From an uncultured Lachnospiraceae bacterium (lineage in GTDB: Bacteria > Bacillota > Clostridia > Lachnospirales > Lachnospiraceae): DNA of 43,431 nucleotides. Every line of letters starts with the position of its first letter. The stretch's first letter is position 1. This document shows, piece after piece, positions 1 through 43,431 of this stretch. A model generated the notes under the pieces. That model was not told the DNA's origin, did no database searches, and saw nothing but the letters and a program-made list of their open reading frames with translations. Made by a program: the position numbers and the translations under genes. The stretch spans positions 1-43,431 of the forward strand of contig CAMKEX010000008.1 of NCBI GenBank assembly GCA_946411695.1, given 5' to 3'.

Positions 1-2178
1 CGGAGTAAATATGCGGTCACGGTCAATGACCGTCTCTGCGCTGACTGCGTTTCCGTTCTCGTCCTGCCAGCCGATGATCTCGTTTTTCTCAACCTGACTG
101 GGAATCTGGGTCTCCCCGTATTCGGGGAGGGGAAGATAGCCGATCTCGTCGGAACGGAGAACATAGTGGGAGAGGTCTCCCCAGGAAAACTGAAATAGTA
201 CGCGGCAGTAGCGGTCTGCTCCGTCATTCTCCTCACTGTCTCCGGCGTAGGAATCCAGGAAGGCCAGGCGGCGCTGCAGCCATGTTGTCAGCGTATCCGC
301 GTCCATTCGGAAATCCGTATCATTCCTGCGGCGGATATTGTTCATGTAGGCTGCCGATTCGATGGCGCTGATTTCCTCTTCCATCCGATTGTCCAGGAAA
401 TTGTGGACTTCGGGGGAGAAGCGCTCCCTCCAGCGCTCGTGCAGATCCCGGGCAAATTCCTCGCGCATGAGAAGTGTGTTCAGCCAGCCGTGACGGCTGT
501 CACGGATCAGCAGGGTGGAGACCGCCGTCTCGGGATAGGTCCCGTAGATCATCAGGCCGGCGGAATGATCAAAATCCCACATGGGACCGCAGTAGAGCAG
601 GGGATCACGACGGTCTTTGATGACATAGAAACTCCAGCGCTCCGCATCCCATTCTGCAAAAAATTCCTCCAGAAGGAACATATCCTCCCAGGAAGCAAGA
701 TCCAGAAATTCCGAATAATGTTTTCCGGAATCAGGGTTTTTCCCGTCCTCGCTGTAAATGGCGCGCTCAGCCGAGAGCATGTAATCCGAAATATAGTTAA
801 CCTCGTCCACAGTCGGATAAGAGGGCGACATGATCCGGTAACGCCGGTGCACCGTCGAAAACCAGCAGCCGTCTCCCTTATATCGCGAATACTGCTGCAG
901 CAGGTAGCCGCCGGTATTGTCCAGGGGCTCGTTGGGCCAGTCATAGGCCCATTTTTTCAGGCGGTCGCCTTCCTTATGGAGGGCTATTTTCTTGGGCAGA
1001 TGACTATAGCTGTCCAGGCCGTTGGCCTGCTGGATGCGTTCGTCCATCTTGTCGATCTGGACACTGCCGCCCGCCCTGGGGCGCTGCGAAAGATAATACA
1101 GACCGTTATACTGTCCGTTCAGGTAGAGATTGACAAACTCCCCCTCCGGCGTATCGCGCATGCCCAGATCCAGAGCTATCTGTGAAGAGATCCTGTCCAG
1201 CAGATTGGTCGGATCAAAAGTATTGGCAAGCAGGCAGAGCTTCCTGCAGGCAGACATGCCCAGGACACTCTTCTTCTCCACGAGATTTACATTGTAGGGC
1301 CTCTTGCTCATGTTCCAGGAGCTGTTTCCCCGTCCGGAAACCACGCACTCCCCAGCACTGTCGGCAGAGCCGTCCGGCCTGTAGACCACAAACTGCCCCT
1401 TCTCGCTGACCTGCTTGTTGGGATCGGTATCCACAGCCGCCATGCTCCCGCTCTCCGTGTCCAGATACATGGAAGCCGTGCCGGAACAGGAAAAAACATA
1501 CAGTATGTCGGAGTAGACTTCGCCGTTCTCTCCCTCCAGATCCACTGCAAAAGCGGAGCCGTTCTCAAGTCCGGCCACCTCTTCTCCCGACGAATAGGTA
1601 TATGCCCCTGTCCCCGAAGAACCGGATTCCTCCCCTTCTTCGCCTTTGGACAAGTCAGCGCTTTCCGCCTCCCATCCCAGCCGGGCTCCGTCCAGATACT
1701 GCCCTTTTTCCAGCCGGCTCATCGTCACAGACTGATAGCCTGACAAAAAGACTACAGGATGCTCTGCCATTTCCGCAGGAAGAAAGACCGCCCAGCAGTT
1801 GACCCACTGCTCTCCCCCCAGGATGGAGGAATCGATCTGCACCGGAACGGACCGCTGTGCAGATAAGCGGTCTCTGCCGCTGTCCGCCGCCGTAAAGGCG
1901 ATCTTCTGCATGGGTTCTGCCGAGGGGATCCCCGCAAGGGGCACCATGTCAGCTGCCGGTATGCTCCCTGCTGCTTTTTCCGCTCCTTTCTGATTCCCCG
2001 CTGCCTGCGCACGGTCTGCAGACTCGATCTGTTTCTCTAAAGCCCTCTGTGTTACCGGCGTTTCTTTCTTCCCCTTTCCGATTCCCCCTATGATAAATAA
2101 GACCAGGGCGATCAGGGCCGGAACCACGACCATTCTCCATATTCTCTTTTTTAATTTCTTTTTTCTGCGAACTCCCAC
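1..2178 (-). CDS. CotH-family membrane protein, paralogue 1 (3' end cut by window edge)
   Basis: An open frame runs leftwards from a GTG start at 2178 to base 1 without a stop, 726 codons. The start follows GAGGA with a 7-nt spacer. An Arg/Lys-rich N-terminus and one hydrophobic segment (about residues 13-30, VVVPALIALVLFIIGG) suggest a membrane anchor with the bulk outside. The CotH kinase-type core is visible: SGRGNSSW, a KRPYNVNL stretch, FVNLYLNGQYNGLYYL, and LLYCGPMWDFDHSAG with the WDFD acidic motif. The last residues in the window (NEIIGWQDENGN...) align with the very end of the paralogue at 4539-6548, so only a few codons should be missing. CotH proteins are atypical protein kinases that phosphorylate spore coat proteins in Bacillus; the substrate here is unknown and a spore role is not shown. 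Confidence 0.85.
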   Translation of the reverse strand, partial: MGVRRKKKLKKRIWRMVVVPALIALVLFIIGGIGKGKKETPVTQRALEKQIESADRAQAAGNQKGAEKAAGSIPAADMVPLAGIPSAEPMQKIAFTAADSGRDRLSAQRSVPVQIDSSILGGEQWVNCWAVFLPAEMAEHPVVFLSGYQSVTMSRLEKGQYLDGARLGWEAESADLSKGEEGEESGSSGTGAYTYSSGEEVAGLENGSAFAVDLEGENGEVYSDILYVFSCSGTASMYLDTESGSMAAVDTDPNKQVSEKGQFVVYRPDGSADSAGECVVSGRGNSSWNMSKRPYNVNLVEKKSVLGMSACRKLCLLANTFDPTNLLDRISSQIALDLGMRDTPEGEFVNLYLNGQYNGLYYLSQRPRAGGSVQIDKMDERIQQANGLDSYSHLPKKIALHKEGDRLKKWAYDWPNEPLDNTGGYLLQQYSRYKGDGCWFSTVHRRYRIMSPSYPTVDEVNYISDYMLSAERAIYSEDGKNPDSGKHYSEFLDLASWEDMFLLEEFFAEWDAERWSFYVIKDRRDPLLYCGPMWDFDHSAGLMIYGTYPETAVSTLLIRDSRHGWLNTLLMREEFARDLHERWRERFSPEVHNFLDNRMEEEISAIESAAYMNNIRRRNDTDFRMDADTLTTWLQRRLAFLDSYAGDSEENDGADRYCRVLFQFSWGDLSHYVLRSDEIGYLPLPEYGETQIPSQVEKNEIIGWQDENGNAVSAETVIDRDRIFTP

Positions 2179-2354
2179 CTGGACTTCCTCGCATTCCTAT
2201 GCCTGCCATTGCAAAATAACAGAAAGCCTGTTCCATCCGATACGGGCAGAGGCAATTCCGTCTTTTCAGATAGCTGATCCCCGGCGTCTGTGCAGGTCTT
2301 TTCCGCATTTAACGCAGTCAGTTGTAGGAATGTTCAAGCTGGATCGCTGGAATA

Positions 2355-2384
2355 ATTATACATGAAGGGTGCCTTTTCGCTCAA
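2355..2384 (-). promoter_or_regulatory. Candidate promoter of the first CotH gene
   Basis: Read on the minus strand: TTGAGC (2384-2379), an 18-nt spacer, then a perfect TATAAT (2360-2355). It lies about 180 nt upstream of the GTG start at 2178, with no gene in between. No mapped start exists, so this rests on consensus match only. Confidence 0.45.
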
Positions 2385-2625
2385 GTCGCTATGAGAACAG
2401 TCTTTTTGTGCAGTCTTTTCGTGCAGTCTTACCGTCTCACTGTGAGCATGGCCGTCCCGGCGGTATAGGCAGTGGTGATCTTTTCCGGAAATCTGCGTCC
2501 GATCGCTGACTGGTCGGTGGAGCAGTGGTGATCCCGGGCTTTTGAACCAGAAATACCGCTTCACAGAGAGGGATGGCAGCGATTGCCGGCACCCCGCCCC
2601 CAAAGGCAAGTCAAAGGCATGAATT

Positions 2626-2682
2626 AAGGGGCTGTTGATCAGCTGAACTTTTTCAGTTCACTCAGCCAATCAACAACCCCTT
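2626..2682. repeat. Long imperfect hairpin between galK and CotH paralogue 1
   Basis: Arms AAGGGGCTGTTGAT (2626-2639) and ATCAACAACCCCTT (2669-2682) pair with one G-T wobble, and the interior can pair further. No T-run follows on either strand, so it is not a standard intrinsic terminator. It sits 3' of galK in the transcription direction and may still end or stabilise that transcript. Confidence 0.5.
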
Positions 2683-2684
2683 GC

Positions 2685-2748
2685 GGTAATTAGGTAATTA
2701 GGTAATTAGGTAATTCAGTAATTCGGTATTACGGTATTTCGATATTTA
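2685..2748. repeat. 8-bp tandem repeat array, eight degenerating units
   Basis: Units of GGTAATTA run head to tail: three exact copies (2685-2708), then GGTAATTC, AGTAATTC, GGTATTAC, GGTATTTC and GATATTTA. Drift grows steadily to the right. The surrounding 2385-2925 stretch has no convincing gene; the part from 2750 to 2900 has several degenerate CATCCTGC repeats only. Confidence 0.75.
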
Positions 2749-2925
2749 CGTTTTCAGTGTTTCAGCGATATCAAGAAGCTTCCGGACCCGTCCCCGCATC
2801 CTGCAACTCGCCTGCGCATCCTGCAGCCAGGCACATCCTGCACTGATCCTGCGACGGACCTGCTTCCATCCTGCACCCAGGCGCAGCCTTTACCCATGCG
2901 GCACCTGGTCTTTGGTCTTTAGTCT

Positions 2926-4215
2926 TTACAGCACGGCACCGCCGACGGGACGGATGGAGAGCACGTGGCAGCTTCCCTCACCGATGGCAGCATCAATGCC
3001 TGCCCGGAAGGTCTCAAGGAGTTCCATGGGGACAAAAGCCTGTACCGTTCCGGCAAAACCGCCGCCGTGCACGCGGTGTGCGCCGCGGCCGCAAAGGAGC
3101 ACATCACAGAGAGCGAGGGCGACATTGACCGCCTGGTTGCGGACACTGCCTTCCACAGCTGTATTCTGGAGATATTCGTAAGAGGAATGGCCGGATTCGT
3201 TCACAAGCTGCAGGAACCTGGTAAAATCTCCGGCGCGGAGTGCCTGGGCCTCCTGCTGAGCGCGCTCGTTATCCAGTACAAAGTGCATGGCGCGCATAAA
3301 GGCGCGGTCGCCGCAGGTCTCGCGGATCTGTGCAGTCTTGTCCATGAGCTGCTGCACGGTAATGCCACGCAGGTACTCCTGGCCGAACAGAGCTGCAACA
3401 CTCTTCATTTCCACGGGAATGGAGGCATAGGCATCGGTCAGGTCCGCATGGCTGGAACGGGAATCGACGATGCAGAGAGCATAGCCTTCCTTTGCCAGGT
3501 TGAGATCGATCTTCTCAACGACGGGCTTCTCCACATCGGCAAAATCGATGGCAACAACACCGCCGACAGAGGAGGCGGACTGATCCATCAGGCCGCTGGG
3601 CTTGCCGAACCAGTTGTTCTCGGTCTTCTGGCCCATCTTGGCGATCTCCACTGCATCAAAGGTATTGTCACAATAGAAATCGTTGAGAATGACACCTGTC
3701 AGGGTCTCGAAAGCGGCAGAGGAGGAAAGGCCGGAGCCGCCCAGCACGCTGCTGGTGCAATAGGCATCAAAACCGCTGACTGCAAAACCGCGGGCTTTCG
3801 CCTGAGCTGCCATGCCGCGGATCAGGGAAGCTGTAGATTCCTTTTCGGATTCCACAGGATCTGTGTCGGTCAGATCGACCTCGATCATGCCGTAGCCTTC
3901 AGAAAAGAACCGGATCACATTTTTGCCGTTGGGCGCCGCCGCTGCCACAGCATCCAGATTTACGCTTGCCGCCAGAACACAGCCGCACTGGTGGTCGGTG
4001 TGGTTGCCGCCGATCTCTGTGCGTCCGGGTGCACTGTACAGACCGATTTTGTCCGTTCCATTCTCCGGGAAAGTGCTGTCGAAGCCTTCCGTCACCCTTG
4101 CCAGACGCTCTGCATAATCCTGCGTCTGCTGCCCGGTGCAGCCGTAAACCTCTTCAATCCTGGTGTTCAGCGCACCTGCGCGAAGCTCCTGTGCCAGTGT
4201 ATTTTTGTCATGCAT
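2926..4215 (-). CDS. galK: Galactokinase
   Basis: 429 aa, normal length for the family. Galactokinase phosphorylates galactose at C1 with ATP, the entry step of the Leloir pathway, in the cytoplasm. All three GHMP-kinase motifs are present: the galactokinase signature GRTEIGGNHTDH at residues 64-75 (the clostridial form of GRxNLIGEHTDY), the ATP-binding loop VLGGSGLSSSAAFE at 157-170, and GGGFAG at about 384-389. ATG at 4215 follows AAGGGGG at good distance. It stands alone between the two CotH genes, without galT or galE in the window, so the rest of the pathway lies elsewhere. Confidence 0.95.
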   Translation of the reverse strand: MHDKNTLAQELRAGALNTRIEEVYGCTGQQTQDYAERLARVTEGFDSTFPENGTDKIGLYSAPGRTEIGGNHTDHQCGCVLAASVNLDAVAAAAPNGKNVIRFFSEGYGMIEVDLTDTDPVESEKESTASLIRGMAAQAKARGFAVSGFDAYCTSSVLGGSGLSSSAAFETLTGVILNDFYCDNTFDAVEIAKMGQKTENNWFGKPSGLMDQSASSVGGVVAIDFADVEKPVVEKIDLNLAKEGYALCIVDSRSSHADLTDAYASIPVEMKSVAALFGQEYLRGITVQQLMDKTAQIRETCGDRAFMRAMHFVLDNERAQQEAQALRAGDFTRFLQLVNESGHSSYEYLQNTAVEGSVRNQAVNVALALCDVLLCGRGAHRVHGGGFAGTVQAFVPMELLETFRAGIDAAIGEGSCHVLSIRPVGGAVL

Positions 4216-4267
4216 TCTCTGTTTCCCCCTTTCCGGTACCCAGATTCATTTATCCACTCAACAATAT

Positions 4268-4273
4268 ATTATA
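4268..4273 (-). promoter_or_regulatory. galK: Candidate -10 box for galK
   Basis: A perfect TATAAT on the minus strand (4273-4268) in an AT-rich stretch 53 nt upstream of the galK ATG. The expected -35 position (TTAATT) is poor, so confidence is low. Confidence 0.35.
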
Positions 4274-4447
4274 TCTTCAGTTTTAAAATAATTAATATAG
4301 AATAATGGCTCTTCTTTATGCACTTTAGAAGCTGTTTTTTTCACATTACAGAAAAACAAAATTATGAACTGCGGGAATCATGGTTGTACTTTACAAGTTT
4401 TTCTTTTTCATTTCAGAAAAAACACGAATCTGCCTGTTCTGATTTCT

Positions 4448-4504
4448 GCCAGATGCAGGCAGATACCTGACTGTTCTTCCGCCGGATGCGGGCAGATACC
4501 TGAC
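4448..4504. repeat. Two-copy 24-bp direct repeat
   Basis: Copies at 4448-4471 and 4481-4504 share GCAGATACCTGAC and GATGC; the spacing is 33 bp. Copy 1 contains the small hairpin CTGCC-AGATGCA-GGCAG. It lies just 3' of the second CotH gene. The rest of 4216-4538 is AT-rich promoter-like DNA for galK. Confidence 0.55.
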
Positions 4505-4538
4505 CGATCCGCTCTCAGCAGACCCTCAACCCATAATC

Positions 4539-6548
4539 TCACTCATAGACAGGGTCGAACTCCCGGTTTTCCGTGATCACGGTGTAGTCCTGGAGCAGTT
4601 CACCGTTTCCGGTGTCCTGCCAGCCGATGATCAGGCCGTTGCCCTCACGCTGGGCGGATGTCTGTTTTTCCCCGTAATCGGCGGTCGGCAGAAAGCCCAT
4701 GGTCCCGCCCTTTTTTACATAATAGGAAAAATCTCCCCAGGCAAAATGGAAGAGCAGCCGGCAGTAGCTGTCGGGGTCGGAATAGTAGTCCCGCATAAAT
4801 TTCAGGCGGTTGTCCAGCAGTGTCCTGACCATGCCGGTGCGCTCCCGGTAATCCAGATTTTTGCCCCAGCGAAGGTAGTTGAGATTGGTATCTTTTTCCA
4901 GCAGATCGACGTTTTGGTCGTACTCGTTTTCCAGGATATCCTCTATGACGGGGGCGAATTCCTCGAGGAAAATCTCCGCGACCCGCTCGCGGAACTCCGG
5001 AAACTGGTCCATTCTGTGGAGCCAGCGCTTGCGTCCGTCCCGCAGCCAGAGGGTCTGGGCGGAGGTCCTGTAATACTCTCCGCAGTTCATATTTCCCAGG
5101 CACAGGTCAAAGTCCCAGATGGGGCCGCAGTAGAGGAGCGGATCCCCTGCTTCTTTGTAGAAAAAGAAGCTGTAGTACTCGTCATCCGACTGGACGGTAA
5201 AGTCCTGTACCAGGTACATGCGCGCCCAGGAATCCATGTCAAAATAGTCCCAGACTGTTTTCCCAGTATCGGGATTGACGCCGTCCGTCTCATCAAATTC
5301 GTCCTCTGCCGCCTCGCCGTTCTTATCCACCACGGCGCCGGCAAAGAGGGCTTTCTCCGCTTCGCGCACATAGTCGGATATGTACTCATATTCCCCCACG
5401 GAAGGCATCTGCGGGGATTTGAAAACCATGTGTTTTGTCTCGGTTTTAAACCAGCTCTCCTCCCTCTCATAGCGGCTGTCAAACTCGATGACATATCCGC
5501 CCGTGAGATCAGCCGGCTCTTTCCCGAAGGCATATGCTATTGCCTCGTTTCCATCCTCATCGGTGTCCATGACAACCGGGTCCGGATCACCGCTTCCCCT
5601 GTTGGCTCTGTCGTTTTTTTCATCCAGATCCGTGATCTTTACCGTTCCGCCGTCCACATTGATCCGCTGCGTGAGAAGACACAGACTATGGTAACGGCCA
5701 TTGAGATAGACATTTACAAAACGGGTCTGAGGCGTGTAGGCCAGGCCCAGCCGCTCCGCCATTTCAAAGCCGTAGTACTGACGCGTCTGCGAGGAGTCCC
5801 AGTAGTTGGAGATCAGCGACAGTTTGGAGCATTTGTCCATGCCCAGCAGGGAATTGTCACTGCGCAGCTTCAGATTATAGGGCTTTTTGGCCTGGGACCA
5901 GGTGCTGTTGCCGCGTCCCTTGATCGCACACATTCCGTTGGAATCCGGCGTCCCGTCCGTCTGATAAATCCGATAGGCTGCTTCTTCCTCTGTCTGATGC
6001 TTTTTGTCCGAGTCGATTGCCTTCATGGAGCCGCTCTCCGTGTCAATATACATGGAGGGCACATTTTCCGTGTATAAAAAGACGACCGTCCCGCTCTCCT
6101 CCTCCTTGTCCTCGAAAGCAGGCAGAGAAAACGTATACTTTTCATCCTCGGCAAATACCGGCAGAACATCCCCGGACGCAAAAGTTCCGGAAACATCTTC
6201 TCCCCCAATAGAGAGGCTGCGCTCACTGTCAAAAAAAGCGTACAGCTGCCCCTTCATCTCGGCGGGCACATAGGCATACCAGATGCCGGAATCGTCATCC
6301 CTGACCAGCCCGAACCAGCCGTCTTCCGTCATCAGGACTTCTTTGTCGGAAAACAGAAGCCCCGACAGTCCCTCCGGCCTGTTCAGAACAGCCTTCTCGG
6401 ACTCCAGCTGCCGGCGCGCGGCCTCTTCCGCACTTTGACCACCCTGCAGCAGGTGAATCAGTCCCGCGCAGATGATCAGTGCCAGTGTCATCCACAAGAC
6501 CACCGGCAGCACAGAATACCCTTTTCTTTTCATATAATTCCTGCGCAT
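4539..6548 (-). CDS. CotH-family membrane protein, paralogue 2
   Basis: 669 aa. ATG at 6548 is preceded by GAAGGAAGC with about 6 nt spacing; an in-frame ATG five codons later (6533) is also possible. A hydrophobic segment at about residues 13-31 (VLPVVLWMTLALIICAGLI) should be an uncleaved N-terminal anchor or signal. The CotH kinase-like core follows: GRGNSTWSQAKKPYNLKL, FVNVYLNGRYHSLCLL, VIEFDSRYE, and LLYCGPIWDFDLCLGN with the WDFD motif. It is homologous over its whole length to the gene at 1-2178, from which galK separates it. By family it is an atypical kinase of the spore-coat CotH type; many clostridial members sit in exopolysaccharide or cell-surface settings, so the substrate is open. 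Confidence 0.88.
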   Translation of the reverse strand: MRRNYMKRKGYSVLPVVLWMTLALIICAGLIHLLQGGQSAEEAARRQLESEKAVLNRPEGLSGLLFSDKEVLMTEDGWFGLVRDDDSGIWYAYVPAEMKGQLYAFFDSERSLSIGGEDVSGTFASGDVLPVFAEDEKYTFSLPAFEDKEEESGTVVFLYTENVPSMYIDTESGSMKAIDSDKKHQTEEEAAYRIYQTDGTPDSNGMCAIKGRGNSTWSQAKKPYNLKLRSDNSLLGMDKCSKLSLISNYWDSSQTRQYYGFEMAERLGLAYTPQTRFVNVYLNGRYHSLCLLTQRINVDGGTVKITDLDEKNDRANRGSGDPDPVVMDTDEDGNEAIAYAFGKEPADLTGGYVIEFDSRYEREESWFKTETKHMVFKSPQMPSVGEYEYISDYVREAEKALFAGAVVDKNGEAAEDEFDETDGVNPDTGKTVWDYFDMDSWARMYLVQDFTVQSDDEYYSFFFYKEAGDPLLYCGPIWDFDLCLGNMNCGEYYRTSAQTLWLRDGRKRWLHRMDQFPEFRERVAEIFLEEFAPVIEDILENEYDQNVDLLEKDTNLNYLRWGKNLDYRERTGMVRTLLDNRLKFMRDYYSDPDSYCRLLFHFAWGDFSYYVKKGGTMGFLPTADYGEKQTSAQREGNGLIIGWQDTGNGELLQDYTVITENREFDPVYE

Positions 6549-6631
6549 ATCTCAGCTTCCTTCACTACCATTTATAATAATTTATAATATTGCCCCTGTC
6601 CGCAGCTTCTGCGCCCGTGCTCCGCAGCATT

Positions 6632-6733
6632 CATTGCCGGCGCATGCGCTCCGCATGGGAGAAGGGCCGGCACATTTGTAGAGGTCAGCGCTTCCATTGC
6701 CGGTGCACACGCTCCGCATGGGAGAAGAGCCGG
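6632..6733. repeat. Pair of 39-bp direct repeats
   Basis: Copies at 6632-6670 and 6695-6733 match except at four positions; both start CATTGCCGG and contain CGCTCCGCATGGGAGAAG. They lie in the leader of CotH paralogue 2, directly behind the stop of the PHP phosphatase gene. A looser relative may precede them (6614-6631). Confidence 0.75.
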
Positions 6734-6747
6734 GGGCTCTCAATAAT

Positions 6748-7587
6748 TTACACGATATCCAGCGGGACCTGACGGAAGACGACCTTTCCATCGGCCCCGT
6801 GCTCAAGGAAATTTGTGTGCGTAAAGCCGCAGTCAATCGCTGTCCGCACCGCCTGGTCAAAGCCGCCGTCCAGAAGATCTCTGTGATGGGCATCCGAATT
6901 GATCAGGATCTCGCCGCCAAACTCCTTCAGCTTTTTGAGGAGGAAGCGGTTGGGATAGAGCTCCGCCTTCCGGCCCCGGTTAAAAGCGCCGCAGTTGATC
7001 TCAAAGGGAACATCCCTGGAGACAAGATACTCCATGGCCTCCAGAGCGGGCCCGTAATAGCGGGGATCCGATTCGTCCAGATAATGCCGGTCATCGTTGA
7101 AGCGCGTGATCAGGTCAAAATGCCCTATAAAGGTGCATTGCAGCCTGTCATAAACCTGTGCCTCAAGTTCATAATAGGCTTTAGACAGCAGGTAAAAATC
7201 GCTCCCGAAATACTTCCTGCATCCCTCCGAGAGGCGCTCGAAGGTGTCATCCACAGCGAACAGGCTCCCGTCCGCAGCCTCCACAAAATGCACGGATCCG
7301 ATCAGATATTCCATCTGTCCCAGGATCCTTGCTTCCTCCTCGTCCCTCGGCTGAAAGAGCACATCCAGTTCCACGCCTCGCAGAACATCCATGCGCCCGC
7401 GGCAGTCCTCCTGCAGCCGGCAGATCTCAGCATTATACTTTTTCAGTTCCATCCGGATATCCGGATCCATGTGCCCCGAAAAGCCCAGATGCGTAAAGCC
7501 GAGCTCCATGGCCCTCTCAGCCATCTCCTGCGCTGTATTCGCGCCGTCGCAGAAAACCGTATGAGTGTGGAAATTACCTCTGAGCAT
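6748..7587 (-). CDS. PHP-domain phosphatase, histidinol-phosphatase (HisK/HisJ) type
   Basis: 279 aa with ATG at 7587, chosen because AAGGGGAG lies 10 nt upstream and because the PHP fold starts there (MLRGNFHTHTVFCDG). An upstream in-frame ATG at 7623 has no ribosome site. Metal-binding motifs of the PHP superfamily are present in order: HTH at residues 7-9, the GFSGHMD and GVELDV segments, GSVHFV, GHFDLITRF, and the C-terminal INSDAHH. The length and the order match histidinol-phosphatase of the PHP class (last-but-one step of histidine synthesis). No his genes are nearby, so another phosphoester substrate is possible. Confidence 0.85.
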   Translation of the reverse strand: MLRGNFHTHTVFCDGANTAQEMAERAMELGFTHLGFSGHMDPDIRMELKKYNAEICRLQEDCRGRMDVLRGVELDVLFQPRDEEEARILGQMEYLIGSVHFVEAADGSLFAVDDTFERLSEGCRKYFGSDFYLLSKAYYELEAQVYDRLQCTFIGHFDLITRFNDDRHYLDESDPRYYGPALEAMEYLVSRDVPFEINCGAFNRGRKAELYPNRFLLKKLKEFGGEILINSDAHHRDLLDGGFDQAVRTAIDCGFTHTNFLEHGADGKVVFRQVPLDIV

Positions 7588-7663
7588 GTGATGATTTCTC
7601 CCCTTGCGGCCAAAAATGTACATGGATTTAACACAGATTTGTCATAGACAACAAATCAAACTG

Positions 7664-7672
7664 TGCTATTAT
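7664..7672 (+). promoter_or_regulatory. Candidate extended -10 promoter for the lipoprotein gene
   Basis: TGC-TATTAT, an extended -10 element, stands about 170 nt upstream of the TTG start at 7843 and no gene lies between. The -35 is not recognisable. The leader 7675-7842 holds A-rich ACAACAAA repeats and nothing else identified. Confidence 0.35.
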
Positions 7673-7842
7673 TGAACTAATCAAAATCCGGCTGCCGGTT
7701 ACTGCCGCAGCGGATACATTTGCTGGATAGTCTCCTGACCGCAGATACAAAACAACAAAAACAGCAAAGACAACAAAGATATCTTGACGATTCACGCCTG
7801 CTGCCCTCATAAATCCGGGCAGCGCGCAGAAAGGATAAGATT

Positions 7843-8676
7843 TTGATCAAATTAGGAAAACCTGTTTTACACAAAACCTTTGCTCTGGCTCTCGCCGCAG
7901 CCATGGCTGTGACCGCCGCCGGCTGTTCAGGCACCGCACACACCACTACTGCTCCGTCAGATGCCCCTCAGGCAGCCACAGAAGCTGCCGCAGTTCCCAC
8001 TGCGCCTTCCGCAGCCGCAGACGCCGCCAAAGACGCGGGCACTTCCGCTGCTGCCGAGATTGCCGAGCCTGAAGATACCACTGCCGCCACTGCTGCCGCT
8101 GCCGAGGCAGATACGTCTGCTGCAGCTTCTACCGGGGCAGAAACCGCCGACACTTCCGATACTTCTGCGGAAACTGCCGCTGCAGACGCGACTTCCTCCA
8201 CTGCGGAAGCCGCAGCCGCGAATCCCGAAGACAGCGCCGCAGAGGCCATCAAGGACGGCGTCCCGGAGCGGGACAAAGCTGACACCGCACTGCAGGAATC
8301 CGTTCTCTCCGAAGCGCTTGTCGAGTGCACCGGCTGGGGCCAGTCCGCAGGCAGCTCTCTTCGCGCTGCCGCAGCCTCTGTCATGCTCCTTCAGTGGGCA
8401 AATGCAGCTGATGCCGCCAACGCGGATCCCACCCTCCTGGCAAGCACCGTCAAAGATGAGGTCAACCGCCTCTCCGACGCCCAGAAGGAAAACCTCAAGG
8501 CCAACTGGTCCTCCATTTCCTTTGATGCCAGCATGATCCTCGATTCCTTTGACGAAATCAGTATGATCCTCGATGATGCCGGCTGCACGGATGCCGCAAA
8601 GGAAATCTCCGGAAACAAGCAGTCCGTGGCAAACTGGGAAGCGCTTGAGCATGCGCTCGATGCGGTCCTGAAATAA
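7843..8676 (+). CDS. Ala-rich lipoprotein of unknown function
   Basis: 277 aa from a TTG start (7843) preceded by AAAGGA at 8 nt. Residues 1-27 form a lipoprotein signal peptide: a Lys-containing start, a hydrophobic core and the lipobox TAAGC with Cys as the lipidation site. Residues about 30-140 are a low-complexity Ala/Thr/Ser/Pro/Glu stretch, likely an extended wall-spanning linker. Residues about 145-277 look globular (ALVECTGWGQSAGSSLRAAAA..., then DSFDEISMILDDAGCTDAAKEI) with two Cys. I do not recognise the domain. It is the only plus-strand gene in its neighbourhood, and a strong terminator follows. Confidence 0.8.
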   Translation: MIKLGKPVLHKTFALALAAAMAVTAAGCSGTAHTTTAPSDAPQAATEAAAVPTAPSAAADAAKDAGTSAAAEIAEPEDTTAATAAAAEADTSAAASTGAETADTSDTSAETAAADATSSTAEAAAANPEDSAAEAIKDGVPERDKADTALQESVLSEALVECTGWGQSAGSSLRAAAASVMLLQWANAADAANADPTLLASTVKDEVNRLSDAQKENLKANWSSISFDASMILDSFDEISMILDDAGCTDAAKEISGNKQSVANWEALEHALDAVLK

Positions 8677-8764
8677 AAAGTCTTCTCACCCGGAATAAAT
8701 AATTGGAATAAATAATATTGTAAAAGTGATTATTTCACTCATTCGGCAAAATCGGACATACATC

Positions 8765-8815
8765 CCGGCAGCCGTCAGAAAGCATACCTGTTTTCTGCGG
8801 CCGCCGGTTTTTTTT
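8765..8815 (+). terminator. Intrinsic terminator of the lipoprotein gene
   Basis: A stem of about 16 bp, from CCGGCAGCCG at 8765 to GCGGCCGCCGG ending at 8807, with one bulge and one mismatch, then eight T residues (8808-8815). It lies 90 nt behind the lipoprotein stop. Confidence 0.8.
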
Positions 8816-8860
8816 GACCGGAAAGATATTCTGCTGAAAATGCTTTTCCCGTACCTGCTG

Positions 8861-8973
8861 AAATCAGCCGAAATGCTTGATCAGCCGATATGTTTGCTCA
8901 GCAAAAATTCTTTATCAACTGAAATGCTTAATCAGCCAAAATGCTTGATCAGCCGATATGCTTGATCAGCTAA
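8861..8973. repeat. Imperfect ~18-bp tandem repeats between two converging genes
   Basis: Variants of AATGCTTGATCAGCCGAT recur about five times, the last two nearly exact (8940-8973). The stretch lies between the converging lipoprotein and nitroreductase genes. A 79-codon frame across it is made of the repeat and is not taken as a gene. Confidence 0.65.
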
Positions 8974-8983
8974 AAATATTTTT

Positions 8984-9517
8984 TCAATACTTGTTGATGT
9001 GCACCTTGTGAAAAGGCAGGCTCTCCGGTGATCTCGCAGGCAGTTCTTCATCCGGCATTCCCAGCGCAAGGATTGCTTCCAGCCGGCACTCTGCGGGGAA
9101 CTGCAGAATACAGCGCAGGAAGTCCTCAGTGGTCTCACCGTCAATTGCCTCGCGTCCGCGGCCCTGAATCCAGCAGCTGCCCACACCGAGGGCGGACGCC
9201 ATCAGATGCATGTTGGCCATGACGACACTGCAGTCCTCGATCCAGACATCGGAGCGCTCCTCATCTCCCACAACCACGATTGCCGCGTCCGCTCCTGCCA
9301 GCATGCGGGAGGAACCTTTCAGGCGGCATCCGGACATATCGATCAGCTTGTTCTTGTCCCTGACGACGATCAGTTCCCAGGGACGTGCCGCACGGCTGGA
9401 GGCCGAAGAAAGTCCCGCCATGATAATCTGGTTGAGTTTCTCCATCGGAACAGGCTCCCCTGTGAAACTCCTGATACTGCGTCTGTTCAAAAAAGTTTCC
9501 AGCATCTGTTCATTCAT
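8984..9517 (-). CDS. Nitroreductase-family flavoprotein
   Basis: 177 aa. ATG at 9517 follows GGAGG with 9 nt. The FMN-binding N-terminus RRSIRSFTGEPV (residues 12-23) and the SSRAARPWELIVV segment are typical of small, dimeric nitroreductases that use NAD(P)H and FMN. The central ALGVGSCWIQG and the proximal C-terminal EAILALGMPDE match the family core. Physiological substrates of such enzymes are usually unknown. The gene lies 68 bases downstream of the nuclease gene's stop and could be read with it. Confidence 0.88.
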   Translation of the reverse strand: MNEQMLETFLNRRSIRSFTGEPVPMEKLNQIIMAGLSSASSRAARPWELIVVRDKNKLIDMSGCRLKGSSRMLAGADAAIVVVGDEERSDVWIEDCSVVMANMHLMASALGVGSCWIQGRGREAIDGETTEDFLRCILQFPAECRLEAILALGMPDEELPARSPESLPFHKVHINKY

Positions 9518-9585
9518 CTGTTTTTTCCTCCATTACTCTTGAAGAACCGGTCTTTATTATGACCACCGCCTCCGTTTTTTTACAC

Positions 9586-10935
9586 CTAAGGATTGCAATT
9601 TTTGCAGGGCGTGTAGCCCATCTCGATCAATTCCTCGCGGGTTCCGTTAAAACCCTGCATGTTCTTTCTGCTTATTTTTTCTACGGATTGGCATCCCGGC
9701 AGGTGAAATTTCAGGGAGCTTACATTGACAATATATTTCCATTTCCCGACGTCCGGCTTGCTGTCTGCCGCTGCCGATCCGTTATTTCCTGCCCGCAGAG
9801 TTTCCGCACCTTTGCTGCCGGACTGCGGCAAAGACTTTGTTTCCGCGCTCTCACTGCCGGACTGCGTTGACGATTCTTTTTCCGAGCCCTCACTGCCGGA
9901 CTGCGTTGGCGATTCTTTTTCCGAGCCCTCACTACCGGACTGCGGCGAAGATTCTGTTTCTGCGCTCTCACTGCCGATCAGCGCAGGGATATCGTTTCCG
10001 GTGAACTCCGGCCCGCTGCTCTCCCCTGTGGCATAGTCAATGGTGATCCCCGGCTGCACGTTATAGCAGAAAGCACAGAACCGGACCAGGGGATCCTCGA
10101 CCGAGAGCGCTTCCATCAGCACGCCGTCGGCCAGGAGATTTTTTTCTTGAAAAACAGGCGTGACACGGTACAAAACGTGATTTCCGGTCCCCTTTACATA
10201 AGCCAGAACCGAATCCTCATAGGGCAGCATGCCCTCGACATTCATAGACCGCGTCCCCGTGATCAGATTCTTCTCATTTGCATCCTGCCCGGTTAGCTGA
10301 AAGCCGATCAGATGACAGCGGTTATACAGATAGTTTCCGTCAATCCCGTCGTATTTCACGGTATGCCAGCCGGTGGGCCTGATCATACCGATCTGCCCCC
10401 GCTCCTCCTGCGGCAGCGTCTCGGGACCCACAAGTGCGCAGGCACCAGTGCAGCGTCCCAGCGCATCCAGATTTCCATAGGCCTGATAGGAATACTCCCG
10501 CTGCGAATCAGCCGATGCACCCGTCTCCCTGTTCTGCAGAGACATCACACTTGTCATCCTGCGGGCGGCTTCCATCTGCCTCTCGTCAAAAAAGGGAACG
10601 TCATCATTCACGTCCGCCCAGATACTGCCGCTGTACTCCGGCACCATAGACGGCGCAAACGCTTGCGGAAGGCCCGGCACAGGAAGGTCAGACGCCTCAT
10701 TCTCTGCCGTCTCCACCTCTAAGGTCTCGATTTCTGCAGAATCTGCTTCTACAGGATTTGTCCCTGCAGGATCCGCCTCAGCAGCCTCAGCAGGATCCGC
10801 CTCCGCGATTTCTGTTTCCGCAGCCTCCGCCTGCCCCGGCTTTACCGGATTCGAAACAGCTCTGCAGCCGGCAGCCAGAAAGACCGCCAGCAGCGCCGGC
10901 AGCAGTCGGCCGGCCAGTCTTTTATTCACCTTCAT
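9586..10935 (-). CDS. Secreted lipoprotein DNA/RNA non-specific endonuclease with C-terminal Cys domain
   Basis: 449 aa from ATG 10935; a TTG two codons upstream (10941) is an alternative and neither has a strong ribosome site. The N-terminus is a lipoprotein signal with lipobox LAAGC. A Glu/Ala-rich linker follows, then the nuclease domain: QAYGNLDALGRCTGACALVG, the catalytic-type segment YNRCHLIGFQLTG (the DRGH motif of NUC1-type nucleases, here NRCH), and EKNLITGTRSMNVEGM. Streptococcal EndA and similar DNA-entry nucleases belong here. A Ser/Glu linker of four 13-residue repeats links it to a C-terminal ~45-aa domain (FHLPGCQSV...YTPCKNCNP) like the Ada-type zinc-binding tail seen on many such nucleases. 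It is likely anchored outside the cell for DNA degradation or uptake. Confidence 0.85.
   Translation of the reverse strand: MKVNKRLAGRLLPALLAVFLAAGCRAVSNPVKPGQAEAAETEIAEADPAEAAEADPAGTNPVEADSAEIETLEVETAENEASDLPVPGLPQAFAPSMVPEYSGSIWADVNDDVPFFDERQMEAARRMTSVMSLQNRETGASADSQREYSYQAYGNLDALGRCTGACALVGPETLPQEERGQIGMIRPTGWHTVKYDGIDGNYLYNRCHLIGFQLTGQDANEKNLITGTRSMNVEGMLPYEDSVLAYVKGTGNHVLYRVTPVFQEKNLLADGVLMEALSVEDPLVRFCAFCYNVQPGITIDYATGESSGPEFTGNDIPALIGSESAETESSPQSGSEGSEKESPTQSGSEGSEKESSTQSGSESAETKSLPQSGSKGAETLRAGNNGSAAADSKPDVGKWKYIVNVSSLKFHLPGCQSVEKISRKNMQGFNGTREELIEMGYTPCKNCNP
9815..9970. repeat. Four 39-bp tandem repeats inside the nuclease gene
   Basis: Exact 39-bp period: 9815-9853, 9854-9892, 9893-9931, 9932-9970. 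Copies 2 and 3 differ at one base. Each codes for 13 residues of the SGSEGSEKES type, so copy number can change without a frameshift and would lengthen or shorten the linker. Confidence 0.9.
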
Positions 10936-10988
10936 ACCCAACGTCTTTTATGTAATATATCTTTTATACCTGTTCCGCCTTTTTGCCT

Positions 10989-11042
10989 TTTTGAGCACCT
11001 GGTAAGTTTTGAGTACCTGGTAAGTTTTGAGCACCCGGTAAG
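10989..11042. repeat. Three 18-bp tandem repeats upstream of the nuclease gene
   Basis: TTTTGAGCACCTGGTAAG at 10989-11006, with copies at 11007-11024 and 11025-11042 that differ by one base each. The array sits 50-100 nt upstream of the nuclease start, where a promoter would be expected. Confidence 0.85.
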
Positions 11043-11167
11043 GGCAGGGCATCTTATTTTTAATCCCCAACAGTATATAAGTATATATTTGGAACAAGTA
11101 AATATTTGAAACTGCCATACACCCTCAAAATTATACCATGGACCGGGGTGTGCCACAAAGAACATGG

Positions 11168-11214
11168 AAAAAAAGAAGACCGGATGCCCCCATTTGACAG
11201 GGAAACCGGTCTTT
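11168..11214 (-). terminator. Intrinsic terminator behind the 42-aa membrane peptide gene
   Basis: On the minus strand, AAGACCGG (11213-11206), a 22-nt loop, CCGGTCTT (11183-11176), one base, then seven T residues (11174-11168). It ends the transcript of the small gene at 11268-11396, and possibly of asparagine synthase. Confidence 0.8.
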
Positions 11215-11267
11215 TCAACGCAGCACAAATAATCCTTTTCGATCAGGGCTGTCTTTATTACATTACA

Positions 11268-11396
11268 TCAGTCTCCTTCATTGTCCCGTGTATCAATGCC
11301 GGAAACGGTGGAAACCGCCGCAATGATGCCCACAAGAACTGCCAACAGTGCCATGACACCGAATGCTGCAAGACCAATAATCGCTCCAAATTCCAT
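11268..11396 (-). CDS. Small membrane peptide, 42 aa
   Basis: ATG at 11396 to TGA at 11268. A near-ideal ribosome site GGGGAGG lies 6 nt upstream. The peptide starts MEFGAIIGLAAFGVM, is hydrophobic for residues 3-32 (one membrane span) and ends in a charged tail DTRDNEGD. A strong intrinsic terminator follows 54 bases later. I know no family for it. Its own good start site, a coherent membrane segment and the terminator support a real gene; it would be missed by length cut-offs. It lies between the asparagine synthase and nuclease genes in the same direction. Confidence 0.65.
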   Translation of the reverse strand: MEFGAIIGLAAFGVMALLAVLVGIIAAVSTVSGIDTRDNEGD

Positions 11397-11515
11397 ATCT
11401 GTCCTCCCCGCCCCTGCGGGCTGTTGAAGAGTTTTACTTCACACTGCCCTTCAATTTTCCCATACAATTTCTCAAAAGGCAACCCTGATTTTCTTGTCGG
11501 AGGGTGTCTGGGGGA

Positions 11516-11581
11516 GGGGTGTCAGGGGGACGGTTCCTTTGACAACTTGAGTTGTCAAAGGAACCGTCCCCCTGACACCCC
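11516..11581. repeat. Perfect 32-bp inverted repeat with 2-nt centre, dispersed-repeat family
   Basis: Left arm 11516-11547 and right arm 11550-11581 are exact reverse complements; the arms read GGGGTGTCAGGGGGACGG... and the centre is TG. It is two head-to-head copies of the dispersed repeat that recurs at 11581-11606, 11625-11647, 16381-16413 and 16440-16471. The strand could extrude as a long hairpin. No T-run follows. The remainder of 11397-11623 shows only degenerate copies of the same motif. Confidence 0.9.
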
Positions 11582-11647
11582 AAAGGAACCGTCCCCCTGA
11601 CACCCCGACACCCCCGCTGACCCTCAGTTGTCAAAGGAACCGTCCCC
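11581..11647. repeat. Further copies of the dispersed repeat; one forms the end of asnB
   Basis: CAAAGGAACCGTCCCCCTGA at 11581 and CAGTTGTCAAAGGAACCGTC at 11625. The second copy supplies the last codons and stop of the asparagine synthase frame (GDGSFDN-stop on the minus strand). Confidence 0.85.
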
Positions 11648-13666
11648 GGTGGCAACCCGGTTTTTGTCTTCGTGCATGTGCTCCATGGCGAGTTCGTCTT
11701 CGATCGACACGGCACAGGCGCCCGGCACAAAGTACTGGCGGTACCAGACCAGGAAGGTATAGACGTTCCAGATATGACGGCTGTAGTCTTCTTTTCCGGT
11801 GCGGTGGGCATTCAGAAGCTTCATGAGTTCATCCGTGTGGAAAAAGAGCTCTGCCTCTTTGCTGCAGAAGGCTTTCTTCACGATCTCGTAATATTTGTCC
11901 TGGCGCAGCCAGATGCGGATGGGCACCGGGAAACCGAGTTTCTTCTTTTCGGCAGCCGCCGCAGGCATATAGCGGTGGGCCGCCTCGCGGAAGGCAGTCT
12001 TGGTGTTGGTATCGCTGATCTTTTCCTCCAGGGGAAGGTCCTTTGCGACCATGTACACGCCGCGGTCCAGGAAGGGGACGCGGCTCTCCAGGCCATGGGC
12101 CATGCTCATCTTGTCTGCCTTGAGCAGGATGTCGCCCTGCAGCCAGAAGTTGAGGTCGATGTACTGCATCTTTTCCGTATCCGTGAGTCCCTTTACGCGT
12201 CTGTAAAAAGGCGCAGTCACGAATTTGGGATCAGAGTGAGGAGACGTGTGGCGAAGCACCTTGTTCCTCTGCTTCACGGTGAAAACATTGGCGTTGCCGA
12301 TAAAGCGTTCCTCGACGGACTTGGAACCGCGCATAATGAAGCCCTTTCCCTTGGGATGGCCGGGAATCTTGGAGACAGCTTTGGCCGCCGCCCGGCGCAG
12401 GCCCTGAGGAATCTTCTGATATGCGCCCAGGGACAGAGGCTCGTGGTAGATCACATAGCCGCCGAAGAGCTCATCGGAGCCCTCGCCTGAGAGAATGACC
12501 TTGACATGCTTTGAGGCCTCGCGGTCTACAAAATAGAGCGCTGCCGCGGAGGCGTCCGCCAGCGGCTCGTCCATGAAATACTGGATCCTGGGGAATTCCT
12601 CCCAGTATTCTTTCGTGGAGATGATCTTGCTGTAATTCTCGATCCCGACCTCTTTGGAGAGGGCTTCCGCGTAGGGAATCTCGTTGTAGGTCTCGTAATC
12701 GAAGCCGACTGTGAAGGTCTTTGCGCCGCCAAAATTTGCCGCGACATAGGAGGAGTCCACGCCGCTGGACAGAAGGGAAGCGACCTCGACATCGCTGACC
12801 ATATGATATTTAATGGATTCCTGCACTGCGCGGTCGATCCGGTTGACCAGCCTCTTGTGTGCATGATCCGCATCCTTTCCGCCCACCGGGCGGGGTGTCA
12901 GCATGGGGTCAAAATACCTGCGGATCCTGAGTTTTCCGTTTTTCCAGACCATATAGTGACCGGCGGGCAGTCTGTAGATGCCTCTGAAAAAAGTCTCCGG
13001 CAGCACCGAATACTGGAAGGACATATACTGCTCCAGCGCCTGCAGGTTGACCTGGCGGTCATATCCGGGGTACTCCAGGATGCTCTTGATCTCGGAACCG
13101 TAGACGAAGTTTCCTTCGATCTCTGCATAATAAAAAGGCTTGATCCCGAACATATCCCGCGCGCCGAAAAGTTCTTTTTTGCGGGCGTCCCAGATCACGA
13201 AGGCAAACATGCCCCGAAGCCTGTCCAGGATCCTGGGGCCGTACTCTGTATAGCCGTGCAGCAGCACCTCCGTGTCGGAGTTTGTCAGGAAGGTGTGTCC
13301 CTTGATCTTCAGATCCTCGCGAAGCTCACGGTAATTGTAGATCTCACCGTTAAAGGTGATGATCCTGCTTCCGTCCGCTGTCGCCATGGGCTGATCGCCG
13401 CCCTTAAGGTCGATGATCGACAGACGTCGGAATCCCATCGCGATCCCGCTGTCGATATACTGCCCCGCTCCGTCCGGTCCGCGGTGGATGATCCTGTTCA
13501 TCATATTGGTCAGGACCTGCCCGCGCCCCTCTGCATTCTCCGGGTGACCGACAATCCTTACTTTTGTATTTTTCTCAGACCTGCTTCGCAGCGCAGCATC
13601 TATGTCTGTATTTTTTTCAGAGTTCCATCCGGTAATATTTCCGGTAAATCCGCATATTCCACACAT
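11624..13666 (-). CDS. asnB: Asparagine synthase (glutamine-hydrolysing), AsnB type
   Basis: 680 aa. It makes asparagine from aspartate, glutamine and ATP. Cys2 of MCGICGF is the glutaminase nucleophile, which fixes the start. The class II amidotransferase domain shows HRGPDGAG, FNGEIYNYRELRE and SDTEVLLHGY; the synthetase half has the PP-loop LLSSGVDSSYVA at about residues 300-310 and SGEGSDELFGGY. Two oddities: about 35 extra residues between MCGICGFTGN and MMNRIIHRGPDG, a place where most AsnB proteins are tight; and a C-terminal tail ...GDGSFDN coded by a dispersed repeat. No ribosome site stronger than moderate (AGGAGAG region) was noted. Confidence 0.92.
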   Translation of the reverse strand: MCGICGFTGNITGWNSEKNTDIDAALRSRSEKNTKVRIVGHPENAEGRGQVLTNMMNRIIHRGPDGAGQYIDSGIAMGFRRLSIIDLKGGDQPMATADGSRIITFNGEIYNYRELREDLKIKGHTFLTNSDTEVLLHGYTEYGPRILDRLRGMFAFVIWDARKKELFGARDMFGIKPFYYAEIEGNFVYGSEIKSILEYPGYDRQVNLQALEQYMSFQYSVLPETFFRGIYRLPAGHYMVWKNGKLRIRRYFDPMLTPRPVGGKDADHAHKRLVNRIDRAVQESIKYHMVSDVEVASLLSSGVDSSYVAANFGGAKTFTVGFDYETYNEIPYAEALSKEVGIENYSKIISTKEYWEEFPRIQYFMDEPLADASAAALYFVDREASKHVKVILSGEGSDELFGGYVIYHEPLSLGAYQKIPQGLRRAAAKAVSKIPGHPKGKGFIMRGSKSVEERFIGNANVFTVKQRNKVLRHTSPHSDPKFVTAPFYRRVKGLTDTEKMQYIDLNFWLQGDILLKADKMSMAHGLESRVPFLDRGVYMVAKDLPLEEKISDTNTKTAFREAAHRYMPAAAAEKKKLGFPVPIRIWLRQDKYYEIVKKAFCSKEAELFFHTDELMKLLNAHRTGKEDYSRHIWNVYTFLVWYRQYFVPGACAVSIEDELAMEHMHEDKNRVATGDGSFDN

Positions 13667-13761
13667 AAAAACGTTCTCTCCTGTTCATGTGCAACACCCG
13701 TCGGCGATCCGCTGTCCGCAGACGCCCGGACGAGTCAGGTTTTTCCGGCTTTTGCAGCTTT

Positions 13762-13860
13762 TGCAGCCGATTGATTTGCTGATTATTGCAGCCGTTCGTT
13801 TTGCTGATCTTCTGCAGCCGTTCGTTTTGCTGATTTTTGCAGCCGTTCAATTTGCTGGTT
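13762..13860. repeat. Four ~26-bp tandem repeats in the asnB leader
   Basis: Units around TGCAGCCGTTCGTTTTGCTG; units 2 and 3 are nearly identical, the outer two diverged. The array starts about 95 nt upstream of the asnB ATG, so it would be part of its 5' leader or promoter. An AT-rich stretch at 13866-13935 further out is the likely promoter region. Confidence 0.7.
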
Positions 13861-14006
13861 TCATCTTTATTGCGTTAATATAACAGATTTGCGCCCTGAA
13901 TAAAATAAAACAAAGTGTAAATTAAAAGAATCTTGTGTGAACTTTATACAAGACCCGCATACGAGACTTGCGCGCCGGATGCCAAAGGTATTGCACGTTG
14001 AAGAAT

Positions 14007-14030
14007 AAAAAAAGCCGGATCCTCCGGCTC
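14007..14030 (-). terminator. Intrinsic terminator, minus strand
   Basis: AGCCGGA-GGA-TCCGGCT followed by seven T residues on the minus strand (14029 down to 14007). It would end a transcript coming from the gene-poor stretch to its right; no gene there is recognised. Confidence 0.75.
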
Positions 14031-14880
14031 AAAAGTCAGCATGCGATCGGGCATTAGATTGTGTTTGGGCATTAGATTGTGCATCAGATTGCTTATCAAT
14101 GCTTATCAAATTGCGGTCAGATCATTCGTTCCACAGCATCAGAGAAGGGATGCTGTCCGGCTTATCTTGCCTGCGATCAACATCCCTTCTCAGGAATTCT
14201 TGTCCAATGGTGCATACCTCCGTATTCAGTTATTTTTTGAGAGTCTGGATACTGTATCAGTTGAATTTCTCCCCTGCATTTCTCGTCTGCAGAAGGTACC
14301 CGGAACTAATTTCATCACTCAATGGGATGTTCTTGTTCACTTATTACTGACATATTATTCAGTTACTCTCTTGAAAACCATCCTATCTTGCAGATTTATC
14401 TATCTTCTTCATCTTCCGAATTCACACCAGTGGATTTGTCTAAGACTAATCACTTCTTCACAAATACCATTTGTGATTCTCTGATGTTACTATACAAATA
14501 TCATTGCGGGGTATACATCCCGTCAGTGAGATTCGTTTTTTGAAAAATACATAAACCACATTTCTGTTGCAAATATCACGTTACTCTTGCAAATTCTGCC
14601 CCTTCACGAACTATCTGCAGTGATTGGATGATTTCCGATACGAACTTTATAGAGCTAAGACTTGTTAGATAATTGGTCCGTACCTTCCTTTCATAAATTC
14701 CAACAGTTCAGATTCTGGTTTGTTTGGTGGAAAAAGTTTAGTTGTACTTCGGTCCGTACCTCCTTTACCCAGATTCCTCAGCTACCGGCCAGGTCGATCG
14801 AGATCAACCTTATGAAATGATAAAATACTTCAAGACGTTTACAACAACCAACTGCTCCTTGACTTGACATCAGTTTCAAT
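14031..14880. other. Gene-poor, AT-rich stretch without a recognisable gene
   Basis: No frame in either strand looks like a protein; the longest, 147 codons on the plus strand, has no ribosome site and odd composition. Visible structure: GCATTAGATTGTG repeated at 14051 and 14069; AGAAGGGATG (14143-14152) against CATCCCTTCT (14181-14190) as an inverted pair; and the sequence GGTCCGTACC twice (14676, 14751), each next to a purine-rich AAAGGA(A/G)G on the minus strand. A decayed mobile or foreign fragment, or an unrecognised RNA ending at the terminator at 14007, are both possible. Confidence 0.5.
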
Positions 14881-15068
14881 CGACGATTGTATTTGTTTTA
14901 CCCGGGTAACGTCTATCTGTTTGATGTAACTATTATATCATTTGGCGCTGAATTGTCAATAAATTTAGTGCATTTTGGCAAATTGTTGGATTTTTCAGAC
15001 TTTTTCGACAGCTTGCATTTGACATTCCCTGCGGGTCCGTTACAATTAAACAGGACACTCTCGAAAGA

Positions 15069-15092
15069 GAGGGGACGGTTCTGTGTCTCCTC
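15069..15092. repeat. Diverged copy of the GGGGACGGTTC dispersed repeat
   Basis: GAGGGGACGGTTCTGTGTCT shares the GGGGACGGTTC core with the palindromes near asnB and the AGCS gene, with a different flank (CTGTGTC instead of CTTTGAC). Confidence 0.55.
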
Positions 15093-15097
15093 CGAGC

Positions 15098-15174
15098 TTT
15101 CCTGTTTATTCCAAAGTTTTCTGATTATTTCCACAGTTTCCTGATTATTACAAAGCTTCCTGTTTACTCCAAAG
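15098..15174. repeat. Four 19-20-bp tandem repeats upstream of the phosphatase gene
   Basis: TTTCCTGTTTATTCCAAAG (15098-15116) followed by three variants, 15117-15136, 15137-15155 and 15156-15174. The last unit ends 16 nt before the ATG and borders the AAAGGA ribosome site, so the array is in the transcribed leader. Confidence 0.8.
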
Positions 15175-15190
15175 AAAGGACCCAACCGGC

Positions 15191-15985
15191 ATGCCCAGTA
15201 CTTTGCTGTCTTATGAAAATCTACCCAACATCCGGGATCTGGGCGGAATGCCCGCGCAGGGCGGACGCTCCATCAGAAGCGGACGCCTGATTCGCTGCGG
15301 CCACCTGGGAGCGATCTCCGACAACGACCTCAATAATCTCTCCGATCTCCTCAGTGTGATCGCAGATTTCCGGACGACCCGCGAGAAAACCAGACAGCCT
15401 GACAGGGACATTCCTGATACCGCTTATTATCATATTCCCCTCGTAGACTCGCTCACCCCCGGCATCACCCGCGAAACGGAAGCCGACGTCAGTATCGTTA
15501 CCCGCCTGCTCGTGAAGCCAAAGGAGGCCCGCACATATATGTGCCGGCTCTACAGTTCCATGGCAACGGGCAAAACCCAGCTTGCAGGCTATGCGAAATT
15601 CCTGAGAATCCTGAGGGAGCCTCACGACCAGGCGGTTCTGTGGCACTGCACCGTGGGAAAAGACCGCGCAGGGATCGGTGCGGTTCTCGTTCAGGAAGCC
15701 CTTGGGGTTCCCCGCGAAGAAATCTTCGCCGACTACATGTACACCAGAGAATGCCTGCGCGAAGAAATCCATAATCTCAGTGACAGCATCAAGAAAAAGG
15801 CCTCCACTGACAGTCCGCTCGCTGACGAGGCCCTCAGTTATCTCTTCGGCGTCGATGAGGAATTTCTGCTCTCCTTCTACAATACAGTGGAAAAAGAGTA
15901 CGGCAATCTGTCGACTTTTTTCGAAATAGGCCTTGGCATTACAGCAGAGGATAGGGTTGCTATGCAGGAGATGTATCTGAAATAA
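15191..15985 (+). CDS. Tyrosine-specific protein phosphatase (HCxxGKDR type)
   Basis: 264 aa. ATG at 15191 lies about 11 nt behind GAAAGGA. The N-terminal NIRDLGGMPAQGGRSIRSGRLIRCGHL and the P-loop HCTVGKDRAGIG (about residues 151-162, Cys nucleophile and Arg) are those of the bacterial protein-tyrosine phosphatase family that includes lipid/phosphotyrosine phosphatases such as LipA and IphP. The general acid Asp should lie in the 90-110 region (PLVDSLTPG). It stands alone on the plus strand, closed by its own terminator. Substrates cannot be read from the context. Confidence 0.88.
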   Translation: MPSTLLSYENLPNIRDLGGMPAQGGRSIRSGRLIRCGHLGAISDNDLNNLSDLLSVIADFRTTREKTRQPDRDIPDTAYYHIPLVDSLTPGITRETEADVSIVTRLLVKPKEARTYMCRLYSSMATGKTQLAGYAKFLRILREPHDQAVLWHCTVGKDRAGIGAVLVQEALGVPREEIFADYMYTRECLREEIHNLSDSIKKKASTDSPLADEALSYLFGVDEEFLLSFYNTVEKEYGNLSTFFEIGLGITAEDRVAMQEMYLK

Positions 15986-16001
15986 AGGCAATTGATAAAG
16001 C

Positions 16002-16030
16002 GGCTGTCGCAGATGCGGCAGCCTTTTTTT
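16002..16030 (+). terminator. Intrinsic terminator of the phosphatase gene
   Basis: GGCTGTCGCA-GA-TGCGGCAGCC (16002-16023) with one G-T wobble, then seven T residues. Confidence 0.88.
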
Positions 16031-16286
16031 ATGAAAGCCTGTCTTCCAAATGGGTGATTTCATGCCCTCAAAGTCTCTGTATCGCTTTGCATATTCGAGG
16101 CAGTAGTGACCTTCTGTCTGTCATATCCTTCAGTCGCTTTACGTCTTTCCCGGCACAGGTGCGGCATAGGTGAGCACACGATCTCAAATCTGAAATATCG
16201 CTTTCCTTTTTCACGGCATGGTGCAAGTCAAAAAAGGAAGCTGTCAAATAGCAGATTCGACAGTCTACTGCATTACATTATTGGGG

Positions 16287-16321
16287 AAAAAATAAGAGGC
16301 TGTCGCATTGCGACAGCCTCT
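16287..16321 (-). terminator. Intrinsic terminator of the AGCS gene
   Basis: On the minus strand AGAGGCTGTCGC-AAT-GCGACAGCCTCT, perfect 12-bp stem, then TTATTTTTT. It closes the leftward transcript of the symporter. The stretch 16031-16286 between the two terminators shows no gene. Confidence 0.85.
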
Positions 16322-16380
16322 CCGATATGCGGAAAAAATTAGTCAGGCAGAAGCGTCCCTTTCTCCTTGACTCCAGACAT

Positions 16381-16471
16381 CAGTTGTCAAAGGAACCGTC
16401 CCCCTGACACCCCGTCCCCCTGACAAGGCAGCCACCTGACAGTTGTCAAAGGAACCGTCCCCCTGACACCC
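16381..16471. repeat. Dispersed repeat, two full copies and one partial behind the AGCS gene
   Basis: CAGTTGTCAAAGGAACCGTC starts at 16381 and again at 16440; a partial GTCCCCCTGACA lies between (16414-16425). Same family as 11516-11647. The second copy ends 8 bases from the symporter stop. Confidence 0.88.
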
Positions 16472-16478
16472 TCGTGGC

Positions 16479-17879
16479 TCATTTCCTGTCTTTCCAGACG
16501 TCCGTGTCGTTGAGTCCGATGCTGCCTTCATAGAAGACGGGATCCAGGCCGGCTGCTTTCTGTTTCTCGTAGTCGTCGAGGGCCGCGAAGGCAATGCGGC
16601 CGAGAAGGACGATGGCAATGATGTTGACGACAGCCTCCAGGCCCATGGTAATGTCTGCCAGGCTCCATGCGACGTCCAGGCTGTTGCCGGCACCGATGAA
16701 GACCATGACAGCTGCGGCGATGCGGAAGAGTGTCATGACGGTCTTGTTCTTCGTGATAAAGAGGATATTGGCCTCTGCGTAGAAGTAGTTGCCGATGATG
16801 GAGGTAAAGGCAAAGAGACAGACTATAACCGTGACAAAGTGGATGCCGACAGGGCCGATGACTCTGGCAACGCACTGCTGCAGAAGCGGAATTCCCGAGT
16901 AGCCGCTGAAAGCCCAGTCTCCGGTCAGGAGGATCAGGAAAACGGTCGTGGAGCAGATCAGCAGGGTGTCAATGTAGACCGAGATGATCTGGGCAAGGCC
17001 CTGCTTGGCGGGGTGCGAGACCGTCGCGGAGGCACTGGCATTGGGAGCAGAGCCCATGCCGGCCTCGTTGGAGAAGAGGCCTCGCTTGATGCCGAGCACC
17101 ATGCAGGATCCGGTAAATCCTCCGAAGATTGCCTTGAAATCGAAAGCATCTGCCAGGATGATCCCCAGCACGGCGGGAATGCGGGTGATATTGGTGATGA
17201 TGACAAAGACACCGATCAGAATATAGAGACCGGCCATAAGAGGCACCAGGACCGAGGAAATCTTTCCGATGATATCACCTGCGAAAAAGATTACCAGCGA
17301 GCAAAGCGCCAGGATAACGCCGATCACAGTGGGCAGGATGCTGGTCTCCAGATCTCCCACATAGACGTCGAAAGCTGAGACGATATTGTAGGCCTGCAGG
17401 CCGTTGAAGCCGAAGGCAAAGGTGGCGATCAGGGAAATGGCAAAAATGATGCCCAGCCAGCGGGCATGGAGTGCACGCTCGATATAGTAGGCGGGTCCTC
17501 CCTTGAAAGAATCGCCCTCTTTCTTTTTATAAATCTGGGCAAGAGTACTCTCGACGAATGCGGAAGCAGAACCCAGAACCGCCATGAGCCACATCCAGAA
17601 AGCCGCACCGGGTCCGCCCAGAATGATGGCGGTGGCAACACCGGCCATGTTGCCCGTACCGACACGGGAGGCTGTGGCGATCATCAGAGCCTGGAAGGAG
17701 GAGACGCCTTTATCGCCCTCTTTCTTTTCCATCATGCAGTTCATGGCATCCTTGAAACGCCTGATCTGCACGAACCGCGTGCGGATGGAAAAATAGATAC
17801 CGCTTCCTGCCAGCAGATAGATCAGCAGCCAGGTATACAGGACATCGTCAATCTGTACCAATAATGTTGCAAAATCCAT
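16479..17879 (-). CDS. Sodium/amino-acid symporter, AGCS (alanine or glycine:cation symporter) family
   Basis: 466 aa, usual size. ATG at 17879 follows GAGAGGGG with 5 nt. The family motifs are present: TASRVGTGNMAGVATAI (about residues 69-85) and LFSNEAGMGSAPNASASA (about 267-284). Around ten hydrophobic segments are visible. AGCS proteins take up alanine, glycine or related small amino acids with Na+. The native stop precedes the dispersed repeat, so unlike asnB the protein is not extended by it. A candidate extended -10 promoter stands 58 nt upstream, and a structured segment lies further up. Confidence 0.92.
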   Translation of the reverse strand: MDFATLLVQIDDVLYTWLLIYLLAGSGIYFSIRTRFVQIRRFKDAMNCMMEKKEGDKGVSSFQALMIATASRVGTGNMAGVATAIILGGPGAAFWMWLMAVLGSASAFVESTLAQIYKKKEGDSFKGGPAYYIERALHARWLGIIFAISLIATFAFGFNGLQAYNIVSAFDVYVGDLETSILPTVIGVILALCSLVIFFAGDIIGKISSVLVPLMAGLYILIGVFVIITNITRIPAVLGIILADAFDFKAIFGGFTGSCMVLGIKRGLFSNEAGMGSAPNASASATVSHPAKQGLAQIISVYIDTLLICSTTVFLILLTGDWAFSGYSGIPLLQQCVARVIGPVGIHFVTVIVCLFAFTSIIGNYFYAEANILFITKNKTVMTLFRIAAAVMVFIGAGNSLDVAWSLADITMGLEAVVNIIAIVLLGRIAFAALDDYEKQKAAGLDPVFYEGSIGLNDTDVWKDRK

Positions 17880-17936
17880 GGAATCCCCTCTCGCTTTTTC
17901 TGTATATTCATCACGTTATAATGTAAATCTTTGACA

Positions 17937-17945
17937 ATTATACCA
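17937..17945 (-). promoter_or_regulatory. Candidate extended -10 promoter of the AGCS gene
   Basis: TGGTATAAT on the minus strand (17945-17937): perfect TATAAT with TGn extension. The -35 is weak. It would give a leader of about 50 nt. Confidence 0.5.
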
Positions 17946-17977
17946 TTAAAACACCTGTCATGCACAAAAGAGGGCAT

Positions 17978-18142
17978 AAAAATACAACCTCCTGTCTTCC
18001 GGGTGACGGGACAGTGACGGTTGTTTGGTGTGACTCTTTCGACCATGCCGCTCGCCAGAACGGCACCCGGGGAGAAAGCCCCAAACGGGTTTCTCCGATG
18101 GAATCAGCAGAGGTTTGAGCCGTCTCGCGGCACAAACCTCTG
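17978..18142 (-). ncRNA. Strongly structured segment, candidate RNA element
   Basis: Read on the minus strand it folds as a chain of hairpins: CAGAGGTTTG...CAAACCTCTG with inner GCCG/CGGC (18142-18108); ACCC/GGGT enclosing GGGG/CCCC; TGCCG...CGGCA; TGGT...ACCA; and last ACAACC...GGTTGT (18024-17984) enclosing CTGTC/GACAG, followed by ATTTTT. The last hairpin with its T-run looks like an intrinsic terminator. It lies between the AP2 gene and the AGCS gene. I compared it from memory with glycine, cobalamin, lysine, TPP, FMN, SAM, T-box, 6S and SRP consensus sequences and found no match. It may be a separate small RNA or a leader of the symporter. Confidence 0.5.
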
Positions 18143-18163
18143 AAAGCGGATGTCATGATGACA

Positions 18164-18233
18164 TTTCATACAGGCATTATTTCATACAGGCATCTCATAC
18201 AGAAATCTCATACAGAAATCTCATACAGAAATC
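18164..18233. repeat. 13-bp tandem repeats overlapping the 3' end of the AP2 gene
   Basis: TCTCATACAGAAA three times (18193-18205, 18206-18218, 18219-18231) preceded by TTTCATACAGGCA units. The AP2 stop codon at 18221 lies in the last unit, and the second AP2 copy ends in a related single unit (ACTCATACGGAGAG near 42854). The array looks like repeated duplication of the gene's own 3' end. Confidence 0.8.
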
Positions 18234-19129
18234 TTAGCAGGATCGGGCTTCTTGTGCAGTTCCTTCACGATGTGCCTGGTCTGGGCGCGGATCTCTTCAG
18301 ACGGAATCTTTCTGTTCTTTTGTTCGGCATGGTCCATATCGTAACGGGCAAGGAACTCGTCAAAGAGAGCCTCTCCTTTTTTTCGTGCCTCGGCGGCCTC
18401 CTCAAGGGTGGAAAAACAGCCGAGGTAGCGGGTCTTGCCCTGGAAGGTGATCTGTGCGTACCACTTGCCGCTGCGCTCTGATTTGTAAACACCGCGGACA
18501 CCGCTGGTATTGTTTATGGCAATCCGTCGACTGCGGATGTTTTCCAGGCAGGTTCCTTCCACAAAGTGTTTCGCAGCAAACGGTGTATTGCGGCAGCCGC
18601 AACTGGTGGTATGACCACCCAGAAGGCTGGACTGACAGACACTGACCTCATTCCCGCAGCTGCACTTGCATCTCCAGTAATGCTTTTTGTTTCGTTTCCC
18701 TTCATAGGCAATGACTGTCAGATTACCGAAGCGTTTTCCAACCCAGTCCCTGAGAGGCGGACGGCTGAGACAGCCGCAGCTCCGCCGGCAGCCGTTTACC
18801 AGCTGACCGGCAGGCGCAACGATTCTATTGCCGCAGTCGCAGACACAATTCCACTGTACCCGGCCGTACGAATCTCTCTCATCCAGGGCCGATATAACCT
18901 GCAGTTTACCGAAGCGTTTTCCGGTCAGATCTTCATAGCGGGTTTTTTTCTCCTCGCAGCCGCAGGAGGTCATCCAGCCGTTCTTCAGAGAGCGCGACGC
19001 CGCGTGCACGATATTGCCGCAGTCACACCTGCAAATCCAGACGGTATAGCCGTTTTTCCTCTCTTTTGTAGGTTCGAGAGCAGTCAGCTTTCCAAATCGC
19101 ATGCCTGTCAGGTCCACCTTTTTACTCAT
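18221..19129 (-). CDS. AP2-domain DNA-binding protein with three CxCG...SCGC modules, copy 1
   Basis: 302 aa from ATG 19129 (adjacent ATG at 19132 also possible), behind GAAAGGAAA; the frame reaches up to 19213 but without a ribosome site. Three ~60-residue modules each carry DLTGxRFGxLT near the start, then CxCDCGN or CxCSCGN and SCGC, a probable zinc-binding fold (about residues 4-60, 66-125, 130-190). An AP2 domain follows (SGVRGVYKSERSGKWYAQI...GKTRYLGCFSTLEEAAEAR, about 205-265). AP2 proteins of this kind occur in phages and mobile DNA of Firmicutes, and bind DNA. A second copy in the same direction lies at the right edge of the window. Confidence 0.8.
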   Translation of the reverse strand: MSKKVDLTGMRFGKLTALEPTKERKNGYTVWICRCDCGNIVHAASRSLKNGWMTSCGCEEKKTRYEDLTGKRFGKLQVISALDERDSYGRVQWNCVCDCGNRIVAPAGQLVNGCRRSCGCLSRPPLRDWVGKRFGNLTVIAYEGKRNKKHYWRCKCSCGNEVSVCQSSLLGGHTTSCGCRNTPFAAKHFVEGTCLENIRSRRIAINNTSGVRGVYKSERSGKWYAQITFQGKTRYLGCFSTLEEAAEARKKGEALFDEFLARYDMDHAEQKNRKIPSEEIRAQTRHIVKELHKKPDPAKISV

Positions 19130-19236
19130 CATTTTCCTTTCAGTCAAATACTCTCGCGGTATCGACATCCAGCATTGATTTTCACTACAGCTTCGAACTA
19201 CAATCAAGTCCAAGTCGATTCTGTTTTACTGCCCGC

Positions 19237-20595
19237 TTACTGATGGAGCCATTTTTTCAGCTGAAGTGCCATCCCCGCCGGCAGACGTGATGCAGCAGCA
19301 TGTCGAAGCCGCATTATATGACGCACGGCACCGCGCCCTGCTGTTTTCCATCCTTTCGGCAGCTCTTTCTCCAGCTCATTCAGCCTCTGCATTTGCGATG
19401 CATGATCGGCACACATCTGCCGTGCCTGCTCAAAAGCATTCGAAAGTCCCCAGCGATATTCCCTTATGCATTCCGGATGCCGAAGCATGAATTCTGTCCA
19501 CCGCTCGGCTATCTCCAGATAATCCTGTGATGTACTCCGATGCCATGGCAGGGAAAAAGTATCCAGGCAGAGGTTCTCCCCATACCGAACAAGAATACGG
19601 GTGACCAAATTGGTTCTGGCCATCTCTTCCGAAAAGGGAAGTCCGATCACAGTCTCTCGCAGTCCGTCCAGAAAAGCTGCCGCTGCGGACTGCAGTTCCT
19701 GCTTGCGGGAACAGTAGACCTGCAGCTTCAGACAGTAGTTGAGCTGATTTTGAGCGTACTGCAATGCGAAAGGGTCTTCCTTATAAAATCCGGATAAATA
19801 TGCTGTCTGTTCCTGATAGGCAAGCAGCTGTTCGCGAAGCATGTGTTCGCTGAAAGAATGCATGGCTGATCCTTCACGCTCGCAGAAATGGTATACGGCA
19901 CCTTCTTCCAGCCCGAATGAATGCGCCGCATGGCAGATTTTCAACAAAAATGTGGTATCCTGTGCCTTTCGGGAGATTCCATACCTGGAGCCGCTTTTCA
20001 TGACCAGTTCTCTTCGATACAGGGCGCTCTGGTGCTGCCATGAAAACACATGGTACAGCGGGTACCCTCTCGGCAGACGCTCCCGGATCACGGCATTCAG
20101 CTCAAATTTACGAGTGGTTTGCGTGCCGTCCTCCAGCTCATAGCAATGCCTTCCCTTGACAATATCCAGTCCCTCACGGGATGCCTTCTCATACAGCAGG
20201 GACAGAAAATCCGGGTCAATATAATCATCCGGATCAACGAAGGACAGATACTCGCCCTGTGCAGCTTCGATTCCGGCATTGCGCGAAACTCCGGAGCCGC
20301 AATTCTCCTGATTTGTCAGAATCCGTATGCGGGAATCTTGCGCAGCTGCCGCCCGGACCTTGTCCATCGCCTCATCCGTACCGAGGTCGTCGACAAAAAT
20401 CATTTCGATTTCCCGCAGCGTCTGCTCCTGAAGGGAGCGGATACAGCGCTCAATACCCGGACCGGGGTTGTAAACCGGAAGGATTACAGATACCCTGATC
20501 GGTCTCATATGCGTACGTTCATTCGTTAAACTGTCCATCGCCGATGGTCCGCAGTCATCCTTTATTGTTAGTTTGTTCGTCTTCAGAATACTCAT
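19237..20595 (-). CDS. Glycosyltransferase family 2 (third of the glycan cluster)
   Basis: 452 aa from ATG 20595, which overlaps the stop of the upstream gene as ATGA and follows AGGGAAG; this is preferred to in-frame starts further up inside the neighbour. The GT-A core starts at RVSVILPVYNPGPGIERCI, with EMIFVDDLGTDEA and the metal-binding FVDPDDYIDPDF (DxD). A large C-terminal part (residues 250-452) has no recognised domain and is probably helical. It should transfer a sugar from a nucleotide-sugar to a surface glycan. It is the last gene of the coupled cluster and the one furthest from the pilin. Confidence 0.85.
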   Translation of the reverse strand: MSILKTNKLTIKDDCGPSAMDSLTNERTHMRPIRVSVILPVYNPGPGIERCIRSLQEQTLREIEMIFVDDLGTDEAMDKVRAAAAQDSRIRILTNQENCGSGVSRNAGIEAAQGEYLSFVDPDDYIDPDFLSLLYEKASREGLDIVKGRHCYELEDGTQTTRKFELNAVIRERLPRGYPLYHVFSWQHQSALYRRELVMKSGSRYGISRKAQDTTFLLKICHAAHSFGLEEGAVYHFCEREGSAMHSFSEHMLREQLLAYQEQTAYLSGFYKEDPFALQYAQNQLNYCLKLQVYCSRKQELQSAAAAFLDGLRETVIGLPFSEEMARTNLVTRILVRYGENLCLDTFSLPWHRSTSQDYLEIAERWTEFMLRHPECIREYRWGLSNAFEQARQMCADHASQMQRLNELEKELPKGWKTAGRGAVRHIMRLRHAAASRLPAGMALQLKKWLHQ

Positions 20596-21869
20596 TTTTT
20601 GCTCTTCCCTGATGAACATATTTTTTTCAGGGGCTGCTCTTCCCTCATATATTTTTTGCAAAACGGCAGATCCACATTCTTACGAAGCTCCGAATAAAGT
20701 CTGCATGTAAACGCTGCTTTCTCCATCACAGAAACTCCCTTTGTATGGTATTTATCCAGCCCCAGCAGATATGCGGCAGCACGCTCAAAGCTCTCCAGTA
20801 AAGGTCCCCTGTACAAATCCTTCCTTTCCGGGTGAAGAGACGCAAAACGAAAACACCGTACAATACTTTCGATTCGTGCGTTTTCCTCATGATTACCCTC
20901 GATCTGCAGCACAACCATACTGCACAGATTCTCCCGGTATTCGACCAGAGCACCTATCATAGGACTATATTTAACGAGAGCCGGAAGATTTGGCAGACGC
21001 ATTACTTCTGATCTGAGCTCGTCCAGAAAAGTATTATCATCTGCAGCAACTGTTCCGTGCCTTTTGACTGCTGCATAAACACCCAGCGGCCACTTAATTC
21101 GTATCAGCTCATAATTCAGCTCTATATTCGATCCGAATTCTCCGATCAAATAGTCTATCTGCTCATGCAAGGCTCTCAGTTGCTCGTTCAGCCGCTCAAC
21201 AGTCACATGTTTCGTCAGTGAGTCCCTGCTGTCAACATGATAATAGCAGGCTCTTTCATCCAAAACGATCCGTTTTGCTGCTGCGCAGGCCCGCAGAAGA
21301 AAAGTGGTATCTTCACCATATCTGGAACTGCCATAACGAATTTTATGAGATTCGACCCATTGCCTGTTATAGATTGCACTGGTGTGTCCGGAGGTGAAAA
21401 GTGTATATAGCTGTTTCCCTCTCTTCAGGCCTCTTCGTATGGAGTCATTCATTGCATGATCGGGCTGCAATTGTCGTTTTATTCCTTTAAGTTTTGTCTC
21501 GATCGTCAAACCTTTCGAAATGTCTGCCTGACATAGCTCAGCTTTCTGGTACAACACTGCCAGATAATCAGGAGAGATATAGTCATCCGCATCCATGAAA
21601 GCCAGATATTCTCCGCAGGCATTCTCTATACCTCTGTTTCTGGCAATTCCCGCTCCGGCGTTGATCCCTGTATTCAGGATGCGGATCCGCTGATCCTTCA
21701 TGGCAGCTTTCCTGGCGCCCGCAAGCGTTTCTTCTCTGCTCCCATCATCAACCAGGATGATCTCGATGTCTTTCAGAGTTTGTTCCCGCAGGGATCGCAG
21801 CCCCCTCAGGATGGTTTTTCCGGGATTGTACATCGGAACAATCACGGATACCTTCGGCGCATCAGACAT
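20592..21869 (-). CDS. Glycosyltransferase family 2 (second of the glycan cluster)
   Basis: 425 aa. ATG at 21869 overlaps the end of the ABC permease gene by 8 nt and has GGAGG 10 nt upstream. GT2 motifs: KVSVIVPMYNPGKTILRGL, EIILVDDGSREE, and AFMDADDYISPDY. It is clearly related to the following gene (same domain layout, YxISRKAQDTTFLL versus YGSSRYGEDTTFLL), so the two arose by duplication. Role: one step of surface glycan assembly; sugar specificity unknown. Confidence 0.87.
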   Translation of the reverse strand: MSDAPKVSVIVPMYNPGKTILRGLRSLREQTLKDIEIILVDDGSREETLAGARKAAMKDQRIRILNTGINAGAGIARNRGIENACGEYLAFMDADDYISPDYLAVLYQKAELCQADISKGLTIETKLKGIKRQLQPDHAMNDSIRRGLKRGKQLYTLFTSGHTSAIYNRQWVESHKIRYGSSRYGEDTTFLLRACAAAKRIVLDERACYYHVDSRDSLTKHVTVERLNEQLRALHEQIDYLIGEFGSNIELNYELIRIKWPLGVYAAVKRHGTVAADDNTFLDELRSEVMRLPNLPALVKYSPMIGALVEYRENLCSMVVLQIEGNHEENARIESIVRCFRFASLHPERKDLYRGPLLESFERAAAYLLGLDKYHTKGVSVMEKAAFTCRLYSELRKNVDLPFCKKYMREEQPLKKICSSGKSKK

Positions 21870-22623
21870 ACAGAACGAACCTCCTCTGGAATTTATGATA
21901 CAGAATGATACCCGTCATGAGCGAAATGATCGAAACTACTGTCGTGAAGATCAGCATCCATGCAGTCACTTCCGTTCCGAATATCCCGCAGCGAAACAGG
22001 GCAATAACGCCGTAAACCGGATTCAGATTCAGCAGGAATGCCAGGCTGCTTTGCAGGATCCTCTCCGGATAGTAGAAGATTGCCGACGAATACATGATCA
22101 GCATCAGCAGTACCCGCCAGATATACTCCACATCCCTGAAGAATACATTGCAGCAGCTCAGGATCAGTCCGACTCCGGTCGTCAGGATCAGCAGGAGTAC
22201 CAGCGCAGGCAGTACCCACAGTATTTTCAAATTGAGCGTCCTGCCCGCTGCGATATAAAAGGGTATCAATACTACAAGCGATACCAGGAAGATAACGTAA
22301 TGCCAGAGTATTTCCGAAAGCGGATATAAATACTGGGGTACATATACTTTCCGCAGTATCTCCGCATTCGACCGTATGGATGAATTTGCGCTCTGCGTCC
22401 CCTCCGAGAAGAATGCATAGAGCAGCCGCCCGCAGCTTACATACAGGGCGAAGGTCATATCCCGATGATGAAACAGGGTTCCGAAGACCATCACATAGAC
22501 CAGAATCGAGAGCAGGGGTTCGAACAGGGACCAGATGATTCCCAGAAATGAATTCCGGTACTTCATCCGAATACCTTTTTTTACAAATTGTCTCAGCAGT
22601 TCTCGAAATTGCTCTCTCTTCAA
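21862..22623 (-). CDS. ABC-2 type polysaccharide/teichoic-acid export permease (Wzm/TagG type)
   Basis: 253 aa from a TTG start at 22623, which overlaps the ATPase stop as TTGA and follows AGAGGG; the open frame extends up to 22746 but that part lies inside the ATPase gene. About six membrane spans. The amphipathic N-terminal LLRQFVKKGIRMKYRNSFLGIIWSLFEPLL and the SNAEILRKVYVPQYLYPLSEI stretch are hallmarks of Wzm/TagG permeases. With the ATPase encoded just upstream it forms an exporter for a lipid-linked glycan. Confidence 0.88.
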   Translation of the reverse strand: MKREQFRELLRQFVKKGIRMKYRNSFLGIIWSLFEPLLSILVYVMVFGTLFHHRDMTFALYVSCGRLLYAFFSEGTQSANSSIRSNAEILRKVYVPQYLYPLSEILWHYVIFLVSLVVLIPFYIAAGRTLNLKILWVLPALVLLLILTTGVGLILSCCNVFFRDVEYIWRVLLMLIMYSSAIFYYPERILQSSLAFLLNLNPVYGVIALFRCGIFGTEVTAWMLIFTTVVSIISLMTGIILYHKFQRRFVLYV

Positions 22624-23411
22624 TTTTTTCGGCCCTCTGTTTTCACTTTTATCCTGCTGATCATCTCTGTATACTGTTCTGCTACCGTCTCGATCGGACC
22701 AATACCGGCAAGCTTTCCATGATCCAGGATCATGGCTTTGCCGCAAATCTTTCTGGCCTGCTCCAGTGAATGGGTGACAAACAATACTGTCATATTCTCA
22801 TTCATCATATCGGTCAGCCTTTTTTCACTCTTTTCCCGAAAGCGGGCATCACCAACCGACAGAATCTCATCCAATATCAGAATATCCGGGCTGACCGCTG
22901 TACAGATAGAGAATCCAAGTCTCGCACGCATACCGGAGGAATACTTCTTGATCGGAACATCCATGAACTCCTCAAGCTCGGCAAATTCAATGATCTCATC
23001 CACCTTCGCTGCCAGATACTCCCGGGGATATCCCAGGATTGCTCCGTACAGGAAAATATTTTCTACCGCCGTATACTGACTGCAGAAGCCTGCGCCCAGT
23101 TCCAGGAGCGGTGCCAATGTTCCTTTTTTCCAAACACTCCCCTCAGTGGGTACATACACATCAGAGATCACCTTCATCAATGTGCTTTTTCCGGATCCAT
23201 TGAGACCCAGGACGGCCATCCGCTCTCCGGGAAACAGTTCGAAGCTGATATTCTTCAGCGCCCAGAATTCCCTTTTCTCTGCTTTTTTCCTTTCTCCCAG
23301 CCGGAAGAATACGTCTTTCAGAGAAGCAGAGCGATTCTCATCAAGCAGAAGCCGCATGCCTACATTTGAGATCACAAGAGACGGTTCCCGACTCCGACTA
23401 TCCCGACTCAT
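22620..23411 (-). CDS. ABC transporter ATPase for polysaccharide/teichoic-acid export (Wzt/TagH type)
   Basis: 263 aa from ATG 23411, which overlaps the upstream stop (ATGA) and has AAGGAG 8 nt before it; ATGs a few codons further up sit too close to that site. Walker A GLNGSGKST at 69-77, a signature SSGMR at 158-162, Walker B ILILDE at 177-182, and H-loop FVTHS. The N-terminal part before Walker A (ALKNISFELFPGERMAVLG) is that of Wzt/TagH proteins. There is no C-terminal carbohydrate-binding domain, so the exported glycan is probably not length-checked by this subunit. Confidence 0.92.
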   Translation of the reverse strand: MSRDSRSREPSLVISNVGMRLLLDENRSASLKDVFFRLGERKKAEKREFWALKNISFELFPGERMAVLGLNGSGKSTLMKVISDVYVPTEGSVWKKGTLAPLLELGAGFCSQYTAVENIFLYGAILGYPREYLAAKVDEIIEFAELEEFMDVPIKKYSSGMRARLGFSICTAVSPDILILDEILSVGDARFREKSEKRLTDMMNENMTVLFVTHSLEQARKICGKAMILDHGKLAGIGPIETVAEQYTEMISRIKVKTEGRKN

Positions 23412-24427
23412 TTCCATAGCTCCTTCCGTCCGTGAATGCATTTACGGAGGTATTTCATCAGCCCCAGTGCATCCAGAATGCGAATGATCCGAAAACTGAG
23501 GTGGCGGAATACGCATATCATGATATTTAACTGCGGATAGAAGGCAGCGATTCTTTTTGTTTCAAATCGGGTTTCCCTCAAATACTGCCTGCAATACATA
23601 TAAAAGTCTTCCGCCTGCTTTTGTCTGTAATCGCCGATGTCCACCAGCACTGTTTTTATCAAAAAATGTGCCCTGGCAATGTTGATCACGGCCGGATCCA
23701 TATCCAGGGTCTGAGATACGAAACTGTCAAGCGCATTTTTGACCAGCAGGTAGTTCTCCCCGCGCCCTTCCGAAAGGGATCGGGGTCTGTTATAGCGGTA
23801 CGTGTAGAGCCAATCATTGAGATATACGATCTTCTTTGCCGCAAGGTTTGCCCGAAGCACAAAAGTCACATCGTTATAAAGATCGATCTCGTCAAAGCAA
23901 AGATGATTCTCCCGCAGCATCCGGGTCCGATACATCTTGTTCCACACCGAGGCTCCTCCAAAAAGCAGTGCTCTTTCAGGACACTTTCGGGGATCAAGCT
24001 GCTGTCTCTCATCAAGCCATTCCTGCTGAAATCCGGAACGACAGTACAGTGTTCCGTCATTGCGCAATTCTCTGAATTGAAAGACAACAATATCAGCGCC
24101 GGTGCAGTCCAGCAATTCAGAGGACTTTTGCAGGAGGCACGGATCATAACCGTCATCCACATCCAGAAAGCTGATGTACTTTCCCCTGGCTTCTTTTAAT
24201 CCTCTGTTTCTGGCCGCGCCGGCGTTTTTATGCTCTGAAGAAATGACACGAATACGCTTCTCCCGGAGCGCTGCCTTTTCCAGCAGTTTTAAGCTGCTGT
24301 CAGCGGAACCGTCATCCACAAAGACGGCCTCAAAATCTGTAAGTGTCTGCGCTTTCAGCGCTGCAATGCATTCCGGTAAATAAGCCTCTGCATTATAAAC
24401 CGGTATGATGATCGACACCTCCGGCAT
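23408..24427 (-). CDS. Glycosyltransferase family 2 (first of the glycan cluster)
   Basis: 339 aa from ATG 24427, where the GT-A fold begins (MPEVSIIIPVYNAEAYLPECI). A TTG four codons earlier (24439) has a better ribosome site (AAAGGA, 9 nt) and would overlap the upstream gene by 11 nt. Motifs: AVFVDDGSADSS, SFLDVDDGYDP (DxD), and a C-terminal stretch ending in basic residues that may lie on the membrane. Related to the WaaG/EpsJ-type enzymes of surface polysaccharide clusters; the sugar is unknown. Confidence 0.86.
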   Translation of the reverse strand: MPEVSIIIPVYNAEAYLPECIAALKAQTLTDFEAVFVDDGSADSSLKLLEKAALREKRIRVISSEHKNAGAARNRGLKEARGKYISFLDVDDGYDPCLLQKSSELLDCTGADIVVFQFRELRNDGTLYCRSGFQQEWLDERQQLDPRKCPERALLFGGASVWNKMYRTRMLRENHLCFDEIDLYNDVTFVLRANLAAKKIVYLNDWLYTYRYNRPRSLSEGRGENYLLVKNALDSFVSQTLDMDPAVINIARAHFLIKTVLVDIGDYRQKQAEDFYMYCRQYLRETRFETKRIAAFYPQLNIMICVFRHLSFRIIRILDALGLMKYLRKCIHGRKELWK

Positions 24428-24428
24428 C

Positions 24429-25715
24429 TCACTTGCCAACTGTTCTGATCCTTTCCCTGAATCTACTGTAAAGCGTCCCCATGTCATCCTGCCCATGGAG
24501 GCGGCTTTCCCCCAATACAGAAAGCGGATAGAAGAACAGAAGGTTAAAGGCCGGGTCCAATCCATACCGCTCCAAAACAGCAAATACACTCATGAGTACT
24601 CCGAGGACTGCTATAGCATAGTCTGCTTTTTTCCACGCCAGGCGGTTTGCCAGGCACAGAAGGCACATGCACGGGATAAGCCATAAGAGTCCGCGTATCA
24701 CCCCATATGAGATGAAAGCATTGTCCACCGCAAACAGAGCAATTTTCTCTCCGTCCACTATCATTTTGACAGACCCGGATGTGTTGATAGAATGACCGAT
24801 CAGGGGAAGTCCGTATTGCCTGATCGTAATGCCTGCCTGTACGAATCTCTCACCAATGCTGAAAAGAGCATTGTCGTAAGTGAATCTGTGGATCAGGTTG
24901 ATCGGTATACACAAGAGTAAAGTGATGCCCAAACAGATTAAGGGCGCTGCAGCAATCAGTATTTCCTTTCCTCTGTTTTTTTTCAGCTCACCCATGTAAC
25001 AGGACCGCCACAACAGCGGAAACACCAGCAGGAGGAAGATGATGGTCCGGCAGCGGTTTGTTATGATCAGGAAGACTGCAGCACCCCAAAACAGGATCCA
25101 TGTCGCTTTTTTCTTCTCCTGCAAAAACAGATACCATAAACTGAAAACGATTATGAATATGATACGCGCAGCTGTATTCGGGTGAACCATTCCAAATGCG
25201 TGCTTTGCCCCATAGTCCGTAAATCTCACAGTGTCTTTTGTGTATCCGAGCAGAAGTCCCATAAATGCTGTCAGGAAAATTCCCGCATAAGCCACCAGGA
25301 ATACTGCGACGGTTCTACGGAAGTTTCTGTTCCATGAAGCTGCAACAAGGTAAATGCCAGTCACTGCATAGAAGGGGGCTATACCCAGACCAGGCATCTT
25401 TTGAAGGAAAAAGCAGGCCAGCGAAGATGCTGTCATGAGATAAATAAACGTCTTTACCCATGCTCTTTTTCCATCCTTGTCCAGAAACGCTTTTCCGATC
25501 AATTCTCCTGCAGACAGGCACAAGTGCGTGACAATCAGGATAATGATTCCCGAATTCAAATATCTGCTCTGTATCAGAACGATATAGGGCGTCTCGCCCC
25601 TGAAGGCTATGAGCGAAAGGTAATTTGTAACAATAAACGCAAATAAAACCGCATCATACAATGCCGCTTTAAAACTGATCTGATGCTCTTCCTGTTTTTT
25701 AAACCGATGCGCCAC
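24429..25715 (-). CDS. O-antigen ligase/polymerase-like membrane protein (Wzy type)
   Basis: 428 aa. The frame begins with GTG at 25715 (MAHRFKKQEEH); a clear ribosome site is not visible, so an inner start is possible. About ten to twelve membrane spans alternate with short loops, with a larger outer loop near residues 280-330 (RFTYDNALFSIGERFVQAGITIRQYGLPLIGHS) as in O-antigen ligases and polymerases. Little sequence is conserved in this class, so the call rests on topology and on the exporter and glycosyltransferases behind it. It is the first gene of the glycan cluster, 102 nt after the pilin stop, with a hairpin in between. Confidence 0.75.
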   Translation of the reverse strand: MAHRFKKQEEHQISFKAALYDAVLFAFIVTNYLSLIAFRGETPYIVLIQSRYLNSGIIILIVTHLCLSAGELIGKAFLDKDGKRAWVKTFIYLMTASSLACFFLQKMPGLGIAPFYAVTGIYLVAASWNRNFRRTVAVFLVAYAGIFLTAFMGLLLGYTKDTVRFTDYGAKHAFGMVHPNTAARIIFIIVFSLWYLFLQEKKKATWILFWGAAVFLIITNRCRTIIFLLLVFPLLWRSCYMGELKKNRGKEILIAAAPLICLGITLLLCIPINLIHRFTYDNALFSIGERFVQAGITIRQYGLPLIGHSINTSGSVKMIVDGEKIALFAVDNAFISYGVIRGLLWLIPCMCLLCLANRLAWKKADYAIAVLGVLMSVFAVLERYGLDPAFNLLFFYPLSVLGESRLHGQDDMGTLYSRFRERIRTVGK

Positions 25716-25738
25716 CTTTTTTATAGTTCCTGCACCAA

Positions 25739-25777
25739 CGTTTCCCGGGCTCCGGAAAAACCGAAACCCGGGAAACG
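25739..25777. terminator. Hairpin between pilin and glycan genes, possible attenuator
   Basis: CGTTTCCCGGG (25739-25749) and CCCGGGAAACG (25767-25777) form a perfect 11-bp stem with a loop that can pair further (CCGG...CCG). No T-run follows on the minus strand, so it may be a leaky terminator or an mRNA processing/stability site that lowers expression of the glycan genes relative to the pilin. Confidence 0.6.
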
Positions 25778-25817
25778 CGTTATTTTGCTATCTAGTTCCG
25801 TCTATACCAAATGTTAA

Positions 25818-27392
25818 TTAGTTGCTGCTCATGCGGCGGCGAGTAATCATAACTACACCTGCACCGATGACAAGCATAGCACCAACAACGTAGAACATAG
25901 TTGTACCCATACCACCGGTGGAAGGAAGTTCTGTGCCAGTATTGTTGACGACAACAATCGGAGTTGCAGCAAGATCATCGATGGAAACAAGTACGTCGAA
26001 ACCTTCTTCCGTATGCTCCGCTACCTGCTTACCATCTTTATCAAAATAAGTAGTGACAGAAGTAGTTGTAGCGCCTGTCTTAGTTGCAGCAACAGATACT
26101 GGAGCTGTCAGCTTGTTATAACCAGCAGGAGCAGCTGTCTCTGTAAAGCTGTATGTTCCCTGTTCCATACCTTTAATCTTAATCAGGCCATCTGCCGGAG
26201 TGGTAAGGCTGTTTGTGTAATTCTCCTTATCTGCATCGCTAAGTGCGGCATATGCTGTAGGATCAATCGCAACGTAAGCACCATCAGCAGCAGGGGTCTT
26301 GTTAACATAGAAAGGCAGCTCAAATACTGCACCGGCAAGGTTCTGACCCTTCTGGTCGACCTTCTTGATTGCAAGAGCATAAGTATAAATTGTCGTTTTA
26401 ATCTCTTGCTCATAAGGATGGTCTTCATTGTCATCCGTCTTATGAGTAATCTCAACTTCGTTGGTATTTCCGGCACCGTCAACTGCTGCAGTAGCTGCAA
26501 CCTTAGCGGTATAAGTAATGATCAGAGTAGTACCATTCTTGTACAGAGATGCACCATATGTTGTAGTAGCTTCGTCGCCTTCACCGGAGGTTGTAGCTTC
26601 AGCCCAAGGAATTGTAATGGTATTATTTACAAACTGCTGTGTTGTAAGGGTTGTCTGATCATCTGTTGTGGCAGTGTTTCCATCATTATCAACAATAATA
26701 CTTGTAACAGTAATGTTTTCCAGAGAGTTAGCTGCCGGAGTATCTTTTACAGTGTAGGAGACAATCTGTTTTGTCCCATCATAGTTAGCAGTTGCAAATT
26801 TAACTGTATAAGTTACAGTCTGACCTACGTACACATCATCGTCATCAACAGTCTTTGTCGGATTGCTAATCGGAGGTGTAGTGTTCTTATCAATGATCGT
26901 TGCATTCGGTTTTGTGGAATCAACAGAGATTGCGTTCTGGCCCTGTGTTGTAGTAACAACATAGTAACCATAATCAAGACCAGCAAAAGTAAGTTCTGTA
27001 CCATCACTTACAACAGAAGCGGTTGCTGTCTGAGTTGCCGCCCATGCCTTCAGTGCTGCAATTGCTGCATCGGAAAGGCTGTCCCCATTTTTGGCAGCAT
27101 CAGTAGCTGTAATATTACCAGCGGAATCTTTCGTGAAATAAGCTGAGAGGCTTTCCGGAATAGTTCCTGTGTAAGCGATAGAATCGCTCTCACCACTTGT
27201 CTGAGTTGCACTATTGGTAGCATCAAACAGCTTGTATACAGCATAGGTTTCACCCTTAGATGCATTACTGATGGTAATGCTGCCTTTTCCGTCAGCCGCT
27301 GTGCCCACTGTCTGAGCGAAAACAGCTGTGCTCATACCAAGTACCATAACCATGGCAATCAGCAGAGCGAAGAATTTTTTCATTTTCTTCAT
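25818..27392 (-). CDS. LPxTG backbone-type pilin (SpaA-like)
   Basis: 524 aa. ATG at 27392 behind AAAGGA. Signal peptide about residues 1-26 (FFALLIAMVMVLGMSTAVFA). An N-terminal domain follows, then a fimbrial isopeptide-formation D2-like domain from about 175 (NPTKTVDDDDVYVGQTVTYTVKF; the NPTK lysine is a candidate pilin or isopeptide Lys). A SpaA/Cna-B domain spans about 345-455 with an E-box-like TETAAPAGY. The C-terminus is a sortase signal: LPSTGG, hydrophobic span, RRRMSSN. Such subunits are linked covalently by class C sortase and fixed to peptidoglycan. No sortase is found in the window. It follows the two adhesin genes. Confidence 0.9.
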   Translation of the reverse strand: MKKMKKFFALLIAMVMVLGMSTAVFAQTVGTAADGKGSITISNASKGETYAVYKLFDATNSATQTSGESDSIAYTGTIPESLSAYFTKDSAGNITATDAAKNGDSLSDAAIAALKAWAATQTATASVVSDGTELTFAGLDYGYYVVTTTQGQNAISVDSTKPNATIIDKNTTPPISNPTKTVDDDDVYVGQTVTYTVKFATANYDGTKQIVSYTVKDTPAANSLENITVTSIIVDNDGNTATTDDQTTLTTQQFVNNTITIPWAEATTSGEGDEATTTYGASLYKNGTTLIITYTAKVAATAAVDGAGNTNEVEITHKTDDNEDHPYEQEIKTTIYTYALAIKKVDQKGQNLAGAVFELPFYVNKTPAADGAYVAIDPTAYAALSDADKENYTNSLTTPADGLIKIKGMEQGTYSFTETAAPAGYNKLTAPVSVAATKTGATTTSVTTYFDKDGKQVAEHTEEGFDVLVSIDDLAATPIVVVNNTGTELPSTGGMGTTMFYVVGAMLVIGAGVVMITRRRMSSN

Positions 27393-27422
27393 GATTGTTT
27401 ATCCTTTCTTGTAAAACCGGCC

Positions 27423-27560
27423 CTTCAAAGGTTTGTGTATCTCTCCTTGAAGGACATTCTGTTGCACTGTTTAAACCACAGCCGGTCTTCACGCTTAACC
27501 CGGTGAAGCGGGTATGTCGACTGCCCCTCTTGTCTCTCGACCGAAACAATCGAGGCAGTC
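27423..27560 (-). promoter_or_regulatory. Structured leader of the pilin gene
   Basis: Three hairpins in the minus-strand leader: GACTGCC...GGCAGTC (27560-27519), CTTCAC...GTGAAG (27509-27488), and CCTTCAAGGAG...CCTTTGAAGG (27454-27423, one bulge). The last ends 31 nt from the ATG. The sequence does not contain the c-di-GMP-I riboswitch core. It may set the relation of pilin to adhesin expression. Confidence 0.4.
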
Positions 27561-27625
27561 ATATTCAGTTGTAATATTGCGGTTTCAGATTTCGGCGTCA
27601 GTTTATTCGTCGAGATCAGAGGCTG

Positions 27626-30600
27626 TCAGTTTAACCTCCTTTCCCTTCGCCTCATCCTGAAGCCGTACATCAAAGCGGAAGCCATGATAAGGGCAATACC
27701 GCCTAATGTATAAGGTAATGTGCCGGATCCTCCGGTAAGCGGAAGGGCGGATCCCGGATGGTTGATAACGATCATTACGCGATTCGAGACTTCACTCGTT
27801 GCGTCGCTGCTCCGGTTAAGGACCAGATCATCCTGGAATTCCGCATAGACATTTCCATGATGGTCGACCATGAACTCCCATGTGTTGGTTTGAATGACAT
27901 ATCCACCAGGTGCTGAGGTCTCGATCAATTGGTAATATCCCTGTGGTAATGACAATCTCTCAAATCCAGAATCACCAATGCTGATCCCGGTTCGATAGGT
28001 TTCATAATGACCGTTTTCATTCGGCTTTCTTAAGAGTGTGAAAACAGCACCTGACAGGATCTTCTCCTGATCCAGTCCATCCAGATTATCGCTGGTCGCA
28101 TCTTCACTTGTTGCATCTTCATTCATCTTAATCAGAACAACCTCGGCTGTATCTTTCATTTTATTTGTGAAGATGATCTTTATATTTCCATCAACAGTTA
28201 CTTCTTCACCATTATTAATTGCTTGTGCTTGTGTCGACCCGTCATCTTTAGTAACCTCTATCGAAGCTTCAATATCCCATAACCCTCTGTCAACTTCAGT
28301 AATGCTGAACCGGGTTCCATAAGGAATTTTCGTTTTAAATTCTTTTATGTGGGTATCTGAACCCGTATCTCCGGTAAGCGAAAAGTTGGTCTGCAGTTCA
28401 GGTGTGATTCCGGTCATCCCTGTGAAATCGGGATAAAAAGTGTATCTGTGTGAAAGATCAACCTTCCAGTCAGATTCAACGGTCTTCTCAACAGTGACCG
28501 TATATTTTTTAATTTCCCAAACTGCATACAGGGTATTGGCGTCGGTATTTCCCTCTCTGGACAGATTGTCCGCTGCAACATGTTCCTGTCCCAGTACAAA
28601 ATCAACAGTGTTGTTATCACCGGATGTCAGAGACCAGCCTTTCAGGGTATACCCTTCGCGAGTATAGATTTCGCCGAGGAGAGTAAGATCCCCATTGATC
28701 TGTCTGTTCAGGTACTCAACTGTCTTTGCATCTTGATTAACTCTCTGTTTCTGTATTCCTCCCTCATATTCATCTTTCAGTGAACTATCTAAATCAACGC
28801 TGTTGGGATCACTGACATTCGGGTCAAACTTGATGTTTGTGACCTGTACATCCCGTTCAGAAATCGGTTCATAGATTGGATAGAATGTAAACTTCTGATC
28901 AATATCTCCATCTGCTCCATCAACATTTGAATCGATCTTGAATACGTTGCCGGGGATGTAGACTTTCCCGTTGAAGTAGTAACCTGTACACACATAACCG
29001 GTTGGCGGATCAGGTCTGTGCAGAATGATTGTATCGGATTCATCCTCGTAGGTCTTTCCGCCAACAGGGGCGTCTGAACCTGTCAGCCTCGTCAGTGAAC
29101 TGACTGCAGCCGCATCGACTGTTTTTGTATCGCCGTTTTCATCCTTGTATGTGTATGTCCCATCACTGTTTTGCGTAACCAGATAGGTTTCATCACCAAC
29201 GGTATAGGTAAATAAGGGATTTCCATTGGCATCGACACCTTCTGTTTTGTAAACCGTACTGAAGGCACCGGTTTTGATCCAGTTAGCCCGGAGAGTAGTG
29301 TTGTGCGTGATCGGTGAGCCAAAACGATAAGGAATCAGGACTTCCTCTCCGGTATCCTCATCGATTGTCACCTCATACCATCCGTCAAGTGAGTACAGAT
29401 CGCTGGGCGAATATCTCTTTCCATCTGTACTCTTTGTTTCATCTTGTGTATAGTAAGCTTTTCGTTCATCCCCTCCATAGATATTCTTCTCTGTATCGGG
29501 ATCAAATTCATCATAGTGGTAATACCAGGTACCATTCGGATCCTCGGCAAATACTCGCTTAACATCAGTGTATTCAGATACGGATGTATCACCATGCCGT
29601 TTCCAGAACCAGGTCGACTCCGTTTCGGATAGCTCTCCTCCATTCGGTTCGATTTTGATCCAGTAATAAATCGGTTCAAATCCCGGGAAAACTTCCAGGT
29701 CATGGTTAGGCATCGTTCTGTCAAAGTTGAATTGCGTTTCCATCTTAGGATCGGCATACCAGATAATGTTTCCTTCGTCGTCTGTTTTCAGTCGATAGCC
29801 TGTCGGAACATGCCCTTCAACGACTGACTTTGCAGGAGCTCCGGAATTGTCAATATCTGCGCCGTAGTTGAATGTACGGAATGATATAATTTCTCTGTCA
29901 ATCGGATCCTTATAAGTGATGTTGTAGGAATACACCCTATAGTAAACTTCCAGATTATAGTACGTTCCACTATTAGCTGTATGAACTACAATTCTTGTAC
30001 CAACAGTGCCTTGTACTATCTCATCATCGATATAACGTTTGTTTGCTCCCGAACCGGTATAACGACGATAGCCATACACGGAGTAACCCTCGTATTTTTC
30101 GCTCAAGCTGAACGTAAATTCCGCGTTATAATCCGTATGTCCGGTTCCGGTGGCGTCAAGCCGATACGAATCCACATCATCAAAATCCGTTTCTTCCGGT
30201 TTTTGAAGATACATCTCAAAAATATTCGTTACATTTCCTGTGGTTGTCAGGTTAATCACTTTTCCGGTCGTATCTCTTACTCCACCAGGCAGAATGAATT
30301 GCCCCAGATAGCTCATGCCTGTATAACCCGATTCATTATTCTCATATTGCCACACATAATTGGACGGCCATTGATATCCATACTTCTGCAACTGTTGGCC
30401 AAACAGGCCCGTAAACGAGCGAGTAGTAGTCTTGACATAGCGCGTACCGTCATAGATATGTTCTACGTTTTGAGTGGTCGGGTACTGGCCGTCTTTCAGC
30501 TGCACCATCTCCCCATTTACGAAGCCGTAGGCACCATTGCTATTGATCACATAGCGAGTGCCGTTATACTGTTGATCATCGTAGTTGGTGTGATTTTGTT

Positions 30601-33600
30601 TTCTTGACCAGTGTCCTCCATAGTATGTTGTGTGTCGATATAACTCCACTGGCTGACCGTTATAAACACCATACTGCTGGGGACTGGTGTCATTACTTGT
30701 AGTTGTGTTATACCTTGTACCTGTATAATCAACGTACTGTGTCTCGGGAGCCGTATAAACCCAATTTGTTCCGTTCCAGGTGAGTTCCACATACTTTCCA
30801 TCGACATGGCCGTACTGTGTTCCTGTGGCCACTTCGGTTTCGGTATATGCTTCAACATCACGGTTGAAATTCATCGTGATCAGGTTTCGGTCATAATAGA
30901 CATTAACAACGGTACTGCCGTCTGCATTGATAGTCTTCTCGGCCGCATCGGTTTTAGCATAGGTAAATCCGATATATTTCTTATAATCTTCGTCTGTGGG
31001 ATTATAAGCGGCGCTGTTCATATTCCGATCAGCATTCGTTAAAGCGACCGTGCTTCCTACAACACCCGTGCCGGTTCTCTGTCCGGCATAATCGTAATTC
31101 TTATGATCCGCGTCCAGATTCTTATCATCCGCCAGCTGCTGCCGCCAATACAGAACCGTATAGGTTGTATTGGCTTTCTTCCAATATGCGTTTAACTTTA
31201 CATCCGAGGTCAGCTTCTGATTAAAGTTATACCTCGCCGGTTCATGTCCGGCGGCAAACTCAATCGGTTTCCCGTTCTCGTCAAAGGTGTCTTCCGTTGT
31301 CCAATACTGGAATTCATATCCTCTCCAGTTCATGGTTTCAGTCGGTTCAGCCCCGGCTTCCGCCGCTGTCTGATTTATGCCGACATGCACAGGTGCGACA
31401 TAGGTTGCGCCGCTTCCGTTAGGTCCGGAGTAGTATTCCACCCAGTGCGCAAACTGGTACACAGGCAAAAGTACATAGTCGCGGCTTACATCGGGGTCCA
31501 TCTCTATCGAAATGACATAGTTATTTGCATCTCTCGTAACGCCCGGGACATAATGTCCATCCGGTCCATTTTTAGGATCGACCTGATTCCATGTAACACC
31601 GGGCTTTAATTTAAGCTCGTCATTCTCCCATGTGAAATAACCGCTCATTTCACTTTCGTCATGCAGCAGTCTCCATCCCGCGAAAACGAGATCTGCTTCT
31701 CCGCTACCACCAACGCTTTTGTGGTTCGGCACAGTCTGGATCGTCGTGTCATACGTAGTTCCCAGGGGAACCTCTTCCTTGTTGTGAATCAGATATCCGG
31801 TTACATTATCTTCACTGAACAAATAGTCAATGAAAGTAACTTTGTGATAATTCCCGTAGTAGGGAATAACATATACATCCTCCGTCTGGGTTACTGTCAG
31901 GGGTTCCCCGAAAACAACATCCCGGCCATAGGATATGGAGGTATAGTTTTTCCCGGAGGTATTGGTGGGATCATATCCCTCCAGGTTGGCAACTCTCCAT
32001 CCAACCCACGTCTTTTCATCAGGAATATAAGGAGTGTTAATCGCTTCCAGTGCGTCTCCCGTTTTAATGATCTGGTTGTCTACCAGTTCACCGGCGGTGT
32101 TATAGAATCTGTAAGGTTCGATTGCACCTGTCTCTTCGTTTAATCTGACAAAATGGTAGATCCTTCTCGGAACAACTTCCTCATCGCCCTCAACAATGGC
32201 ATAAATTGAAAACCCGCCTGTTTCAAAGCTGACCGTGTCGTTTTTGACTTCGGGGACAATTACCTCAGGATCCTTGTTCTCGGCAAAGTGAACGATCTGT
32301 GTTCCCTCCCCTGCGTAATCGGTATCCATCAGTCTGATCTGAACATCGACCGGTGCCAGGAGTGTTACTTTATTGTTGTTTTCATCAACAATACTGATAT
32401 CAATCAGCTTGATGTAATTCAGGGAATCTGCGTCGCCCTCAATCGCATCTGCTGTCCGCTCAACATAGTCGTTATACTCAGAATCATTCTTGGTGACTTC
32501 AAACACCTGGAGCCTGGCATTTTCAGGTATTCCGGCATTATCACCGTAGGTCACGGTGACTTCATATGTACGTCCGTCACCAGCCACAAAGGGAACTGTT
32601 ATCGTCCCTGTCCCGACGATGCCGTACACCGAGAATCCGTCTGTCTCGAACTGGACGGTGTCAACTGCCTGCTCTTCGGACTTGCTGAACTCAGCCTCAT
32701 CCATGATCTCAACTTCTTTGTCATCTTTATAATGTAGAAGCTGTGTGTCATCGGTGTCGGTCTGTTCGATGCCCGTAAAGTTGATCTGTACACTTACAGC
32801 TGCCCTGGGCTCGACCTTCTCGCCATCAGCAAGGATGGTGATGTCAAAGAATCTGGCCTCGTTGACAGATTTGGTCTCGTCAACGGTACTTTCTGCCTGC
32901 TTGAGGTAGGAGGCATATTCATCGGTGCCTTTTTCAATCTCCCGGACTGAGAGTTCTGCGTTGTCCGGAATCTGCGCGTCATCGGTATAGGATACGGTGA
33001 CAGTGTAATCGGAGCCCTTGCTTGTAAGGCTCTTCTGCCCCCTTGTCTGCGGATCTTCGTTCCCGGCGGGTGCAGCCATTGTGAGAGTGCGGCTGATCTC
33101 GTCTATATTCTTGTCATTGTTCTCTTCTGCAAAAACGACTTCCGCTTCGCTGTACTGGATCTCTTCTGTTGTTCCGTCTTCTTTTTCAGCAGTTTCTTTT
33201 CCGGTCTTCTCGAAATCGATCTGAGAGGTGGACAGATCAAAGGTGAAGAAGCCTTTGACTTTCTGCCCCCGGGATGTCACCTGCCCCTTTTCGTCGTAAG
33301 TGATCTGGTTCTTCTCGACAGTGTAGGGGATAAATGTGAAGACAAGATCCTGCCTGCCGCTTCCGGTTTTTTCCACCTTGACAGTCGCGGAGATATACTC
33401 GTCGCCGGCCTTCTCATCAGGAGTGCGGCTGCCTTCGATTGCTTCCGCACCGAGGTATCTGTCACGCTCGCTGCCGGATTTGGATGCGGCGATGCCGTTC
33501 TCGTATTTGTTGATGGCCTTGATCTGCCTGTCGCTCAGTTCCAGACATGCGGGCAGTCTGTAGCGCGCCTCGGCATTGGTCTCATTGAGAGCTCCTGCCG

Positions 33601-34426
33601 GAATCTCGTAGGAGAGATAGACGCGCACGAAATCTTCCGGAGCGAGGACCGTGTCAGAGCCGGCTTTCTTCCAGTCATCAATGGTATCAGAAGAGAGGCT
33701 TTCCGCTTCTTCCGCATTCGCCGGATGATAGTAATAGAAGTTTGTCCTGCCTGTGAGGATGTCGTCGAAGTCGAGGGCATCGAGTGCAGGGATCTGGAAC
33801 TCTGCAGCCGTTTCCGCTGTTGCAGCAGTATCGGCAGCATCCATCGTCCCGGTACCGGATTGGTCAACGCCGGCCTGGTCTGCATCCTCCTTCACATCCT
33901 GCTTATCCTGTGTATCTGCATTCTGTGCTTCGGAGGAGTCCGACTCAGATGAGGGTGATGCGTCAGCTTCACCGGCAGAGCTCTGGTCTTTCCGGACTTC
34001 TTCAATTTCTTCAACTTCTTCAATTTCTTCAGCTTCTTCCGGCTCTGCGGGAGCTTCTTTCTGCGTATCAGAAGCAGCCGAAGTCTCTTCTACAGAGCTT
34101 TCAGCAGGCTCTTCCTTTACAGTCTCTTCCTCTGCCGGTTCTTCTGCTGCCGGTTCTTCTGCCGCGGGTTCCTCCACCTGCACTTCTTCCTCAGTGCTGT
34201 CCGCCGCGGTCACAGAGGCCGCAGACGCAGTTGTCTTGAACTGCATCTGTTCAAAAGCTATGCCCGGCTCCCGCCCGGCTCTGGAAACATCCAGCGTGAT
34301 GGCAGGAAGCACCAGGGCATAAGTCGTAACAAATACGACTATTGCCGCAATCACGGAAACAATCCTTTTCCTGGTCTCTCTTGTTTTTTTCTTCTTGAGA
34401 TAATCTGAATGTTTCAATTTAGCCAC
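27626..34426 (-). CDS. Giant LPxTG surface adhesin, copy B (2266 aa)
   Basis: GTG at 34426 as the longest frame; a TTG three codons in (34417) has GAGGA at better distance. N-terminal anchor/signal at about residues 20-46 (RIVSVIAAIVVFVTTYALVLPAITL), an acidic Glu/Ala-rich spacer (about 80-215), then a block shared with copy A to about residue 770 (LDALDFDDILTG, YDDAQIPDNAELSVREIE and a related YGDNAGIPENARL repeat). The specific core holds InlB-type repeats (FAGWRLLHD, LDGWYEV, LKGWSLTSG ending in YAVWEIKKYTV) and a Tyr-rich repeat region near residues 1195-1340. A Cna-B/SpaA domain (AVFTLLRKP...LIETSAPGGY) and LPLTGG, membrane span and RRRERRLN close it. Likely a pilus tip or wall-bound adhesin. 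Confidence 0.88.
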   Translation of the reverse strand: MAKLKHSDYLKKKKTRETRKRIVSVIAAIVVFVTTYALVLPAITLDVSRAGREPGIAFEQMQFKTTASAASVTAADSTEEEVQVEEPAAEEPAAEEPAEEETVKEEPAESSVEETSAASDTQKEAPAEPEEAEEIEEVEEIEEVRKDQSSAGEADASPSSESDSSEAQNADTQDKQDVKEDADQAGVDQSGTGTMDAADTAATAETAAEFQIPALDALDFDDILTGRTNFYYYHPANAEEAESLSSDTIDDWKKAGSDTVLAPEDFVRVYLSYEIPAGALNETNAEARYRLPACLELSDRQIKAINKYENGIAASKSGSERDRYLGAEAIEGSRTPDEKAGDEYISATVKVEKTGSGRQDLVFTFIPYTVEKNQITYDEKGQVTSRGQKVKGFFTFDLSTSQIDFEKTGKETAEKEDGTTEEIQYSEAEVVFAEENNDKNIDEISRTLTMAAPAGNEDPQTRGQKSLTSKGSDYTVTVSYTDDAQIPDNAELSVREIEKGTDEYASYLKQAESTVDETKSVNEARFFDITILADGEKVEPRAAVSVQINFTGIEQTDTDDTQLLHYKDDKEVEIMDEAEFSKSEEQAVDTVQFETDGFSVYGIVGTGTITVPFVAGDGRTYEVTVTYGDNAGIPENARLQVFEVTKNDSEYNDYVERTADAIEGDADSLNYIKLIDISIVDENNNKVTLLAPVDVQIRLMDTDYAGEGTQIVHFAENKDPEVIVPEVKNDTVSFETGGFSIYAIVEGDEEVVPRRIYHFVRLNEETGAIEPYRFYNTAGELVDNQIIKTGDALEAINTPYIPDEKTWVGWRVANLEGYDPTNTSGKNYTSISYGRDVVFGEPLTVTQTEDVYVIPYYGNYHKVTFIDYLFSEDNVTGYLIHNKEEVPLGTTYDTTIQTVPNHKSVGGSGEADLVFAGWRLLHDESEMSGYFTWENDELKLKPGVTWNQVDPKNGPDGHYVPGVTRDANNYVISIEMDPDVSRDYVLLPVYQFAHWVEYYSGPNGSGATYVAPVHVGINQTAAEAGAEPTETMNWRGYEFQYWTTEDTFDENGKPIEFAAGHEPARYNFNQKLTSDVKLNAYWKKANTTYTVLYWRQQLADDKNLDADHKNYDYAGQRTGTGVVGSTVALTNADRNMNSAAYNPTDEDYKKYIGFTYAKTDAAEKTINADGSTVVNVYYDRNLITMNFNRDVEAYTETEVATGTQYGHVDGKYVELTWNGTNWVYTAPETQYVDYTGTRYNTTTSNDTSPQQYGVYNGQPVELYRHTTYYGGHWSRKQNHTNYDDQQYNGTRYVINSNGAYGFVNGEMVQLKDGQYPTTQNVEHIYDGTRYVKTTTRSFTGLFGQQLQKYGYQWPSNYVWQYENNESGYTGMSYLGQFILPGGVRDTTGKVINLTTTGNVTNIFEMYLQKPEETDFDDVDSYRLDATGTGHTDYNAEFTFSLSEKYEGYSVYGYRRYTGSGANKRYIDDEIVQGTVGTRIVVHTANSGTYYNLEVYYRVYSYNITYKDPIDREIISFRTFNYGADIDNSGAPAKSVVEGHVPTGYRLKTDDEGNIIWYADPKMETQFNFDRTMPNHDLEVFPGFEPIYYWIKIEPNGGELSETESTWFWKRHGDTSVSEYTDVKRVFAEDPNGTWYYHYDEFDPDTEKNIYGGDERKAYYTQDETKSTDGKRYSPSDLYSLDGWYEVTIDEDTGEEVLIPYRFGSPITHNTTLRANWIKTGAFSTVYKTEGVDANGNPLFTYTVGDETYLVTQNSDGTYTYKDENGDTKTVDAAAVSSLTRLTGSDAPVGGKTYEDESDTIILHRPDPPTGYVCTGYYFNGKVYIPGNVFKIDSNVDGADGDIDQKFTFYPIYEPISERDVQVTNIKFDPNVSDPNSVDLDSSLKDEYEGGIQKQRVNQDAKTVEYLNRQINGDLTLLGEIYTREGYTLKGWSLTSGDNNTVDFVLGQEHVAADNLSREGNTDANTLYAVWEIKKYTVTVEKTVESDWKVDLSHRYTFYPDFTGMTGITPELQTNFSLTGDTGSDTHIKEFKTKIPYGTRFSITEVDRGLWDIEASIEVTKDDGSTQAQAINNGEEVTVDGNIKIIFTNKMKDTAEVVLIKMNEDATSEDATSDNLDGLDQEKILSGAVFTLLRKPNENGHYETYRTGISIGDSGFERLSLPQGYYQLIETSAPGGYVIQTNTWEFMVDHHGNVYAEFQDDLVLNRSSDATSEVSNRVMIVINHPGSALPLTGGSGTLPYTLGGIALIMASALMYGFRMRRRERRLN

Positions 34427-34508
34427 TTCCTCTTCTCTTAGACACTTCCACTTTTTCCAGCCGCTTCCTCTTCTTTCACACTTGTGGTTTTGGGCCCGCA
34501 GCCGAAGA

Positions 34509-34755
34509 GAGTGTTCACTGTTTCGGTGCGGGAACCTGTCAGAAAACAGGCAGGTGGATCAATGTTTTTGCTGTGGTACCCTGTCAAAAAACTGGCAGGT
34601 GGATCAATGTTTTTGCTGTGGTACCCTGTCAAAAAATCGGCAGGTGGATCAATGTTCTGGTTTGGTATCCTGTCAGGAAATTGGCAGGTGGATCAATGTT
34701 TTTGCTGTGGTACCCTGCCAAAAAATCGGCAGGTGAATCAATGTTTTTAGTTTCT
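34509..34755. repeat. 45-bp tandem repeat array between the two adhesin genes
   Basis: GTGGATCAATGTTTTTG recurs at 34554, 34599, 34644, 34688 and 34733 (period 45, once 44), with a partial unit before the first. Each unit holds a hairpin, CCTGTCA-AAAAAC-TGGCAGG type. The period is a multiple of three, which produces long open frames that are not genes. The rest of 34427-34977 is AT-rich and holds no gene. Confidence 0.9.
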
Positions 34756-34977
34756 GTTTTCATCAGCGGATGTTTTTACAACCGGCTGCCATCATTCAAC
34801 TCCGATGGCCGGGAGTCCGGCTGTCCGTCTTCTGTTTTTAAAAAACCAGTATTGAGACAGCCCGCTATTCAGTTGTTTCTTTCTGCCTCCGGCAGGGTTT
34901 TTTCCTGTCTTCGGCAGTTCCGGCTCCATGTGTCTTCATAGATCAGCGTCAGCTTATTCGGCGAAATCAGATGTTGT

Positions 34978-37900
34978 TTAATTTGTCCTCCTTTCTTTAC
35001 GCCTCATCCTGAAGCCGTACATCAAAGCGGATGCGATGATAAGCATCAGACCGCCTAATGTATAAGGTAATGTGCCGGGGCCGCCGGTGTTCGGTAAAAC
35101 AGCACCCGGCGTATTCTTAACTGTAATCGTATATGCTGGTGTATCACCTGTTCCCGGGTCGTCAATTGCTGCCATATCTGCAGGACTGTCTAATGCCGTT
35201 CCGGCTTCGTCCGTCAGTCTTGCCTTTACAACACCGTCTTCTGTATCCCTGTACACCTGAAAATAGATATGCTTCGTGAGAATGATATATCCATCCGGTG
35301 CCTTTGTTTCTGTCAGACGGTATCTGCCTATGCCAAGCTCGCCCAGGTCAACCGGATTTGGAACAGCAGACGTTGTACCGGCTGCCGCTTTTCCCGGCTC
35401 AATGTCCGTCTGAACAACTGTCCAGGATGTGCGGTACTTATTCAGGTCAAAAACAGATCCGCTGATTGTCGTACTCCCATCTTCCCTTACCTTCTTCAGC
35501 TGAACATCAACAGAAGCCAGCTTATTGGTAAATACAACCTTAGCATCTTTATCCCATGCAATTCGTCCCAGCGCAGCACCGGTAATCGTTGTTCCGGATG
35601 CATAATCATAGATAGATGCATTTTGAATTTCAGCCGCATCATAGTCTGATACATCTCTGCTTTGCAGGATCCAGTCACTATTTGCTAAAAGTACATCTGA
35701 TGTAGATCCATTGGGTCTGACACGGATTTCGTCAACATAAAAGTCTGTGCCGGCGACCAGATCCATGATCACGACTGTATAATTGGGAGGAATATGTGCA
35801 ATTGTGCCATTGTTGCCTGCAGCACATGGATAAGGTGTCTGACCGTTCGAAACAAGTTTTCCACCCTCATATCTGTAATACACGCCGTAATCATCGCGGA
35901 TATAATACGTACCCTGATAGTAATCAGAGAGTACCCCGGATGCATTCTCCAGCATTACCCGGAATTCGAAAGTGTCGCCATTATTCTCCGATGGATCCGC
36001 CAGCCGTTTCGTTATCCGCAGTTCATTGGTATTTCGATCGTCACAGTGGTTTGTAAATGTTACTTTGGCGCGGCTTCTTGCTGTCGCTTCCGTTGATTTG
36101 TAAATGCCGTCCACTTTAATAACCTGTTCGCCAACAATCCGAACATCATTTACAAAGATCTGGTCGTAGTATTTATCGTCAATCCCAAGCTCCTGAACAT
36201 AGTACAGTTCATCTTCGATCATATTCGAGAATACAGCTGCTTCTCCCGGTTTGAGATAGAACACATTGTCATAGTCCGTATCATGCCCGAAGAATTTCAC
36301 ATCATTATGGAAGACGACTGGTGTATTCGTTCCTTCATAAACAGCAGAAGTCAGCGGCTGATAATCCCCATGTGCATCTTTGGCAAACGCCTGGTATGCA
36401 AATGAAACGTTCGCATAATCAACCTGAGATGTGTGATCCAGCTGCTTTTCAACCGTCACATTTCCTCTTTCAATAACCGGAAGGTTGAATCTTGTCTGCA
36501 GATTTGATGCACCTTCTCCATGCTCCATATAGAACATGTTGAACTTGTGACTGCCGTAGCTTATAAACGTATCTCCTTTAAAATACTGATCTACTTTGGT
36601 GCCATCCCATGGTTTGCCATCAGGGAATACACCTGCATTCTGGAAGCATTGTTTGATCGTTCTGGCACCGCCTGCACCGCCATGACCGCCGGTGATATCT
36701 CCTGTTGCAAAATTGATTGTACCCGGAAATGCATCGTGAACGCCGCCGATATCCAGAATCAGTACGTCATCAACAAAAATCCACAGATCATCGTCACCAT
36801 TGAACTCATATACCAATGGATTGCCGTTATCATAACCATCTTTCGGTATCAGGAAATTGAATTCCATGCTCATACCGAAAAAGTAGTTGGTGGAGCCTTT
36901 TATGCCATACAAAGTACTCCCATAATCCGGGTTCTCATAGTCAAGTATTGTCCCATCGCCGGCATATAGATTTTGTGTCTGCTTTTTTTTCGGATCCAGC
37001 TCATTAAACGGTAAGAAGTTTCCCCGCCTGAAAAAGAAACGTTCCGTATCTGTGTCAGGCGTACCGGTTTCCTGATAAACCGTAAATGTACCATTATCAT
37101 TGTAGTGCGCAAAATTGTTAAAGGCGCTGTATTCATAATAACCTGTGGCGTTGAACACACTCTCGAGGAACAGATGATTTCCGTCCCCTTTGCAATAGTC
37201 ATTGTCAGGCGCAAACAGAACAGATCCGCTGTTTCCATTTGTAAATACGGGATACCCGCCTGCCAGCTTTGACTCAACATGAGAGGGAGGCAGCCAACCC
37301 ACACCATATTCGTCACTCCCTGTAACACTTTTGATTTCATCTCTATTGTTATAATCGAACATATGTATGGTGACGCCGGCCGCTTTACTGTCTACCGTTG
37401 CCACCTCATGCAGACCTGGCTCCGATGTCTTTTCTTTTGCAAATGAGAGCGCCTGTGAATGATCTCCCGTACCTGTCTTAAGATCCACTACACCATCTTC
37501 TGTTGTAAACCGATAGCCATAATAAGTCATTGCCGACTCATCCCAGTATTCAATTGTAGAGGTGTACGCGCCTCCTTCTCTGCCTTTCAGGGAAACACCG
37601 TCTGTGGCCGGAGACGTCGCAGCATCATATTCCCTGACAAGTGTTCCGTCCGCCAAAGGATGCAGAATCATTCCCGTCGCTTCATTCCGGAAGATATAGT
37701 ATCCTGTGGGTTGTCCGCCGGCATCCTTGAGTATATCCACCGTCCACATCGGAGATATGTCACTATATAGAGACAGTGAGTCACCCTGATCATATGCCCG
37801 GACAGGATTACCATTTCCGTCGATAATCCACTCCTCGTACTTGTTCCTCGTTTCGTTATAGATGGTTCTGTAAATCAGATATTTTTTACGATCTTCAAGA

Positions 37901-40782
37901 TTCTGTACACTGATTTTTTCACCGCTGTATTCCTGACTTCCAATTGAGAATTCATCCACTTCACATAAAGTCAAATATACCTGACCAGCCTCATTTGAGT
38001 CTCCATTATAGAAGTATTGATTATCGTTTACGGCGGCTGTCGTAGCGGCATCCATACTCGACTGCACCCTGCGGGCACCGTGGGATATTCTTACTTTTCC
38101 CTCATAATCACCGGTTCCTGCAGTGACAGTAAGCGCCTGCTTCGTATCTGAAAGCTCCAGGCTGTCATCGTCCTTCAGATTTAAATACCGTCCATTCGGC
38201 GCTTTAATATAATATGTATCCGGCGCTTCTGCAGATTCAAATTTCCACTCTACAATCGGTGCTGTGTCGCCGGTGACAAGATTCCTTCCGCTTTCATGTG
38301 TTTCAACAGTTACGGTTACTCCGTCAAGTCTCGTCGTGTTGTTATTCCACGCATCTGTTGCTAAGGCGCGTCCCCTATAGTAATTATGATTTTTTCTGCG
38401 TCGATCTGATTCAGTAGGTACTGTTTTCACCCAGACAATCGCATAGGATTTCCCGGCAAGATCTGATGTTGCGCCATATGTCGTCACTGCGTAATAAGAA
38501 AACCCTGCAGCCTCAAAATTCACAGTTTTCCCGTTCAGATCCGGATTGATAACTTCTGTTTCACTTTCACCGAAATGAACTACCTTTGTCTTCTCCCCTG
38601 CGCTGCCTTCTGCATGATCTTTATCAAGCAATTTGATCTGCACATCCACCGGTGCCTGAATGACAACCTTTTCTTCCCCGTTCATAATGGATATATCGAG
38701 GATTTTTATATAATTGAGAGCATCAGCGGCTGTTCCGACCGCATCAGCAGTCTGCTCCAGATAATTCTGATATTCTTCACTTTCTTCGCGCAGCTCTGAA
38801 ACTGCCAGCGTAGATCCCGCAGGGATTCCCGCATCCTCTCCGTATGTGACAGTCACTTCGTATGTACGTCCGTCACCTGCCACAAACGGTACTGTTATTG
38901 TCCCTGTGCCGACAATACCGTACACAGAGAATCCGTCCGTCTCGAACTGGACGGTGTCAACCGCCTTTGTCTCGTTCTCAGGCTCTTCAGACTTACTGAA
39001 CTCAGCCTGATCCATGACCTCAACCTCTTTATCGTCTTTATAGTGGAGAAGCTGTGTATCATCTGAGTTGGTCTGCTCGATGCCTGTAAAGGTGATCTGT
39101 ACGTTTACCGGAGCCTGAGGTTCGATCTTCTCGCCGTCAGCCACGATAGTAATGTCAAAGAATCTCGCCTCGTTGACAGATTTGTTCTCGTCAACAGCAC
39201 CCTTTGCCTGCTCGAGGTAGGATGCGTATTCGTCGGTATCTTTTTCAATCTCACGGACTGCAAGTTCTGCGTTATCCGGGATCTGTGCGTCATCGGTATA
39301 GGACACGGTGACAGTATAGTCATTGTTCGCGCCCTTGCTGATCAGGGTCTTCTGCTCCTGTTCCTGCGGCTCGTCTTTCTCGACAGGTACAGCCATGGTA
39401 AGTGTGCTGCTGATCTCGTCAATATTCTTGTCATTGTTCTCTTTTACGAAAACAACATCCGCTTCGCTGTACTGGATCTCTTCTGTTGTGCCGTCTTCTT
39501 TCTCTACGGTCTCTTTTTCCGTATTCTCAAAGTCGATCTGAGAGGTTGTCAGGTCAAAGGTGAAGAAACCTTTAACATTCCTTCCTTCCGAAGTCAGTTT
39601 TCCTGTCGCATCATAGGAGATCTGGTTCTTCTCGATGGTGTAGGGGATGAAGGTGAAGACAAGCTCCTGTCTGTCATCGTTGGTCTTCTCAACCTTGACG
39701 GTCGCGGAGATATACTCGTCGCCCGCCTTCTCGTCGGGAGTGCGGCTGCCTTCGATGGCTTCCGCGCCGAGATATTTGTCGTGCTCGCTGCCGGATTTGG
39801 ATGCGGCGATACCGTTCTCATATCCGTTGATGGTCTGAATCTGCCGGTCGCTCAGCTGCAGTACGTCAGGAAGTCTGTATCGCACTTCTGCGTTGGTCTC
39901 GTTGAGAGCACCCGCGGGAATCTCATAAGAGAGATAGACGCGCAGGAAATCTTGCGGAGCAAGGACAGTATCAGAACCGGCCTTCTTCCAGTCATCAATG
40001 GAATCGGAAGAGAGGCTCTCAGCTTCATCCGTATTCTCAGGATGATAGTAATAGAAGGCCGTCTCACCTGTGAGGATGTCATCGAAGTCAATGGCATCGA
40101 GAGCAGGGATTTGGAACTCAGGAGACGTTTCTTCAGAAGCAGCAGAAGCATCATCTGTCATCCCGGCACCGGACCGGTCAACCGCAGCCTGGTCAGCCGT
40201 AGACCGGTCCGTCTCCTTCTGAGGATCCGCAGTCTGTGCATGGGAGGATTCAGACATGGAAGAAGAAGCCGCATCAGTCTTGCTGCCAGAACCTTCGTCT
40301 CCCCGAATTTCTTCGGTTTCTCTGGTCTCTGCAGCCGGTTCTTCTTCCGGATCAGATTCGGCCGGAGTTTCCTGATCTTCCTCCCGCTCTGACACTGCAG
40401 CAGCCTCTTCCTGCTCCTGATTGTCAGAAGCGGCCGAAGATTTCCCTTCAGAGTCCCCTATGGTGTCTTCCTCAACAGTCTCTTCCTCTGTAGGTTCTTC
40501 GGCCGAATCTTCCTCCACCTGCACTTCTTCCGCAGCGCTGTCCACCGCGGTCACTGATGCCGCAGAAGCAGTTGCCCTGAACTGCATCTGTTCAAAAGCT
40601 ACGCCCGGCTCACGTCCGGCTCTGGATACATCCAGCGTGATGGCAGGAAGTATCAGGCTATAAGTCGTAACAAATACGACGATGGCCGCGATCGCGGAAA
40701 CAATCCTTTTTCTGTTCTCTCTGATTCTCTTCTTCTTGAAATAATCCGAATACTTCAATTCCCCTGCTTTCTCTCTGATCAA
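34978..40782 (-). CDS. Giant LPxTG surface adhesin, copy A (1934 aa) with fibro-slime-like domain
   Basis: TTG at 40782 behind AAAAGGAAG; the family-conserved part begins eight codons in (LKYSDYFKKKR). The first ~800 residues parallel copy B: signal/anchor RIVSAIAAIVVFVTTYSLILPAITL, acidic spacer, the DAIDFDDILTG block and two AGIP/AQIP repeats. The core differs: a long stretch of carbohydrate-binding-like beta sequence (DLAGKSYAIVWVKTV..., YYIKAPNGRYLNL), then a fibro-slime/PA14-like segment near residues 1330-1400 (GDDDLWIFVDDVLILDIGGVHD). Cna-B/SpaA-type domains follow (LRITKRLAD, VQLKKVREDG...LTETKAPDGY) and LPNTGG with span and RRKERRTN. It is the first gene behind the inverted-repeat segment and so the one most directly controlled by it. 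Confidence 0.88.
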   Translation of the reverse strand: MIREKAGELKYSDYFKKKRIRENRKRIVSAIAAIVVFVTTYSLILPAITLDVSRAGREPGVAFEQMQFRATASAASVTAVDSAAEEVQVEEDSAEEPTEEETVEEDTIGDSEGKSSAASDNQEQEEAAAVSEREEDQETPAESDPEEEPAAETRETEEIRGDEGSGSKTDAASSSMSESSHAQTADPQKETDRSTADQAAVDRSGAGMTDDASAASEETSPEFQIPALDAIDFDDILTGETAFYYYHPENTDEAESLSSDSIDDWKKAGSDTVLAPQDFLRVYLSYEIPAGALNETNAEVRYRLPDVLQLSDRQIQTINGYENGIAASKSGSEHDKYLGAEAIEGSRTPDEKAGDEYISATVKVEKTNDDRQELVFTFIPYTIEKNQISYDATGKLTSEGRNVKGFFTFDLTTSQIDFENTEKETVEKEDGTTEEIQYSEADVVFVKENNDKNIDEISSTLTMAVPVEKDEPQEQEQKTLISKGANNDYTVTVSYTDDAQIPDNAELAVREIEKDTDEYASYLEQAKGAVDENKSVNEARFFDITIVADGEKIEPQAPVNVQITFTGIEQTNSDDTQLLHYKDDKEVEVMDQAEFSKSEEPENETKAVDTVQFETDGFSVYGIVGTGTITVPFVAGDGRTYEVTVTYGEDAGIPAGSTLAVSELREESEEYQNYLEQTADAVGTAADALNYIKILDISIMNGEEKVVIQAPVDVQIKLLDKDHAEGSAGEKTKVVHFGESETEVINPDLNGKTVNFEAAGFSYYAVTTYGATSDLAGKSYAIVWVKTVPTESDRRRKNHNYYRGRALATDAWNNNTTRLDGVTVTVETHESGRNLVTGDTAPIVEWKFESAEAPDTYYIKAPNGRYLNLKDDDSLELSDTKQALTVTAGTGDYEGKVRISHGARRVQSSMDAATTAAVNDNQYFYNGDSNEAGQVYLTLCEVDEFSIGSQEYSGEKISVQNLEDRKKYLIYRTIYNETRNKYEEWIIDGNGNPVRAYDQGDSLSLYSDISPMWTVDILKDAGGQPTGYYIFRNEATGMILHPLADGTLVREYDAATSPATDGVSLKGREGGAYTSTIEYWDESAMTYYGYRFTTEDGVVDLKTGTGDHSQALSFAKEKTSEPGLHEVATVDSKAAGVTIHMFDYNNRDEIKSVTGSDEYGVGWLPPSHVESKLAGGYPVFTNGNSGSVLFAPDNDYCKGDGNHLFLESVFNATGYYEYSAFNNFAHYNDNGTFTVYQETGTPDTDTERFFFRRGNFLPFNELDPKKKQTQNLYAGDGTILDYENPDYGSTLYGIKGSTNYFFGMSMEFNFLIPKDGYDNGNPLVYEFNGDDDLWIFVDDVLILDIGGVHDAFPGTINFATGDITGGHGGAGGARTIKQCFQNAGVFPDGKPWDGTKVDQYFKGDTFISYGSHKFNMFYMEHGEGASNLQTRFNLPVIERGNVTVEKQLDHTSQVDYANVSFAYQAFAKDAHGDYQPLTSAVYEGTNTPVVFHNDVKFFGHDTDYDNVFYLKPGEAAVFSNMIEDELYYVQELGIDDKYYDQIFVNDVRIVGEQVIKVDGIYKSTEATARSRAKVTFTNHCDDRNTNELRITKRLADPSENNGDTFEFRVMLENASGVLSDYYQGTYYIRDDYGVYYRYEGGKLVSNGQTPYPCAAGNNGTIAHIPPNYTVVIMDLVAGTDFYVDEIRVRPNGSTSDVLLANSDWILQSRDVSDYDAAEIQNASIYDYASGTTITGAALGRIAWDKDAKVVFTNKLASVDVQLKKVREDGSTTISGSVFDLNKYRTSWTVVQTDIEPGKAAAGTTSAVPNPVDLGELGIGRYRLTETKAPDGYIILTKHIYFQVYRDTEDGVVKARLTDEAGTALDSPADMAAIDDPGTGDTPAYTITVKNTPGAVLPNTGGPGTLPYTLGGLMLIIASALMYGFRMRRKERRTN

Positions 40783-40887
40783 TCACTTCCTTTTCTCTCA
40801 AACCTGTGGTTGATCCCACAGTCACGCAAAACTGGGACAGTCGTATGGTCCTCTGGCAGTTTGAAAATCCGGAAGAGTTTTAGCTTT

Positions 40888-40913
40888 TACCGCAAAATAA
40901 CTATTATGCAGTA
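40888..40913 (+). repeat. Left inverted repeat (candidate recombination site)
   Basis: 26 bp, begins TACCGC and ends ATTATGCAGTA; its right half is one copy of the half-site motif ATTATGNRGTA. Confidence 0.8.
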
Positions 40914-41103
40914 GACCAATACCTTCATTTTTGCTTGTAACACAGTGTTTTCATGTAGCCAGAGGAAGAGATTTTTCTGATCATCCGCTTTTTTAATAGG
41001 CAGATGACATCCCCACTATAGAGTTGATGAATCATCGTTCCGGCCCGAAGCCGCGCAGAGGCAGCGGGAGACAGAAAGGCGGGGACTATTTGTCATGTTC
41101 CGG

Positions 41104-41346
41104 ATTATGAGGTAATAACAGACTGAAAGCCCCCCTGGAGATCAGATGAGGTTTATACAAATTGTGATTATGTGGTAAAAATGGAGTATAAGCAGCTTTC
41201 GTGAGAAAACATGAGAAGAGATTATGCGGTAAAAGCGGAGTATAGGCAGCTTTCATGAGAAAACATTAGAAAACATTAGGAAAGATTATGTGGTAAAGGA
41301 AGTGAGGGGGCTGCACGAAAAGACAGGAAAATACGTTTATGCAGTA
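41104..41346 (+). repeat. Five solitary half-site motifs in direct orientation
   Basis: ATTATGAGGTA (41104), ATTATGTGGTA (41167), ATTATGCGGTA (41221), ATTATGTGGTA (41285) and TTTATGCAGTA (41336), all followed by A. Units 2-3 also share GGAGTATA(A/G)GCAGCTTTC and TGAGAAAACAT, giving a 51-64-bp tandem series. The 11-base motif equals the arm of the inverted repeats, so these may be recombinase-binding accessory sites. Confidence 0.75.
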
Positions 41347-41390
41347 AAGAGAGCTTCTCAAAAACGTGCAAAATAAATTTGAAGCAATAA

Positions 41391-41410
41391 AAAAAGCCCT
41401 GATCGGGCAC
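41391..41410 (-). terminator. Weak terminator-like hairpin inside the invertible segment
   Basis: On the minus strand GCCC-GATCA-GGGC followed by seven T residues. The stem is only 4 bp. In the present orientation it would stop leftward transcription that enters from the recombinase side. Confidence 0.4.
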
Positions 41411-41503
41411 AAAAATAACTGCGGCGTATTGAAAAACCGCAAAAAATCTGATATTTTCTGTTGAGGCCATTCGTTTTGACGGTTATTGTGACACGAAGGG
41501 CTT

Positions 41504-41509
41504 TATAAT
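41504..41509 (+). promoter_or_regulatory. Candidate -10 box inside the invertible segment, pointing away from the adhesins
   Basis: Perfect TATAAT. The best -35 is TTGACG at 41476-41481, but the spacer is 22 nt, so an activator or another sigma site would be needed. Inversion of the segment would place it about 290 nt upstream of the adhesin start and facing it. Confidence 0.4.
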
Positions 41510-41665
41510 TGGCTCATGATACGAGAATTGTAAATAGATTGCGTGTCTGTGCCTTTTTTGATATCAATTACACCATTAATGACTCAGCAAAGACTCTACA
41601 AAATTTGTTTTAGCGACATCGGTCAGCCGGAAATTGACAGGTATACTGATGAAAGAGTTTTGAAC

Positions 41666-41691
41666 TACCGCATAATAGTTATTATGGGGTA
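41666..41691 (-). repeat. Right inverted repeat (candidate recombination site)
   Basis: 26 bp with symmetric core CATAATAGTTATTATG. Both arms match the half-site motif: ATTATGCGGTA (minus strand) and ATTATGGGGTA (plus strand). Confidence 0.8.
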
Positions 41692-41734
41692 TTTTTTTTG
41701 TTCAAAATCCCTTTCTGTGTATAGAGCAAAGGCG

Positions 41735-42586
41735 CTATACTGCATCCAGGCTGTTTTCTACTTTATCCAAAATATCCAGCTGGCTTTCACAGCTGATCAG
41801 TGTATAGATCCTTGTTGTATTAATACTGGTATGTCCGAGCAGGTCTGCAAGGCGGACAATGTCCTTTTCTGTCCTGTAGTAATTGACAGCAAAAAAATGC
41901 CGCAGGTTGTGCGGGAAGATCTTGCTCCTCTCAACCTGCGCTGCCGAGCTCAATGCTTTCATCCGGTGAAGGATGTTGCTGCGGTCAAGAGGCCGTCCGG
42001 TTCTGGTGATAAAGATGCTGCCTGACAGGATTTTCCGTTCCTTGCAGTACTGACGAAGCTTTTTGCAGAGCTTAGCAGGGATGAGGACCTGCCTGGTCTT
42101 TCCTTTCAGAGATACAAGGGCACGCCTGGTGTTAAGTGACGCAACAGTGATAAAAGGCAGCTCGCTGATACGGATCCCCGTCGATGCGATGGTCTCCATG
42201 ATACGGTGGATCTGCATGTCTCCCTTGTCCCTGGCCGCCTTCAGCAGTCTCTTGTATTCCTCCATGGACAGCTCCCGCTCCTCATTGCGGAAGGAAGCGC
42301 GCTGTGTCTTGAAGGTCCTGACATAGCAGTCATCCCATCCCAGCAACTGGAAAAATTTGTTGAGAGCCGAGAGCATGGAGTTTGCACTGCTCAGCCGGTA
42401 TTTTTCCCGCAGCATCTGTTTGAAACGGATCACCCTGTTCTTGTCAACAGTTCCGTTGTCACCCAGCCATCTCCTGAAAGTCGTAACATCCCTGATATAT
42501 TTGCTGATGGTGAGGGAGCTCCTCTCGAGCTCCATCAGTCTTTCCGAAAAAAACGTCACAGTCTGTCCATCGATATAGTGTTCCAT
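41735..42586 (-). CDS. Tyrosine recombinase (XerC/D-like integrase), candidate invertase
   Basis: 283 aa from ATG 42586, directly behind GAGGAGGG; the open frame reaches up to 42700 without a ribosome site. N-terminal SAM-like core-binding domain (about residues 1-95: FFSERLMELERSSLTISKYIRDVTTFRRWL). The catalytic domain has all active residues: Arg139 in STGIRISEL, Lys171/173 in LKGKTRQV, His226 and Arg229 in PHNLRHFF, His252 in LLGHTSINTT and the nucleophile Tyr261 in RIYTL. Length and lack of an arm-binding N-terminal domain fit Xer-type and phase-variation recombinases rather than large phage integrases. It lies next to the inverted repeats. Confidence 0.92.
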   Translation of the reverse strand: MEHYIDGQTVTFFSERLMELERSSLTISKYIRDVTTFRRWLGDNGTVDKNRVIRFKQMLREKYRLSSANSMLSALNKFFQLLGWDDCYVRTFKTQRASFRNEERELSMEEYKRLLKAARDKGDMQIHRIMETIASTGIRISELPFITVASLNTRRALVSLKGKTRQVLIPAKLCKKLRQYCKERKILSGSIFITRTGRPLDRSNILHRMKALSSAAQVERSKIFPHNLRHFFAVNYYRTEKDIVRLADLLGHTSINTTRIYTLISCESQLDILDKVENSLDAV

Positions 42587-42627
42587 GATACCCTCCTCAT
42601 GAAGAGCTGAAGGCAGTATAAATGTAC

Positions 42628-42638
42628 GTTTTGCGGTA
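42628..42638 (+). promoter_or_regulatory. Half-site-like motif in the recombinase leader
   Basis: GTTTTGCGGTA; it differs by one base from one arm of the left inverted repeat (ATTTTGCGGTA). It lies 42 nt upstream of the recombinase ATG, where binding could repress its own gene. Confidence 0.35.
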
Positions 42639-42760
42639 TAGCCCTGTTCCGGGCTCACGTTCTTCCGGCATCTTGCTATTAACTGGAAGATATAATACAA
42701 GCAATTCTGCGTTATTGCAGTGCTATATACACAATATATGTGTTATATTCGAGCACGTAC

Positions 42761-42789
42761 ATTATATACAATCATGGGATTTTGAACAA
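42761..42789 (-). promoter_or_regulatory. Candidate promoter of the recombinase gene
   Basis: On the minus strand TTGTTC (42789-42784), 17-nt spacer, TATAAT (42766-42761). Leader of about 165 nt. It is independent of the invertible segment, so the recombinase should be made in both orientations. Confidence 0.55.
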
Positions 42790-42856
42790 TGTTTATTCCA
42801 TGTGATTTTGTCTATATAAATAAATACGTAAAAACGTTAATATGCCCAATATTTAC

Positions 42857-43431
42857 TCATACGGAGAGTTTTCTGGCATCCGAATCCGAATGCAGCACCT
42901 GTACGATATGTTTGGTCTGGGAACGGATCTCTTCCTGCGGAATCTTCCCGTTCTTTTGATCCGCATGAGCCATGTCATAGCGGGCAAGGAACTCATCAAA
43001 GAGCTGCTCGCCTTTTTTCCGGGCCTCGGCAGCCTCTTCTAATGTAGAAAAGCTGCCCAGATAACGGGTTTTACCCTGGAAGGTGATCTGGGCACACCAC
43101 TTGCCGCTCCGCTCGGATTTGTAAACCCCCCGCACGCCGGTTGTATTGTTTTTGGCAACCCGCCTGCTGCGGATGTTCTCCACACAGGTCCCCTCGACAA
43201 AATGTTTTGCGGCAAAGGGCGTATTGCGGCAACCGCAGCTGGTGGTATGTCCGCTCATGAGGCTGGACTGACAGACGCTGGTCTCCTTGCCGCAGCTGCA
43301 CCTGCACTTCCAGTAATGCTTTTTGTCCCGCCTGCCATCATAAGCGATGACGGTCAGTTCTCCAAACTGCTTGCCCACCCAGTCCTTGATCGGCGGCCGG
43401 CTCAGACACCCGCAGCTGCGCCGGTAACCGT
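42857..43431 (-). CDS. AP2-domain DNA-binding protein, copy 2 (5' part cut by window edge)
   Basis: The frame is open to the right edge (first whole codon at 43429); at least 191 residues are in the window. It contains the end of one CxCG module (RRSCGCLSRPP), a whole one (DWVGKQFGELTVIAY...CRCSCGKE...SCGC) and the AP2 domain (TGVRGVYKSERSGKWCAQI...RYLGSFSTLEEAAEARKKG). It is very similar to residues ~110-302 of copy 1 at 18221-19129 and in the same direction. The C-terminus (EEIRSQTKHIVQVL) also matches. A start inside the window would be wrong, because the homology continues past it. Confidence 0.85.
   Translation of the reverse strand, partial: GYRRSCGCLSRPPIKDWVGKQFGELTVIAYDGRRDKKHYWKCRCSCGKETSVCQSSLMSGHTTSCGCRNTPFAAKHFVEGTCVENIRSRRVAKNNTTGVRGVYKSERSGKWCAQITFQGKTRYLGSFSTLEEAAEARKKGEQLFDEFLARYDMAHADQKNGKIPQEEIRSQTKHIVQVLHSDSDARKLSV

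Follow-up and report, generated by a model that had tools for sequence, protein, structure and literature searches.

The window that we analysed is the whole of contig C8 (43,431 bp), which belongs to a 3.71-Mb assembly of 301 contigs. It carries a giant adhesin gene, a tyrosine recombinase gene and, between the two, a segment bounded by inverted sites, with further surface-protein, pilin and glycan genes beyond the adhesin (Table 1). Some 105 bp separate the distal site from the start of the adhesin reading frame. An LPNTGG motif was read from its translation, and its match to the fibro-slime family fell below the cut-off. A gap of 551 bp separates it from the second giant adhesin gene. Among the downstream glycan genes the Wzy-like match was weak (22 bits against a cut-off of 450). 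No sortase was found among the window ORFs searched, and an Rfam search of the window for a riboswitch or other known leader RNA returned nothing at gathering score.

Table 1. Coordinates of the switch elements and neighbouring genes in the window
Feature	Position	Strand	Description
Downstream glycan genes	19237..25715	-	Wzy-like, three GT2 glycosyltransferases, ABC-2 exporter pair
SpaH/EbpB-like major pilin	25818..27392	-	94.9 bits, cut-off 95
Second giant LPxTG surface protein	27626..34426	-	2266 aa
Giant LPxTG-type adhesin	34978..40782	-	1934 aa; SpaA domain; presumed first target
Distal core site	40888..40913	+	TACCGCAAAAT-AACT-ATTATGCAGTA; two inverted half-sites
Solitary half-site 1	41104..41114	+	ATTATGAGGTA
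Solitary half-site 2	41167..41177	+	ATTATGTGGTA; 63 bp on from half-site 1
Solitary half-site 3	41221..41231	+	ATTATGCGGTA; 54 bp on from half-site 2
Solitary half-site 4	41285..41295	+	ATTATGTGGTA; 64 bp on from half-site 3
Solitary half-site 5	41336..41346	+	TTTATGCAGTA; 51 bp on from half-site 4
Terminator-like hairpin and U tract	41389..41408	-	4-bp G+C stem; faces adhesin as assembled
Promoter-like block	41474..41524	+	TTGACG, 22 bp, TATAAT; points away from adhesin
Recombinase-proximal core site	41666..41691	-	TACCCCATAAT-AACT-ATTATGCGGTA; inverted relative to distal site
Tyrosine recombinase	41735..42700	-	321 aa from TTG start

An earlier note on this DNA had described a complete tyrosine recombinase separated from the giant adhesin gene by an 804-bp, gene-free segment, with two 26-bp inverted sites at its ends that are identical at 23 of 26 positions and share a 14-base core. 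Each of these points was confirmed. The recombinase is complete, with Pfam matches to Phage_integrase (8.8e-26) and Phage_int_SAM_1; the identity of the sites is 23/26, their common core is AATAACTATTATGC, the outer span is 804 bp, and zero ORFs of at least 90 aa lie wholly within 40888-41691. A 160-aa frame (41543-42025, +) runs over the segment edge on the strand opposite to the recombinase. When 40783-41734 was shuffled 200 times with dinucleotides preserved, no 26-bp inverted pair scored above 20/26, short of the 23 observed.

The frame of the recombinase has an alternative ATG start (MEHYIDG) 38 codons in. Residues R177, H264, R267, H290 and Y299 are invariant across four aligned recombinase sequences, and we take them to be the tyrosine-recombinase catalytic R, HxxR, H and Y. 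The nearest solved chain is XerD (1a0p, 5.6e-19), and the protein is, as judged from its catalytic domain, an Xer-like tyrosine recombinase. A housekeeping XerC or XerD was rejected as its identity, with scores of 123.7 bits against a cut-off of 329.6 for XerD and 113.5 against 335.15 for XerC.

Each core site is itself palindromic, with two 11-bp half-sites and a short spacer between them (distal site, + strand, TACCGCAAAATAACTATTATGCAGTA; recombinase-proximal site, - strand, TACCCCATAATAACTATTATGCGGTA). A palindrome of two half-sites around a spacer is the form expected of a tyrosine-recombinase core. The outer half-sites, TACCGCAAAAT at the distal end and TACCCCATAAT at the proximal end, belong to the flanks, and the inner half-sites belong to the segment; the inner half-site on the promoter side is ATTATGCGGTAGTTC. 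The palindromic sites also match each other directly, as attL/attR repeats would. We rejected this direct-repeat reading because an inverted orientation follows from the spacer and from the 14 bases in common, and because a paralogous locus, C108, shows inversion. A shufflon was rejected as well; the window has two full cores only, with no ORF of at least 90 aa wholly between them. From the distal to the proximal end, the segment consists of a variable arm, an array of solitary half-sites, the terminator-like hairpin and the promoter-like block. The palindromic build of the sites, the solitary half-sites, the promoter-like block and the terminator were all absent from the earlier note.

Four close loci were compared with the window: C108, the paralogue in the same genome, and UBA4380, RUG12566 and RUG375, which are Lachnospiraceae MAGs (the RUG prefix presumably denotes rumen genomes). 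The three MAG loci have the layout and the adhesin of the window, with a counterpart of the adhesin start on the far side of the distal site in RUG12566 (64% across residues 3-400), RUG375 (69% over 162-400) and UBA4380 (74% over 4-46, at the contig end). The segment is arranged alike in four of the five loci and oppositely in C108, where the array-side inner half-site and its arm are joined to the recombinase-side (proximal) flank and outer half-site. When C108:10460-11191 was compared with UBA4380 by BLAST, bases 1-74 matched the UBA4380 proximal flank on the minus strand (90%); the plus-strand matches, of bases 47-271 (82%) and 651-732 (95%), were to its distal arm. The two matches overlap at bases 47-74, which is the site. 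By this alignment, corresponding positions of C108 and UBA4380 are inverted relative to each other, a difference between genomes rather than within one strain.

The C108 contig stops within the segment, before the distal junction and the adhesin, and there is no adhesin match in C108. Its neighbour gene on the recombinase side, which we take to encode a CoA-transferase, is common to UBA4380 and RUG12566. An ON-side contig for C108 was sought, and both the promoter block and the site pattern were absent from all further contigs of the same genome (G000); a site-like match on C123 was set aside as one half-site only. Across the genus, the site pattern was present in 4 of 62 genomes, the same four that have a recombinase at least 81% identical. 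The earlier note proposed to look for the flipped segment in related strains; it was found in the paralogue, with the break at the site. The note's proposal would have been refuted by a failure of the inverted repeats to persist alongside the recombinase, and they are conserved along with it. Its wider proposal of recombinase-linked inversion upstream of an adhesin is well supported by the paralogue, the conserved sites and a family-wide design that is described below.

Around the recombinase gene, inverted copies of TTGTTCAAAATCCC were found at 41698-41711 and 42776-42789. Both copies of this 13-bp flank occur in the window, C108 and UBA4380 (three of the five loci), and only the downstream copy was found in RUG12566 and RUG375. 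Upstream of the recombinase, the stretch at 42857-43429 (-) encodes an AP2-domain protein by a match of 23 bits against a Pfam cut-off of 33.3. A similar coding stretch was read by eye beside the C108 copy (L008, about 8558-9230, +), and the ORF lists of RUG12566 and UBA4380 included no AP2-like neighbour of at least 120 aa. Autoregulation of the recombinase through an upstream half-site was considered and dropped: the window has one weak match there (42628, 12.4 bits), and upstream of the other close recombinases the sole match, in C108, scores 9.8 bits. No transposase was seen among the subset of window ORFs submitted to Pfam.

The promoter-like block is nearly identical across the four loci with a complete segment. 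Its 22-bp spacer exceeds the canonical length, and a consensus promoter scan did not call it, making four calls in the region against a shuffled mean of 4.2. Because the scan leaves the block uncalled and the spacer is long, we can only infer that it works as a promoter. As assembled, the block faces the recombinase, so the window is probably in the OFF orientation. The terminator-like hairpin has a counterpart, by pattern match, in the three other complete clade segments (4/4 in total). Folds computed for three of these four segments gave z values of -1.9 to -2.5, and a stricter terminator scan of the window did not list the hairpin.

Recombinases of this kind extend well beyond the clade, with a match in 72 of 397 family genomes at E<=1e-60. 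We sampled 85 loci, which are part of the genus and family recombinase matches and are weighted to better scores. For six short loci (L035-L037, L039-L041), longer stretches of the same places were taken instead. Short copies or unrelated recombinases (L001-L007, L009-L012, L017-L023), second copies (L024, L025, L027), a repeat of C108 (L034) and site hits (L064-L076) were left out. A palindromic inverted pair was present downstream of the recombinase in 61 of the 85 loci, usually within ~130 bp, and the enclosed segments span 179 to 2,011 bp (median 262). Half of the 24 loci with no pair have a contig end no more than 300 bp past the recombinase gene on its downstream side; longer sequence was available for the remaining 12, including C108 with 732 bp, and still showed no pair. 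Contigs end within 300 bp of the recombinase on its downstream side in 12/85 loci and on its upstream side in 1/85. Such downstream ends are as expected from assembly breaks at mixed orientations, and repeats could also cause them.

Several of the ten longer distant loci have a switch that precedes a large ORF (for example L084, L085 and L086), and the starts of these ORFs look like those of surface proteins. Among the Clostridia sampled in PMC5903667, signalling and chemotaxis were the functions most prevalent near inversion sites in the part of that study considered, which runs against the emphasis on surface proteins here. Other arrangements were observed in the sample. L089, L108 and L109 have three full core sites each and L124 has six, three per end and 34 bp apart; these four are possible multi-state switches. 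In L030 (6366-8402), a perfect 26/26 palindromic pair encloses 2,011 bp beside a recombinase that is 46% identical. In L040 (the region of L077, G226:C2), where an inverted pair was sought beside the recombinase without success, GAGTATTATGAAGTGGAAT occurs downstream of the recombinase at 2713 and, 465 bp further on, at 3178. The G226 genome has five such recombinases, each near a large ORF.

For a survey of promoters we used the 55 of 60 segments that are under 500 bp, with a sigma-70-like threshold of 10/12 or better. A promoter-like site was present in 26 of the 55, compared to a mean of 8.0 and a maximum of 12 in 40 rounds of shuffling; such sites faced the target in 8 segments and the recombinase in 20. 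By the strict terminator scan, a target-facing terminator was present in three. These numbers bear on an alternative suggested by cwpV (PMC2784873, in the portion that deals with its control), in which a promoter outside the segment, such as that of the recombinase gene, would drive transcription and the orientation of the segment would decide whether a terminator blocks read-through to the adhesin. Such an invertible terminator would suit the co-directional arrangement of recombinase, segment and adhesin and the adhesin-facing hairpin found in every complete clade segment, three of them folded. However, the far more conserved promoter-like block sits within the segment, and across the family it is promoters that are enriched, with strict target-facing terminators rare. 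We consider this alternative unlikely.

It is also conceivable that there is no inversion switch, that the sites once served a now decayed mobile element for attachment or resolution and that C108 is an unrelated rearrangement. Tyrosine recombinases often serve mobile elements, and the 13-bp inverted flanks of the recombinase gene in three of five loci would be in keeping with such an origin. Nevertheless, the same layout recurs in 61/85 loci, promoters are enriched in the segments and the C108 break falls inside the site, and we give this possibility hardly any weight.

We think it highly likely that the segment at 40888-41691 serves as a promoter switch with ON and OFF states, inverted by the tyrosine recombinase encoded beside it. 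In the proposed mechanism, the recombinase would bind the four core half-sites, exchange strands within the central spacer and so invert the segment. In the ON orientation, the promoter-like block would be aimed at the giant adhesin gene; in the OFF orientation, probably that of this assembly, it would point to the 3' end of the recombinase gene. The directional terminator within the segment would then stop read-through from the recombinase. Phase-variable expression of the first adhesin is likely to follow from inversion. The pilin and glycan genes further on, past the 551-bp gap behind the first adhesin gene, might conceivably be under the same control, as the earlier note suggested. As judged from sequence comparison, the giant adhesin genes of this rumen-type Lachnospiraceae bacterium are very probably switched on and off by the flipping of this segment through the adjoining recombinase.

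The solitary half-sites within the segment number five in the window, seven in C108, five in UBA4380, six in RUG375 and two in RUG12566, and all are oriented like the distal inner half-site. With a stricter match, UBA4380 has four half-sites (one on the opposite strand) rather than five and RUG375 five rather than six. The UBA4380 segment also holds two half-site-like matches on the opposite strand, at 786 and 816, which are outside the array count. Besides the cores, the window has six matches of at least 13 bits: the five array half-sites and a single one elsewhere, in the 42.6 kb outside the segment. The 57 other switches that have a pair differ in this respect: 51 have no internal half-site, two have one and four have two or more, and in all four of the last group these are parts of extra full cores. 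In our sample the row of half-sites is, by motif match, confined to this clade. Because the array matches the half-site of the recombinase itself, the recombinase is its likeliest binder.

The spacings between half-sites are mostly 51-54 bp and otherwise 43, 63 or 64 (window: 63, 54, 64 and 51 bp; C108: 52 and then five of 53; UBA4380: 52, 53, 53 and 54; RUG375: 52, 43, 53, 52 and 53; RUG12566: 53). Taken together, the 20 spacings fall close to multiples of 10.5 bp (R=0.91). The recurrent 53-bp steps of related, non-independent loci dominate this value, and periods of 10 to 11 bp fit just as well as 10.5. The four spacings of the window alone are not significant (p about 0.09). The informative spacings are 43, 63 and 64, each about one helical turn off 53.

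RUG12566 and RUG375 (L015, L026) are similar loci whose arrays consist of two and six half-sites, respectively, a difference that suggests gain or loss in units. Such a difference would be compatible with an array that is a neutral remnant of tandem duplication, as would two 54-bp units of the window that are 87% alike; the sequence between half-sites in the window is also more alike (0.50) than when shuffled (0.40). In C108, UBA4380 and RUG375, however, the stretches between half-sites resemble one another about as little (0.35-0.39) as shuffled ones do (0.35-0.36), and yet the half-sites and mostly 52-54 bp steps have been kept. A neutral remnant thus seems very unlikely to us.

The distances between the array and the elements on either side of it were also counted in helical turns. 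The first half-site lies 19.1 turns from the distal core in the window, 27.0 in both C108 and UBA4380, 25.3 in RUG12566 and 25.1 in RUG375. At 10.5 bp per turn, the distance from the last half-site to TATAAT is 16.0 turns in the window (168 bp), 30.1 in UBA4380 (316 bp), 24.1 in RUG375 (253 bp) and 24.3 in RUG12566 (255 bp). Since both distances are near whole turns except in RUG12566, they do not separate control of recombination from control of the promoter.

If the array were mainly transcriptional, with the segment promoter activated or repressed by the bound recombinase or by another protein that recognises this site, the recombinase would be a regulator of the genes that it switches. Whichever way the segment points, the row stays upstream of the promoter block, and its last half-site is phased to TATAAT as given above. 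A long promoter spacer goes with the need for an activator, and that of the block hints at such a need. There is also a parallel in Tn5401, where TnpI binds the recombination region and modulates transcription, according to the relevant part of PMC7157771. Against this reading, a similar phasing holds between the distal core and the first half-site, which makes the phasing non-discriminating, and the number of half-sites, 2 to 7, varies beyond what would be expected of a fixed activator site. We regard a mainly transcriptional role as rather unlikely.

What we propose for the array, with less certainty than for the switch, is that the same recombinase binds the row of half-sites along one face of the helix and that the bound row serves as an accessory element, biasing or gating inversion, or else controls the promoter. 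The chances that its role is control of recombination seem to us evenly balanced, and titration, another binder or a lack of function together appear improbable. Tentatively, and on somewhat less than even terms, a self-bound phased array might be both a recombination enhancer and a transcription regulator of the adhesin promoter. If this were true, the ON/OFF bias would be set by the concentration of recombinase, in a self-counting version of the fim and Hin accessory machinery that is free of host factors. The arrays form a natural length series of 2 to 7 sites, which raises the question of whether a tyrosine recombinase could be its own accessory protein in setting the bias of a switch.

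The switch belongs to a large known class, and the phased half-site array is what is new. Surface adhesins of Lachnospiraceae probably switch through this widespread recombinase family, for which the grammar of the sites is supplied here. In the literature that we searched, mostly outside subscription journals, we recognised no description of a recombinase half-site array in an inversion switch. Invertons of gut Clostridia (group 139, with tyrosine invertase group 35; PMC11892184) likewise place a clostridial tyrosine recombinase near an inverted-repeat segment. The comparison with these groups is by their description, which came without motif letters or recombinase sequences, and the array present here goes unmentioned in the text consulted from that source.

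The E. coli fimS element, inverted by FimB and FimE, is likewise an invertible promoter of an adhesin operon served by a tyrosine recombinase, and it has a terminator that acts on recombinase mRNA, comparable to the combination of promoter and terminator here (PMC9993118, sections on the switch). As given in the same sections, fimS is 314 bp long and is biased by IHF, Lrp and Fis, whereas the segment here spans 804 bp and carries a row of recombinase half-sites. The cwpV gene of C. difficile, switched by RecV, also encodes a large phase-variable cell-wall protein, with an XerC/D-type recombinase and possible control by a terminator. Unlike the window, however, cwpV has a 195-bp segment, a promoter outside it and an unlinked recombinase gene (both comparisons from the part of PMC2784873 that describes the locus).

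Our nearest precedent for the array, by analogy, is TnpI of Tn4430 and Tn5401. The irs of TnpI has a core of inverted half-sites, IR1-IR2, and direct-repeat accessory sites, DR1-DR2. The account of these elements drawn from PMC7157771 likewise has a core and extra sites bound by TnpI, with an effect of TnpI binding on transcription. In sequence, the clade described here resembles this plan, with a core plus accessory half-sites. The two differ in that the TnpI system serves transposon resolution with two accessory sites, whereas here the array has up to seven and lies in an inversion switch, and in that the accessory half-sites here start 200 bp or more from the distal core. A further parallel is the Hin/Fis recombinational enhancer, a remote element bound by Fis that gates inversion of DNA by a serine recombinase. 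Like the array, it provides extra protein sites away from the crossover. In contrast to Hin, a serine recombinase whose enhancer is bound by Fis, the switch described here has a tyrosine recombinase and an array made of that recombinase's own half-sites.
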